Shown here: positions 1 through 43,677 of the stretch, piece by piece
How the letters are laid out: each line of letters starts with the position of its first letter
Numbering within the stretch: position 1 is the first letter of the stretch
Virus record (IMG/VR): IMGVR_UViG_3300041964_000036
Span: 1 to 43,677 of that record
Origin: a virus
Reading direction: 5' to 3' (one strand)
Length of the DNA stretch: 43,677 nt
Made by a program: the position numbers and the translations under genes
The notes under the pieces: model-generated
The model's input: only the letters and a program-made list of their open reading frames with translations
Database searches by the model: none
Told to the model about the DNA's origin: nothing

Positions 1-663
1 TCCGTTCACTCATCCCCATAACTGCCCACGGCACGGCGGGAAGCCTCAGAAAGACAATCATATGAGCTCGTGACCTCGTGCCTGTCTTCCAGCGCAGGGG
101 CCGCTGGCCTTACGTTCCCCATCGAGGCAGTCCCCCCACTGGATAGAGCGGCCTTGGTGTAAGAAACCGCGACAGGCGGTTGTTATTATGAAGTACTCTT
201 TGTTTAGCTAATCATCTGAGGCTCTCGATGAAAGCCCCGACCGCAAAGTTGTGTCTAGTGTATGAATTCAATGATTCTTAGGTCTTACGACACACGCTCC
301 TATCCTTTGCAGTGGTCATAACATTTGTCATATCATTTTGGGTCTCGCAAGCTGTCATGCTCATCGCATCTTCCACATAATGCTCGAGTACACCTGTTAC
401 AGCTATCGTTACCTCAGTCTTCGTCTGCTTGCCGACCTATTTGATGTTAGAAGTGTGAGAATGCGATGGGGGGACGGGGAGATTGTGCGTCTTTGGGTAC
501 GTTCACTCGAACTCCTACGGCATCCGTCCATGTTCAAGACGCCCACTGGATTGGTTTCTCCCAGAAAGCAGGTATCTCCGGCTCACCACTTGACGGGGCA
601 AAGGCAATCCAGGTCGCGGATTGGGCCTTGAGCAATAACCTCGGCCATCACTGACGCCGCTAG
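1..663 (+). pseudogene. Frame-broken duplicate of the lysozyme-like gene
   Basis: Noisy copy of the 3' part of the gene at 42451-42984. The end of the coding sequence, from the region encoding the residues around SGSPLDG, is recognisable at about 540-655 in a shifted frame. Upstream, the copy is scrambled by indels and by a non-matching AT-rich segment at about 186-450. It is very likely a sequence-quality artefact of the contig end and not a second gene. Confidence 0.75.
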
Positions 664-706
664 GTTATCAACAGGCGATGGAGAGGCAGCTTGCTATGCT
701 TCAGGT

Positions 707-1265
707 ATGACTCACAAGCCTCACTGTTCCGCCAATATATCGTGCATGGTCGCCCATAACGGACCGTGCCCCGTTATAAGCCGTGCGACTGCGGAGCTGA
801 AAGGGTTCCCGCACCACCACAGAAGCCCAGGACTGGGAACGTCGCGAGTGCATGCAGCAGGGCTGCACGAGGACCGCCAGCGTCACGACAAGGTAGGCTG
901 GCACCTGTGCGACGAGCACCAGGCGCGGTAGGAGAAGCAGGATGCCAGGCTGCACGGTGTAGGGGAGCGCCACGAGCCCAGGACTGGGAGAGGGAGTTCG
1001 ATACGGAGTTGCCGATGGACCGTATACACAGCGGGTTCCCCGGCTGGATTGAAAGTTAAAGCCTTTATCCGTTCCCTCCGCGACAGTGGAAAGCGGAGCT
1101 GCTGGAGAAGCTGCCGGAGCTAGAGAGGTTAATTGCTGCGGGGGCGGTGACAATTTCGGTCATAGCGATACGTGCGAGATGACAACTACCAGAAGCGTGT
1201 GAACTACACATGGGGCTTCAACGCTTGCCTCGAATCAGTCCGCCGCATCATCCAAGAGAGGCTGA
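707..1265 (+). pseudogene. Frame-broken duplicate of the Cys-rich gene
   Basis: Copy of the gene at 43028-43594. The start is identical (ATG after TATGCT), but several single-base differences, such as a missing G near 773 and a base lost in the middle, break the frame into pieces. Read the right-hand copy for the protein. The end, with TGA overlapping the next ATG at 1265, is conserved. Confidence 0.8.
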
Positions 1266-1506
1266 TGCAGGAGAAACTGTACATCTCGCGCAACCTCGGA
1301 TACGACCCGAAGACTCAGGCCACGTACACGGTCTCGGAGCGCAAGTTCTTTGCCCGCAACCAGGGCGAGGCAATCCAGAAAGCGACCCGAGGCGGATACC
1401 AAGGCGACATTGACGCCACGTTCGTCTTCGAGTGCGTCGCCCAGATAGATCGCGTGGACAGCAGCGGAACGAGAAGCGAGGTGTCAACTTCAAGCACGGG
1501 CGATGA
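1265..1506 (+). CDS. Small protein of unknown function, apparent frameshift
   Basis: Starts MQEKLYISRN with its ATG overlapping the TGA of the Cys-rich gene (the same junction is seen at 43594). The frame is clear for about 64 residues, to CVAQIDRVD. It then probably shifts near 1457: reading the neighbouring frame gives a basic tail ending NFKHGR and a TGA at 1504-1506 that overlaps the next ATG (ATGA). Without the shift it would run on into the next gene, which is unlikely. The protein may handle a small-molecule or RNA partner, but I recognise no family. The error-rich left end explains the shift. Confidence 0.55.
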
Positions 1507-1696
1507 CACATTGCCACCACTGCGACGAGCCGTCTCCCAGACCTACAGCCAGGGATGGAAGTACCGATACTGCTTCCGCTGCTTCGAGCAGATGACCACG
1601 GAGCCGCCAAAGGCCCGCAGTCGCCAAAACGCCCCTCAGACCCCCTGGAAAGCTGAAGGCGAGGAAAACGGCCAGCCAAGCCCTAAACCACCGTAG
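1503..1696 (+). CDS. Small zinc-ribbon protein, apparent frameshift
   Basis: The ATG at 1503 overlaps the stop of the previous gene. The first residues are MTHCHHCDEP. After a probable one-base error near 1530 the protein continues SQTYSQGWKYRYCFRCFEQM and ends at TAG 1694-1696. Joined, the pieces give a CxxC...CxxC zinc ribbon followed by a Pro/Lys/Arg-rich tail of about 30 residues. That suggests a small nucleic-acid or protein-binding factor. It is the last gene before a terminator. Confidence is limited because both frames must be spliced by hand. Confidence 0.5.
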
Positions 1697-1809
1697 AGCG
1701 AGGCGAACTACCTCTGACGCTTGTGATAACCCGTCAAGCCTGGTATCGTTGTAGTCAGTGGTCCACACGGGAGACCGCTCCCACGAAACGAAAGCCATCA
1801 GCGCTTTGT

Positions 1810-1863
1810 GCCCCGCCCGTCCGGTCTTCTACTGTACCGGGCAATCCAAGAGGGGGCTTTTTT
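1810..1863 (+). terminator. Rho-independent terminator after the wrapped operon
   Basis: Outer stem GCCCC (1810-1814) with GGGGC (1853-1857), inner stem CCGGT (1821-1825) with ACCGG (1836-1840), then six T. It sits about 110 bp after the zinc-ribbon gene and would end the transcript begun at 43016. Confidence 0.75.
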
Positions 1864-1891
1864 ACGTCCCGACGGCTGCTATGATAGGGAC

Positions 1892-1949
1892 GCATCACCA
1901 CGAACTGGCACCTGGCTGCGGTCCCGTCCCTAGCCCGGTGCTTTTCTTT
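1892..1949 (+). ncRNA. Candidate very short RNA or promoter-terminator pair
   Basis: An extended -10 (TGCTATGAT, 1877-1885) is followed within 60 bp by a cruciform: GCACC (1908-1912) pairs with GGTGC (1937-1941), with an inner GGCT/AGCC, then TTTTCTTT. If both signals work, the product is an RNA of about 55 nt. No good -35 is visible, and CGTCCC/GGGACG flank the -10 like an operator. The hairpin could also simply be a second terminator. Confidence 0.35.
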
Positions 1950-1962
1950 GTCTCGACACTGC

Positions 1963-2474
1963 TACGATTCAGGGGTCATCGAAAGATGGCGCGATTGTAA
2001 TAGCGCGTGACCCTCGGAGAAATCCGGGGGTCGTGCGTATCTCGCTTGCGTCCCAGCCCATCCGGCCCGACAATGACCGTGCAAGCTCGTTCACAACCGT
2101 GGTGCGCCTGGAGAGGCAGTGTGTGCAAACCCCGCATCGCCTGTCTCTCCAGCGCATCACGAACTTCCCTGAGCGGTGGGTGTGCGCTCCCATACCGGGC
2201 GCTGTAGCGATAAATCAAGAGGCATCGGTTTTACTCTTCCCATTCGCTGCCCATCAAAACCTAACTGTGTTCATAATCTTTTGTGTGATATTCCTGACGG
2301 AAACCTCAGCCGCACTCACCGCTCAGGGAGGATAGGAAGTGGAAAGGTGCTGCCCTTTGGAAACTCGGGCAGGACGAGAAACCGTGTTTTAGACCCCGAC
2401 GACTTCCTCGGACGAGCTTGTGCCCCGGATCACCTAGACCCGACGAAAGACCCCCGGCAACGAGGGCCTTTTGT
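1963..2474 (+). ncRNA. Candidate long structured RNA
   Basis: Runs from an extended -10 (TACGAT, 1963-1968) to a terminator at 2446-2474. It contains GGGGTCA (1972-1978), able to pair with TGACCC (2008-2013), and the overlapping stem GACCCTCGGA/TCCGGGGGTC (2009-2018/2023-2032) closed by a GAAA tetraloop. It also contains a hairpin at 2103-2119/2141-2156 of about 15 bp and CTGCCC/GGGCAG near 2350. I recognise no known RNA family (not tRNA, tmRNA, SRP or RNase P RNA). Transcription is inferred only from the promoter-like and terminator-like ends. Confidence 0.35.
2446..2474 (+). terminator. Rho-independent terminator
   Basis: AAAG plus a C-run pairs around a GCAA loop with a G-run plus CCTTTT. 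It lies just before the small membrane-peptide gene, separating that gene from the structured region upstream. Confidence 0.6.
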
Positions 2475-2502
2475 CTTGGAAGGAGCTGCTACACTTCCCT
2501 CC

Positions 2503-2616
2503 ATGACCCGCCTCTCCCTCATCCTCATAGTCCTCGGCTTCGTCGCCGGAGCCCTCCTGACCTACTGGGCCGTTGACCCGTCGAGCATCTACCATTCGTG
2601 CGAGGTGCGGTTCTAG
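2503..2616 (+). CDS. 37-residue membrane peptide
   Basis: Starts MTRLSLILIVLGF and has one hydrophobic segment (residues 4-24, followed by WAVDP). A short tail contains one Cys. There is no SD at a usable distance. TACACT at 2490-2495 ends 7 nt before the ATG, so the mRNA would be leaderless or nearly so, like several other genes here. The hydrophobic stretch and the terminator just upstream support a real gene. Function unknown; a membrane or lipoprotein-like small protein is possible. Confidence 0.5.
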   Translation: MTRLSLILIVLGFVAGALLTYWAVDPSSIYHSCEVRF

Positions 2617-2631
2617 GAGGCGGCTTGGCGA

Positions 2632-3069
2632 TTAGAGGGAAAGCTTCAAACGAGAGTTTCTTTCGATGAGATACTGGTCCCCTACGATCTCGGTGTGCGC
2701 TTCAGCATCCTTCAGAAAGCCTATTTCGAGCGTTCGTCCGGCATTGAAAACTGTAGCGTGCATATGCGTGCCAGGGACCGTAAACACGTGATTGTTCAAC
2801 GTGACGGTCAAGATTTGATTTCGTACGTCACACGTGACTTGCATACCATATTCAGCTTGTCTATCGCGAGCCCTTCCTGCCGACCTCCAAAAACGATTAC
2901 GCGCATCGTATTGGTTAACGAGGGCGAACTGTGTCAGGCTCGACCTCCGCACACGGCCGTCGGGCTGCGTATACTGGAGGTCAATCCTCCCCGCCGCGGT
3001 GCCAGCAGGCGCACGGTTGCTCTCATCCGCCGATTCCGAAGATGCTAATTCTTTATCTGATTCTTCCAT
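2632..3069 (-). CDS. Hypothetical protein, 145 residues
   Basis: The start MEESDKELAS is chosen because a good SD (AGGAGA) lies 5 nt upstream; a longer frame to 3129 would overlap the promoter. The first 35 residues are acidic and Ser/Ala-rich (likely disordered). The rest alternates charged and beta-type segments (QVTCDVRNQILTVTLNNHVF), suggesting a small beta-rich domain. I recognise no family. The promoter TTGCCC-16-TATATA lies at 3120-3147. It is one of few leftward genes and forms a divergent pair with a rightward promoter at 3162. Confidence 0.65.
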   Translation of the reverse strand: MEESDKELASSESADESNRAPAGTAAGRIDLQYTQPDGRVRRSSLTQFALVNQYDARNRFWRSAGRARDRQAEYGMQVTCDVRNQILTVTLNNHVFTVPGTHMHATVFNAGRTLEIGFLKDAEAHTEIVGDQYLIERNSRLKLSL

Positions 3070-3119
3070 GGTTTCTCCTGAGGATCTACTGAGTGTTAGA
3101 GCGTGAGAAGCAAGAGGCT

Positions 3120-3147
3120 TATATACCACCTACAGCGTGCGGGGCAA
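3120..3147 (-). promoter_or_regulatory. Promoter for the 145-residue leftward gene
   Basis: On the minus strand: TTGCCC (3142-3147), 16-nt spacer, TATATA (3120-3125). It lies about 50 bp before the SD-led start at 3069. Confidence 0.65.
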
Positions 3148-3161
3148 TAAAATTAGACCGC

Positions 3162-3189
3162 TTGACGGGGCGGCCAGCCGCGCTATGCT
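3162..3189 (+). promoter_or_regulatory. Divergent rightward promoter without a coding target
   Basis: TTGACG (3162-3167), 16-nt spacer, TATGCT (3184-3189). No start codon with a plausible gene follows for more than 400 bp, so it probably drives a non-coding RNA. Confidence 0.65.
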
Positions 3190-3195
3190 TATTGT

Positions 3196-3557
3196 GTAGT
3201 ATCGAAATTAGAGAAGCGGGTCGTCGCATCGATACCGGCGCTCGCTTCTCTGATTGCAGTTGAACGTATCTACCTCCAGGGAGTTAAAACGGGATGGAGC
3301 AAACGCCCGTAGCCCACAAGCGTACCGGACACGCAGAAATGCCGGTCACAGGTTCTCAACGGTAGCGAGAACGCGCGGGGCGACTTTCCTCCGACTCTTC
3401 AGCTAGCCTGAGGGGGAGGGGGGAGCCGCCAGCGCGGTTCTAACGGTAGGTACGTTCGTACCCATCTTTCCTAGGGTAAGCAGTCCTATTCCTCAAAGAA
3501 AATTCGCCGTCCAAAAAAGAAACCTCCGCTACGGATAAACCGAAACGGAGGTTTCTT
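3196..3557 (+). ncRNA. Candidate structured non-coding RNA
   Basis: About 360 nt between a good sigma70-type promoter and a strong hairpin terminator, with no coding potential. Visible helices include AGAGAAGCG/CGCTTCTCT (about 3210-3252), ACCGG/CCGGT (around 3325-3352) and GTTCTC/GAGAAC (about 3353-3373). It does not match tmRNA, RNase P, SRP or 6S RNA by eye. It could be a regulatory or packaging RNA. Transcription is inferred. Confidence 0.4.
3513..3557. terminator. Bidirectional terminator
   Basis: A perfect 12-bp stem, AAGAAACCTCCG (3517-3528) with CGGAGGTTTCTT (3546-3557), has an A-run on its left. On the minus strand it gives a classical hairpin plus T-run ending the gene at 3605-3868. 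On the plus strand it could end the candidate RNA. Confidence 0.85.
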
Positions 3558-3604
3558 CGACAGGTTGGGTTTGAGAAGCCGTGCCTGTCATCACGGCACG
3601 CTGG

Positions 3605-3868
3605 CTAGGCGTTTAGTCTCCCCTTGTCACGTGGCTCGGGCAGGCTCTGCTGTTCGTGCCTTTGCACGTACCGCTGAACTTTGACCCGAATGATCTCAGC
3701 TAGGGCTGTCGCACCAGCCAAGATCAGGACGCAAGCGGCGACGGTCAGGGATACGAGGACTGACCCACCCAGATCGCCAACCATTATGTGTGTCCACGCG
3801 CCGTAGAGACCGCCGATGACGTGCAGCGCCGAAGTTGCCAACTCCGTCGCCTTATGTGCATCGAGCAT
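3605..3868 (-). CDS. Small membrane protein, 87 residues
   Basis: The start MLDAHKATEL is fixed by a strong SD (GGAGG, 5 nt upstream). There is an amphipathic first half, a hydrophobic segment at about residues 33-55 (SVLVSLTVAACVLILAGATA) and a basic tail (VKVQRYVQRHEQQ). It resembles a small holin-like or other phage membrane protein, but lies far from the lysis genes and reads the opposite way. A terminator follows at 3513-3557, and a 15-bp inverted repeat precedes it at 3934-3981. The strong SD contrasts with the SD-less rightward genes. Confidence 0.7.
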   Translation of the reverse strand: MLDAHKATELATSALHVIGGLYGAWTHIMVGDLGGSVLVSLTVAACVLILAGATALAEIIRVKVQRYVQRHEQQSLPEPRDKGRLNA

Positions 3869-3933
3869 AGGGCCTCCTCTGCTAACCGGTGGCCCACGAT
3901 TTTGTCTTGTACCACCGGAAACAAGGGTGCTAT

Positions 3934-3981
3934 GCTCGGTGTCTGCGGTGAAACCTGGTAAGTCTGCCGCAGACACCGAGC
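3934..3981. promoter_or_regulatory. 15-bp perfect inverted repeat upstream of the membrane gene
   Basis: GCTCGGTGTCTGCGG (3934-3948) and its exact reverse complement (3967-3981) are separated by 18 nt. It lies 65-115 bp before the leftward gene at 3868, where an operator, attenuator or terminator would sit. There is no T-run on either side, so an operator or RNA hairpin is more likely than a terminator. Confidence 0.55.
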
Positions 3982-4138
3982 TGCTTCCAGACCGGCTCGC
4001 GCTCTTGCGCGTCGGCCTGCTGTCCCCGCACCTATGGGGATTAAGCTCGAATACTGGCGGCATTGCGGGAGCGATTCGCTCGTTACCGTAGGGCCGCCAA
4101 ATCTTTTCAAAGAACTTCTTCTAACCCTTCCCGAACAC

Positions 4139-4187
4139 GAAAAAAAGGCCAACCTCGAATGCTATGGAGCACGAGCGTTGGCCTTTC
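4139..4187. terminator. Bidirectional terminator
   Basis: AAAGGCCAAC (4144-4153) pairs with GTTGGCCTTT (4177-4186), with an inner CTCG/CGAG, flanked by an A-run on the left. It is best for leftward transcripts coming from the IS side. Confidence 0.8.
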
Positions 4188-4514
4188 TATGTTGTTGAAA
4201 GTTTTGTCTACACTCGTGCGCGAGGACTATGCCACCTAGAGCGGCGTAGTTTTCCTCTGGTTACTCTCCAAGGATTCTTGGAATTGTTCGTAAGGGTAGG
4301 TACTAGAGGTCAACCACAGGTTGAGAGCTAGTCACTGCACTCTAGCTACTCCTATGGTCTATTTCATCTGCCATTGACGGAATCTCGGATAGTCGCGTGG
4401 CAGGTTAGAAGGGATTGTCTGTTGCTTCCTTTCTCATTTCTACAAAGACTTTCCCTGGTGTTGAGCATTCAGCGCGTCGTCCAAGTATCGTTGTACTTCG
4501 CTGACTGCTCGGTT

Positions 4515-4588
4515 TTCAACTCGCTCGGTTCTACCAGACTTCATTGCTTAGCTAGTAATGAAGGAGCACCGAGGGCGCACGAGTTGAA
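4515..4588. repeat. Nested three-tier inverted repeat
   Basis: TTCAACTCG (4515-4523) pairs with CGAGTTGAA (4580-4588). Directly inside, CTCGGT (4524-4529) pairs with ACCGAG (4568-4573). Inside that, CTTCATT (4539-4545) pairs with AATGAAG (4557-4563). That makes 22 perfectly paired positions in 74 nt, well beyond chance. Confidence 0.75.
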
Positions 4589-4779
4589 TGCACCACCCTT
4601 ACAGATCGCAACCTACGCTTGAACAAGCAACTAGGATATTTTTTATTCCTAATCGTGGGACTAAGGAGTTGGAAAGCCGACTCCAGCCTTGTTAAGCGTT
4701 TGAGATCGCGCACTGTGTTAAGTTTTCAAATATCAATGTGGTTTCTCTGAGAGTGAATCCCTGCGCCGCAGATATTCAG

Positions 4780-4821
4780 GTTTCGGCTATGCAAACTTGG
4801 GAAACGTATTCCAGCCGAAAC
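4780..4821. repeat. Inverted repeat with inner hairpin
   Basis: GTTTCGGCT (4780-4788) pairs with AGCCGAAAC (4813-4821). The loop itself contains a small GGAA/TTCC stem. It belongs to the structured region left of the IS. Confidence 0.65.
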
Positions 4822-5008
4822 TTTGGAACGATGGCTTGACCACAAGCTATTTCCTTAATTAAGGAAACAGGGAGTGCGCCCTGTCGTTCGAGAGAAAGAT
4901 CACGATTAGCATTTTACGGTAGCATCTTTCCCAAAAGCAACCGAAATTTTCGTCATACCCACTATTTATGCCGAACGGCTTTAAGTGCGGTCTTTTCTAT
5001 TCAGATTA

Positions 5009-5016
5009 CGAGGCCG
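5009..5016. repeat. IS66 target-site duplication, left
   Basis: CGAGGCCG, identical to 6715-6722 across the element. Confidence 0.9.
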
Positions 5017-6714
5017 GTAACAATTCAGCTATTCCTTGCGTTTTCTAACACTTAGCGGCTTCCCGCGGCACGCTCCTTCAAGCGCACCAAGCACCGCGCG
5101 CCCTTGCTTCCTCGTGGTTGAGAGATAGGAGCGGATGCGGCAGAACCTCCTCGCTCCTTCCTCTGTGCGGAAGCACCCCGAGGTCTTTTGTTGGAGTTTG
5201 ATCATCCTGAGATCACGCTCCGCCTGATTGTTGTCGAACGGCACCGAGAAGTCGGTCAGGAAGCGCAGCACCTCTTCCTTTCTCCGCTCCAGCCGGAGCA
5301 ACAAGTTGCGCCCCTGCTTCTGTACTCCCTCCGGCACATGCGAGGACGGCGGTACCTTCAGTCCTTCCGCGATCAGCCGGTCATAGCTGCCTGTCAGCGC
5401 TGCTAGTTTTTCTGCGCCCAGCCGCCGCCGCCCGCCATCAGCACTAACTTTCTCGACCTCCGTCTTCATCTCCAGCAGCAACTCTTTGAGCGGAGCAGCC
5501 CATGTCTTCGTCTCAACTCCTAATTCCTCAAAGAAGATCAGTTCGCGCAACAGGTGCGCCCCGCACAAGGCGTGGCGGGACTTCGGATAGAAGGTGTAAG
5601 AGAGCCAGCCGTCATGCACGCACGTCCCGCGGTACTGCGGCAGGATGCCGATGTCGTCCATCGCCGCCTTCCCTCTGCGCGCGTCCGCCCCATAATGCGT
5701 CAGCCGCGAGGTGCTCGCCACATGCACGTAGTGCAGCCGCCCCTCGACGCGCAACCCCGTCTCGTCGGCGTGAATGACTGGAGAGCGCCGCAACCCGCGC
5801 TTGATCTTCAACTCCGTCTCAACCAGCCCTGAGGCACATTGCCTGACGGCGCTGGCGAGCGTCCCCGCAGAGAGAGCGCAGCCGAACAGTTCTTTCATCG
5901 CCTCGGTCGTGCGCGCGTAAGGCAGCAGTTGATAGTCATGCAGGTAGAGCGCTCGGGCGAGGACTGACGGGCCATACTGCACGGTGGCTCTCACGCTCTC
6001 GGGGAACTCCGCCTTCGTGCGCTGCCCACATGAGGGGCAGCGCACGATCTCGGCCCGGTGTTCCGTGACTCGCAACCTCGCGGGGACGAGGTCAATCACT
6101 TGCCGCCGCTCGGTGCCGATCCTGTGCCCTGCCCCAAATGACCCGTGACAATGGCGGCACTGCGGCGGGCGGTGCGTGACGACGCGCGTCGGCTTCGGTG
6201 TCAGCCGTAACGTATGGCCTTGATGACCAAGCTGCCCACCCGGTCGCTGGCCTGATGGCCGCCGCAGGCTCTTCGTGCGCTTGCTCCAGGGCGGGTCAGT
6301 TGAGGGCGGGCGCGATGAGTTATGCGAGTCCTTCGTGATTACTGCTTCGAGTTCCGTGTTGCGGCGGCAGAGCCGGTGGTTGTCGCTGCGCGTCTCGCGT
6401 AACTCTTCCTGCAAGCGGGCGATCTGACCCTTGAGCCGTCCGATCTCCTCCGATAGTCCCTCGATGGCGCGCTGCTGCGTGTCAGGGTCGGGCGGGCCGT
6501 AGATGGCCTGAGTGCCGAGAGCCTGCTCGAAGAGACGAATGACCGCCGCCGGGCCGCGCAGATAAGTCTGGTAAATCTCATAGGAGGTCGGCATTAGAGC
6601 ACTTCCAGAGGAGGCATTGCGAGAGGAAACGGCTTATAGCCGACAGGAATGGCATCTTGGTGCCGCGCAAGTCGCTTTTTTGCTGTACTTTATACTACCT
6701 CCTGAACAGACACC
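5017..6714 (-). mobile_element. IS66-family insertion sequence
   Basis: A single-transposase element of 1,698 bp. The 8-bp sequence CGAGGCCG stands at 5009-5016 and again at 6715-6722, the exact target-duplication length known for IS66. The ends are weakly inverted: GTAACAATTCAG from 5017, and GGTGTCTGTTCAG read inward from 6714. The only gene is the transposase, whose stop lies 12 bp from the left end. It inserted in non-coding DNA, so it breaks no gene. The perfect duplication suggests a recent event. Confidence 0.93.
5029..6594 (-). CDS. tnpC: IS66-family transposase (TnpC type)
   Basis: 521 residues, the usual size. In order: a leucine-zipper-like coiled coil (about 41-85); the conserved SSRPPSTDPP and GQRPGGQLGHQG segments (about 93-127) typical of IS66; a zinc-binding part with CRHC (146-149) and CPSC (186-189); and the DDE core with Asp277 (HADETG), Asp328 (HDGW) and Glu459 (NNQAERDLR). 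It catalyses cut-and-paste movement of the element. There is no accessory tnpA or tnpB, so it belongs to the single-gene subgroup. No SD is seen before the start. It appears intact and could be active. Confidence 0.95.
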   Translation of the reverse strand: MPTSYEIYQTYLRGPAAVIRLFEQALGTQAIYGPPDPDTQQRAIEGLSEEIGRLKGQIARLQEELRETRSDNHRLCRRNTELEAVITKDSHNSSRPPSTDPPWSKRTKSLRRPSGQRPGGQLGHQGHTLRLTPKPTRVVTHRPPQCRHCHGSFGAGHRIGTERRQVIDLVPARLRVTEHRAEIVRCPSCGQRTKAEFPESVRATVQYGPSVLARALYLHDYQLLPYARTTEAMKELFGCALSAGTLASAVRQCASGLVETELKIKRGLRRSPVIHADETGLRVEGRLHYVHVASTSRLTHYGADARRGKAAMDDIGILPQYRGTCVHDGWLSYTFYPKSRHALCGAHLLRELIFFEELGVETKTWAAPLKELLLEMKTEVEKVSADGGRRRLGAEKLAALTGSYDRLIAEGLKVPPSSHVPEGVQKQGRNLLLRLERRKEEVLRFLTDFSVPFDNNQAERDLRMIKLQQKTSGCFRTEEGARRFCRIRSYLSTTRKQGRAVLGALEGACRGKPLSVRKRKE

Positions 6715-6722
6715 CGAGGCCG
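6715..6722. repeat. IS66 target-site duplication, right
   Basis: CGAGGCCG, identical to 5009-5016. Confidence 0.9.
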
Positions 6723-6828
6723 CATAGTTCATAAAATTTCTATTATCGGAAATAATATCGCGACTTCGTGAAATATTCCGTCTCTCCAAGAATCAGCCTC
6801 AGTTATCGTACCCCCTGCCAGAATTAGA

Positions 6829-6857
6829 TTGCCCTGGCGGGCGGCTTGTGCTACAAA
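6829..6857 (+). promoter_or_regulatory. Promoter for the AAA ATPase / initiator block
   Basis: TTGCCC (6829-6834), 17-nt spacer, TACAAA (6852-6857). The ATG at 6866 follows 8 nt after the -10, which implies a leaderless or near-leaderless mRNA. It lies about 110 bp to the right of the IS. Confidence 0.55.
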
Positions 6858-6865
6858 GCCTCGCC

Positions 6866-7678
6866 ATGAACATGCAGCCGTTCAGCATAAGCCCCAATCC
6901 GCACCTCCTGTACGAGACCCCGGCGCTCAAGAACGCCCTGTTCAAGACCCGCCACGTCCTCGATAACAGGCAGGGATTGACCATGCTCCTCGGGCCGGTG
7001 GGGACGGGGAAATCGTCTCTGCTCCGCTACATCTACACCGAGTACCATGCGCGGGAGGAGTACGAGTGCAAGATACTTCCCTCCCCTAATTACATCAGCG
7101 ACTTCGCGTTCCTCAAGGCCATATCAGCCGAATACGGGTTAGGTCCCAGGCGTTCCGTGCTCGACCAGGAGAACGACCTGCGCGGCCGGATGGTGGAGCT
7201 GTACCGGGAGGGCAAGTCTGCTGTCGTATTCATCGACGAGGCGCAGAAGCTCAAAGGGGCGCAGCTCGAACTGCTTCGCACGCTCCTGAACTTCGAGACC
7301 CACGAGCACAAGCTCATCAACTTCGTGATCGCGGGGCAGATGGAGCTAGCCGCGAAGCTGGCCGACCCGAGCAAGGAGGCAATCAGGAGCCGCGTATTTC
7401 TTCCCAGCTCGCTCGATCCCCTGACGCTGCCTGAGACCACGGGCATGATCGAGTTCCGTTGCATGAAGGCCGAGATTCCCTGCCCGTTCGATTCCGAGGC
7501 GATAGCGGAAATCTACGACCGCACCGGAGGGATACCCAGGGAGATATTGAAGGTCTGCTCGTTCGCTCACGCCTTGGGGCAGAAGCAGAAGCTGAAGCTC
7601 TATCCCGTCGAACTGGTAGCCCTGGCCGCGAAGGAGGTCATGAATGGTACGGGCCGACAATCCGCAGCGGTGGAATAG
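6866..7678 (+). CDS. ExeA/TniB-like AAA ATPase
   Basis: 270 residues from the ATG MNMQPFSISP; an upstream in-frame start overlaps the -10 and is rejected. The N-terminus (PFSISPNPHLLYETP) is the hallmark of ExeA-like ATPases, which also include TniB/MuB-type DNA-bound ATPases. Walker A GPVGTGKS is at 43-50 and Walker B AVVFIDEAQ at about 119-127, with a C-terminal helical lid. It should bind and hydrolyse ATP and act on DNA or on the partner encoded next, whose gene overlaps its end. In a phage beside an origin-like array, a helicase-loader or initiation role is attractive but inferred. A transposition ATPase is unlikely, since no partner transposase is near. Confidence 0.85.
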   Translation: MNMQPFSISPNPHLLYETPALKNALFKTRHVLDNRQGLTMLLGPVGTGKSSLLRYIYTEYHAREEYECKILPSPNYISDFAFLKAISAEYGLGPRRSVLDQENDLRGRMVELYREGKSAVVFIDEAQKLKGAQLELLRTLLNFETHEHKLINFVIAGQMELAAKLADPSKEAIRSRVFLPSSLDPLTLPETTGMIEFRCMKAEIPCPFDSEAIAEIYDRTGGIPREILKVCSFAHALGQKQKLKLYPVELVALAAKEVMNGTGRQSAAVE

Positions 7679-8369
7679 CCTCTCCGACCTCCTCGAAGAG
7701 CCTGACGCCCACTCTCAGGCGAGTGGACGCCCACAATCGGAACTAGTGGACGCCCACACCAGGATCGTGGACGCCAAGACGCCCACACCGGAACCGAAAG
7801 CGGACGCCAAGACGCCCACCGCGAAACCCGCCAGACGCCCACCGAAGAAGGTTGTGGACGCCCACAAAGGCGACCGGCACCGGGGAGACAAGGCGCGGCA
7901 GCACTTCCGCATCAGTCCCGAGAATGACGAGCGTTTCCGCATGTTCCGAGCGAAGCACCGGCTGGAGTTGCAGGAGTTCTACGAGCTGGCTGGCGTCCAC
8001 TTCATCGAGTGCGTGGACGCCCAGCGCGACGTGGGTGTGGACGCCGTGGCGTCCCTTGATGATAGAGATACGATGATACTGTTTAAGACTCACCCCCGTA
8101 TCATCAATCTCTACCTGCAATACAACCCTGAGAACAGGTGGAAACTGGCAGACGATCACGTCGGAGCGGCCTACAACGACAAGGACATCCGCCTCATCGA
8201 AACGGGTATAATCCAGACCCAGTTCAACGCCAAGTTCAAGAAGATAAACTCGTTCAAGTACTACACGGTGGAGATCGACGCGGCACTCGAAGTGCCGCTC
8301 CAAGACGAGACGATAGAGGTCATGCTGAAGCATGGGCGAAGGAGATGGAAGGAGGCCGTTGGCGCATAG
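7644..8369 (+). CDS. Putative replication initiator carrying the origin repeats
   Basis: 241 residues, with a strong SD (AAGGAGG, 6 nt before ATG) and 35-bp overlap with the ATPase gene. Residues about 20-80 are low-complexity (Ala/Pro/Thr/Lys) because this DNA is a repeat array. Residues 85-125 are charged and helical (QHFRISPENDERFRMFR). The C-terminal 110 residues look folded (ILFKTHPRIINLYLQYNP) and end in a basic helix. I recognise no family. The role is inferred from the array of GACGCCCAC/GTGGACGCC repeats inside the gene and from the neighbouring AAA ATPase, an arrangement like lambda O and its origin. It could instead be a partition or transfer DNA-binding protein. Confidence 0.6.
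   Translation: MVRADNPQRWNSLSDLLEEPDAHSQASGRPQSELVDAHTRIVDAKTPTPEPKADAKTPTAKPARRPPKKVVDAHKGDRHRGDKARQHFRISPENDERFRMFRAKHRLELQEFYELAGVHFIECVDAQRDVGVDAVASLDDRDTMILFKTHPRIINLYLQYNPENRWKLADDHVGAAYNDKDIRLIETGIIQTQFNAKFKKINSFKYYTVEIDAALEVPLQDETIEVMLKHGRRRWKEAVGA
7704..8045 (+). repeat. Iteron-like repeat array, probable replication origin
   Basis: GACGCCCAC occurs at 7704, 7726, 7749, 7778, 7811, 7834 and 7857, mostly 22-23 bp apart. GTGGACGCC occurs at 7723, 7746, 7767, 7854, 8013 and 8037, and inverted at 7992-8000. The 9-mer is read in all three codon phases (as DAH, as GRP/RRP and as KTPT), so the DNA rather than the protein is conserved. An AT-richer stretch follows at about 8055-8125. Iterons plus an AT-rich segment inside an initiator gene is the classic phage/plasmid origin layout. 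The binding protein is inferred to be the gene product itself. Confidence 0.75.
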
Positions 8370-10647
8370 GATAGGAGCTATCATACTCGGCTGGGTAATG
8401 GCGGCCATCGTGGCTAACGGCTTGGGCTACGCGCTCTATGCCGTCACCGACGCGGAGCCGCCTAACCGTCTCATAGCCTTCGCCTGCCTCCTCACCTCGA
8501 TAGTGACGTTTCTCGGCACGTTAATCCTCACGTGGCCGTTTCCTCCGCCGCCACCGCCGCCTAAGCCGGTGCCGCCCCCTCCGAAGCCGGAGCCCGAGCC
8601 CGAGCCACCCCCCGAACCCGTACCCGAGCCCGACCCCATCCCTAGGGAGCCGTGGCCGCTCTACGAGGGGTTGCTCATCGGCATCCACAAACGGCAGATT
8701 AGCTTCTGGCCCGATGAGGTGAAGTTCAAGGCAGAGCCGGTCTTCCTCGACGATGCGGACAGGGAAGCGCACATCCAGATTATCGGCGGTTCCAGGCGAG
8801 GGAAGACCAAGCTTATGGAACACGCTATCAGGCAGATGCTCCTCAGGGAACGGACGGGGATCATCGTGGTAGACCCCGCCCAGCACCTCTATGAGGCCAT
8901 GCTCGCCTGGTGCGTGGCTAATGACCACCCCGCACACCTGCTCGACGCATCCGACCTTGACAGCCAGGTAGGATTCAACCCGTTCCACCTCGACGACCCG
9001 ACCCCGGCGCGGATAGCAACGAAGGCAAACACGCTTCAGCAGACCACGGTGCGGGCGCTCGGGTACACGGGAACCGAGGCGATACAGGCCGGTATCATCA
9101 TGCGCTGCATGTTCTACGTCCTGATAGAGCAGCAGCTTCCCCTGTCGGACCTCAGGGCGTTCAAGGCACCGCGCCTGTTCGACCAGCGCGACGAGATGAT
9201 GAGCAACTGTCAGAACGAGGACATCCGCGACGAGTGGGATTCGCTCGTCGCAGGGAAGAAGGTACCGGCCTACAACGCCTTGATGCGTTCGAGCGCCAAC
9301 CGCCTGTTCGACATCATCGTGGAGCCGGGCGTGCAGCGCATCTTCACGAACCCGAAACGGCTCGACATCCAGGCGATCACCCAGCGGGGAGAGACCCTGC
9401 TCGTGAACCTGAAATCAAGCGGTACCCTCTCCAAGACCTCGCGCAACATCATCGGCACGTTCCTGGTGGACGAGATATGGAACGCCATGGAGGAACGCAC
9501 GACGCACGAGTCCGAAACGCTCGCTCCCGTTAACCTCATCGTTGACGAGTTCCAGAACTTCGCCTCGCCCCAATTCGCCACGATGCTCATGGAAGCCGCG
9601 AAGTTTCGCTTCCACCTCTGGCTCATCACGCACTCCTTCCACTCCCTGGATGCGAGCGTCACCAGCGCGTTCGACGACTGCCTGGTACGGATAGCCCTCG
9701 GCGGCACCCCGATGCGTGACGTGCCAATCGTCATGCCCGGCCTCTCGCGGGACGAGGTGGTAGCCACTCATCGGCGTACCAAGCGCTTCTTCATGCTCCG
9801 CAGGTCAGGCAAGGAAGATCTGGTATGCAGCACGGTGGGAATCAGAAAGGTCGAGGCGGACCCGGAGAAGCTGCGTGCCTATGTCGAAGCGGCGACCAGG
9901 ATTAAGGCAGAGCCAGCAGCGGAGCCGGAGGTACCGGCCTTACCCGAGCCCGAGCAGCAGCTACAATCGGAAGACTATGACGCCCCGGCCATGACCTACG
10001 AGAAGCCGACCGACCCGGCAGGGATAGTGCGCGAGCTGAGGTTCGCGACCATCGACCAAGTGGCCGCCATCGTCGCCAAGACCAAGACAATCCAGAGGCA
10101 GACTACCCGGCATAAGCTCGTGAGTTTGGCGGCGGAAGGGAAGCTGGACAAGCTCTCGCACAAGGGCAAGAGCGTCTTCTGCCTCCCCGGAGACTCTACG
10201 AAAATCCTCGAACACGACCTGAAGATCACCGACTTCCATGTACGCTTCTGGGACGACATCCTTTTGTGGGAGCAGAGAGGGCTGAAACGAGAGGGCATCA
10301 ACCCTGACGCCTTCTTCGCTACGGCGGTCGGCTACTTCTTCCTGGAAGTCGAGAACAGCAGGCCCCGCTCCGAGGACGGCGAATCGGCGCTCCTGAAGAA
10401 AGCCAGGCAGTACGCTGCCTACTATGACCGGGGAGCCCACCAGGAGAAGTGCGGCAACTTCCGGGACTTGGAAGTATTCGACCTGGAGACCGAGGCGAGG
10501 AACTACTGTAAGGCCGTCGCTAAGGCGATTGCCAAGGGAGAGTTTCACAATCCGGGTCGCTACTGGGCCACCTGGGGCGATTGTTCCACCTTCATCACCG
10601 CGAAAGGCACTACCCATTCCATTACCACCCCTGTTACCACCGACTAG
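8332..10647 (+). CDS. Membrane-anchored VirD4/TraD-like ATPase with winged-helix tail
   Basis: 771 residues from the ATG at 8332. A TTG at 8359 just after an AAGGAGG sequence is an alternative start. Order: two membrane helices (about 13-37 and 47-68), a proline-rich linker (69-107), an ATPase core with Walker A GGSRRGKT (152-159) and Walker B NLIVDEFQNF (401-410), then a region about 562-620 resembling the winged helix of replication-relaxation proteins (VRELRFATIDQVAAIV), and a C-terminal domain rich in Trp/Tyr/Phe. The first part matches type IV coupling proteins, which pump DNA through membranes during conjugation. The fused tail could recognise the origin. A DNA pump in a tailed phage is unexpected; partition or DNA ejection are alternatives. 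Confidence 0.8.
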   Translation: MGEGDGRRPLAHRIGAIILGWVMAAIVANGLGYALYAVTDAEPPNRLIAFACLLTSIVTFLGTLILTWPFPPPPPPPKPVPPPPKPEPEPEPPPEPVPEPDPIPREPWPLYEGLLIGIHKRQISFWPDEVKFKAEPVFLDDADREAHIQIIGGSRRGKTKLMEHAIRQMLLRERTGIIVVDPAQHLYEAMLAWCVANDHPAHLLDASDLDSQVGFNPFHLDDPTPARIATKANTLQQTTVRALGYTGTEAIQAGIIMRCMFYVLIEQQLPLSDLRAFKAPRLFDQRDEMMSNCQNEDIRDEWDSLVAGKKVPAYNALMRSSANRLFDIIVEPGVQRIFTNPKRLDIQAITQRGETLLVNLKSSGTLSKTSRNIIGTFLVDEIWNAMEERTTHESETLAPVNLIVDEFQNFASPQFATMLMEAAKFRFHLWLITHSFHSLDASVTSAFDDCLVRIALGGTPMRDVPIVMPGLSRDEVVATHRRTKRFFMLRRSGKEDLVCSTVGIRKVEADPEKLRAYVEAATRIKAEPAAEPEVPALPEPEQQLQSEDYDAPAMTYEKPTDPAGIVRELRFATIDQVAAIVAKTKTIQRQTTRHKLVSLAAEGKLDKLSHKGKSVFCLPGDSTKILEHDLKITDFHVRFWDDILLWEQRGLKREGINPDAFFATAVGYFFLEVENSRPRSEDGESALLKKARQYAAYYDRGAHQEKCGNFRDLEVFDLETEARNYCKAVAKAIAKGEFHNPGRYWATWGDCSTFITAKGTTHSITTPVTTD

Positions 10648-10877
10648 CCCGATTACCAGCCGTAAGAGAAAGGGAACAAAGGGGCTAACCGCCGACCTAC
10701 CACTTCGGCTTATAAGTCCTAGTTTCAGTAGGTATACTGAAATCTAGTACCTTATAGCCCTTTCTGCCGCGCCGCCCCGTCCAGTCACCCCGCGTAGCCC
10801 GCGATCCCTCGGTCCCTTCCGAACGGACGGAGCGCGGCATCCCTTATTCATTACGCGACTCCGGGTGGACTCCGCCG
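10648..10877 (+). other. Intergenic structured element between the two ATPase genes
   Basis: No gene in 230 bp. From about 10675 to 10761 the DNA folds as a multi-arm element: AAAGGGGCTAA closes with TTATAGCCCTTT, one arm is ACTT/AAGT, and a second is CTAGTTTCAGTA/TACTGAAATCTAG with a GGTA loop (TTTCAGTA 10723-10730, TACTGAAA 10735-10742). The overall shape is tRNA-like, but it lacks tRNA consensus bases. It may be a leader RNA, terminator or attachment-type site. Confidence 0.45.
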
Positions 10878-12065
10878 ATGCTTGGAATCGACTCCTATGA
10901 CCGCCCCGTTTCTTTCACACCCGGAACCCACACGGGCATCTTCGGCCGCACCGGAACCGGCAAGACGAACCTGCTCGAACACATCGCGGCAACGGCGATA
11001 GATTCCGGCATCTGCATCATCGACCCGCACGGCGAGCTGGTTGACCGCTTCCTCGGGCTCATCCCGGACCACAGGAAGAATGATGTCATTCTGATTGACC
11101 CGCTGGCCGACCGGGTTCCGGGGATAAACTTCCTCGAAGGAGGCGAGGACGCCCTACTCATCGAGCACGTCGTCCGGCTGTTCAAGAATCTCTGGGGCGA
11201 CGCCTGGGGCGCTCGCTCCGAATGGCTCCTCGCAAACATCACCTACGCCCTCCTCGCCGCTGGCCCGGCGTCCCTGGTATCCATCGGCAAGTCGCTGACC
11301 AGCTCCGCGTACAGGAGGGAGCTGGCGACCGGAGCTGACCCCTATCTCGAACAATTCTTCTCGCACTTCAACTCCTGGACCCCGGCCTTCCGGCAGGAGG
11401 TGATAACGCCAATCCTGAACAAGGCTACGAGGCTCACGCTCAACCCTCATATCAGGGCCGTGCTCGGGCAGGCGACCAGCAGCTTCAGCTTCACCGAGGC
11501 GATGGACGAGAAGCGCATCATCCTGGTACGGCTTCCGAGAGGCTTGCTCGGGGAGGCATCGACGCTACTGGGCTGCGCTATCTTCACCAAGCTCACCCTC
11601 GCCGCGCTCGAACGAAAGACCACCGACCCGTACCTCGTGGTAGTCGATGAGGCGCACACGTTCACGAAAGGCGTTGACCTTCCCGTGACGCTGGCCGAGT
11701 GCCGCAAGTACGGATTGTTCGTCACGCTCGCGACGCAGAACCTGGAACTGCTCTCGCTCGAAGACCGGGCGGGAATCTTCGCCAACTGCGGAACCCTCAT
11801 CAGCTTCCGCACCTCGGCCCAGGACGCGAAAGTGATTGCGCCGGAACTGGGGAGCGACTGGCAGCCCCGCGCCGTGCAGAACCTCCCGAACTTCCACGCG
11901 CTCTACCGGACGATGGGGAAGGACATGCCCACGCCGCCCGTGGTGCTACGGGTCGCCCCGCCCCTCACCCCTCAAAGCAACGGCGTCAGGGAGGAGAGCC
12001 TACGTCGCTGGGGACACCCGAAGGACAAGGTAGAGGCCCGGATTCGGAGGCATCTGAGGCGCTGA
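10878..12065 (+). CDS. VirD4/HerA-like DNA-translocase ATPase (DUF87/TraM-recognition type)
   Basis: 395 residues. Walker A GRTGTGKT lies at 23-30, followed by the IDPHGELVDRFL segment typical of conjugative DNA-transfer ATPases. Walker B YLVVVDEAH is at about 252-260, and a sensor segment (LATQNLE) at about 284-290. It has no membrane helices, unlike the larger ATPase upstream, so the pair may be a membrane pump and a soluble partner. The family forms hexamers that move double-stranded DNA. No relaxase or secretion channel is encoded here. A terminase-independent role in replication, segregation or transfer is inferred. Confidence 0.85.
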   Translation: MLGIDSYDRPVSFTPGTHTGIFGRTGTGKTNLLEHIAATAIDSGICIIDPHGELVDRFLGLIPDHRKNDVILIDPLADRVPGINFLEGGEDALLIEHVVRLFKNLWGDAWGARSEWLLANITYALLAAGPASLVSIGKSLTSSAYRRELATGADPYLEQFFSHFNSWTPAFRQEVITPILNKATRLTLNPHIRAVLGQATSSFSFTEAMDEKRIILVRLPRGLLGEASTLLGCAIFTKLTLAALERKTTDPYLVVVDEAHTFTKGVDLPVTLAECRKYGLFVTLATQNLELLSLEDRAGIFANCGTLISFRTSAQDAKVIAPELGSDWQPRAVQNLPNFHALYRTMGKDMPTPPVVLRVAPPLTPQSNGVREESLRRWGHPKDKVEARIRRHLRR

Positions 12066-12111
12066 GTTCGAGGTATTGACGTTTCGCAACAGTCACATAG
12101 AGTTGGAGGTA

Positions 12112-12621
12112 ATGAATACTGAAAGAAAGGAACTAATAGCACAGTTGCGTTCGGGCGTCAGGCCCATGACTTACAGGATGATTGGCGAGATGCTCGGAGT
12201 CAGCGGACAGCGAGTGCAGCAAATCCACACGGGGTATCGCTCCCATTCCAAATGGAAGCCGAAGCCGAAGCCGCCCGAGGAGCATAAGATTCTCACGCGG
12301 GCGAAGCTGCTCAGCATGGGGTTCCCGGCAAACGTTCCGAATACTACCAAGTCTGGAGGGCTGGATTACGTCAGAGAGTGGGTTAGGATTCGAGACAATC
12401 ACACATGCCAGATGTGCTTCAAGGTCTGGAAAGAGGGGGAGCGCAGGCTCGACGTTCACCACACGGACGAGGACTTAGAGGGTAGGAGCAAAGAGCGGGG
12501 AATCGCCGCGCTCGACCGGGCCAACATGGACAAGATGATTACGCTCTGCCACAAGTGCCATTTCAGCCTCGACAGCGTGCGGCGCAGCATTTCCAAGGGT
12601 TCTAAGGCTATTGACTTCTGA
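12112..12621 (+). CDS. HNH endonuclease with N-terminal helix-turn-helix
   Basis: 169 residues from MNTERKELIAQL, preceded by GGAGG very close to the ATG; a TTG start at 12076 is less likely. The N-terminus (TYRMIGEMLGVSGQRVQQIH) is a helix-turn-helix of the type that reads DNA. The C-terminus has the HNH zinc core: CQMCFKVW, then LDVHHTDED, then ITLCHKCHFSLD. This is a free-standing, homing-type nuclease plan common in phages. It is the last gene before the promoter at 12611, which overlaps its 3' end. Confidence 0.85.
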   Translation: MNTERKELIAQLRSGVRPMTYRMIGEMLGVSGQRVQQIHTGYRSHSKWKPKPKPPEEHKILTRAKLLSMGFPANVPNTTKSGGLDYVREWVRIRDNHTCQMCFKVWKEGERRLDVHHTDEDLEGRSKERGIAALDRANMDKMITLCHKCHFSLDSVRRSISKGSKAIDF

Positions 12622-12684
12622 CAAGGGGGGAATACACTTAAGGCATCGGTTGTCAGGCCGATACCACTCAAAACAACCCACACC
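12611..12684 (+). promoter_or_regulatory. Promoter plus GTCAGG-hairpin, A/C-rich leader (copy A)
   Basis: TTGACT (12611-12616), 16 nt, TACACT (12633-12638). Then a hairpin, GGCATCGG (12642-12649) with CCGATACC (12658-12665), whose loop includes GTCAGG (12652-12657). An unstructured A/C-rich stretch follows, with no SD, running up to the ATG at 12685. Confidence 0.7.
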
Positions 12685-12915
12685 ATGAACCAGGAAATAA
12701 TCGTTTGCGAGACGTGCGAGGACACCCGCACCGTCCTCAATGACAAGAACCTCGTAGTTGATTGCCCGGACTGCGCCGTCTGCGAGCACTGCAACGGAAC
12801 AGGCGTCTATGAGAACGATGACGAGACCGAGCAGACCTGCGTATGCCGCGTAGCAGACGCGGTGGACGCGGAGATGATAAAGGGCGGGGAGGAGCAGCAC
12901 GACCGTGGCCTCTAA
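12685..12915 (+). CDS. Small DnaJ-type Cys-rich protein
   Basis: 76 residues with four CxxC-type pairs (CETC, CPDC, CEHCNGTG, CVC) resembling the DnaJ central zinc finger, without a J domain. It likely binds zinc; the partner is unknown. First gene of the transcript started at 12611. No SD, and the ATG is preceded by the A/C-rich leader. Confidence 0.7.
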   Translation: MNQEIIVCETCEDTRTVLNDKNLVVDCPDCAVCEHCNGTGVYENDDETEQTCVCRVADAVDAEMIKGGEEQHDRGL

Positions 12916-12916
12916 C

Positions 12917-13270
12917 ATGAGGCCCGGCATTCACAAGGTTGGTGACAACCCCTCGCGCTTCATACATAAGGGGAAGCCGGGAGACATCGACCTTTACGAG
13001 ACCTGGAAAGACGGCAAGCAGACCATTCGGGAAATCAAACATAAGGCTGTTCGCTGCTCGAAGCAGGGATGTGAGAACGAGGCGACCCGCTTCTACACCC
13101 TCAACAGCATCGACATGTACGTCTGCCTCGAACACCCGGACACGGAAGCAGCGGAGGAGTCAGGAACGTACGTGCTGCCGGACGGCACCAGCACCGAGCT
13201 GGTCACGTACTGCTGCGACCCGGACTGCGGCGAGGAAGACAGCGAGCCGTGCGAGGTCTGCCACGAGTAA
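12917..13270 (+). CDS. Small Cys-rich hypothetical protein
   Basis: 117 residues from the ATG one base after the stop of the previous gene (a GTG at 12905 is the alternative). It has scattered Cys/His pairs (CSKQGCENEATRF, CLEH, CCDPDCGEE, CEVC), suggesting one or two zinc-binding ribbons. No known family. Translational re-initiation from the gene before is likely. Confidence 0.6.
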   Translation: MRPGIHKVGDNPSRFIHKGKPGDIDLYETWKDGKQTIREIKHKAVRCSKQGCENEATRFYTLNSIDMYVCLEHPDTEAAEESGTYVLPDGTSTELVTYCCDPDCGEEDSEPCEVCHE

Positions 13271-13287
13271 TCACACCAACCATTCAC

Positions 13288-13464
13288 ATGAACAACACTG
13301 GAAACAATCACAGCTTCCACGCCGACCCCTCGGAGATTCACGCCTCCAAGGGACGGTACATCCGCGACGGCAAGGCCGCGCTCAGCATCGCCGCAGTCCT
13401 CGTAATCATCATCGCTGCCGCGCTGTTCGTGCGATACGGATTCGCCGCGCCAGCTCTCAACTAA
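13288..13464 (+). CDS. 58-residue single-pass membrane protein
   Basis: Starts MNNTGNNHSFHAD after the A/C-rich stretch CACACCAACCATTCAC, with no SD. A polar half is followed by one membrane helix (about residues 30-52, ALSIAAVLVIIIAAALFV). Lies between the Cys-rich genes and the ERF gene. Function unknown. Confidence 0.6.
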   Translation: MNNTGNNHSFHADPSEIHASKGRYIRDGKAALSIAAVLVIIIAAALFVRYGFAAPALN

Positions 13465-13467
13465 CCA

Positions 13468-13989
13468 ATGACACAAACCACCAAGCCCGAGGAGAAGCCG
13501 AAGTCCATCTACCAGAAGATAGCCGTCGTCCAGGCCACCATCGGCGTATTAGAGAAGGACAAGACCAATCCAGCCTTCCGCTCCAAGTACGTCGATGTGA
13601 ACACCATCGCGGAGAAGATAATCCCGCTCATGGCTGACCAAAACATCCTCATGACCATGCCCGTGAGCATCGGCGAGGAAGGGAAGCAGATAATCAGCCT
13701 GTACTTCCACGACCTCGATACGGGCGAGGAAATCTGCCCGGCAGCAGCCTACCTTCCCGAGAACGTGACCATCCAGCAGCTCGGCAGCGCTATCACGTAT
13801 CTAAGGCGCTACCTCCCCGTCAGCTACTTCTACCTCCAGGCCGAGGACGACGATGGCAACCAGGCGAGCACCAAACCAGAGCGACCGGCGCAGAAGCCAG
13901 CCACGCGCCCCGAAGCCCAGCACCAGGGCGATGACATCCCCGTCATCGTCATGGACGACAGCGACCCGCTCGCAGAACTCACCAAGTAA
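13468..13989 (+). CDS. erf: ERF-family single-strand annealing protein
   Basis: 173 residues. The N-terminal 115 residues match the ERF recombination fold: KYVDVNTIAEKIIPL, then LGSAITYLRRYLPVSYFYL and the acidic EDDDGN motif that mark the family. The tail is Pro/Gln-rich and ends acidic. ERF proteins anneal complementary single strands during phage recombination and circularisation. It lies just before an SSB-like gene and NinG, a standard recombination set. The ATG is 3 nt after the previous stop, without SD. Confidence 0.9.
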   Translation: MTQTTKPEEKPKSIYQKIAVVQATIGVLEKDKTNPAFRSKYVDVNTIAEKIIPLMADQNILMTMPVSIGEEGKQIISLYFHDLDTGEEICPAAAYLPENVTIQQLGSAITYLRRYLPVSYFYLQAEDDDGNQASTKPERPAQKPATRPEAQHQGDDIPVIVMDDSDPLAELTK

Positions 13990-13998
13990 GCCACCGCA

Positions 13999-14325
13999 AT
14001 GATTACCAACCGCATCACCATCACCGTAGACCTCACCAAGCTCGACAAGAGCCGCATCAAGACTCGTAACTACGAGCGCAACGGGGAGCAGTTTACCGCC
14101 AAGGAAATACAGCTCGACATCGTGCCGCTCCGCGAGCGGGAGATAAAGAAAGAGGGCGAGACCTGGCGGCTCCTCAAGACCTGTTTCGTAGCCGAGGCTC
14201 CGACCAAGGAGGAGCGGCAATCGAAGGCAAAGACCAGCATCGTAGGGGACGGCGTCGAGTTCCAGGACATCCAGGCCCCGGCGACCGAGGCCGGGGACCA
14301 GTTGGATTCGACCCTGCCGTTCTAG
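13999..14325 (+). CDS. SSB-like single-stranded DNA-binding protein
   Basis: 108 residues. The beta-rich body starts ITVDLTKLDKSRIKTR, a pattern seen in small phage SSB-like proteins. The acidic flexible tail ends DSTLPF, like the protein-recruiting tip of bacterial SSB. It would coat the strands that the ERF protein anneals. Directly followed by ninG (stop TAG abuts ATG). Confidence 0.75.
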   Translation: MITNRITITVDLTKLDKSRIKTRNYERNGEQFTAKEIQLDIVPLREREIKKEGETWRLLKTCFVAEAPTKEERQSKAKTSIVGDGVEFQDIQAPATEAGDQLDSTLPF

Positions 14326-14823
14326 ATGCTGAAGCGCTCCGCCCCGAGGCGCAGCATCAAGCCGTTGAAAAGAGCCGCCCCCGCACGCGGCTCTCGCGGC
14401 AGCACGGCGGCGAAGAAAGCTCACAAGAAGACCAAGGAGAAGTCAGTCAGCGCGTGGAAGAAGAAAGTCGATAGCGTCGTCAGCATCCATGTCAGGCAGA
14501 GCGGAGCGGACGCCGCAGGGATCGCCGAGTGCTACACGTGCGGCAAGCTCGCTCACTGGAAGACGCTACAGTGCGGTCACTTCGTCTCGCGCAATAACTC
14601 GGCCACCCGCTATGACCCGGAAAATCTGAGGATTCAATGCGCTGGCTGTAATGTCTGGGGCCGGGGCCGCTATGACGTGTACGCCGACAAGCTCATGGAC
14701 GAGCTCGGAGTAGACAGGTTCCGCGACCTCCTCAAGCGCGGCCGGTCAACGCACACGTTCACCGTCCCCGAACTCAAGGCCCTCTACGAAAAGTTTTCCA
14801 CAGTGACTCCGACCCCTGATTAG
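14326..14823 (+). CDS. ninG: NinG/Rap recombination nuclease
   Basis: 165 residues. A basic N-terminus is followed by the NinG signature: CYTCGKLAHWKTLQCGHF, then SRNNSATRYDPENLRIQC and AGCN, an HNH-like zinc core. In lambda this Holliday-junction and branched-DNA endonuclease supports Red-type recombination. Its position after the ERF and SSB genes fits. The promoter for the next transcript begins inside its 3' end (14803). Confidence 0.92.
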   Translation: MLKRSAPRRSIKPLKRAAPARGSRGSTAAKKAHKKTKEKSVSAWKKKVDSVVSIHVRQSGADAAGIAECYTCGKLAHWKTLQCGHFVSRNNSATRYDPENLRIQCAGCNVWGRGRYDVYADKLMDELGVDRFRDLLKRGRSTHTFTVPELKALYEKFSTVTPTPD

Positions 14824-14874
14824 GTACACTTAGGGCAGCCCCCGTCAGGCTGAATCACACCAAACACACACACG
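14803..14874 (+). promoter_or_regulatory. Promoter plus GTCAGG-hairpin, A/C-rich leader (copy B)
   Basis: GTGACT (14803-14808), 16 nt, TACACT (14825-14830). GTCAGG lies at 14844-14849, 13 nt after the -10 exactly as in copy A. CAGCC (14836-14840) pairs with GGCTG (14848-14852). Then an A/C-only-type leader runs to the ATG at 14875. Confidence 0.7.
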
Positions 14875-15177
14875 ATGAAAGCACAGGAACTCAAGGCAAA
14901 GATGCGGGAGAGGTTCGATGCCGCTCTCAACGGCTACACAACTCCGGTTCAGGAGCACATTTGGCGCACCGTTGTCGTCCTCATAGACGAGGTACGCACG
15001 GAGACCCTGAAAGAGGCGGAGGCGGCCATACCGGAGGAAAGCGTCCTCGACCCGCTCGCGTATCCGTTCGAGCCGCAGTGGTACACGACCCACTCCGAGT
15101 CTGATGGCTGGAACACATGCCGCCGCGCGACACTCGAAGCCCTGCACGACCTCGCCAACCCCTCACAACCCCAATGA
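14875..15177 (+). CDS. Hypothetical protein, 100 residues
   Basis: First gene behind leader copy B. Mostly helical with a coiled N-terminal half (AQELKAKMRERFDAAL) and no recognisable motif. Its TGA overlaps the ATG of the next gene (ATGA), implying coupled translation. The next protein has a similar make-up (LETIKQEALERL, EEAVEAF), so the two may be related or form a complex. Confidence 0.65.
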   Translation: MKAQELKAKMRERFDAALNGYTTPVQEHIWRTVVVLIDEVRTETLKEAEAAIPEESVLDPLAYPFEPQWYTTHSESDGWNTCRRATLEALHDLANPSQPQ

Positions 15178-15449
15178 CCAAGACCCTAGAGACAATCAAG
15201 CAGGAGGCACTGGAGCGGCTTGCCCAGGACTTCACTCACCGCACAGACGGCAAAAGGCCGCAGCTTCACCCGGACTCGCTATGGAACGTGAAGCTCGTCT
15301 ACCTCCTCTCCTTAGCCCTAGACCGCGCAGTAGCCGCGACGCTGGAGGAGGCGGTAGAGGCGTTCGACCAGGATACATGCGACCAGTGCGGTGCTTACCT
15401 GAAGCCTCAAGTCCGCGCCGCCCTCCGTTCTCTCACGACCAATGACTAA
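15174..15449 (+). CDS. Hypothetical protein with CxxC, 91 residues
   Basis: The start MTKTLETIKQ is set by the ATGA overlap with the gene before. Helical, with one CDQC pair near residue 71. Overlaps the following gene by 8 bp. No family recognised. Confidence 0.6.
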   Translation: MTKTLETIKQEALERLAQDFTHRTDGKRPQLHPDSLWNVKLVYLLSLALDRAVAATLEEAVEAFDQDTCDQCGAYLKPQVRAALRSLTTND

Positions 15450-15909
15450 GGTTTGCAACGGCTGTGGTATCGAGAAGCCGACCACAGACTACTATCGGAG
15501 AAACGCGAGGAAGCAGAAAATCCAGTCTAGGTGCAAGGCGTGCACGGCTCTATACGATGCCGCCCGACGAGCACGGATAGTGGAAGCTGAAAGACTACGT
15601 CTCAGGAAAAGGCGTGAGGAAGAAGTAAGGACTGGCAAGGCAAAGGAGAAGTACGCGCTCGCCGTCAAACGTAACCCGCAGCACTACGCGGCAAGATACG
15701 CAGTTAGCACGGCCATACGCTGCGGTAAGCTCGTTAAGGCCCCTTGTGTGGAGTGTGGAGAGCCAAAGGTGCAAGCACACCACCTCGACTACTCGAAAGC
15801 TCTGGACGTGGTATGGCTTTGCATGAAGCACCACCGCGACCTCCACAGGAAGTACCCAGTCGCCCTCGGAGCCAGGACGGAGACCACCCGCCACACACCG
15901 ACCACATGA
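15442..15909 (+). CDS. HNH-type endonuclease with zinc ribbon
   Basis: 155 residues. N-terminal ribbon CNGCGIEKPTTDYY...CKACTALY, a long basic helix, then an HNH-like core: CVECGEPKVQAHHLDY followed by VWLCMKHHRDLHR. This is the standard pattern of small phage HNH proteins that bind DNA through the ribbon and cut it with a beta-beta-alpha-metal site. Overlaps its neighbours on both sides. Confidence 0.8.
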   Translation: MTKVCNGCGIEKPTTDYYRRNARKQKIQSRCKACTALYDAARRARIVEAERLRLRKRREEEVRTGKAKEKYALAVKRNPQHYAARYAVSTAIRCGKLVKAPCVECGEPKVQAHHLDYSKALDVVWLCMKHHRDLHRKYPVALGARTETTRHTPTT

Positions 15910-16493
15910 CCGATTACAAGTTCGTGACCTGCTACGAGAAGGGCTGCGAGGAGACCTCGGGCCTCAAGCCGTACATGACCGGCATCGAGTTCCTGTGCGA
16001 CCGACACGCTCCCCAGGAGGGCGAGGAGCATGACTGCGAGTGCTTGGAGGGGAATCCGTATTCTCTCATTCCTTGCAAATGCCCCTGCCATGCCCCCAAG
16101 GCCAAGAGCACGAAAGTCATCAAGGGCGTCTCCTGCCAGATGACCGTGAGCGTGCCCCAGGCAGAGCTTCCGATGGACGACTTACTAACGCAAATCACTA
16201 GGAAGGCCGCTGAGTCCCTCGCGCGCTCGCAGGAAGCTCTTGCGTTGACATTCCTTCAGGAGAACGGCGCGAGCGTGAAGGACATTGAGCTTGTGCAACA
16301 GCACCTACCCGATGGCATGAGATTCTTCTACCGCGTCAGGCCGAAAGAAGACGACATCTTGAGCAAGATGGAGTACCAGGAGGTTATCGCCCTCGCCAAG
16401 CAGCAGGGAGTTGAAGAGGAGCGGGAGCGCATCAGGCGGGTATTGGGAGATGGCTTGGCCGACTTCGCAGATGGCAAGACGCTGGCCCGATGA
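15906..16493 (+). CDS. Hypothetical protein with N-terminal Cys/His cluster
   Basis: 195 residues from the ATGA overlap; a longer frame to 15744 is rejected because it runs inside the HNH gene. The first 65 residues hold many Cys/His (CYEKGCEE, CDRH, CECLE, CKCPCH), probably one or two zinc sites. The rest is helical (KAAESLARSQEALAL, EEERERIRRVL). No family recognised. Ends in an ATGA overlap with the next gene. Confidence 0.6.
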   Translation: MTDYKFVTCYEKGCEETSGLKPYMTGIEFLCDRHAPQEGEEHDCECLEGNPYSLIPCKCPCHAPKAKSTKVIKGVSCQMTVSVPQAELPMDDLLTQITRKAAESLARSQEALALTFLQENGASVKDIELVQQHLPDGMRFFYRVRPKEDDILSKMEYQEVIALAKQQGVEEERERIRRVLGDGLADFADGKTLAR

Positions 16494-16792
16494 TAGACAC
16501 GAATGCAGCCCACGCCCGCCTCTTCGCTCCCAAGCCCAAGGCCCAGGCGACACGTCACCAGGCGTTGGCCGAAGCAGCATGGAAGGAGCTGGAGCCCGGC
16601 GATCAAAACCTGAGACGCTACCTCCCCCGCTACCTGGCAGTCTACAAGAGCGCCGCCCTCGCCTTCATCGACCTCGAAGAACTCAGGGAGCGGGCCAAGG
16701 CCAAGCAGTATCCCGGCCGCTGGTTCCTCCAGTCGGCGCGAATAGTTCTGGGGATAACTAAAGCGAAGAGTGAGCAAAATAAGGGCTTTTGA
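16490..16792 (+). CDS. Hypothetical helical protein, 100 residues
   Basis: Coupled to the previous gene by an ATGA overlap. Basic and helical throughout (RHQALAEAAWKELEP, LEELRERAKAKQYPGRWF), consistent with DNA or protein binding, but no motif is identifiable. It is the last gene before the copy-C promoter. Confidence 0.55.
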   Translation: MIDTNAAHARLFAPKPKAQATRHQALAEAAWKELEPGDQNLRRYLPRYLAVYKSAALAFIDLEELRERAKAKQYPGRWFLQSARIVLGITKAKSEQNKGF

Positions 16793-16807
16793 GGCTATTG
16801 CGCCCTA

Positions 16808-16877
16808 TTGACTTTGCCTACCGCTACGCTAAGCTATAGGAGTTCCAGTCAGGGACACCCACCAATCACATCACACA
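16808..16877 (+). promoter_or_regulatory. Promoter plus GTCAGG-hairpin, A/C-rich leader (copy C)
   Basis: TTGACT (16808-16813), 16 nt, TAAGCT (16830-16835); a shifted TATAGG is possible. GTCAGG is at 16848-16853, 12 nt after the -10. GTTCC/GGGAC can pair around AGTCA. An A/C-rich leader follows to the ATG at 16878. Confidence 0.65.
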
Positions 16878-17105
16878 ATGAAGCTTCCAATCGGATACCG
16901 GATTTACGCGGAGACCAAGGGAGAAATCGAGACGTTCTACGTCACCGGCCCCAACGCGCGGAGCCGGGCGCACGACGCCTACTGGGAAGCGGTTGACCAG
17001 GACCGCAGCGCAAAGGTCTGGGCCATCGCAGTCTACGAGGACGGCGACCAGGTAGGGGTCGAGTTCGACCGCAACGACCCGGCAGAAGTCATCAAGCGCA
17101 TTTGA
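16878..17105 (+). CDS. Hypothetical protein, 75 residues
   Basis: First gene behind leader copy C, no SD. Mixed alpha/beta composition (YRIYAETKGEIETFYVTG, VWAIAVYEDGDQVGVEF), typical of a compact small domain. Function unknown. Confidence 0.6.
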   Translation: MKLPIGYRIYAETKGEIETFYVTGPNARSRAHDAYWEAVDQDRSAKVWAIAVYEDGDQVGVEFDRNDPAEVIKRI

Positions 17106-17134
17106 CCGAGCATTCACCCAATCACACAAGCACA

Positions 17135-17368
17135 ATGAACAACGAGCCCCGCTACAACATCTACATCGTGAACCGCAGCGAGCAGGCTGCGGTCGCGGTA
17201 GTCGGCAAGGACATGAGCGAGCGCCAGGCGGAGAAGAGAATGATGACCGCCCTCGCACGAATCAATGACGGCTATTACGTCGCTGATGAAATCGTAGGCA
17301 GCGAGGCCGACCTCAACTACGCCGCGCAGATCGCCGCGAACCTGGAAGCCACTCCTCAGCTCTCATGA
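17135..17368 (+). CDS. Hypothetical protein, 77 residues
   Basis: The start MNNEPRYNIY is preceded by an A/C-rich stretch (ACCCAATCACACAAGCACA) without SD. The alternating-strand start (YNIYIVNRSEQAAVAVVG) is like the preceding gene. Ends in an ATGA overlap with the next gene. Function unknown. Confidence 0.6.
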   Translation: MNNEPRYNIYIVNRSEQAAVAVVGKDMSERQAEKRMMTALARINDGYYVADEIVGSEADLNYAAQIAANLEATPQLS

Positions 17369-17586
17369 ACCCCCAGAAGAATCCCGCCGCAGTCGCCCTC
17401 GGGCGGCTCGGCGGCCAGAAGAGGAAGCTGAGCCCCGAGGATGCCAGGGAGATGCAGCGCAAGAGCGCAGAGAAGCGCCGCGCCAACAAAACCGCAGCCC
17501 AGATACGCGCCATGAGGACGACGGTAGAGACCAACTTCGCACCGCTACGGGACAGACTCACCAACACACCAACCAATGAAGATTAA
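17365..17586 (+). CDS. Small basic protein, 73 residues
   Basis: ATGA-coupled to the gene before. Very basic and Ala-rich (ALGRLGGQKRKLSPEDAREM, KSAEKRRANKTAAQIRAM). It looks like a nucleic-acid-binding or RNA-associated small protein. Overlaps the next gene by 11 bp. Confidence 0.55.
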   Translation: MNPQKNPAAVALGRLGGQKRKLSPEDAREMQRKSAEKRRANKTAAQIRAMRTTVETNFAPLRDRLTNTPTNED

Positions 17587-17788
17587 GGACGGATACAACG
17601 GAAAGGAGATGGAGATTCGGATAGGAGCGAACCCCAGCGGGAGCATCGAGCTATGGCTTATTCAGAACGGCCTACCCGAGACCAGCGCAAGCTATCGGGA
17701 AACGCTGTCCTACATGACGCCGAGCGAATTGCTTGCCCTGAAGCAGGAGATAGAAAGGGCCGCGAAAGAGCTGTTCAGTATCCAATGA
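17576..17788 (+). CDS. Hypothetical protein, 70 residues
   Basis: The ATG is preceded by CACCAACACACCAACCA, no SD. Compact acidic protein (MKIKDGYNGKEMEIRIG, LALKQEIERAAKELF). ATGA overlap with the winged-helix gene that follows suggests a shared role. No family recognised. Confidence 0.55.
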   Translation: MKIKDGYNGKEMEIRIGANPSGSIELWLIQNGLPETSASYRETLSYMTPSELLALKQEIERAAKELFSIQ

Positions 17789-18273
17789 GCCGCACAGCCT
17801 ACGACCACCAGGACTTCGACCTCAACGAGCAGCAGGAGGCGGTAAGGAATCTGATGACGTACCGCGACCAGGAATGGTTCATCGCATACGACTTGATAGG
17901 AGCCGGTTGGAACGGTGTCACCATAGGCGACGCAGGCCGCCGCATGAGGGAGCTGCGCGAGGAAGGTATCTTGGAGAGCCGGAAGCGCGGGCGCTTTGAG
18001 GAGTACCGCTTGGTTGCGCCGCACACGACCAGTACACTTCCAGGCAGATGCCCCGCCCCGTACGACGCTTCCCCCCTTTCAAGGAAGTCCACATCAGCAA
18101 CAAGGACCTCGCCATCATCCGAATCTCCTCCCGAGACTCAGCAATCCGGCATGGCCTCAACCCCGACGCAGAGATCCGAATCGGAATCCGGCGCAAGACT
18201 ATTTCAGCCCTCTACGACGAGGAGCACGATGACGAGGCCCGGGAAGCTGAAAAAGACCTCCTGGCTCGCCTGA
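17785..18273 (+). CDS. Winged-helix DNA-binding protein; true 3' end uncertain
   Basis: Starts MSRTAYDHQDFDLN. Residues 10-80 form a clear winged helix (EAVRNLMTYRDQEWFIAYDL, MRELREEGILESRKRGRFEE). After about residue 85 the frame becomes Ser/Thr/Pro low-complexity and overlaps the next gene for 226 bp. That is typical of translating another gene's DNA out of frame, so a lost or gained base near 18030 has probably hidden the real stop. It is probably a small transcriptional regulator. Confidence 0.55.
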   Translation: MSRTAYDHQDFDLNEQQEAVRNLMTYRDQEWFIAYDLIGAGWNGVTIGDAGRRMRELREEGILESRKRGRFEEYRLVAPHTTSTLPGRCPAPYDASPLSRKSTSATRTSPSSESPPETQQSGMASTPTQRSESESGARLFQPSTTRSTMTRPGKLKKTSWLA

Positions 18274-18278
18274 GGTGA
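18048..18278 (+). CDS. Hypothetical protein, 76 residues
   Basis: Begins MPRPVRRFPPFKEVHISNKD and ends in a GTGA overlap with the nuclease gene. TTGGTT-17-TACACT ends 9 nt before its ATG, so it may also have its own near-leaderless transcript. An acidic C-terminal helix (EEHDDEAREAEKDLLARL) is visible. Its coherent composition supports it over the overlapping 3' extension of the winged-helix frame. Confidence 0.55.
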   Translation: MPRPVRRFPPFKEVHISNKDLAIIRISSRDSAIRHGLNPDAEIRIGIRRKTISALYDEEHDDEAREAEKDLLARLR

Positions 18279-18739
18279 AGACCGTTCTGCTCGTCGCCGG
18301 GCTCCTCATCCTCTTCGGCCTAACGGCCTGGCTCGGCAACACCCGACAGCCCCAGCACACCATCATCAGAGTCACGGACGGCGACGGGCTGCTCCTCAGC
18401 AACGGAACGGTCATCCGAATCCAAGGGATAGACGCGCCAGAACATGACCAACCCTACGGCAAGGAGGCCAAGGCCGCGCTCCGGCCAATCGAGGGACGCG
18501 TCGCACAATACAAGCCCTATGGAACGGACAGATACGGCCGCGTGATAGCCAGGGTCTACGTGGACGGCATCGACATCGGCCTCTCCCTCCTCAAGCTCGG
18601 CCTCGCTCATCACTACGGCAAATACGACGACACCTGGGCCTATTCGAGAGCCGAATACGAGGCCAAGGAAGCGAGGCGGGGATTGTGGGCTGATGACTAC
18701 GTGGTGGAGCCGTGGGAGTGGCGCGACCACGACCGATAA
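18275..18739 (+). CDS. Staphylococcal-nuclease-type thermonuclease, secreted or membrane-anchored
   Basis: 154 residues from a GTG overlapping the previous stop. The N-terminal hydrophobic segment (3-20) is a signal peptide or anchor. The SNase domain shows VTDGDGLLL, then RIQGIDAPE with the catalytic Arg and Glu, PYGKEAK, then TDRYGRVIARV with the second catalytic Arg, and the closing EAKEARRGLW. It is a Ca2+-dependent sugar-nonspecific nuclease. In a phage it could degrade host or competitor DNA at the envelope. It ends an operon; 200 bp later the restriction-modification genes begin. Confidence 0.92.
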   Translation: MKTVLLVAGLLILFGLTAWLGNTRQPQHTIIRVTDGDGLLLSNGTVIRIQGIDAPEHDQPYGKEAKAALRPIEGRVAQYKPYGTDRYGRVIARVYVDGIDIGLSLLKLGLAHHYGKYDDTWAYSRAEYEAKEARRGLWADDYVVEPWEWRDHDR

Positions 18740-18861
18740 CGAGCAACGCCACGTCCGTAACTGCGTTCACCCTGACCACCTTCGAGCCGTAGACCACCCG
18801 ACAAACCAGAGGAACAGGAAACTCAACATCTAGTAGGCAGAAAAAGTCCGCATACTTTAAG

Positions 18862-18890
18862 TTGACGTTCGCCCGTAGTGAGTGTTATTA
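18862..18890 (+). promoter_or_regulatory. Promoter for the restriction-modification genes
   Basis: TTGACG (18862-18867), 17 nt, TTATTA (18885-18890). About 45 bp downstream is the SD-led methyltransferase start. The flanking DNA (18740-18936) holds no gene. Confidence 0.6.
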
Positions 18891-18936
18891 CCGTTTTCTT
18901 GACTTGCAATCACGTTGGCCGAGAAAGGTGTGAATT

Positions 18937-20076
18937 ATGCGTCCAAAGTCCGGTTTGCCGAAGCGTCGTGCGCTCCGTGCGAGGCCGGTATTTGAGTATG
19001 GCTTCAGAACGAACCCTGCAACGGCAGGCTATCGCCATCCATCTCTGGACGGTAGAGAGTTCCCGGACGCGATTCCGGTCGTTTCCCTGTTCGCAGGTTG
19101 TGGTGGGATGGATTTGGGCTTCCTTGGTGGATTCCGGTTTCTGGGCGAGACATACGCGCCACTCCCGTTTCGCATCGTGGACGCTATCGACATCGACGAG
19201 CGCTCTATAGAAACCTATCGCCTCAACGTTGGTCCGCACGCCCGCGTAGGCGACTTGACCGAGATGTCTCCCAGGGAACTCCCAGCGTGCCGCGTTCTGA
19301 TCGGTGGCTTCCCCTGTCAAGACTTCTCGTCGTCAGGACCGAAGGTGGGGTTTGATGGTGCTCGTGGTCAGCTTTACCAAGTGCTCGTCGAGTACATGAA
19401 GGCGTATCAGCCGGAGATTGTAGTTGCTGAGAACGTTCCACACCTCGGTCGTCTCCACGGCGGGAAGTACCTCAAGACGATACTCGCCGAGTTCGAGTCA
19501 TGCGGCTATAGGTTTGACGTGTGGGAGCTCTACGGTCCCGAATACGGGCTTCCGCAAAGCAGGCGTCGGCTCTTCCTCGTGGGAACTCGAAACGACATCA
19601 AATCTCGCCCCCTATGCCCCGCGCCCACGCACCGGCACCGCCACGTATCTATTGACCAAGCGATTGGCGACCTCGTGACCGTCACCGACGAATCAGTGAC
19701 AAACCAGAGCCAGTATTTCGTCGCGACAAAGGCCACAGCGGGCGGCGGGCAGGGCGACCACACCAACCGGCGAGGCGAACCTGCGTATTGCATCAGGGCC
19801 AATGCGAAAGCCCGCATCCAGTTTCATTACGAGCTTGAACGACGCCTGACCGTGCGAGAGTGTGCCCGCGTGCAGTCATTCCCTGATGAGTTCGTTTTTC
19901 CATTCTTCGCGATGAACGCTATGACGCAGATAGGTAACGCGGTCCCGCCCCTGCTGGCCTATAAGGTCGCCCATGCTATTGCTGAGTTTATGGCGAATCC
20001 TCAAGGTGCAGGCACGGCGGTAACACATGCACCAGTACAGGCAGAACTTTTCTCACCCTCATCCATCGGAGCTTAG
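18937..20076 (+). CDS. C5-cytosine DNA methyltransferase (type II)
   Basis: 379 residues with all main motifs in order: I (LFAGCGGMDLGF, 51-62), IV (GGFPCQDFSS with catalytic Cys127), VI (AENVPHL, 164-170), VIII (QSRRRLFLVGTR, 207-218), then the target-recognition part, IX (RRLTVRECARVQSFP) and X (QIGNAVPP, 330-337). It transfers methyl from S-adenosylmethionine to C5 of cytosine. The recognition site cannot be read from the sequence. It starts with a short SD (AAAGG) and is followed 5 bp later by its probable restriction partner. Lower GC than neighbours hints at transfer. Confidence 0.95.
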   Translation: MRPKSGLPKRRALRARPVFEYGFRTNPATAGYRHPSLDGREFPDAIPVVSLFAGCGGMDLGFLGGFRFLGETYAPLPFRIVDAIDIDERSIETYRLNVGPHARVGDLTEMSPRELPACRVLIGGFPCQDFSSSGPKVGFDGARGQLYQVLVEYMKAYQPEIVVAENVPHLGRLHGGKYLKTILAEFESCGYRFDVWELYGPEYGLPQSRRRLFLVGTRNDIKSRPLCPAPTHRHRHVSIDQAIGDLVTVTDESVTNQSQYFVATKATAGGGQGDHTNRRGEPAYCIRANAKARIQFHYELERRLTVRECARVQSFPDEFVFPFFAMNAMTQIGNAVPPLLAYKVAHAIAEFMANPQGAGTAVTHAPVQAELFSPSSIGA

Positions 20077-20081
20077 AACGC

Positions 20082-20924
20082 ATGTCACGACTAGAAGACG
20101 ATAGGCGGTATATGGAGCTACTTCTTGCTCCGGTCAGAGAGTGTGCCAAGTACCGTCCGGCCTTCGGTAAGGGTAAGAATAAGCGCAAAGTCGAGGATGA
20201 AGACGAGGAGCCTGAAGAAGGTGTAACGGTTGAACAGTTTCGCGTGCTCTACGGCGCTGACCTTCTCTACCACTGGATCGGCCTTGATTCGGACCTTATG
20301 TACGCGGCGCACAAGGCGGCGGGTGGGATGACCTCTATCTACCGTCAGCTTGGGATCGGATGCGAACGTCTCCTCCGGGGCATTGTGATAGATAACCTGG
20401 GCCTTACGGAGCAACAGGTGAAGTGGTCGTATGAATACGAGAAGGAGCCCGGCAAGAACGCGACCCACACGCTAGACCTCCGTATTGGCATGGACGATCT
20501 GCATGAGCAGGAACACAGGGACAGGCTGGCCGGGTGGCTGCGTCAATGCGGCGAACTGCTCAAGCTAGCGGAAGATCGTACCAGCGAGTTGCGTGGCGTC
20601 GTCATGGAGATAAGACAGGGATACAAGAGCGCGGACTCAAAGAGACAGAACGCTGACCTGCGCTTCGGGATACGGGCGTATAACGACAACTACCTACCAG
20701 CAATCGTCATTGTTTCCTCGCAGATTAGTCAGCCGGTGGCGCGGCGCTATCGTGCAGACCAGCTCCTCGTCCTTACGGGCTCGTTGGGAGATACCACGGT
20801 CAGCACGTTTGCCTTTTACGGGGATGTCGTAGGTTATGATCTGGCGGGATTCTTCGAGAGGAACTCTCCGATGCTGCGCGTAGAGTTTGGAGCTATACTG
20901 AAGGGGCTCCTGACACCGTCTTAG
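20082..20924 (+). CDS. Probable type II restriction endonuclease
   Basis: 280 residues, directly after the methyltransferase. The segment THTLDLRIG, followed by VVMEIRQGYKSADSKRQNAD at about residues 168-187, fits a PD-(D/E)xK-like active site: an Asp upstream, then Glu-x-Arg/Lys and GYKS-DSKR, a pattern seen in restriction enzymes. An acidic run (DEDEEPEEG) sits near residue 35. It should cut DNA not protected by the neighbour. The call rests on context and the motif; I cannot name the subfamily or site. Confidence 0.75.
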   Translation: MSRLEDDRRYMELLLAPVRECAKYRPAFGKGKNKRKVEDEDEEPEEGVTVEQFRVLYGADLLYHWIGLDSDLMYAAHKAAGGMTSIYRQLGIGCERLLRGIVIDNLGLTEQQVKWSYEYEKEPGKNATHTLDLRIGMDDLHEQEHRDRLAGWLRQCGELLKLAEDRTSELRGVVMEIRQGYKSADSKRQNADLRFGIRAYNDNYLPAIVIVSSQISQPVARRYRADQLLVLTGSLGDTTVSTFAFYGDVVGYDLAGFFERNSPMLRVEFGAILKGLLTPS

Positions 20925-21123
20925 TGATTGTGGCGGCCATCTTGACAGAAAAACACATAACGTTCCTTATCAGTCCCAAATCGTGTTACATCGTCAATAG
21001 ACCACAAGGGATAGTATCCGCTCACCCACTCCGTCTGCCCTTTTCCTCAGCTTTTGCACACGAGATGTGCAGACACAATGGGTTGTGGTAGACGACGCAT
21101 CGAAACCTGTCATACTTCGCGGT
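20925..21123 (+). other. Intergenic region with promoter-like boxes
   Basis: 200 bp without a gene. TTGACA near 20942 has only a weak -10. CATACT at 21111-21116 ends 7 nt before the ATG at 21124, fitting a leaderless start for the next gene. No strong terminator follows the restriction gene. Confidence 0.4.
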
Positions 21124-21273
21124 ATGCAAATCACCCTCACAGCGGAAGAGTCAGCGTTCCTCGTCTCGCTCCTTTCAGACATCACGGTCAAACCAGCCGC
21201 GCCGGAAGCCGCCCAGATCGTAGCCCTCGTCGCTTCGATCATCGGTAAGCTCAAGCCGGAAACAGAGCAGTGA
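21124..21273 (+). CDS. Hypothetical protein, 49 residues
   Basis: MQITLTAEESAFLVSLLSDI: a short helical protein with no motif. Likely a leaderless start (CATACT 7 nt upstream), and GTGA overlap with the next gene. First of a run of small genes before terminase. Confidence 0.5.
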   Translation: MQITLTAEESAFLVSLLSDITVKPAAPEAAQIVALVASIIGKLKPETEQ

Positions 21274-21506
21274 ACCCGAACCGCGCACAGACCCGGCAGG
21301 TCATGTCCCTCCTCAAACGCCTCCATACCACCGACGTAGGCAGGATGGCTATGCGAATCATCCAGGTGGACACCCTTCGCGCCTACTCAGAAGCCGACAA
21401 GCACTTCGACAAGATCGAGGCCACCCAGGAGGAGGTCGCCCGGCTCATGGAGGAAGCGGAAGCCCGAGAAAAGGACGAGGAAACAAAAAGAGCCGATGGA
21501 AAGTAA
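21270..21506 (+). CDS. Hypothetical helical protein, 78 residues
   Basis: GTG start overlapping the previous TGA. A long charged helix (DKIEATQEEVARLMEEAEAR) suggests a coiled coil. Overlaps the next gene by 11 bp. Function unknown. Confidence 0.5.
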   Translation: MNPNRAQTRQVMSLLKRLHTTDVGRMAMRIIQVDTLRAYSEADKHFDKIEATQEEVARLMEEAEAREKDEETKRADGK

Positions 21507-21732
21507 GGAGCAGAAGATAGCGTGGCTTAACTCGGTTCCTCACCTGACGTGGGGCAGGGAGGAAGCGCTAGGCGGACGCGTGGCTTACCGGGGAATCCAC
21601 AAGCTCGAAGGCAAGAAGCCGCACAGTTGGTACTACAGCAACCCCGCCGATGACGAGGAGCTGTGCCTGGAAAGGTTCGTGACATCAATCAAGAAGTACC
21701 TATCGCTTTCAGACAACGGACTAAGGAGCTAA
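21496..21732 (+). CDS. Hypothetical protein, 78 residues
   Basis: MESKEQKIAWLNSVPHLTWG: mixed composition rich in Trp/Tyr (HSWYYSNPADDEELCLERF), probably a compact domain. No family recognised. Continues the co-transcribed small-gene run. Confidence 0.5.
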   Translation: MESKEQKIAWLNSVPHLTWGREEALGGRVAYRGIHKLEGKKPHSWYYSNPADDEELCLERFVTSIKKYLSLSDNGLRS

Positions 21733-21785
21733 CCGCGCAGAGATACATACCCTATGGATACCCTGATAGAGGAAGATCAACAGAA

Positions 21786-22010
21786 ATGATTTACGACAAG
21801 ATAGAGAAACCCTCGTGGGGCAAGAAGGCGACATACACCCGCCTGAAAAAGGCGGAACTGAGAGCCCGCCTCGCCGAGGAATTGGAGGCTGTGCTGAGCA
21901 AGCAGAGGTCTGCCGCGCAAAGCTTGCTGAGCGGCCATGCGGAGGCGTTCGTCAAGGATGAGAAATCCAGGGGCTTGGATGCCCGCTGGCCGAAATGGGC
22001 TACGGCGTGA
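21786..22010 (+). CDS. Hypothetical protein, 74 residues
   Basis: The start MIYDKIEKPSWG has GAGGAAG about 10 nt upstream; the longer frame overlapping the previous gene is not supported. Basic helical protein (RLKKAELRARLAEELEAVL). The terminase-side location hints at a DNA-packaging accessory, but that is only context. Confidence 0.5.
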   Translation: MIYDKIEKPSWGKKATYTRLKKAELRARLAEELEAVLSKQRSAAQSLLSGHAEAFVKDEKSRGLDARWPKWATA

Positions 22011-22013
22011 CTC

Positions 22014-22175
22014 GTGGACATAGAGCCTCTTATCGAAGCCATCGAGCGCCGCGCTTCCTACGCTCCGGCATGGACGCGAGAGGAGGCATGGGACAACGAG
22101 CCGAAGATGGTAAGGGTCAACGGCCAGTGGGTCAGGAACCCCAAAGCGGTCAGAAGTAGCAACCACATAAACTGA
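22014..22175 (+). CDS. Hypothetical protein, 53 residues
   Basis: Starts at a GTG 3 nt after the previous stop: (M)DIEPLIEAIERRASYAPA, ending RSSNHIN. It fills the only gap in this gene run and keeps its composition. Weak evidence apart from packing. Confidence 0.4.
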   Translation: MDIEPLIEAIERRASYAPAWTREEAWDNEPKMVRVNGQWVRNPKAVRSSNHIN

Positions 22176-22187
22176 TTTTTCACCCTG

Positions 22188-22460
22188 ATGCAGAACGGCG
22201 GAAAGAGACCAGGAGCAGGACGACCGAAAGGCGCTGTTTCAGGGCACACCAAGGAAGCCCTCATCTTCAAGGAGGAGCTTATCCGCCGCGTCCTGGAGGA
22301 GAAGGGGCCGATCATCGACGCCCTCATCAAGAAGGCCAAGGCCGGAGACGTTCAGGCTCTCAGGGAAATCAATGACCGGCTCCTCGGCAAGCCGCTCCAG
22401 CAGGTAGGGCTCGACGACGACACCATCAGCGCCCTCACTATCAGGTGGCTGAGCGAGTAA
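22188..22460 (+). CDS. terS: Terminase small-subunit-like protein
   Basis: 90 residues. The N-terminus GGKRPGAGRPKGAVSGHTKE is the Gly/Arg/Lys DNA-binding start seen in many phage small terminases, followed by helices (EELIRRVLEEKGPIIDAL). It ends with a 16-bp overlap with the large subunit. The small subunit recognises the packaging site and hands DNA to the motor. Assigned from the motif and position. Confidence 0.7.
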   Translation: MQNGGKRPGAGRPKGAVSGHTKEALIFKEELIRRVLEEKGPIIDALIKKAKAGDVQALREINDRLLGKPLQQVGLDDDTISALTIRWLSE

Positions 22461-23719
22461 TCGAGATCCCCTACGCGCCCCGCCCCTGGGCGTTAGACTT
22501 CCATACCAACGCGAAACGCTGGAACGTCCTGGTCATCCATCGCCGGGCAGGTAAGACGACGGCGGCAGTCAACCATCTCCAGAGAGATGCGCTGAGAACC
22601 AAGGCAGCTTCTACGCCTACGTCGCCCCGACCTACAAGCAGGCCAAGCTCATCGCCTGGGATCTCATCAAGAAGTATTCCCGGATGATTCCGGGAATCGA
22701 GTACAACGAGCAGGAGCTTACCGTTAAGTACCCGAACGGCTCCAAGATCCGTCTGTTCGGGGCCGACAATCCTGACTCACTTCGCGGCATAGGCTTATGG
22801 GGCGTGGTGTTCGACGAGTACAGCCAGCAGCCGAGTAACATCTTCTCTGAGATCATCCGGCCTGCGCTCGCGGACCACGCGGGCTACGCCATCTGGATCG
22901 GCACCCGAAAGGCAGAAACGACTTCTACCGCCTCTACCTGGGCGGCCTCAAGACGACGCTTGGTACGCCAAGCTCCTGAGCGTGCATGACACGGACATCC
23001 TGAACGAGCATGAGCTTCGCGATGCCCGGAAGGTGATGACCGAGGAGGAATACAACCAGGAATTCCTATGCAGCTTCGACGCTGCTATCAAGGGCTCCTA
23101 CTACGCCTCGGAGCTTCAGAAAGCCCGGAACGAGGGGCGCATCAAGCCCGGCATCTACGACGATTCCCTCTTGGTTCATACCGTCTGGGACTTGGGCATA
23201 GGCGACGCCATGGCTATCGGCTTCTACCAGAAGGTTGGGCCGGAGACCCGCATGGTGGATTACTACGAGAACACCGACCAGCCCTTGAGCCACTACGCGG
23301 CTCATCTCAATCAGAAGACCTACACGTACGGTAAGCACTTCGCGCCGCACGACATCGCCGTCAGGGAGCTCAGCACGGGCAAGTCGCGCCTCGAAGCGGC
23401 TAAGGCTCTGGGCATCAGGTTCGAGATAACCCCGAACCTTCCCGTGGATGACGGCATCAATGCTGGCCGGATGATGTTCGACCATCTCTGGATAGACGAG
23501 GCAAAGTGCGCCTACTTTCTCGACGCAATCGCCCAGTACCGGAGGGAGTGGGACGACGCGAAGGGCATGTTCAGGGAGACGCCGAGGCATGATTGGACAA
23601 GCCACGCGGCGGACGTGCATCGGTATGCGGCGATAGATGAGAAGCGTATGGCGAACCAGCTTCCCACCCCGCCGCCCACGCCAGGCGTGCAGCCCTACTA
23701 CCCGCAACTGGGCATCTAG
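22445..23719 (+). CDS. terL: Terminase large subunit, interrupted by three frameshifts
   Basis: Read across frames, this is a complete large terminase. The ATPase part has Walker A VIHRRAGKTT near 22530 and LWGVVFDEYSQ near 22800. The nuclease part (from 22982) has VHTVWDLGIGDAMAI, PHDIAVRELSTGKSR and DWTSHAADVHRY with the Asp residues that bind metal. Frame changes lie near 22595, 22908 (ACCCG where ACCCCG is expected for GTPKGRNDFY) and 22955. The motor pumps DNA into the procapsid and cuts it. Single-base steps in an otherwise conserved gene point to sequencing errors; decay is the alternative. Confidence 0.88.
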
Positions 23720-23748
23720 TTGTTGACAACCGAACCGCCCACTACACT
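23720..23748 (+). promoter_or_regulatory. Promoter for the structural genes
   Basis: TTGTTG (23720-23725), 17 nt, TACACT (23743-23748), ending 9 nt before the portal ATG. The mRNA would have a leader of only a few bases. Confidence 0.6.
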
Positions 23749-23757
23749 TCAAGCAAC

Positions 23758-25464
23758 ATGCTCACCTATCAGGAGCTCCAAGACAACATCGACAGCGCAT
23801 ACGACTACAGGAAGCGCCGTCATGAAGATTGGACGGCCAACTACCACCTCTGGCGCGACAAGGTAATCACGAACCGCCTCACGCAGCGGCAGTCGGTGAA
23901 CGTCCCGTTGATGAAGGCCAACCTCTCGACCCTCAAGGCCAACATCGCCCGCATCGCGGACCTCGACTTCGAGCAGCTCGACAACGACAAGCAGGCAGAG
24001 CTGTTCTTCAACGAATACTGGGCGTGGACGGCCAAGGAGAACCACCTCGGCGTCATCGACCATGTGGACACCATGCAGCAGCTCCTGTACGGGCGCAGCT
24101 TCATCAAGCTCAACATCGTGGACGGCATGATCAAGCTCACGGTCGAAGACCCGCAGGACATCCTGGTGGATCGCTTCACTGACCCGATAGACCTCGAAAC
24201 CGCCCGCTACGTCATCCACAGCAACATCTTCAAGACCCTCGACGACATCCTCAACGACGAAAGCTATAGCGCGGAGGCGAAGCGCGACCTCAAGGGCTTC
24301 TACGGCACCAAGCTCGGCCTGATCAAGTCCGAGGAGAACGCGGAGATGATGCGGGAGCGCAACGAGCGCCTCGGCGAGATGGGACTCGACGACGTGGATC
24401 ATCCGCTTCTCGGAGCCACCTACGTCATGCTCAACGAGCAGGTCGTCAAGGAGTGGGACAAGGGCGAGAAAGAGATGGCAAAGCAGGTTTATACGACCGC
24501 AGATAACGTCATCCTGCGCCAGAGGAGCCTCAAGAAAGTCCTCAACATCGACTTCTACCCGCTCGTCACCTGGGCTTCGGACGTGGAAAAGACCGACTTC
24601 TGGAGCGACGGCAAGGCAGACACCATCAGGACGCCTAACCAGGTCGCAAACGTGTGGCTCAGCCAGCTCGTGGAGAACCGCACCATGCGGAACTTCGGGA
24701 TGCAGTTCTACGACAGCACCGTAGGCGAGGGATGGACGCCCCAAGGCTATACGCCTGGGCCATTCGCCTTCTTCCCCCTCCCCGGCAAGCCCGCAGACAT
24801 GCTCCAGCGCGTTGAAGTGCCCGAGCTATCGGAATCCCTCGACGAGATGCAGTACCTGGTGCAGATGACGGAGAGCGCGACGGCTGCGACGGGCATCGAG
24901 AAGGGCACGGGAGCCGACGAAGCCATCACGCTGGGCGAGGTGCAGCTCCGTTCCGCGAAGTCCATGACCCGCATCTCGGACATCTCGGCGCTCAAGCTCA
25001 TCCGCGACGAGCAGCTCGGGGACAAGTTCCAGAAACTCGCCAACGCCAACGCGGACAAGCTCGAACCCGTGAAGCTCTACAAGAAGTCGAACCAGGATAA
25101 CTACTTCCCCAAGGAGGTGAAGCCCTCGGAGTGGAAGACCAAATCGGGCTACCGCGTGCGCGTCGTCTCGAAAGAGCAGAAGGAAGGCGAGGCGCTCGAC
25201 CAGGTGCAGAAACTACGCCTTGCGGTGCAGGAATTCCCGCAGAACCAGCCCATCCGCGAGATATACCAGGAGAAGATCCTGTCGCTTGCCCAACTCACGC
25301 CCGACGAGATGAAGCGCGTCACCGATTTCGAGGAGCAGAGCCAGATGCACCTACAGCAGCAGGCGCAAGCCCAGCAGATGCAGCTCCAGGCACCGCAGGA
25401 ACCGCAAGGCCCGTCGATCATGGACAGCCTGCTCGCGTCACAGGCTCAGGCGCTCAATGTCTGA
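23758..25464 (+). CDS. Portal protein (P22-like)
   Basis: 568 residues, next to terminase. Matches the head-to-tail connecting proteins of podoviruses: an N-terminal helical part (YDYRKRRHEDWTANYHLW), a central DPQDILVDRF and PLVTWASDVEKTDFWSDGKA section, then long helices and a Gln-rich C-terminal coil (QQQAQAQQMQLQ, about 535-555). Twelve copies would form the ring through which DNA is packaged and ejected. Codon usage and frame are clean over the whole length. It overlaps the fibre gene by 8 bp. Confidence 0.88.
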   Translation: MLTYQELQDNIDSAYDYRKRRHEDWTANYHLWRDKVITNRLTQRQSVNVPLMKANLSTLKANIARIADLDFEQLDNDKQAELFFNEYWAWTAKENHLGVIDHVDTMQQLLYGRSFIKLNIVDGMIKLTVEDPQDILVDRFTDPIDLETARYVIHSNIFKTLDDILNDESYSAEAKRDLKGFYGTKLGLIKSEENAEMMRERNERLGEMGLDDVDHPLLGATYVMLNEQVVKEWDKGEKEMAKQVYTTADNVILRQRSLKKVLNIDFYPLVTWASDVEKTDFWSDGKADTIRTPNQVANVWLSQLVENRTMRNFGMQFYDSTVGEGWTPQGYTPGPFAFFPLPGKPADMLQRVEVPELSESLDEMQYLVQMTESATAATGIEKGTGADEAITLGEVQLRSAKSMTRISDISALKLIRDEQLGDKFQKLANANADKLEPVKLYKKSNQDNYFPKEVKPSEWKTKSGYRVRVVSKEQKEGEALDQVQKLRLAVQEFPQNQPIREIYQEKILSLAQLTPDEMKRVTDFEEQSQMHLQQQAQAQQMQLQAPQEPQGPSIMDSLLASQAQALNV

Positions 25465-26875
25465 GCTTATCGAAAAGTTCGCGGCTCTTATCCGGGGCGA
25501 GTTCCTGTTGCTGCATAGAGCCAAGAGACAGGAGATAGAGGCCCTCAAGGGGCTTTCTGACGCGCTCGTAGCACAAAAGCCCGTCTCTATCGCGCCTTCC
25601 CTGAAGATTGAAGGCTTCGAGATGATGACCATCAAGGGAGACAAGGGCGAGAAAGGCGACGCGGGGCCGGAAGGCAAGCCGGGCAAGGATGGCACACCGG
25701 GCAAAGCCGGTCTGAAAGGCGATAAGGGCGACCCCGGAAAGGACGGCAGGCACGGCGCACCAGGCCGAGACGGGGTTGACGGACGAGACGGCACAGACGG
25801 CGTAGACGGAGCGCCAGGCATCCCTGGGCAGGATGGCAGTCCCGATACCGGCGACCAGATAGTCTCGAAGCTTGAGCAGGTGCAGAGAGGGAGCCGTCTC
25901 AAGTACGCATGGCTCGACGACGCCCCGGACCTCTCTGCCTTGAACCGCCACGTCATTTCTCGTGACTACGACCTCGCCGAGCTGAAGGATGTCTCTGTCG
26001 GTACCCAGGCCAACGGACAGGCGCTCGTCTGGAACTCCACGACCCAGAAGTGGCAACCCGGCACCGTGGCTTCAAGCGGAGCGGCCTGGGGAAGCATCTC
26101 CGGGTCTCTCTACGACCAGTCCGACCTAGCTGATGCCTTGGACGAAAAGGAGTTCTACATTGCTCCGGGAACTACCTCTCAGTATTGGCGCGGCGACAAG
26201 TCATGGCAGACGCTCGATAAGACTGCGGTTGGTCTTGGAAACGTAGATAACACCAGTGATGATGCGAAGCCCGTCTCAACAGCAACGCAGACGGCGCTGG
26301 ACCTCAAGGCACCGCTCGCTTCACCGACCTTTACGGGCACGCTTACCGCCGCAACCATCGTCGCCAGCGGCTCCCTCTCCACGGGTGCCGGTTCAGTCAC
26401 CGCTGCCTCTATCCGCAACCCGAGCGCGGCGAACTACGGCATCTACTGGCCTACCAATGCCTCCATGGCTATCACTCTTGCCGGTAATGCCAAGATGTAC
26501 TTCACGAGCACCCTGATTCAGCTACAGGTGAGCCAGGCCCTCACGTGGGCCAGCAGCGGAGTGACCGGGGCGGCGGATACCGGCATCGTCCGCTCGACGG
26601 CCGGGAACGTCTCCGTCACGAATGGCGGCTCGACGACGTACTGGCGGCTCGGCGCGGCCGGTATCGTGGCAGCGACGGATAACACGCTCGACATCGGCGC
26701 ATCGGGAGCCACGAGGCCCCGCACCGGCTACTTCGGCACCAGCGTGGTCGCCCCTACCGTGAACGCCACGACCGGCTTCCAGGCAAACGGCGTGGCTGGG
26801 GCGAGCGGCACGTTCACCACGGCTGACGCCAAGACAGTCACCGTCACGAACGGCATCATCACAGCAATCGTCTAA
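25457..26875 (+). CDS. Collagen-like tail-fibre / surface protein
   Basis: 472 residues. A helical N-terminus (1-50) precedes 22 uninterrupted Gly-X-Y triplets (about 61-126), which predict a collagen-like triple helix. Then comes a fibre section with the common phage pattern VGLGNVDNTSDDAKPVSTAT and SPTFTGTL, and a beta-rich C-terminus with Gly/Ser/Thr repeats ending TVTVTNGIITAIV. Probably a trimeric receptor-binding or decoration fibre. Lying between portal and scaffold is unusual, since such genes normally follow the tail genes. Confidence 0.8.
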   Translation: MSELIEKFAALIRGEFLLLHRAKRQEIEALKGLSDALVAQKPVSIAPSLKIEGFEMMTIKGDKGEKGDAGPEGKPGKDGTPGKAGLKGDKGDPGKDGRHGAPGRDGVDGRDGTDGVDGAPGIPGQDGSPDTGDQIVSKLEQVQRGSRLKYAWLDDAPDLSALNRHVISRDYDLAELKDVSVGTQANGQALVWNSTTQKWQPGTVASSGAAWGSISGSLYDQSDLADALDEKEFYIAPGTTSQYWRGDKSWQTLDKTAVGLGNVDNTSDDAKPVSTATQTALDLKAPLASPTFTGTLTAATIVASGSLSTGAGSVTAASIRNPSAANYGIYWPTNASMAITLAGNAKMYFTSTLIQLQVSQALTWASSGVTGAADTGIVRSTAGNVSVTNGGSTTYWRLGAAGIVAATDNTLDIGASGATRPRTGYFGTSVVAPTVNATTGFQANGVAGASGTFTTADAKTVTVTNGIITAIV

Positions 26876-26886
26876 TCATTACCACC

Positions 26887-27210
26887 ATGTTCCAAGAACT
26901 ACTCGAAAAGCTCGGCATCAAGAGCGTAGACGAACTGACCGAGGAAGAGCGAAAGACCTACCAAGCGTGGTCGCAGGTGCTCAATAAGCCAGAGACCACC
27001 ATAGATGACCTCAAGACCTTCCTCCCGAAAGAGATCGAGCGGTTGGAAGTCGAACTGGAGAAGTACGACAACTCGGACAAGCGTGAGCTGTACTTCAAGT
27101 CGTGCTTGCGTAATCTGAAATTAATCGCGAACATTATCACAACTCCCGAAAAGGAGCGGGCGCAGTTGCGAGAGCAGTTGCGACAGCGATTCGGAATCAC
27201 CACCCACTAA
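26887..27210 (+). CDS. Hypothetical helical protein, 107 residues
   Basis: ATG after ATTACCACC, no SD. Acidic and helical (EELTEEERKTYQAWSQVLNK, EIERLEVELEKYDNSDKREL). Its place before the scaffold suggests a head-morphogenesis accessory, but no family is recognised. Confidence 0.6.
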   Translation: MFQELLEKLGIKSVDELTEEERKTYQAWSQVLNKPETTIDDLKTFLPKEIERLEVELEKYDNSDKRELYFKSCLRNLKLIANIITTPEKERAQLREQLRQRFGITTH

Positions 27211-27225
27211 CCCACCTACTACCTC

Positions 27226-27762
27226 ATGGACGACAACACCAAAGCGACGTTCGACCGGCTGACTGCGCTCGCAGCCGAGGACGCGAACGCACTCACCGCA
27301 GCGGACGTGGAGTTCCTCCGCGCACGCTCTGAGTACCTTACCGACGAGCAGCACGCGATCATCGAGCCGCTGTTCCGCACGGCAGGCGAGGGCAACCTCG
27401 TCGGCCAGGCCGTATCGAACTACGACCTTCACCTCAAGGACACCAACGTCGCGCATCCCATCTCCGAAACCATCGCCATCTCCTCGACTGAGGCCGAGAA
27501 GGAGGCCATGGCGCGCGAGACCGACGAGCAGCTTGCGAAGCGAGCTATGGAAGTCGGCGTCAAGGTAGAAGACCACGAGACCCGTCCTGAGCTGATGAAC
27601 GCCATCATCGCCGGTAACAACCCGACGACCCCGGAAACGCAGAGCCCGGCCTTCGACGCCGAGAACGCAACCGTGGCAGAGCTGAAGACAGAGCTTGACC
27701 GGCGCGGCATCAAGTACGCCTCGACCGACCGGAAGCCAGACCTTCAGGCGAAGTTCAAGTAA
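27226..27762 (+). CDS. Structural accessory protein with SAP/HeH-like C-terminus
   Basis: 178 residues. Acidic N-terminal helices, then a C-terminal about 35 residues (VAELKTELDRRGIKYASTDR) with the shape of a SAP/HeH helix-extended-helix DNA-binding motif seen at the ends of phage head proteins. Its position between portal and capsid genes fits a head protein that touches DNA. The exact role is unknown. Confidence 0.65.
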   Translation: MDDNTKATFDRLTALAAEDANALTAADVEFLRARSEYLTDEQHAIIEPLFRTAGEGNLVGQAVSNYDLHLKDTNVAHPISETIAISSTEAEKEAMARETDEQLAKRAMEVGVKVEDHETRPELMNAIIAGNNPTTPETQSPAFDAENATVAELKTELDRRGIKYASTDRKPDLQAKFK

Positions 27763-27813
27763 CCACTCACCCTCCCAAACCCCCTTCGAGGGACGGGAAC
27801 CAACCACAACACC

Positions 27814-28503
27814 ATGGACGAGAACGAGAACCTAACCTCTGAACAAACAGAGACGGAGACCGGGACCGAAACGCAGGAGCACGAGACTCCTACCCAGGAG
27901 GAAACTATCGACCCGGCCAAGTACCAGCAGGCTCTCAGAGAGGCTGAGGAGTACAAGGCCAAGTTCGCAAACTCCACCCGGGAAAATCAGATCATCCGCT
28001 CGAAGGAATCTGAGTCTCACAGGGAAACACCCAACGAACCAACCGAGGCAGAACTTCGCAAAGCATTCCCCTCGTTTGACTACATGAGCGACGAAGGAAA
28101 GGAACTCGCGCGTTTCAACTACAGGACGCAGCGGGAAACCCAGACCATCCTCCAGGCCCAGCGCCAGCGCGAGGCCGAGGACAAGTGGAACCGCACCCTC
28201 GAACAGACCGTCATCGCCACCCCCTCGCTGGAGGGCAAGGAGCGGGCGTTCACGGAGTTCGCGAAGAAGCCGCAGTATCGCGGCGCAAGCGTGGAACTCC
28301 TGGTAGATGCGTTCCTCCACAAGCACGGAAGCTCAGAAACAGTCAGACGAGCGCCGCAGGCAGGTCTTGAGACCGGCAGCGGCGGGCCGAAGGCAATCGC
28401 CACCAAGAAGGGACTCGATGAGAAAGAGCTGTCGGCACTCCGGCAGAACGACCCGGAAGCATACCGACAGGCGCTTCTGAGCAAGCCCATCGACATCGAC
28501 TAG
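27814..28503 (+). CDS. Scaffolding-like protein
   Basis: 229 residues immediately before the capsid gene. The acidic disordered start (ENLTSEQTETETGTETQEHE), a predicted coiled coil (YQQALREAEEYKAKFANSTR, RQREAEDKWN) and a C-terminal helix with DEKELSALRQNDPEAYRQAL are the usual build of phage scaffold proteins, which line the inside of the procapsid and leave or are digested before maturation. The A/C-rich leader (AACCAACCACAACACC) has no SD. Assigned from composition and gene order. Confidence 0.75.
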   Translation: MDENENLTSEQTETETGTETQEHETPTQEETIDPAKYQQALREAEEYKAKFANSTRENQIIRSKESESHRETPNEPTEAELRKAFPSFDYMSDEGKELARFNYRTQRETQTILQAQRQREAEDKWNRTLEQTVIATPSLEGKERAFTEFAKKPQYRGASVELLVDAFLHKHGSSETVRRAPQAGLETGSGGPKAIATKKGLDEKELSALRQNDPEAYRQALLSKPIDID

Positions 28504-28550
28504 GAACCAGGTTGGGGAGTACCTCACTCAACTCACCCATTTACAACTAA

Positions 28551-29648
28551 ATGCCTACAGCATATGCAACCAAGGTTGCTGAGGCTTTCTCCGGGACGAT
28601 TCTTAAGCACACCTACGAGTCCGCGCCGATTGACTGGATAGTCAACCGCGACTACGAAGGCCAGATTAATGCAGTCGGCTCCAAGCTGAACATTCTCAGC
28701 TTCGACAAGCTCACGGAGAAGACCTACACGGGCGCGAATCTGACCGTAGACGACATCTACGAGCAGAACAGCGTCCTGAACATCGACCAGTGGAAGTCCT
28801 TCTACTTCCGCATCAAGAAAATCGACCAGTGGAAGTCCTTCGTCAAGAACCCGAAAGGAACCGTTCTTGAGCAAAAGGGCGACGAGCGCGCGAAGAACGT
28901 CATGACGTACCTTCTCGGCTTCTGGGGCGATGTCGCAGCGGGCAACCGCATCGGCACCGACTACACCACCGGCACGGTAGCGGTCGCAACCGGCACCGGC
29001 GTCGTCACCGGCACGGGCACGACCTTCACCGCAGCGATGGTCGGCAAGCCGTTCAAGGCCACCGGCCACACGACCTGGTATCGCGTCAAGACCTTCACCT
29101 CAGGGACCTCGATCACCATCGAGGACGACTCTGACGACAACGCATCGGCCTACACGGGCGGCGCGATTTCGGCAGGCGCGACCTACGTCATCCAGGCCGT
29201 GACCGCGATTGCGATCACCACGGCCAACTTCCTCCAGTACGTCGCGGCTCTCAAGGCCAGACTCGACCTGGCGGAAGTCCCCGAGCGCGACCGCGTTCTC
29301 TTCCTCCCCCCGGAGGCGGCGAGCGTCTACTACCGCGCGACGGGCATCGTCCTCGCCGTGCCGCAGGTCTACAACGACATCGTGAAGAACGGCGAGATCC
29401 AGAATCTCCTCGGCTTCAAGGTCGTGCAGACGCTCCGGCTTGCGGGAGACAACACGAACGGGTACCACGCGCTGGCTATCCAGCGGTCATGGCTCACGTT
29501 CGCCGACAAGGTGCTCGAAACAGGCATGGAGGAAGACCTCATCGGTAACTTCGGTGCCGCGTATAAGGACCTCTACGTCTATGGTGCGCTTGTGGCCGAC
29601 GCACGGCGCAAGTACGCAGCCGAACTGTTTGCGACCTTCACCGCATAG
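28551..29648 (+). CDS. Major capsid protein with inserted Ig-like domain
   Basis: 365 residues, directly after the scaffold. Body segments such as NRDYEGQINAVGSKLNIL, TVDDIYEQNSVLNIDQWK and the C-terminal VPERDRVLFLPPEAASVYYR resemble P22-type/HK97-fold coat proteins. Residues about 139-217 (GTVAVATGTGVVTGTGTTFT to ATYVIQ) are a beta-rich insert that also occurs in the tail hub at 31676. A 21-bp exact repeat (28782-28802 and 28821-28841) doubles IDQWKSF. Coat and insert would form the shell and its surface knobs. Start ATGCCT after ACAACTAA, no SD. Confidence 0.85.
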   Translation: MPTAYATKVAEAFSGTILKHTYESAPIDWIVNRDYEGQINAVGSKLNILSFDKLTEKTYTGANLTVDDIYEQNSVLNIDQWKSFYFRIKKIDQWKSFVKNPKGTVLEQKGDERAKNVMTYLLGFWGDVAAGNRIGTDYTTGTVAVATGTGVVTGTGTTFTAAMVGKPFKATGHTTWYRVKTFTSGTSITIEDDSDDNASAYTGGAISAGATYVIQAVTAIAITTANFLQYVAALKARLDLAEVPERDRVLFLPPEAASVYYRATGIVLAVPQVYNDIVKNGEIQNLLGFKVVQTLRLAGDNTNGYHALAIQRSWLTFADKVLETGMEEDLIGNFGAAYKDLYVYGALVADARRKYAAELFATFTA

Positions 29649-29656
29649 TTCTCTCA

Positions 29657-29699
29657 CTGAGTCCCCTTCACCGGGGCTCAGATGAGCGAGTTATCGCTC
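29657..29699 (+). promoter_or_regulatory. Two tandem hairpins after the capsid gene
   Basis: CTGAG-CCCC (29657-29661, 29663-29666) pairs with GGGG-CTCAG (29673-29676, 29677-29681). GAGCGA (29684-29689) pairs with TCGCTC (29694-29699). No T-run, so not a plain terminator. They may protect or process the very abundant capsid mRNA or tune read-through into the next gene. Confidence 0.5.
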
Positions 29700-29704
29700 T
29701 CCTC

Positions 29705-29914
29705 ATGCCCACCTACACCCCGACCTACACCAGCCCGGCAACCGCTTATACGGCCACCCGCACGAGCCCGGGGACGGCCTACGCCAGCACCTACGAGCCC
29801 TCGGCCGACAGGTACCTGCTCAAGGAAGACGGCTTCTACCTCCTGCTTGAGAACGGCGGCAAGATTCTCATCGAGCGCACCGTCCAGTACACCCCCACCT
29901 ATACCGCGAACTGA
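29705..29914 (+). CDS. Small Tyr/Thr-rich virion-type protein
   Basis: 69 residues opening MPTYTPTYTSPATAYTATRT and closing TVQYTPTYTAN; the Thr/Tyr/Pro pattern looks extended and repetitive. The centre (LKEDGFYLLLENGGKILIE) is a short beta unit common in phage tail-tip peptides. Its TGA overlaps the next ATG (TGATG). Probably a minor structural protein. Confidence 0.6.
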   Translation: MPTYTPTYTSPATAYTATRTSPGTAYASTYEPSADRYLLKEDGFYLLLENGGKILIERTVQYTPTYTAN

Positions 29915-30772
29915 TGGCCCGACCTGAGCCAGACAATCTCCGAGCTCGACACCCTTAGCCCCGTAGACAACCTGGACTACGTGGCCGTCGTCGATGTCTC
30001 GACCGGCGAGACCAAGAAGGCGACGAGGGCTGAGTTCAAGGGCGATACCGGAGCCACGGGTCCGCAGGGGCCAACAGGAGCAGCGGGATCCGCAGCGGCA
30101 TCTACCATCAGGAAGGGTCTCGCGCTGCATCTCCCGATGGACTTCGCATCAGCCAACGGCACGACCGCCTACGACCAAGCAGCCGCGTCGAACTTCGGAA
30201 CGGCCACCGGCCCGACGTTCCTGCCGACAGGGGGACCCGACAGCAACGGCGCATGGGACTTCGACGGCGTGGACGACTACATCGAGGTCCCGCACCACGT
30301 CAACCAGCTCCTCGTCAACGGCATGAGCATCTCGGCCTGGGTCAAGCCGGACACCATCGGAGAGAGCAACGGCTACATCATCGACAAGTCAACGAGCACG
30401 TCGGCGGGAGGAGGCTTCGCGCTCCTGACAGCGGGCACGCTCAACCGCGTGGGCTTCCGCGTCAATTCGTTCGCCTCCACGAGAACGTCGGCTACGAACT
30501 CCGTCACCCCCGGCGACGGCCTCTGGCACCACGTCGTCGTCACGGCGGCAGCCGACGGCACCATCAACTTCTACGTGGACGGCGTGCTGAGCGGCACTCC
30601 GAACCAGACGGGCGGCCCGCTCTCGGGCATCACGACCGCCAACCCCATCCGTATCGGCAACAGGTCAACCGCGACCGACCGCACCTTCGACGGCGGCATA
30701 GCGAACCTGAGGCTCTACAGCCGCGTCATCTCGACTGCGGAGATCACCGAGCTGTTCACCAACAAGCTATAG
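29913..30772 (+). CDS. LamG-like lectin-fold protein (one-base frameshift near start)
   Basis: The ATG at 29913 overlaps the previous stop. ATGGCCCGACCTG carries one C too many: without it the frame reads MADLSQTISELDTLSPVDNL and continues cleanly to 30772 (about 286 residues). A short collagen-like run (GDTGATGPQGPTGAAG) is followed by a concanavalin/LamG-like domain: WDFDGVDDYIEV, MSISAWVKPDT, GDGLWHHVVVTAAADGTINF, then ANLRLYSRVIS. Such domains bind sugars. Likely a virion surface adhesin. Converges tail-to-tail with the CAP gene (6-bp overlap). Confidence 0.85.
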
Positions 30773-31195
30773 CGGCCGACCGAAATGCTGCACAACCGTT
30801 CTGCCCTCGAAGCTGATACCGACCTCCGTGTAGAGCTGGCTGAGGAGGTTCGCCCTGTGCGTGGGCGATGCCATCAGCGCATCGTGGGCGGCGTAAGGGC
30901 TGCGGAAGCCACGAGCCAGATTCTCCCCCGCGTGCGCGAAAGCATAGCTGGTGAACCAGACCCAGGGACTCTGGCCGTCCGGCGTGTCATGGGAGAAGTA
31001 GTCGCGCTTGACCATATCGGCAGCCTTCGCACTCGCGGCGGCGTCGAGCAAGGGGTTGCGGACGAGCGCGCTCAGGCCAGCTTCGGCGCGGGCCTTATTG
31101 ACCAGGGCGAGCATCTTGTCGTCCGGGGACTGCGCGGCGTGAACGTTCAGCGGCACCAGGGCGATCAGGAGAGCTGCTGCGAGGATTCTGTTCAT
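30767..31195 (-). CDS. Secreted CAP-domain (SCP/PR1, YkwD-like) protein
   Basis: 142 residues from MNRILAAALLIALVPLNVHA, a clear signal peptide cut near the following AQS. The CAP fold shows LALVNKARAEAGLSALVRNP, then DYFSHDTPDG, HAGENLARGF, and SPTHRANLL...EVGISF with the conserved His and Glu. The family occurs as secreted proteins of bacteria that may bind or process wall material. It is the only opposite-strand gene within the structural block, so it probably has its own control and may be a passenger (moron) gene. Confidence 0.85.
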   Translation of the reverse strand: MNRILAAALLIALVPLNVHAAQSPDDKMLALVNKARAEAGLSALVRNPLLDAAASAKAADMVKRDYFSHDTPDGQSPWVWFTSYAFAHAGENLARGFRSPYAAHDALMASPTHRANLLSQLYTEVGISFEGRTVVQHFGRPL

Positions 31196-31295
31196 GCCCC
31201 TAATGGTACCCCCGTTCACCCGATGCGCCAGAGTGAGTTATGCACAGCCTCCCGCACGTCCTAGACCGACTGACCTTAGCTGCTACCCTTAATCC

Positions 31296-31676
31296 ATGCC
31301 AGAGATAACCCAGGACCACGACCTGCTCATCCGCGTCGATGAGAACGTCCGCAACATGAACGCGCGGCTCGACACCATGCAGCGCGACAACGCCGCGCAG
31401 ATCGCGGAGCTTCGCAACACGAAGGTGGACCTCAAGGACTACGAGGAGTACCGCCGCGAGGTGGACAAGAGGTTCATCGACGCGGCGCACTACGGCAGCG
31501 AGAGCCTGAGCGAGTACAAGAGCACGATGAACAGGACCGTTGACGACTTCAGGGACGTGATGAAGAAGCAGGGAGAGAAGCTGGACGGCATTACTGTGAG
31601 GCTCGCAATCGCTACAGGCGTCGTCGCGGTCATCACGTTCATCGCCCCGTACATCTGGACCTCCCTCACGAGCTGA
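31296..31676 (+). CDS. XhlA-like coiled-coil membrane protein
   Basis: 126 residues. A long coiled coil (about 8-95: DHDLLIRVDENVRNMNARLD, RNTKVDLKDYEEYRREVDKR) precedes a C-terminal membrane helix (about 103-122, LAIATGVVAVITFIAPYIW). This layout is shared with XhlA-type phage proteins that sit at the membrane and assist holins. TACCCT (31284-31289) ends 6 nt before the ATG (leaderless). TGATG overlap with the next gene. Confidence 0.65.
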   Translation: MPEITQDHDLLIRVDENVRNMNARLDTMQRDNAAQIAELRNTKVDLKDYEEYRREVDKRFIDAAHYGSESLSEYKSTMNRTVDDFRDVMKKQGEKLDGITVRLAIATGVVAVITFIAPYIWTSLTS

Positions 31677-33571
31677 TGGCCGACATCATCTCCAAGACCG
31701 CCGACTTTTCGGGCTTCCCGAAGGGGCAGTACTTCTCCGAGAACATGAAGCGGGGCGAGTTCGGGCTGGGGAACCTCTACAAGCACACCACGCTCGCCGA
31801 CAGCTCCACCCTCACGGGGCTCGGAGACGTGAAGGCGTACTCGGACATCGTGTTCGACATCTTCGGCTCAGGCGGCACCGGGCCTACCAACGCGCTCGCG
31901 GCCCAGGACAGCAACGGCGTCATCTACGCCCGCAATATGGGCAGCGACACCTGGACGGCCTACTACAAGCCGAGCCACGCGGCCTCTGCCACCGGCATCC
32001 ATTGGGACGGCCGCTACTTCTACTACATGGGCACGGAGAAGATCGGCAGGGCCGACATGAGCAATGCCACCTACTCGTTCGACACGGGGGGCACCGTGGC
32101 GGTCACGAACGGCTCAGCAACCGTCGTCGGCACCGGCACCAACTTCAACGCGGCGGCTCAGAACGGCAAGCGTATCCGAATCGGGACCGTCTTCTACACC
32201 ATCGCCAGCGTAGGGAGCACTACTACCTTGACCCTCTCCACGAACTACACCGGCTCGACCGCCTCAGGCGTCGCCTATCAGGCGTTCGGCTCGTGGGACG
32301 ACAACTGGCAGGATGCTGGCTCGGCTCTCACTGGCTATCTGAACTTCCAGCCCTTCAGCTACCAGGGCGACATCGTGTTCCCGCGCCAGGGCAAGCTCAG
32401 TCGCTACAACTTCACCGACGACTCGTTCAACAATGACGCGAGCGGTCTCTTCACGGCACCCAGCGGCTACTACTGGCGGTGCGGCTCGGGAGGACAGAAG
32501 GGCATCCTGCTCGGGCTTGAGCCTATCCGGGGCGGTGCGTCCTACCTCGTGCTCTGGGACAACCGCTCGATTCGCGCGATTGCATCGTGGACTTCCCTCA
32601 CCTCGACCGTTCAGGCCATCGAGCCGTACAACGGCGGCTGGATAGTGGTCACGCAGCGGGAAATCATCTACACGAACGGCTACTCGGCGACGGTCCTCTC
32701 GGAAGGCTTCGACACCAAGCTCGGGGAAAGCTCGTTCTCCGTCATCCCCAACGGCCTGAAGGTGGTGGACGACCGGGCGATCATCTGCAACGCCATCGGC
32801 GGCTACTCCAAGAAGCGTTCAGGGGTCTACGTCTACGACATCAAGGGCAATTCCTACGAGTACATCGCTCCGCTGGGCGGCCACACCTACAACGTGACGC
32901 CTCTCGCGGTCTACATGGACATCAATAAGGCGATAAACGTCTCCTACTCGACCCTCATCCCCGCCCGGAAGTACCTCACCAGGCTCTCCGACGAGGCTGC
33001 GCCTCGGGCTTACGTCATCACCAAGCCCATGGGGCTCGACGGAAATTCCAAGTACCTTGGGGCCGTCAAAGGTGACTTCGCCATCGTGGAAGGGGCGGAT
33101 TCCATCTCAGGCACCATCACGGCGAGCGTAGCGCCCCTCAACCGGCGCGTTTGGGGCCTCCAGAAGGCCAAGACCGCAGGAGCCAACACGACCACAATCG
33201 TCGTGAACGGCACCCTCTTGAACGACGTACAGGCTGGAGACGAGATAACCGTCATGGAAGGGGCCAACGCGGGCCTGATGAGGCATGTAACGTCAATCTC
33301 GGGCTCCGGGACGGCCACGGAGACCTGGACGCTCGATTCGGCCCTTAGCGTGGCGATTGAGGCCGACGCGCACATCTCCGTCACCCCCTTCCAGAAGGTC
33401 GCTGAGAAGACCGTCACGGCCGCCACGGAGCTCCGAGACATGCTGTTCAACGCCCAGAACCGCTACAAGGGCAAACAGTACCTCGTGAGGCTCGGTTTCT
33501 CCGGCTTCACCGTCCCGGTCGAGGTGTTGCAGGTCGGCCTCATCGCCCAGACCCAGGGAGAGCGCACATGA
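31676..33571 (+). CDS. Beta-propeller tail hub / stabilisation protein
   Basis: 631 residues, beta-rich throughout with many Trp/Tyr/Gly. Repeated blade-like segments (GIHWDGRYFYYMGTEKIGRA, YQGDIVFPRQGKLSRYNFTD, YNGGWIVVTQREIIYTNGYS) resemble the propeller proteins that close the tail channel of podoviruses (P22 gp10, T7 gp12). Residues about 138-206 repeat the Ig-like unit found inside the capsid protein. A second beta unit follows at about 508-560. No signal or membrane part. Overlaps the next gene by 4 bp. Confidence 0.7.
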   Translation: MADIISKTADFSGFPKGQYFSENMKRGEFGLGNLYKHTTLADSSTLTGLGDVKAYSDIVFDIFGSGGTGPTNALAAQDSNGVIYARNMGSDTWTAYYKPSHAASATGIHWDGRYFYYMGTEKIGRADMSNATYSFDTGGTVAVTNGSATVVGTGTNFNAAAQNGKRIRIGTVFYTIASVGSTTTLTLSTNYTGSTASGVAYQAFGSWDDNWQDAGSALTGYLNFQPFSYQGDIVFPRQGKLSRYNFTDDSFNNDASGLFTAPSGYYWRCGSGGQKGILLGLEPIRGGASYLVLWDNRSIRAIASWTSLTSTVQAIEPYNGGWIVVTQREIIYTNGYSATVLSEGFDTKLGESSFSVIPNGLKVVDDRAIICNAIGGYSKKRSGVYVYDIKGNSYEYIAPLGGHTYNVTPLAVYMDINKAINVSYSTLIPARKYLTRLSDEAAPRAYVITKPMGLDGNSKYLGAVKGDFAIVEGADSISGTITASVAPLNRRVWGLQKAKTAGANTTTIVVNGTLLNDVQAGDEITVMEGANAGLMRHVTSISGSGTATETWTLDSALSVAIEADAHISVTPFQKVAEKTVTAATELRDMLFNAQNRYKGKQYLVRLGFSGFTVPVEVLQVGLIAQTQGERT

Positions 33572-33774
33572 ACCCGCAAGAGTTCCAGCAGGTGGACCTG
33601 GAGGGCTACGCGCCGCTCATCGCCGCGATCCGGGCCGTCAAGATCCCGGTCTCCACGGTCCCGACCTACACGCCGACGAACCTCATCGAGCAGTTCGTAC
33701 TCTACAAGAGCGGTGCGACCTACGGGGTCTACGTCTGGTTCGGCGTTACCGATGGCTGGCGCTTGATTTCTTAG
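33568..33774 (+). CDS. Small tail-associated protein, 68 residues
   Basis: ATGA-coupled to the hub gene. Contains VSTVPTYTPTNLIEQFVLYK, sharing PTYTPT with the protein at 29705, then GATYGVYVWFGVTDGWR. Probably a small structural or tip protein. No known family. Confidence 0.6.
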   Translation: MNPQEFQQVDLEGYAPLIAAIRAVKIPVSTVPTYTPTNLIEQFVLYKSGATYGVYVWFGVTDGWRLIS

Positions 33775-33792
33775 CAGCTACACTTACCCGTA

Positions 33793-34518
33793 ATGACCCT
33801 CCTTGAAGCCAAGCAGGCCCTCGCACGGAAGCTCGACATCAGCCTGACAGACATCGCCAATAATGACCTCTTCACCGAGGCCGACCTCGGCGACTTCGTG
33901 CAGGCCGGGGTGAATGTCGCCTGGGACTACAAGCCGTGGACGTTCTCTGAGGGGACACGCTCGACGACCGCAGCAGACCAGGACTACTACAGCTATCCGC
34001 AGGAGTTCGAGGATGAGTCCATCAGCCGCGTCACCGTGGGCGGCAAGACCTACGGCAAGCGCAACTTCGATGACTACAACGCCTACCTTGCGGAGTGGCC
34101 TTCAGATACCAACTATCTGTTTTCGGATCATGGTCGCTTCTACTTCCTCAACCGGAACGCATACGCGGTAGGAGATACCATCACCATCACGGGCAAGCTG
34201 CGCGCCCCTGTCCTCTCGGCAGACGCAGACCTGCTTCCCTTCTCCCCTGACACCGACAACTATGAAAGCTCCGGCAACCGGGCCGTCATCCATTTCGCCT
34301 TCGCTGAAGCGCTCGGCTCCGAGAAGCTCAAGAATTACGCTCAGGCTGAGGCAGAGCGCAAGACCGGCTTCCGCATCCTTGACCTTCTCTGGAAGCCGAT
34401 GGGCCAGCGTCGCGCAAACGAGCAGAGCCTCGACCGCCCGTTCTTCACCGCGCTTCCCGATATGTTCGGTCGCGGCAACAGGACGGGGTGTCCCATAGCT
34501 AACTTCGACCTCTTCTGA
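33793..34518 (+). CDS. Head-to-tail adaptor (P22 gp4 / tail tubular A-like)
   Basis: 241 residues. N-terminal helices (MTLLEAKQALARKLDISLTD, EADLGDFVQAGVNVAWDYK) then a beta-rich middle and a C-terminal helix (HFAFAEALGSEKLKNYAQAE), the build of podovirus adaptors that bridge portal and tail hub. TACACT (33779-33784) ends 8 nt before the ATG, so its mRNA may be leaderless. TGATG overlap with the next gene. Confidence 0.65.
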   Translation: MTLLEAKQALARKLDISLTDIANNDLFTEADLGDFVQAGVNVAWDYKPWTFSEGTRSTTAADQDYYSYPQEFEDESISRVTVGGKTYGKRNFDDYNAYLAEWPSDTNYLFSDHGRFYFLNRNAYAVGDTITITGKLRAPVLSADADLLPFSPDTDNYESSGNRAVIHFAFAEALGSEKLKNYAQAEAERKTGFRILDLLWKPMGQRRANEQSLDRPFFTALPDMFGRGNRTGCPIANFDLF

Positions 34519-36557
34519 TGGCATATTCGGGCAGCTCCATCGTCGATTACCTCGGAAGCACGGGCGGGGATTCGTCATATGCCAACCGCAAGAAGCTCGC
34601 GGAGCAGTACGGCATCGCGGGCTACACCGGCGCGGCGGCCCAGAACATGCAGCTCCTCAACTCACTGAGGGGCGCGGGAGGCACGGTCACGGCCCCGCTG
34701 CCGATGCCTGGGAACATCCCGCCCCCGGCCAACGTCCCGCCCCCGGCCAACGTCCCGCCGCCCGTGGTGGACCCGAACATCGCACGCGCCCAGGCAGCGG
34801 GCAGGGCGGGGCTCGACTTCAAGGACTTCGGCTCCGTCCTCCAGCCGCAGGACCGCAACGTCATCCGCGACGAGTACGCCAAGAAGTACGGCTTCCAGGA
34901 CTACGGCACGCTCCAGAACCAGGTATTCACCCCGGCCAAGTCCACCGTCGAGCTCTACAAGAACGCCTACAAGTCGGCGGGTCTCGACAGCATCCTCGCC
35001 AGCATCAGGGAGAAGAAGCAGCAGCTCAACCAGCAGGCCGGTACCGTCTCCGAGAACCCGTGGCTCGACGAGGCATCGCGCTCGGGCAAGCTCCGCATCC
35101 TCAACGAACTCGCGAACGCGGACATCAGCAACGATACCGAGCTCTACAACGCGCGGCTCGCGGAGGTGAACCGCCTGACTGAGCTGGGGGCGAGCGACCT
35201 CCAGGCAGAGCAGCAGGCGCGGCAGCAGCAGTTCAACTTCCTGCTCGCGGAGGCGGAGAGGGAGGCCGAGACGCGCCAGCAGACAGCCCTCGGCAAGTAC
35301 CTGCCCGACTACCTCAGCTCCAGGCCGAGCGAGGCTCCGAAGACCATCGAGTCGGGCGGTGCCACGTACCAGTGGGATTCGGAAACCAACAGCTTCAAGA
35401 AGATTATCGACGCCGCGCCGGACAAGGAACTCGGAGAATTCCTTTCCGTTGACGAAGCCAAGAAGCTGGGGGTCCCGTATGGCACCACCAAGGGCGAAGC
35501 CGCAGCGATGGGGCTGACCGTAGGAAACGGCACCGGCATCGAGGCTCTGACCCCAGCGCAGCAGCAGGCGGCATTCAAGCTCTCGGACGACTACCGCGCA
35601 GCTTCGGGCGACTTCACGAAGGTGCGCGACTCGTACAACCGCGTCGTGGCATCGGTACAGAACCCCTCGGCGGCGGGAGACCTCGCGCTCATCTTCAACT
35701 ACATGAAGATTCTCGACCCGGGCTCCGTCGTCCGCGAGGGAGAGTTCGCTACCGCCCAGAACGCGGGCTCCGTCGATGACCGCATCCGCAACATGTACAA
35801 CAAGGCGATCAAGGGCGAACGGCTGAGCGACACTCAGCGCGGGGATTTCCTCGACCGTTCCCAGCGCCTCTACCAGTCGGCGGCGGCACAGCAGACGCAG
35901 GTTGACCAGCAGTTCAGGGACCGCGCGGCCACGTTCGGCGTCCCGGCTGATCTCGTCATCACGAACCAGCAGAGCGTGGTCTCTGACCCCTCCGTCGCGC
36001 TCGTGCAGCAGCTCGCCCAGCAGGACCGGCCGAAGGGAGACATCGTGAACGCGCTGCTCCAGTTCCCCGGCTCGCGCGACACCGTTATCAACTTCCAGAA
36101 GGCGCGGAAATCGCCGGAGGACATCGTTCAGTATTTCCTCGACCTCGGGCAAAAAAAAAATAGCCCAGTGAGCAACGGGTCAGTGGGCGCTGTGTCAGTC
36201 TCGATACCGAAGACGGCCCGCCTCGCCTACGTTAACAACAACCCCGGCAACCTCAGGTTCGCGGAGCAGCCCGGAGCCGTGAAGGGCGAAGGAGGATTCG
36301 CCAGGTTCCAGAGCCCTCAGGCGGGACTCCTGGCCCTCGCCCGGCAGGTGAATCTCGACGCCTCGCGCGGCATGACCCTGGCAAGGTTCGTCAACAAGTA
36401 CGCCCCGCCCACGGAGAACGATACCGCGACGTACCTGCGCCAGCTCCAAGCGGCTACGGGCGCTTCAGCGTCCACCCCACTGACCCAGATCGACCGTCAG
36501 GCGCTCGTCAAGGCAGTCGCTATGAAAGAGAGTTCCACGCGAGTAAACTTTGCATAA
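34518..36557 (+). CDS. Internal virion / ejection protein with C-terminal lysozyme-like domain
   Basis: 679 residues. Pro-rich start with tandem NVPPPA (about 68-84), long helices rich in Gln and Ala, then a C-terminal domain from about 570: YVNNNPGNLRFAEQPGAVKG, GGFARFQSPQAGLLALARQV. That resembles wall-cleaving domains of phage ejection proteins. Codons 545-548 are CAA AAA AAA AAT, part of an A10 run at 36151-36160 between the two parts, with stops just beyond in both other frames. It would travel in the virion and open the wall during DNA entry. Confidence 0.7.
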   Translation: MAYSGSSIVDYLGSTGGDSSYANRKKLAEQYGIAGYTGAAAQNMQLLNSLRGAGGTVTAPLPMPGNIPPPANVPPPANVPPPVVDPNIARAQAAGRAGLDFKDFGSVLQPQDRNVIRDEYAKKYGFQDYGTLQNQVFTPAKSTVELYKNAYKSAGLDSILASIREKKQQLNQQAGTVSENPWLDEASRSGKLRILNELANADISNDTELYNARLAEVNRLTELGASDLQAEQQARQQQFNFLLAEAEREAETRQQTALGKYLPDYLSSRPSEAPKTIESGGATYQWDSETNSFKKIIDAAPDKELGEFLSVDEAKKLGVPYGTTKGEAAAMGLTVGNGTGIEALTPAQQQAAFKLSDDYRAASGDFTKVRDSYNRVVASVQNPSAAGDLALIFNYMKILDPGSVVREGEFATAQNAGSVDDRIRNMYNKAIKGERLSDTQRGDFLDRSQRLYQSAAAQQTQVDQQFRDRAATFGVPADLVITNQQSVVSDPSVALVQQLAQQDRPKGDIVNALLQFPGSRDTVINFQKARKSPEDIVQYFLDLGQKKNSPVSNGSVGAVSVSIPKTARLAYVNNNPGNLRFAEQPGAVKGEGGFARFQSPQAGLLALARQVNLDASRGMTLARFVNKYAPPTENDTATYLRQLQAATGASASTPLTQIDRQALVKAVAMKESSTRVNFA

Positions 36558-38005
36558 TGGCCTACTCATTCGAGGAGATGGATGCGATTGCGAGGGGAGC
36601 CCCCAGCGCAACCCCGCAGCAGCCCTCATCGTCATTCGCCAAAAACTCCGTCAAGGCCCGCAGCCTGGGTGACAATCTCATCATTGGCGCACTGAAGGGC
36701 GTAGGCAGCACGCTCACCGGCATCGACACGCTCGTACGCAAGGTCCCAGGCGTCTCTACGGCACTCGACGCGATCTCTCCCAAGAAGGGAGGACTGGCGC
36801 AGGACAAGGCCGTCGTCACCCCGAAAGGCACGGCGCAGAAAGTCGCGTTCGGAGCCGAGCAGCTAGCCGAGTTCCTAGTGCCGGGCGGGGCCGTAGCGAA
36901 GGGCGCGAAGGCTGCTCAGGGCATCAAGGCGGTCTCGAAGCTCGCCCCGGCCGCACAGACAGCCGCCAAGGTAGCGACCCGGGCTGGCCTCGAAGCTGTC
37001 AGCGCAGGAGCCGTGAGGACGGCGCAGACAGGGAGCGTGCAGGAAGGCATGAAGGCGGGAGCGATTGCAGGAGGCATCACGGGCGCGGCCGGGGCAGTCG
37101 GGGCCGGGCTGAAGGCTTCCGGCCTGCCGGAGAAGCTGTACGGGCAGATCTTCAAGAGTTCGTTCGACGACATGACCAACGCCCTCAGGACGGGAGGCAT
37201 CAAGGACCTCCAGGCGAAGTTTCCCGAGAAGTTCAAGGAGTTCGCGGACGCGGGAATCATCAAGGTGGGCAAGGGCGGCACCGTGCAGTTCGACCCGACG
37301 CTGGCCCGCGAAGCCCTGGACCGGGGACTGCGCGGCAGCCTCCCCAACATGGCGAACGAGTCGGTCAGGAAGACGCTTGAATTGGAGCTTACGGCGCGGA
37401 AGCTCGCCGAGGGCTTCAAGCCGCAGCTCCGGGTACCCAGCCCGAAGAAGTACGTCAACATCTTCAGGCAGCTCCAGGAGCAGTACACCGGCACCTTCAT
37501 GGAGAAGCGCGGTCGTGACGCCGCACGCCTCGCAAAGGCATTCGAGAACGGGACGGTAGACGCCAAGACCGTGCTTGAGGCGCGGAGGTTCCTCGACAAG
37601 ATGCGTATCGCAGCCTCCTACCGCAACGACGCAAAGGTCAGCATCCCGCAGGAGGATTTCAGGAAGGCGACCGACCAGCTCCGAGGCGTGCTCAACAAGG
37701 TCCCGAACATGGGCGGGACGATGAACAACTACCGCTTCTACCTCGAAGCCCTGGAAGCTCTCGCCAAGGAGGCCCAGCGGCAGAATAACGCCAACGTCAT
37801 CGGCCTCATCGACGCCGTGCTCATCGGCGGCGGGACCGGCATGGTAGGGATCCCGGCAGGACTCGCGGCGGCGGTCGCTCGCCGCGTCACCACCATGCCA
37901 GCCGTCAGTACCGGCATCGCTCAGAAGATCGAGCAGGGCACCAAGGGGAACCTCGGGCGAGCGGCGCGAGGCGCGATCATCAAGGCCACCACCGGGAAAG
38001 AATGA
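36557..38005 (+). CDS. Internal virion protein with hydrophobic segments
   Basis: 482 residues. Gly/Ala-rich, partly hydrophobic stretches (about 160-188, MKAGAIAGGITGAAGAVGAG; and near 425-447, IDAVLIGGGTGMVGIPAGLA) lie between helical parts. This fits ejection proteins that insert in the host membrane to make a DNA channel. It starts with a TAATG overlap with the gene before and ends in an ATGA overlap. The function is from composition and position, not from a recognised family. Confidence 0.6.
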   Translation: MAYSFEEMDAIARGAPSATPQQPSSSFAKNSVKARSLGDNLIIGALKGVGSTLTGIDTLVRKVPGVSTALDAISPKKGGLAQDKAVVTPKGTAQKVAFGAEQLAEFLVPGGAVAKGAKAAQGIKAVSKLAPAAQTAAKVATRAGLEAVSAGAVRTAQTGSVQEGMKAGAIAGGITGAAGAVGAGLKASGLPEKLYGQIFKSSFDDMTNALRTGGIKDLQAKFPEKFKEFADAGIIKVGKGGTVQFDPTLAREALDRGLRGSLPNMANESVRKTLELELTARKLAEGFKPQLRVPSPKKYVNIFRQLQEQYTGTFMEKRGRDAARLAKAFENGTVDAKTVLEARRFLDKMRIAASYRNDAKVSIPQEDFRKATDQLRGVLNKVPNMGGTMNNYRFYLEALEALAKEAQRQNNANVIGLIDAVLIGGGTGMVGIPAGLAAAVARRVTTMPAVSTGIAQKIEQGTKGNLGRAARGAIIKATTGKE

Positions 38006-38073
38006 TCCAGGCAATCGGAATGGTCGTGGCCGTGTTCGTCCTCTGGATATTCATCGTCCTGACGAACCGATGA
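38002..38073 (+). CDS. 23-residue membrane peptide
   Basis: MIQAIGMVVAVFVLWIFIVL, then TNR: almost entirely one membrane helix. Its ATG overlaps the previous TGA, and its TGA overlaps the next ATG (ATGA on both sides), so it is coupled in a chain. That exact fit makes a real gene likely despite its size. It sits at the head of the lysis genes: possibly a pinholin or holin regulator. Confidence 0.55.
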   Translation: MIQAIGMVVAVFVLWIFIVLTNR

Positions 38074-38654
38074 AGCCGGTCGCGGTCCTGTTCATCTACG
38101 ACAAGGCGATAGACAAGAGGTGGCTACAGCGCACCGTGGAGCGCGTCTCTCAGCGCCTGGAAGCCTCTGCCGGACTCACTATCAGGGCCAGGTACGAGCG
38201 CCACGATCTCCAGCCCCGCTTCGCTGAGTACGAGCCGGAGACCAAGACGATAGAACGCTGGATTCCCTTCTCCTGGATGAGGGAGAACGTCGGCCCCCTC
38301 ACGCGCGGGGAACACGCCGCAATGCTCTGCCTGAATCGCAAGCGCTGGCCCAGTGACTCAATCGTCGCCGGACGCTGCGAGTACAGCCCCTACAACGGGC
38401 AGACCTACCTCATCCACCTCCGGGCGGAGAAGGGCGAGAAGCGCGGCAAGTACGAGCTGGCGGAGGATTCTATCTTCCACGAGCTGCTACACACCTTTGA
38501 GGCTCAGACCGGGCACTTCCACATAGTTCACAAGAACGTAAACGACCTCGAAGCAGCAGCCCGGGAGCTGAAGGTGATACTAGATCGCTCCGCTTCGCTT
38601 GCCGCCACAATTGCTATACTGACGAAACAGATAGCAGCCCTCCTCAGACGATGA
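38070..38654 (+). CDS. Zincin-like protein with HExxH motif
   Basis: 194 residues. Around residues 136-150 it has FHELLHTFEAQTGHFHIVH: HELLH is the zinc-binding HExxH motif, with more His within ten residues as possible third ligands. The N-terminal 120 residues are alpha/beta (VAVLFIYDKAI, TYLIHLRAEKGEK), and a C-terminal helix follows. A metallopeptidase acting on wall or host proteins is plausible from the motif and from the peptidase gene next door, with which it overlaps by 4 bp. Family unknown. TATACT near its 3' end may be a promoter for the next gene. Confidence 0.6.
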   Translation: MKPVAVLFIYDKAIDKRWLQRTVERVSQRLEASAGLTIRARYERHDLQPRFAEYEPETKTIERWIPFSWMRENVGPLTRGEHAAMLCLNRKRWPSDSIVAGRCEYSPYNGQTYLIHLRAEKGEKRGKYELAEDSIFHELLHTFEAQTGHFHIVHKNVNDLEAAARELKVILDRSASLAATIAILTKQIAALLRR

Positions 38655-39154
38655 ACCCCCAGGCAATCAAGCTCCTCGACCAGATAGAAGCACTCCAGAA
38701 GCAGCTCCGGGCGGAGCTTGCCCCGAAGGTGCCCTCCGGCCTGAAGGAGATAGAGGCCATGTTCGGTAAGGCCGGGGACGAGCGCAACATCGTCCTCTTC
38801 GACCTTCCCTATCCGCTGTTCTACAACGGCACGAAGGTCACGAGGAGCCGGTGCCACAAGCTCATGGTCCCCATCTTCAAGGCCGTGCTGTCAGACATCA
38901 AGGCGGCGGGCCTGGAGAAGTACGTGCAGAACTACGGCGGCATCTACAACCACCGCCCCGTCACGGGAGGCACGAAGCTCAGCACTCATAGCTGGGGCAT
39001 CGCGATAGACGTGGAGCCGCAGAAGTACCCCATGGGATCCACCGCCCGCATCCAGGCCGAGGTCATAGCGATGTTCGCCAAGTACGGCTTCCTCTACGGC
39101 GGCGACTTCCCTACCCCTGATCCCATGCACTTCCAGTGGGCGAAGGACTACTAG
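38651..39154 (+). CDS. M15-family peptidase (VanY-like endolysin)
   Basis: 167 residues. A helical N-terminus, then the M15 zinc peptidase core: YNHRPVTGGTKLSTHSWGIAIDVEPQ (split in the chain by short turns), with His and Asp zinc ligands in STHSWGIAID, and PDPMHFQW with the second His. GFLYGGDFPTPDPMHF is typical. It cuts peptide bonds in peptidoglycan stems. Likely the main endolysin, next to a holin-like gene. Confidence 0.92.
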   Translation: MNPQAIKLLDQIEALQKQLRAELAPKVPSGLKEIEAMFGKAGDERNIVLFDLPYPLFYNGTKVTRSRCHKLMVPIFKAVLSDIKAAGLEKYVQNYGGIYNHRPVTGGTKLSTHSWGIAIDVEPQKYPMGSTARIQAEVIAMFAKYGFLYGGDFPTPDPMHFQWAKDY

Positions 39155-39218
39155 CCACCCGGTCAGGAGGTGCTAGGCTTTAGGCGGAGAAACACCAACC
39201 CAACCCATCCACATCACC

Positions 39219-39359
39219 ATGCTTTCCGTTTACAACATCGCCTGGGGTGCCGCGCTCGCCATCTACGGGTACGAGAGCTTCCCCGACCTCGTGGGCATCG
39301 CCCTCTTCATCGCCGGAATCGCCAGCATCATCATCGGCGCTCGCGGCCTCCGCTCATGA
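39219..39359 (+). CDS. 46-residue two-helix membrane protein
   Basis: MLSVYNIAWGAALAIYGYES then FPDLVGIALFIAGIASIIIG: two hydrophobic helices with a short turn. The A/C-rich leader before the ATG (CCAACCCAACCCATCCAC) is without SD, and TAGGCT lies near 39172. ATGA overlap with the holin-like gene. Candidate holin or antiholin. Confidence 0.6.
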   Translation: MLSVYNIAWGAALAIYGYESFPDLVGIALFIAGIASIIIGARGLRS

Positions 39360-39631
39360 ACCAGCTCTTCAGCCTTCAGGTCAAGGACTTCGTAAAGGGC
39401 CTGTTCGTCGCGGTCTTCTCGGCCGTCGTCACGTTCCTCTACGCGGCCATCCAGTCGCCTGACTTCTCGTTCTCGACGATGGACTGGGACTCGGTAGTAC
39501 TCGTCGCGTCAAGTTCCATGCTCGGCTATCTGCTCAAGCAGTTCGTGTCCGAGGCGGCACCGGAGCCGCGTCTTGAGAAGGTCGCGGGCATCACGCTCGA
39601 AGACAAGCCAGCTCCGAAGAGGCGCAGGTAA
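39356..39631 (+). CDS. Holin-like membrane protein, 91 residues
   Basis: The start MNQLFSLQVKDFVKG comes from the ATGA overlap with the gene before. Two membrane helices (about 14-34, GLFVAVFSAVVTFLYAAI; and 46-65, VVLVASSSMLGYLLKQF) and a basic tail (KPAPKRRR) are the layout of class II holins, which let the endolysin reach the wall. Follows the M15 peptidase gene. Confidence 0.7.
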   Translation: MNQLFSLQVKDFVKGLFVAVFSAVVTFLYAAIQSPDFSFSTMDWDSVVLVASSSMLGYLLKQFVSEAAPEPRLEKVAGITLEDKPAPKRRR

Positions 39632-39712
39632 CTGCTTCCCAGGGGGCCTCTCCGGGCCTCCTACGGAGTCAATTACGGCTCCCCTTTGACAGTCGAATAA
39701 GGAGCAAGAGTC

Positions 39713-40438
39713 ATGGACGGATTGATGATTCACGCCGGGGCACAGAAGGTGTCCCGCGCAGACCTGGCAGGCATCGTCCTGCCCGCACCCACGACCACCC
39801 ACAAACCGATCTCGCACGTCGAGGTCATCGAGGAGATCGAGCAGTCGCTCGCCCTCCGGCGCATCCAGATTCTCCACGAGGAGTTCGCGGTGACGCCGGA
39901 CGGGATGCGGATGTTCGGCTTCCTGAAACTCGACGCAGAGTTCTCAGTCGGCAACTTCGCCATCGGCCTCAGGAACAGTAATGACAAAAGTATGCGGCTC
40001 GGCTTAGCGGCCGGGTATCGCGTCTTCGTCTGCGACAACATGAGCTTCGCTGGCGACTTCAAGCCCGTGCTCGCCAAGCACACGGCCAACGTCAACCTTC
40101 CCGAGGTCATCGCCCTCGGCATAGACCGCATCCATCGCAACTTCGCGGGCATCGAGCAGGGCGTCGCCATGTTCCAGGCCAAGGCCATCCGCGACGAGCA
40201 GGCGAAAGCCATCATGCTCGACGCGCTCATGGACAAGAGCCTGGAGGTTCCGAAACACCTGCTGACGCCCATCCATCGCAACTACTTCGAGCCCTCTCAC
40301 GAGGAGTTCAGGCCGCGCAACCTGTGGAGCCTAGCCAACGCCTTCACCAGCTCGTTCAAGGAGCTGAAGCCGGTCAAGCAGTTCGAGGTGACGGCGAAGC
40401 TCACCCCGTTCCTTCACAGAGCCGCAGGGCTGAACTGA
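39713..40438 (+). CDS. DUF932-family protein
   Basis: 241 residues. The segment GLRNSNDKSMRLGLAAGYRV, then FVCDNMSF, is diagnostic of DUF932, a family found in phages and plasmids with unknown function, possibly nucleic-acid related. A proper SD (AAGGAG, 39699-39704) lies 8 nt before the ATG. It is the first gene of a short SD-led operon after the lysis block, unlike the SD-less genes elsewhere. Confidence 0.85.
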   Translation: MDGLMIHAGAQKVSRADLAGIVLPAPTTTHKPISHVEVIEEIEQSLALRRIQILHEEFAVTPDGMRMFGFLKLDAEFSVGNFAIGLRNSNDKSMRLGLAAGYRVFVCDNMSFAGDFKPVLAKHTANVNLPEVIALGIDRIHRNFAGIEQGVAMFQAKAIRDEQAKAIMLDALMDKSLEVPKHLLTPIHRNYFEPSHEEFRPRNLWSLANAFTSSFKELKPVKQFEVTAKLTPFLHRAAGLN

Positions 40439-40440
40439 CC

Positions 40441-40620
40441 ATGCACGCCATCGAGCGGCACACCCGCATAACGGAGCTGCGCGAGCTGCTCAGCGCCGCG
40501 CTTGACCGGAAGGCACAGGCGAACGCCGAGTACGAAGCGCTCTACAACGAACAGGAGGTCCTCGTGAGCGAGTGCTACGACGAGGAGTGCCCCTGTATCG
40601 CAGAACAGGAGGTGGCATGA
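40441..40620 (+). CDS. Hypothetical protein, 59 residues
   Basis: MHAIERHTRITELRELLSAA: a charged helix, ending CYDEECPCIAEQEVA with three Cys. It begins 2 nt after the DUF932 stop and ends in an ATGA overlap. No family recognised. Confidence 0.55.
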   Translation: MHAIERHTRITELRELLSAALDRKAQANAEYEALYNEQEVLVSECYDEECPCIAEQEVA

Positions 40621-40826
40621 GCGACTACCAGGAAGCCGTCGTGATCGTGGTCCGGGGCGGCGTGGTCGTCGAGATTCGCGGGACGACGCCCCTGGAGGCG
40701 TACGTCGCGGACATGGACGAGCACCGCGTCGCGCCCACGGTGGACGAGGTGTGCGCTGGACTCGGCGCGATCTTCTTCAGCGAGACGCAGCAGTGGCCCG
40801 CCAGCACGGATAAGGAGGAGCAATGA
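40617..40826 (+). CDS. Hypothetical protein, 69 residues
   Basis: The start MSDYQEAVVIVVRGGVV is fixed by a good SD (AGGAGG, about 4 nt upstream) and the ATGA overlap. Beta-start, helical end (HRVAPTVDEVCAGL). Function unknown. Overlaps the next gene (ATGA). Confidence 0.6.
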   Translation: MSDYQEAVVIVVRGGVVVEIRGTTPLEAYVADMDEHRVAPTVDEVCAGLGAIFFSETQQWPASTDKEEQ

Positions 40827-41035
40827 GACGCTGTTTCAGATGCAAAGCCCTCATCATGCGCCGGGAGCAATCCCAGAGCGCACTGGTGGGCGGCACGTCA
40901 GTCAACATGCACGTTCGCTGCCACGCCGAGTGGCAGGAGGAGGAAACGAATGAGAAAGCCCAAGGGAAAGAGAGCTACCAACCGACTCCCGAGGAGCAGG
41001 ACAGGCGGCAGGCGTCGGCAGAAGCCGAAGCCTAA
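40823..41035 (+). CDS. Small zinc-ribbon protein, 70 residues
   Basis: SD AAGGAGG lies before the ATG. CFRCKALIMRRE, then HVRCHAEW, make one likely zinc site, with an acidic tail after that. Its last 86 bp overlap another SD-led gene (40950) in a different frame. Confidence 0.55.
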   Translation: MRRCFRCKALIMRREQSQSALVGGTSVNMHVRCHAEWQEEETNEKAQGKESYQPTPEEQDRRQASAEAEA

Positions 41036-41114
41036 GACCCTCCATAAGTTCTGTGAGGGGAAACGATGCGCGTGCCGCATCCCGGCCCTCGCCCGACAGT
41101 GGGGCGAGGTGTAG
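40950..41114 (+). CDS. Basic 54-residue protein overlapping the gene before
   Basis: MRKPKGKRATNRLPRSRTGG: extremely basic, ending with CEGKRCACRIPALARQ. A strong SD (GGAGGAGG, about 7 nt before) supports its start inside the zinc-ribbon gene. It may bind DNA or RNA. One of the two overlapping frames may end early in the true sequence. Confidence 0.5.
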   Translation: MRKPKGKRATNRLPRSRTGGRRRQKPKPKTLHKFCEGKRCACRIPALARQWGEV

Positions 41115-41203
41115 AGAGGAGCGTGATCCATATCTCAGCCTGCCCACGCCAGGCACAACCCCGTGACCCCTGCCAGAATCCCCGCTAACGAATCCGACCA
41201 AAC

Positions 41204-41230
41204 AAGAAAGCCCCGATTGAGGGCTTTCTT
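41204..41230. terminator. Bidirectional terminator between convergent operons
   Basis: AAGAAAGCCC (41204-41213) pairs with GGGCTTTCTT (41221-41230) around a 7-nt loop, with T-rich tails both ways. It ends the rightward genes from 39713 and the leftward genes from 41799. Confidence 0.88.
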
Positions 41231-41239
41231 TCTACGTCG

Positions 41240-41341
41240 CTACAGTTCGTCTCTGATGATGCCGATGAAAAGCGCGACGCACAGGGTCAGAGCTGCGATA
41301 GCAAGACTTGTGACGGTAATAGCGAGGAGGATTTCAATCAT
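41240..41341 (-). CDS. 33-residue membrane peptide
   Basis: MIEILLAITVTSLAIAALTL, then CVALFIGIIRDEL: one long membrane helix. The ATG overlaps the stop of the upstream leftward gene (TAATG), so it is translationally coupled, and a terminator follows. Function unknown. Confidence 0.6.
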   Translation of the reverse strand: MIEILLAITVTSLAIAALTLCVALFIGIIRDEL

Positions 41342-41799
41342 TACTTGACCTTGCGCGGCCGACCGCGCTTGCGCTTGGCAGTCTCCTTCAGGACGGTCTT
41401 CGTACCGAGGCCGAGGAGGCGGGGCTGAAGCTCGACCGTGCCCTGGCGGGCAATCTCGTACCACTTGTACGAGTCCTGCTTGACCGTGCTGTAAGTGATG
41501 AGTTCCTTGACCCGAGCAATCATGGACTTCTCATCGGGGAAGAACTCGAACGGGTCCTCGTCCATCATGTACCGGAGGATGAAGCGCTTGGTCGTATTAT
41601 TCTCTTTCGCGACATCCCCGCTCTCGATAAGCTGCCAGTCTTCCTGGAACTCCCAGCTATGGCTCTTTGTGAGGAACCCCTCCTCTGCCCCAGCGAAGTC
41701 GTGGCGGTCGTAATCGCTCATCCCCGGCACGGATACTACGACATCCTCGGCCCCGTCAATCTCGCGGCGAATCTTATCTCCCGCCTTGAACTGATTCAT
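41341..41799 (-). CDS. Hypothetical protein with AT-hook-like tail
   Basis: 152 residues. An acidic folded body (MNQFKAGDKIRREIDGAEDV, RFILRYMMDEDPFEFFPDEK) and a basic C-terminus ending KRGRPRKVK, the AT-hook core that binds the minor groove of AT-rich DNA. Possibly a phage regulator or chromatin-like factor. Its leader carries the GTCAGG element seen before early genes. No SD. Confidence 0.65.
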   Translation of the reverse strand: MNQFKAGDKIRREIDGAEDVVVSVPGMSDYDRHDFAGAEEGFLTKSHSWEFQEDWQLIESGDVAKENNTTKRFILRYMMDEDPFEFFPDEKSMIARVKELITYSTVKQDSYKWYEIARQGTVELQPRLLGLGTKTVLKETAKRKRGRPRKVK

Positions 41800-41850
41800 T
41801 GAGTATCTTGAATTGGTGAACTGTCCTGACGTAGGACTGCCCTAAGCATA
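41800..41850 (-). promoter_or_regulatory. GTCAGG-hairpin leader (copy D) of the AT-hook gene
   Basis: On the minus strand, TATGCT (41845-41850) is followed by TAGGGCAG and, 14 nt after the -10, by GTCAGG (41825-41830). GTCCT/AGGAC pairs around ACGTC. Then an A/C-rich leader runs to the ATG at 41799. The -35 is weak. The start of this leader (TTAGGGCAG) equals that of copy B. Confidence 0.6.
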
Positions 41851-41887
41851 CCAAAGCCGCTCCGCAAGGGCTGTGCATAACTCGCCC

Positions 41888-41915
41888 TGGACAGCTCCGT
41901 CTCGCCCCCTATGCT
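41888..41915 (+). promoter_or_regulatory. Promoter for the HNH / lysozyme genes
   Basis: TGGACA (41888-41893), 16 nt, TATGCT (41910-41915), followed by about 45 bp to the ATG at 41963. Divergent from copy D. Confidence 0.6.
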
Positions 41916-41962
41916 TATGGCAAGGAGCGAATCGCCAGTGACAGCGTGGTTCGCGCCGCTCA

Positions 41963-42454
41963 ATGACTATTTCCGAACCAACCAGGGTTTGTCATAGGTG
42001 TGGGCTTACCAAGCCACTGACCCTGTTCTATAAGAAGAAAGATTGCAGAGACGGCAGAACGCTCGACTGCAAGGTTTGTCGTAGCGCGTACGTTAACAGC
42101 AGGACGACGCCTGAGATGCGGCGAGCGAGATACCTCAAGAGCAGAAGCCGCGTTGTGGCTCGCAACCAAACGCCTCCGGGCAAGTACGTTATGTACAAGG
42201 GCTCTGCGAAGGGTAGGGGTGTTGAGTTCTTGCTAAGCCGCGACCAGTTCGAGGCGTTCTGGCAACAGCCTTGTTTCTACTGCGAGGCCGAGATAGCGAC
42301 CATAGGGCTCGATAGAATCGACAGCAGGCAGGGCTATATCGTAGATAATGTCCGGCCCTGCTGCACTGATTGCAATACGATGAAGTTTGCCTTGCCAGTA
42401 GATGTGTTTCTAGAGAAGTGCCGCGCCATTGCTGCGCGTTTTCCTAACCCATGA
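41963..42454 (+). CDS. HNH endonuclease with zinc ribbon
   Basis: 163 residues. N-terminal ribbon CHRCGLTKPLTLFY...CKVCRSAY, a basic linker, then the HNH core: CFYCEAEIATIGLDRIDSRQ, then YIVDNVRPCCTDCNTMK with its zinc Cys pairs and catalytic Asp/Asn. A typical free-standing phage nuclease, the third HNH-type gene here besides NinG. Its stop overlaps the lysozyme gene's ATG. Confidence 0.85.
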   Translation: MTISEPTRVCHRCGLTKPLTLFYKKKDCRDGRTLDCKVCRSAYVNSRTTPEMRRARYLKSRSRVVARNQTPPGKYVMYKGSAKGRGVEFLLSRDQFEAFWQQPCFYCEAEIATIGLDRIDSRQGYIVDNVRPCCTDCNTMKFALPVDVFLEKCRAIAARFPNP

Positions 42455-42984
42455 AGCGAGCCGCCATATGCGGCTTGATAGCCGCCTCCGTCCTCATCCC
42501 CATAACTGCCCACGCACGCGGAAGCCTCGAAGACCAATCATATGAGATCGTGACCCGTGCCGTGTCTTCAGCGCAGGCCGCGCCTTACGTCCCCATCGAG
42601 GAAGTCCCCACGGAGGCGGCTTTGGTGAAGACCGCGCAGGCGGTTGAGAAGGCACCGGCGAAGATTCGTAAGGTAACAAGTGTTACCTATCAGAATCAGT
42701 CCGACCTTATGTCTCACTGGGCAGCAGTCATGGACCAGCTCGGCACCGTTCACAAGACCACGCTGCTCCGCATGATTAAGTGCGAGAGCGGGGGCCGGGA
42801 GAAGATTGTCGTCTGGGACGTTCACTCGAACTCCTACGGCATCCTCCAGTTCAAGACGCCCACCTGGGATTGGTTCTCCCAGAAAGCAGGTATCTCCGGC
42901 TCACCACTTGACGGGGCAAAGGCAATCCAGGTCGCGGATTGGGCCTTGAGCAATAACCTCGGCCATCACTGGACCTGCCGCTAG
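42451..42984 (+). CDS. Secreted lysozyme/transglycosylase-like protein (Rpf-like fold)
   Basis: 177 residues. The signal peptide MKRAAICGLIAASVLIPITA is followed by HARG, a linker rich in Ala/Val/Glu, then a lysozyme-fold domain at about 95-177: LLRMIKCESGG with the catalytic Glu in CESGG, NSYGILQFKTPTWDWFSQKA, GAKAIQVADWALSNNLGHHW. This matches transglycosylase-like domains that cut the sugar chain of peptidoglycan. Secreted, so it could act from outside in lysis or biofilm. Coupled to the HNH gene (ATGA). The end of the gene is repeated, badly, at 1-663. Confidence 0.85.
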   Translation: MKRAAICGLIAASVLIPITAHARGSLEDQSYEIVTRAVSSAQAAPYVPIEEVPTEAALVKTAQAVEKAPAKIRKVTSVTYQNQSDLMSHWAAVMDQLGTVHKTTLLRMIKCESGGREKIVVWDVHSNSYGILQFKTPTWDWFSQKAGISGSPLDGAKAIQVADWALSNNLGHHWTCR

Positions 42985-43015
42985 GTTATCAACAGGCGAT
43001 GGAGAGGCAGCTTGC

Positions 43016-43021
43016 TATGCT
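43016..43021 (+). promoter_or_regulatory. -10 box of a leaderless transcript
   Basis: TGCTATGCT with TATGCT at 43016-43021 ends 6 nt before the ATG at 43028. The same arrangement is found at the left copy (about 695-700). The -35 is not clear. Confidence 0.5.
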
Positions 43022-43027
43022 TCAGGT

Positions 43028-43594
43028 ATGACTCACAAGCCTCACTGTTCCGCCAATATATCGTGCATGGTCGCCCATAACGGACCGTGCCCCGGTTATA
43101 AGCCGTGCGACTGCGGAGCTGAAAGGGTTCCCGCCACCACCACAGAAGCCCAGGACTGGGAACGTCGCGAGTGCATGCAGCAGGGCTGCACGAGGACCGC
43201 CAGCGTCACGGACAAGGTAGGCTGGCACCTGTGCGACGAGCACCAGGCGCGGTACGAGAAGCAGGATGCCAGGCTGCACGGTGTAGGGGAGCGCCACGAG
43301 CCCCAGGACTGGGAGAGGGAGTTCGATACGGAGTTTGCCGAATGGACCGTATACACAGCGGGTTCCCCGGCTGGATTGAAAGTTAAAGCCTTTATCCGTT
43401 CCCTCCGCGACCAGTGGAAAGCGGAGCTGCTGGAGAAGCTGCCGGAGCTAGAGAAGGTTAATTGCTGCGGGGGCGGTGACAATTTCGGTCATAGCGATAC
43501 GTGCGAGATGGACAACTACCAGAAGCGTGTGAACTACACATGGGGCTTCAACGCTTGCCTCGAATCAGTCCGCCGCATCATCCAAGAGAGCTGA
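43028..43594 (+). CDS. Cys/His-rich protein, 188 residues
   Basis: Intact copy. Three Cys/His clusters: HKPHCSANISCMVAHNGPC...CDC, CMQQGCTRTASVT...HLCDEH, and CCGGGDNFGHSDTCEMD. They suggest multiple zinc-binding modules joined by charged helices (QWKAELLEKLPELEKVN). The near-leaderless start follows TATGCT. The gene ends overlapping the next ATG. No known family; a regulator or nucleic-acid binder is possible. Confidence 0.65.
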   Translation: MTHKPHCSANISCMVAHNGPCPGYKPCDCGAERVPATTTEAQDWERRECMQQGCTRTASVTDKVGWHLCDEHQARYEKQDARLHGVGERHEPQDWEREFDTEFAEWTVYTAGSPAGLKVKAFIRSLRDQWKAELLEKLPELEKVNCCGGGDNFGHSDTCEMDNYQKRVNYTWGFNACLESVRRIIQES

Positions 43595-43677
43595 TGCAGG
43601 AGAAACTGTACATCTCGCGCAACCTCGGATACGACCCGAAGACTCAGGCCACGTACACGGTCTCGGAGCGCAAGTTC
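43594..43677 (+). CDS. Partial: 5' end of the small gene continued at 1265
   Basis: MQEKLYISRNLGYDPKTQAT runs off the window end. It is the same gene as 1265-1506 on the circular unit. The overlap TGATG with the gene before is identical in both copies. Confidence 0.75.
   Translation, partial: MQEKLYISRNLGYDPKTQATYTVSERKF

Follow-up and report, generated by a model that had tools for sequence, protein, structure and literature searches.

The uncultured phage genome analyzed here (43,677 bases in its IMG/VR record, the whole of which is called the window) carries an array of short repeats within the coding sequence of a 241-codon gene, followed in the same gene by an AT-rich block. On sequence comparison, the array and the block together are probably the replication origin of the phage, laid out inside a gene as in lambda but paired with an unrelated putative initiator couple, an AAA+ ATPase and an orphan protein. 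The array, the AT-rich block, their conservation at the DNA level, and the linkage of the two genes are read directly. In the mechanism that we propose, the protein encoded by the array gene would bind the array as dimers on 12-bp dyads, the resulting nucleoprotein complex would melt the AT-rich block, and the AAA+ ATPase encoded just upstream would act on that complex so that the host replicative helicase is loaded; protein binding, melting, helicase loading, and replication itself are steps that we infer.

The repeat array

The sequence-only reading that first drew attention to this locus had counted seven and six copies of two 9-mers, plus one inverted copy, between 7704 and 8045, and an exact recount returned the same numbers. 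Within the open reading frame at 7644 to 8369, GACGCCCAC starts at 7704, 7726, 7749, 7778, 7811, 7834, and 7857, and GTGGACGCC starts at 7723, 7746, 7767, 7854, 8013, and 8037, with its inverted copy at 7992 to 8000. Chance would supply 0.65 and 0.73 copies, respectively, in the whole window, and the observed numbers were reached in 0 of 100 shuffles, a control that had been suggested with the first reading. The only copies of GACGCCCAC outside the array, at 538 and 42855, represent a single locus, duplicated in the record by the overlap of the contig ends. When the whole window was scanned for any 9-mer occurring at least four times per 400 bp, the array alone qualified; Markov genomes given the same scan produced three copies at most. 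Rfam gave no match.

The repeat unit can best be written as an imperfect palindrome of 12 bp, GTGGACGCCCAC, with GTGGGCGTCCAC as its reverse complement. Nine such sites form the main array on the plus strand (7701 to 7865; starts at 7701, 7723, 7746, 7767, 7775, 7800, 7808, 7831, and 7854), and a cluster of three sites 24 bp apart (7989 to 8054; 7989 inverted, 8013, and 8037) lies nearest the AT-rich block. The site at 8037 forms a perfect inverted repeat, GGACGCC-GT-GGCGTCC, adjoining the block. The 135-bp gap in the array (7866 to 7988) is where a conserved protein domain is encoded. Site starts are mostly 21 to 25 bp apart, with two pairs at 8 bp, which refines the spacing of 22 to 23 bp reported earlier; the description of that spacing as about two helical turns was loose, 23 bp being about 2.2 turns.

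Conservation of the array and the AT-rich block as DNA

A search with the protein recovered one relative, L004 (contig UViG_3300035668_000005, G002), and a search by repeat pattern alone recovered L004 again together with L008 (UViG_3300034030_000018, G001). Both come from uncultured phages, represented by 38 kb and by a 12-kb fragment; G001 is circular by 117-bp ends, and G001 and G002 are alike. No homologues were found in GenBank phages, PLSDB plasmids, or 84,980 bacterial and archaeal (GTDB) genomes, and the comparison rests on three known genomes, those of the window phage, G001, and G002.

The three genes align without gaps over 7701 to 7865. Identity to the two relatives was 71% and 74% within sites and 38% and 37% between them (Fisher p=4.8e-5 and 4.1e-6), figures to be read with the caution that the window sequence itself served to define the sites. 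In the window, the sites lie 354, 332, 309, 288, 280, 255, 247, 224, 201, 66, 42, and 18 bp from the AT-rich block, and the sites of the relatives match these distances within 1 to 2 bp despite changed orientation and residues; the register of the main array is kept in both L004 and L008, and the three-site cluster has the same sites at the same distances in each. The site 201 bp from the block, for example, reads GTGGACGCCCAC in the window, AAGGGCGTCCAC (the other orientation) in L004, and GTGGCCGCCCAC in L008, encoding DAH, GVH, and AAH, respectively, with the near-palindrome kept. The window has 12 sites and the relatives have 17 and 16, the extra ones being on the distal side. Selection on the DNA itself had been proposed, with persistence of the repeats in related phages despite residue changes as the check; in both relatives the sites stay in place where spacers and residues differ, which supports that proposal. 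The two outcomes named beforehand as refuting it, loss of the repeats where the protein is conserved and an equal frequency of the 9-mer elsewhere in the genome, were both looked for and not found.

The AT-richer stretch noted earlier behind the array proved to be a sharply conserved, unstable block, CTTGATGATAGAGATACGATGATACTGTTTAAGACT, at 8055 to 8090, which is a candidate DNA-unwinding element by its identity among phages, silent-site conservation, and low duplex stability. The 26 bp directly 3' of the last site, CTTGATGATAGAGATACGATGATACT (8055 to 8080), are identical in the three phages. The codons used in the block are rare in this GC-rich genome (AGA, 11/334; TTT, 14/232; GAT, 63/350; ATA, 44/309), and A or T occupies 0.64 to 0.82 of third positions there versus 0.18 to 0.34 elsewhere in the aligned region. 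Silent-site identity peaks at 8007 to 8078, where 45 of 47 comparisons are identical (permutation p=0.0002 in a windowed test over three phages); in a weaker test, the longest run of identical codons, 8 codons, did not reach significance (p about 0.07). In duplex stability the block belongs to the lowest seven 36-bp places in the window, and its counterparts rank 3 of 18,211, at the lowest end, in the G001 segment L026 and low in L004. It holds the heptamer-like repeats GATGATA/GAGATAC/GATGATA and is overlapped by an inverted repeat, AGAGAT-GATGATAC...GTATCATC-ATCTCT, at 8063 to 8112, for which DNA folding z values were -5.1 in the window, -5.7 in L004, and -2.2 in L008. Taken on sequence grounds, these comparisons support the conclusion that the array, which exceeds the needs of the protein, and the AT-rich block are conserved as DNA.

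The two-gene module

The upstream gene (6848 to 7678, plus strand) encodes an AAA+ ATPase of the AAA_22, ExeA/TniB/MuB-like type, a candidate loader or remodeling partner that is conserved in the relatives. It matches Pfam AAA_22 (E=1.4e-18), PHROG 296, "DNA transposition protein" (E=1.8e-17), and NCBIfam TIGR03015 (E=7e-37, below that model's cut-off). A test for a helicase loader of the P/DnaC kind thus found a conserved adjacent AAA+ ATPase whose best matches are ExeA/TniB/MuB-like, nearer to these than to DnaC.

The array gene (7644 to 8369, plus strand) overlaps the ATPase gene by 35 bp (7644 to 7678), in agreement with the overlap seen at the outset, and is coding by its base composition (GC1/GC2/GC3, 0.63/0.38/0.77); it is 59 to 62% identical in the two other phages. 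Its product has a variable N-terminal segment, probably disordered, followed by a conserved 166-residue region. The impression that the protein belongs to no known family held up in searches that found nothing in Pfam, NCBIfam, or the PDB and, in PHROG, no more than a weak, unnamed match; none of the profiles tested indicated homology to lambda O, and no Rep family, as would be expected of a Rep-type initiator beside iterons, was among the profile matches. A ribbon-helix-helix fold, suggested by an RQHFRIS-helix-helix layout, was rejected after PF01402/RHH_1 gave no match up to E=10 and hhalign was negative; residues 86 to 127 do have a strand-helix-helix layout, which is suggestive only. A DnaD-like C terminus (DnaD/DnaB_2), suggested by GIIQTQ...INSFKYY, was likewise rejected on a negative PF07261 profile. 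Structure prediction from the three sequences yielded two models with pLDDT of 39 and 42, too poor for a fold search. As a candidate origin-binding initiator, the protein would represent a new type, as had been suggested.

Apart from one weak HNH match, the window phage has just two genes in common with G001 and G002, the AAA gene (about 37% identity) and the array gene (61 to 64%). In both relatives the AAA gene directly precedes the array gene, and what lies downstream of the array gene is VirD4-like in the window and consists of terminase genes in G001 and G002. Because the two genes are nearly all that is shared, the pair behaves as an exchanged module. The case is evenly poised for the broader proposal that this is a previously undescribed initiator module, consisting of an AAA_22 ATPase and an orphan iteron-binding protein, which has its origin embedded in the gene of the binder, moves as a unit between unrelated phages, and has converged on the lambda arrangement.

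Genome context

Bases 469 to 1348 recur as bases 42790 to 43677 with 97% identity, and most of the differences are single-base indels; the full end overlap (1 to 1348 versus 42490 to 43677) comprises 896 bp at 97% and a further 175 bp at 82%. Since its ends overlap, the contig closes on itself at about 42.3 kb, and the genome, circular or terminally redundant, is probably complete at that length. Sequencing indels are probable at the left end of the contig and would account for the poor open reading frames at 1 to 5 kb. The large terminase gene (22445 to 23719) appears split over three overlapping frames, probably also by indel errors. Reading through stops in the weak regions uncovered genes for an Erf annealing protein, NinG, and endonuclease VII at 13 to 16 kb and no replication gene. 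Among the open reading frames of the window that were scanned, no other initiator, helicase, primase, or polymerase family was recognized. The claim that the phage has no other initiator, helicase, or polymerase therefore stands for recognizable families in an essentially complete genome; it does not carry over to the relative G001, in which a Prim-Pol gene lies some 2.5 kb before the AAA gene. Cumulative GC skew, which had been put forward as an origin check, was uninformative, with no turning point at the array.

Two VirD4/TraG/HerA-like ATPases are encoded downstream of the array gene (8332 to 10647 and 10878 to 12065), the first of which combines a proline-rich segment with a Replic_Relax domain at its C terminus (PF13814, E=1.2e-8); no relaxase or type IV secretion genes were recognized in the window. 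An IS66-family transposase gene (5029 to 6594) lies shortly before the AAA gene on the opposite strand; its closest relatives on plasmids, at about 45% identity, are those of Chlorohelix and Geobacillus.

Alternative explanations

Repeats inside a gene could reflect a disordered protein segment that is itself repetitive, here one with DAH/TPT motifs. The N-terminal segment is of low complexity, and purely coding 12-bp repeats do occur in two other loci met in the searches, L039 and L043. The sites of the array, however, are read in all three phases, as the sequence-only reading had stated (the core GACGCC falls 7/2/2 by codon phase), so that the array is no peptide repeat, and the 22- to 24-bp spacing breaks the frame. 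Redrawing synonymous codons with the protein fixed left a mean of 1.7 to 2.8 copies and a maximum of 8, versus the 14 observed (0 of 2,000 redraws). Sites also persist where residues change, and three of them lie in or beside the folded region. Codon randomization and the cross-phage comparison largely exclude this explanation, the least credible of those considered. It is also very unlikely that the array and a MuB/TniB-like ATPase form a transposition or target-immunity system, as the ATPase match to the PHROG "DNA transposition protein" and a distant homologue, L024, beside an integrase-core transposase might suggest: no such DDE transposase adjoins the module in the window, G001, or G002, the IS66 gene is a separate insertion, and the sites are inside the next gene rather than at element ends.

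The two main rivals are also unlikely. In one, the array is a partition site: the 241-residue protein would bind it as a centromere, and the AAA+ ATPase would power a partition system, like that of a plasmid, in an extrachromosomal prophage. In-register dyad repeats beside an ATPase gene resemble plasmid centromeres, two VirD4/HerA-like ATPases follow, and no integrase was found in any of the three contigs, so that plasmid-like maintenance is possible. Yet a ParA-type ATPase (AAA_31, PF13614) is absent from the three contigs (G000, the window; G001; and G002) in a search in which 14 of 14 controls were positive, AAA_22 is no known partition motor, and the RHH_1 test was negative; a centromere would leave the low-stability, codon-constrained AT-rich block beside the array unexplained and the phage with no visible initiator. 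Quite unlikely, too, is a regulatory role in which the sites are autoregulatory operators of the protein and the genes downstream are transcribed from a promoter in the AT-rich block. It would fit dyad sites that adjoin an AT-rich stretch and a strong inverted repeat at the block, but a scan for sigma-70-like promoters found none there, no sites lie upstream of the AAA operon, the block is identical although the downstream genes differ (VirD4-like versus terminase), and 12 to 17 sites over 350 to 470 bp far exceed the need of an operator.

Comparison with known origins

The replication-origin reading had been framed from the start by analogy with lambda gene O, and in layout the analogy holds. 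Lambda and Stx phages have inverted-repeat iterons in the coding sequence of gene O, followed by an AT-rich region, with four iterons in lambda and six in Stx phages (PMC7466680). The window phage likewise has dyad iterons inside an early gene and an AT-rich tract after them in the same gene, and iteron number varies among its relatives as well (12 versus 16 to 17 sites). A candidate partner gene is adjacent and recombination genes follow, the Erf, NinG, and endonuclease VII genes lying downstream as in lambda/P22-type early regions. Unlike the lambda case, the 241-residue protein is unrelated to O in all profiles tested, the partner is an upstream AAA_22 ATPase rather than P, there are twelve or more 12-bp sites at about 23-bp steps, and three sites lie past the first conserved segment, adjoining the AT-rich block. 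Because its protein is no O homologue, the candidate origin cannot be filed as a lambda origin.

In iteron plasmids of the P1, F, RK2, and pMBL6842 type, too, an array of direct repeats adjoins an AT-rich element and the gene for an initiator; their arrays are usually outside the rep gene (within 397 bp upstream of repB in pMBL6842), unlike here, and they encode Rep, whereas the 241-residue protein has no Rep family match. The antitoxin PrpA, a ribbon-helix-helix protein that binds iterons at an origin and represses replication (PMC7848731), is a precedent for a small non-Rep DNA-binding protein on iterons; it belongs to a known family and is a repressor, whereas the fold here is unproven and the proposed role is positive. 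The ExeA/TniB/MuB-type AAA+ ATPases belong to the same domain family as the module ATPase but differ from it in that the latter is without a transposase or secretion partner and is linked to an iteron gene. If the proposal is true, placing an origin inside the gene of its own initiator would have evolved repeatedly and with unrelated proteins, and an exchanged replication module would seem to gain by carrying its own binding sites. It would also give a function to the orphan family and to ExeA/TniB-like ATPases in phages without visible replication genes, and an array next to a codon-constrained AT-rich block would be a sequence rule for finding hidden origins.

Other repeat loci

G001 has two further repeat clusters, CTGTGGAAA near 16.4 kb and CTCTGACGC near 21 kb. 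The former (L025, 16089 to 16540) combines a perfect 33-bp inverted repeat with a CTGTGGAAA/TTTCCACA cluster upstream of the Prim-Pol gene and is a candidate for another origin or an operator. The latter (L026, 963 to 1137; G001, 20963 to 21137) has five copies of CTCTGACGC, three forward and two inverted, before the AAA gene; this repeat is absent from G002 and unclustered in the window. With a Prim-Pol gene and two additional clusters present, the module may not be the sole origin candidate in G001.

Other hits of the repeat-pattern search (L039, L043, L044/L049, and L060) were rejected as relatives, being coding tandem repeats only; L039 (4480 to 5164) and L043 (2960 to 3380) are long tandem 12-bp repeats that encode VDAQ/VRDQ/VYDQ-type tetrapeptides in one frame only. 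An AAA-profile search for more relatives added one distant transposon-linked ATPase, that of L024. For an array in a 126-kb phage record (L054, 2261 to 3110; G003:33448-34296), no homologue of the array protein was found nearby in the 74 kb read. That array is apparently noncoding and repeats the near-palindrome GTGGNCGNCCAC roughly 25 times or more, with a step of about 23 bp, next to a T-rich stretch. In motif and spacing it bears a striking resemblance to the array in the window, possibly reflecting a second, independent use of a similar site.

Follow-up and report, generated by a model that had tools for sequence, protein, structure and literature searches.

The phage genome and its promoter-proximal hairpins

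The window, meaning the whole virus record of 43,677 bases analysed here, comes from a phage from soil. It encodes an Erf-like annealing protein, a NinG-like nuclease, HNH and endonuclease VII-like proteins, a DNA methyltransferase and a terminase, as well as coupling-ATPase and Replic_Relax-like proteins. Genes of the last two kinds are typical of plasmids; they adjoin the early region both in the window (8332-12065) and in related contigs L250, L251, L261 and L283, and some members of the clade carry two paralogous copies. The terminase large subunit is apparently split into up to three ORFs (22445, 22684 and 22982; 22445-23719), and several relatives match all three separately. The ends of the record overlap by about 860 bp (489-1348 against 42808-43677) with small indels, and the spacing between the two copies shifts from 42318 to 42330. 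Such an overlap suggests a unit of about 42.3 kb that is circular or circularly permuted, one copy carrying sequencing indels. The six best genome matches of the IS66 transposase (5029-6594; 64-78% identity) are all Acidobacteria MAGs, gp4 and Pyrinomonadaceae among them, and the next matches fall to 46-47%. Judged from this insertion sequence alone, the host is probably an acidobacterium of Blastocatellia. Phages of Acidobacteria are little studied.

Four predicted transcripts carry GTCAGG 12-14 nt past the -10 box and inside a hairpin of 4-7 bp, an arrangement read directly in the sequence and as the earlier note had described it. Their predicted starts lie near 12645, 14836 and 16842 (+ strand) and 41837 (- strand). 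In all four copies the predicted +1 is the start of the hairpin's 5' arm. The features, with promoter boxes assigned from sequence, are as follows.

12611..12638, + strand: promoter 1, TTGACT, 16 nt, TACACT
12645..12662, + strand: hairpin 1 at the predicted +1, AUCGGUU-GUCA-GGCCGAU; GTCAGG at 12652-12657, 13 nt past the -10
12663..12684, + strand: leader 1, A/C-rich, no Shine-Dalgarno (SD) sequence; the ATG at 12685 opens the Erf/NinG operon (12685-14823)
14803..14830, + strand: promoter 2, GTGACT, 16 nt, TACACT
14836..14852, + strand: hairpin 2, CAGCC-CCCGUCA-GGCUG; GTCAGG at 14844-14849, 13 nt past the -10
14853..14874, + strand: leader 2, A/C-rich, no SD; the ATG at 14875 opens the next early operon
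16808..16835, + strand: promoter 3, TTGACT, 16 nt, TAAGCT
16842..16856, + strand: hairpin 3, GUUCC-AGUCA-GGGAC; GTCAGG at 16848-16853, 12 nt past the -10
16857..16877, + strand: leader 3, A/C-rich, no SD; the ATG at 16878 opens the third early operon
41845..41850, - strand: -10 box 4, TATGCT, without a good -35
41823..41837, - strand: hairpin 4, GUCCU-ACGUC-AGGAC; GTCAGG at 41830-41825, 14 nt past the -10
41800..41822, - strand: leader 4, no SD, of the leftward AT-hook gene (41799-41341)

Copies 1 and 2 are identical over TACACTTA..GTCAGG with equal spacing, bearing out what had been noticed of the two strongest copies; 0.03 chance matches to this composite would be expected in the window. The stem begins 5-7 nt past the -10 in every copy, and the bases just past the -10 are common to copies 1, 2 and 4 (TTAnGGCA). 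The spacer sequences between -35 and -10 are unrelated; simple recent duplication therefore does not explain the copies.

The configuration was counted as a -10 box followed, 4-8 nt later, by the beginning of a stem (4 bp or longer) around a hexamer, with all hexamers tallied. GTCAGG occurs in it four times against 0.10 expected, any other hexamer of this genome at most twice, and letter permutations of GTCAGG average 0.09. These counts support the suggestion of an element common to the AT-hook gene and the early genes. Regardless of context, GTCAGG shows only a mild excess across the genome (37 against 27 +/- 5). It is the commonest hexamer of leader DNA (6 against 0.5 expected, P 1.5e-5, uncorrected for the hexamers tried), one of the six, at 22131, being probably or possibly coding. 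After correction for all 4096 hexamers, enrichment of GTCAGG is no more than moderate. The shared GTCAGG element is real and beyond chance, seen so far in one genome alone and in four copies.

Pairing in the hairpins and the nature of the leaders

The hairpins are weak to modest, with folding energies of -5.6 to -7.8 kcal/mol. The loop has GUC(A) on its 3' side in all four, and GG begins the 3' arm, one U-A pair coming first in copy 4. The partners of GG make U-G or C-G pairs. Outward of these, the third pair from GG is G-C, G-C, U-G and U-A in copies 1-4 and the fourth is G-C, A-U, U-A and G-C; these two positions vary on both sides and are paired in every copy, while the next pair outward forms in three of the four. 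The 5' arms fall in different alignment columns because the loop lengths differ, and the five bases directly 5' of GTCAGG are CGGTT, CCCCC, TTCCA and CCTAC in copies 1-4. With GTCAGG kept fixed and the remaining bases shuffled, the hairpins have P values of 0.03, 0.02, 0.09 and 0.13 (copies 1-4), combined 0.0024. The earlier note had proposed a search for compensating stem changes, and the outcome agrees with it: the arms vary on both sides yet pair, at a joint P of about 0.002 with n = 4. No one of the four window hairpins alone is clearly more stable than its dinucleotide shuffles, and Rfam gave no family match at gathering score in the window.

Two familiar identities were considered and rejected. 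A/C-rich sequence with no U run lies downstream of each hairpin, which does not fit intrinsic terminators or attenuators. A symmetric DNA operator would have two conserved half-sites; here GTCAGG alone is conserved. A further GTCAGG at 39162 (intergenic, 39155-39217), before an A/C-rich leader and an ATG, was left uncounted, there being no -10 at the right distance and a fold no better than shuffles. The complement, CCTGAC, occurs in the loop of a hairpin covering the ATG of ORF 38070 (38050-38076). A kissing interaction between GTCAGG and this hairpin is possible; the fold at 38070 is no better than shuffles.

The A/C-rich, SD-less leader had been described as part of the element. It is indeed present at the four sites and is not specific to them: SD is absent at 34 of the 40 gene starts examined, and A+C reaches 67% in the 20 nt 5' of starts against 54% for the genome. 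(Three of the 40 listed start positions were 1-2 bases off the ATG, which leaves the picture unchanged.) Since such leaders precede most core genes of the phage, they do not belong to the element. Some starts look leaderless, with TAnnnT 6-9 nt 5' of the ATG (23758, 31296, 33793 and 36557). Related soil phages have the same form of promoter, TTGAC, mostly 16 nt, then TAnnnT, with leaderless or A/C-rich starts (at many sites in L249-L287), and the common TACACTTA is therefore partly a clade-wide promoter form. Leaderless genes were found in all three Acidobacteria genomes surveyed, at a mean of 13.3% (PMC3160421), and the leaderless-type starts of this phage are in keeping with that survey.

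Relatives, databases and genomes of the probable host order

Through the capsid-like protein (28551-29648) about 50 related soil phage contigs (L199-L248) were reached, in which the late, portal-to-capsid, gene order is conserved; about 20 of the underlying records were examined in more detail. INPHARED held no match to the capsid-like or portal-like proteins of the clade. Absence of the motif from relatives had been named beforehand as evidence against the element, and the outcome speaks against conservation across the family: none of the related contigs read has a GTCAGG hairpin at a promoter. Three formal matches were rejected, having no A/C leader or downstream gene start, and trinucleotide counts over the leader hairpins of relatives revealed no common loop. 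Relatives sought through NinG, Erf, the AT-hook protein, the IS66 transposase and TerL were distant or none, and no elements were found in them.

In IMG/VR the exact composite pattern gave 16 matches. Most fall in a single coding sequence that recurs in low-GC phages, and none has the hairpin or leader. The promoter plus GTCAGG pattern gave 48 contigs, most of the matches lying inside long open frames and none showing the hairpin-plus-leader arrangement; one contig (L303, 31% GC) is loosely similar, the only such case among the 48. Across 119 genomes from the probable host order, GTCAGG promoters matched in 5, not above a backward control pattern, and a TerL search of the same 119 genomes, run without a positive control, found no prophage.

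The closest relative, G120 (L249-L251), has a hairpin of another sequence at the corresponding place. Its promoter is TTGACG-16-TAGTAT; 4 nt further on comes AUGUAGC-CCGUCCA-GCUACAU and then an A/C-rich leader, at the opening of the equivalent early operon just downstream of a coupling-ATPase homologue. This hairpin (on L251) has 7 bp, sits at the predicted +1, scores z -2.4 against shuffles and has a loop, CCGTCCA, unlike that of the GTCAGG copies. Its 10-mer GTAGCCCGTC recurs once in G120, again within an intergenic inverted repeat. Among 32 intergenic promoters from the clade and the window together, 2 have +1 hairpins of at least 6 pairs where about 0.46 would be expected, which hints that the clade may favour hairpins at the 5' terminus. 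Elsewhere, the related contigs L277 (about 8307) and L256 (about 12429) have TTGACA-17-TATGCTTAGGGCA, which agrees with copy 4 between its -10 and +1, and then the palindrome AGGGCAACTGCCCT with no GTCAGG.

A candidate 5'-terminal RNA tag

We tentatively propose, as the best of the available explanations though one held at somewhat less than even confidence, that the element is a small phage-specific RNA stem-loop at the 5' end of four mRNAs, acting in cis to mark or protect them. The argument can be summarised as (i) the pairing survives changes of sequence, which favours a role in RNA over a DNA operator; (ii) the hairpin sits at the predicted +1, which favours a role at the mRNA 5' end, be it protection from decay, binding of a factor, or both. 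The 7-bp hairpin of G120 at the equivalent operon counts in favour; the weak single folds and the lack of GTCAGG hairpins at the promoters of the relatives examined count against. A host-type promoter (TTGAC, 16 nt, TAnnCT) would set +1 roughly where the stem begins, and if transcription begins at the usual distance from the -10, the hairpin would be the very 5' end of the message. It would then act in cis on the RNA, shielding the 5' end of a message that is otherwise unstructured and SD-less from 5'-end-dependent decay, if the probable host degrades mRNA in that way. The invariant loop edge may be the recognition site of one phage or host factor, by which the transcripts would gain a common fate. 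The messages so marked would be those of three early operons (replication, recombination and nuclease genes) and of the AT-hook gene. A narrower version, which we regard as doubtful, is a 15-18 nt tag (stem, GUCA loop edge, GG) confined to the mRNAs of one class of genes, set by placement of the promoter and read by a dedicated RNA-binding factor of phage or host.

Precedents exist for the protective part of the proposal. In both E. coli and B. subtilis, mRNA can be stabilised by a hairpin at its 5' end, and in E. coli such a hairpin hinders conversion of the 5' end by RppH (PMC3997798). The ompA, papA and aprE leaders have 5'-terminal stabilising stem-loops (Emory, Bouvet and Belasco 1992 and others, cited in PMC3997798). 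The phage hairpins resemble these in being small and at or near the mRNA 5' end with an unstructured leader behind. They differ in that the same loop edge and closing pairs recur in four transcripts, and in that stabilisation is here only proposed. To our knowledge, a shared loop motif is not a feature of known stabilising stem-loops of this kind. A repeated RNA element close to the start of early operon messages also recalls put of HK022 (about 70 nt, two stem-loops) and nut of lambda (boxA and the boxB hairpin), whereas this phage has a single hairpin of 15-18 nt.

The earlier note had left open whether the element is an operator or an RNA structure. The varying but paired arms favour RNA without amounting to proof, and the operator is still the main rival, a serious one that we judge less probable. 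Under it, GTCAGG at about +7 to +13 would be a double-stranded site through which one regulator switches four promoters jointly, the hairpins being incidental. Like repressor operators, the motif is a fixed short sequence near the +1 of several promoters: the conserved part is primary sequence, six invariant bases held nearly fixed at 12-14 nt from the -10. Its prevalence in leader DNA and the TTAnGGCA shared by copies 1, 2 and 4 fit the same account, and a copy at the AT-hook gene would suit autoregulation. Repressor operators of early phage promoters, however, tend to have two-fold symmetry and two conserved arms, whereas here one arm alone is conserved and its inverted counterpart varies while staying paired, unlike the operator of a dimer. 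The distance from the -10 varies by 2 nt, and no recognisable helix-turn-helix regulator was seen among the early proteins scanned.

We think it improbable, more so than the operator, that chance or drift has placed a promoter-associated hexamer without function of its own in weak hairpins. The modest folding energies, the corrected enrichment, the absence of the promoter hairpin from the relatives examined and the IMG/VR scans, and the background-level result in the host order would all be expected of such a hexamer. Against this stand the four occurrences where 0.10 are expected and the next hexamer reaches two, the position of every copy at the opening of a leader, and the unrelated spacers. 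Recruitment of ribosomes, which the earlier note had raised and which would make up for the SD missing from all four leaders, is very unlikely because most SD-less genes of the phage (SD-less at 34 of 40 starts) do without the hairpin, and the clade has many starts of leaderless type.

If the hairpins do act on RNA as we propose, a phage of SD-less genes would single out a set of its mRNAs through their first 15 or so nucleotides. The promoter grammar of the clade (TTGAC, 16 nt, TAnnnT, leaderless or A/C-rich starts) helps to annotate such phages regardless.
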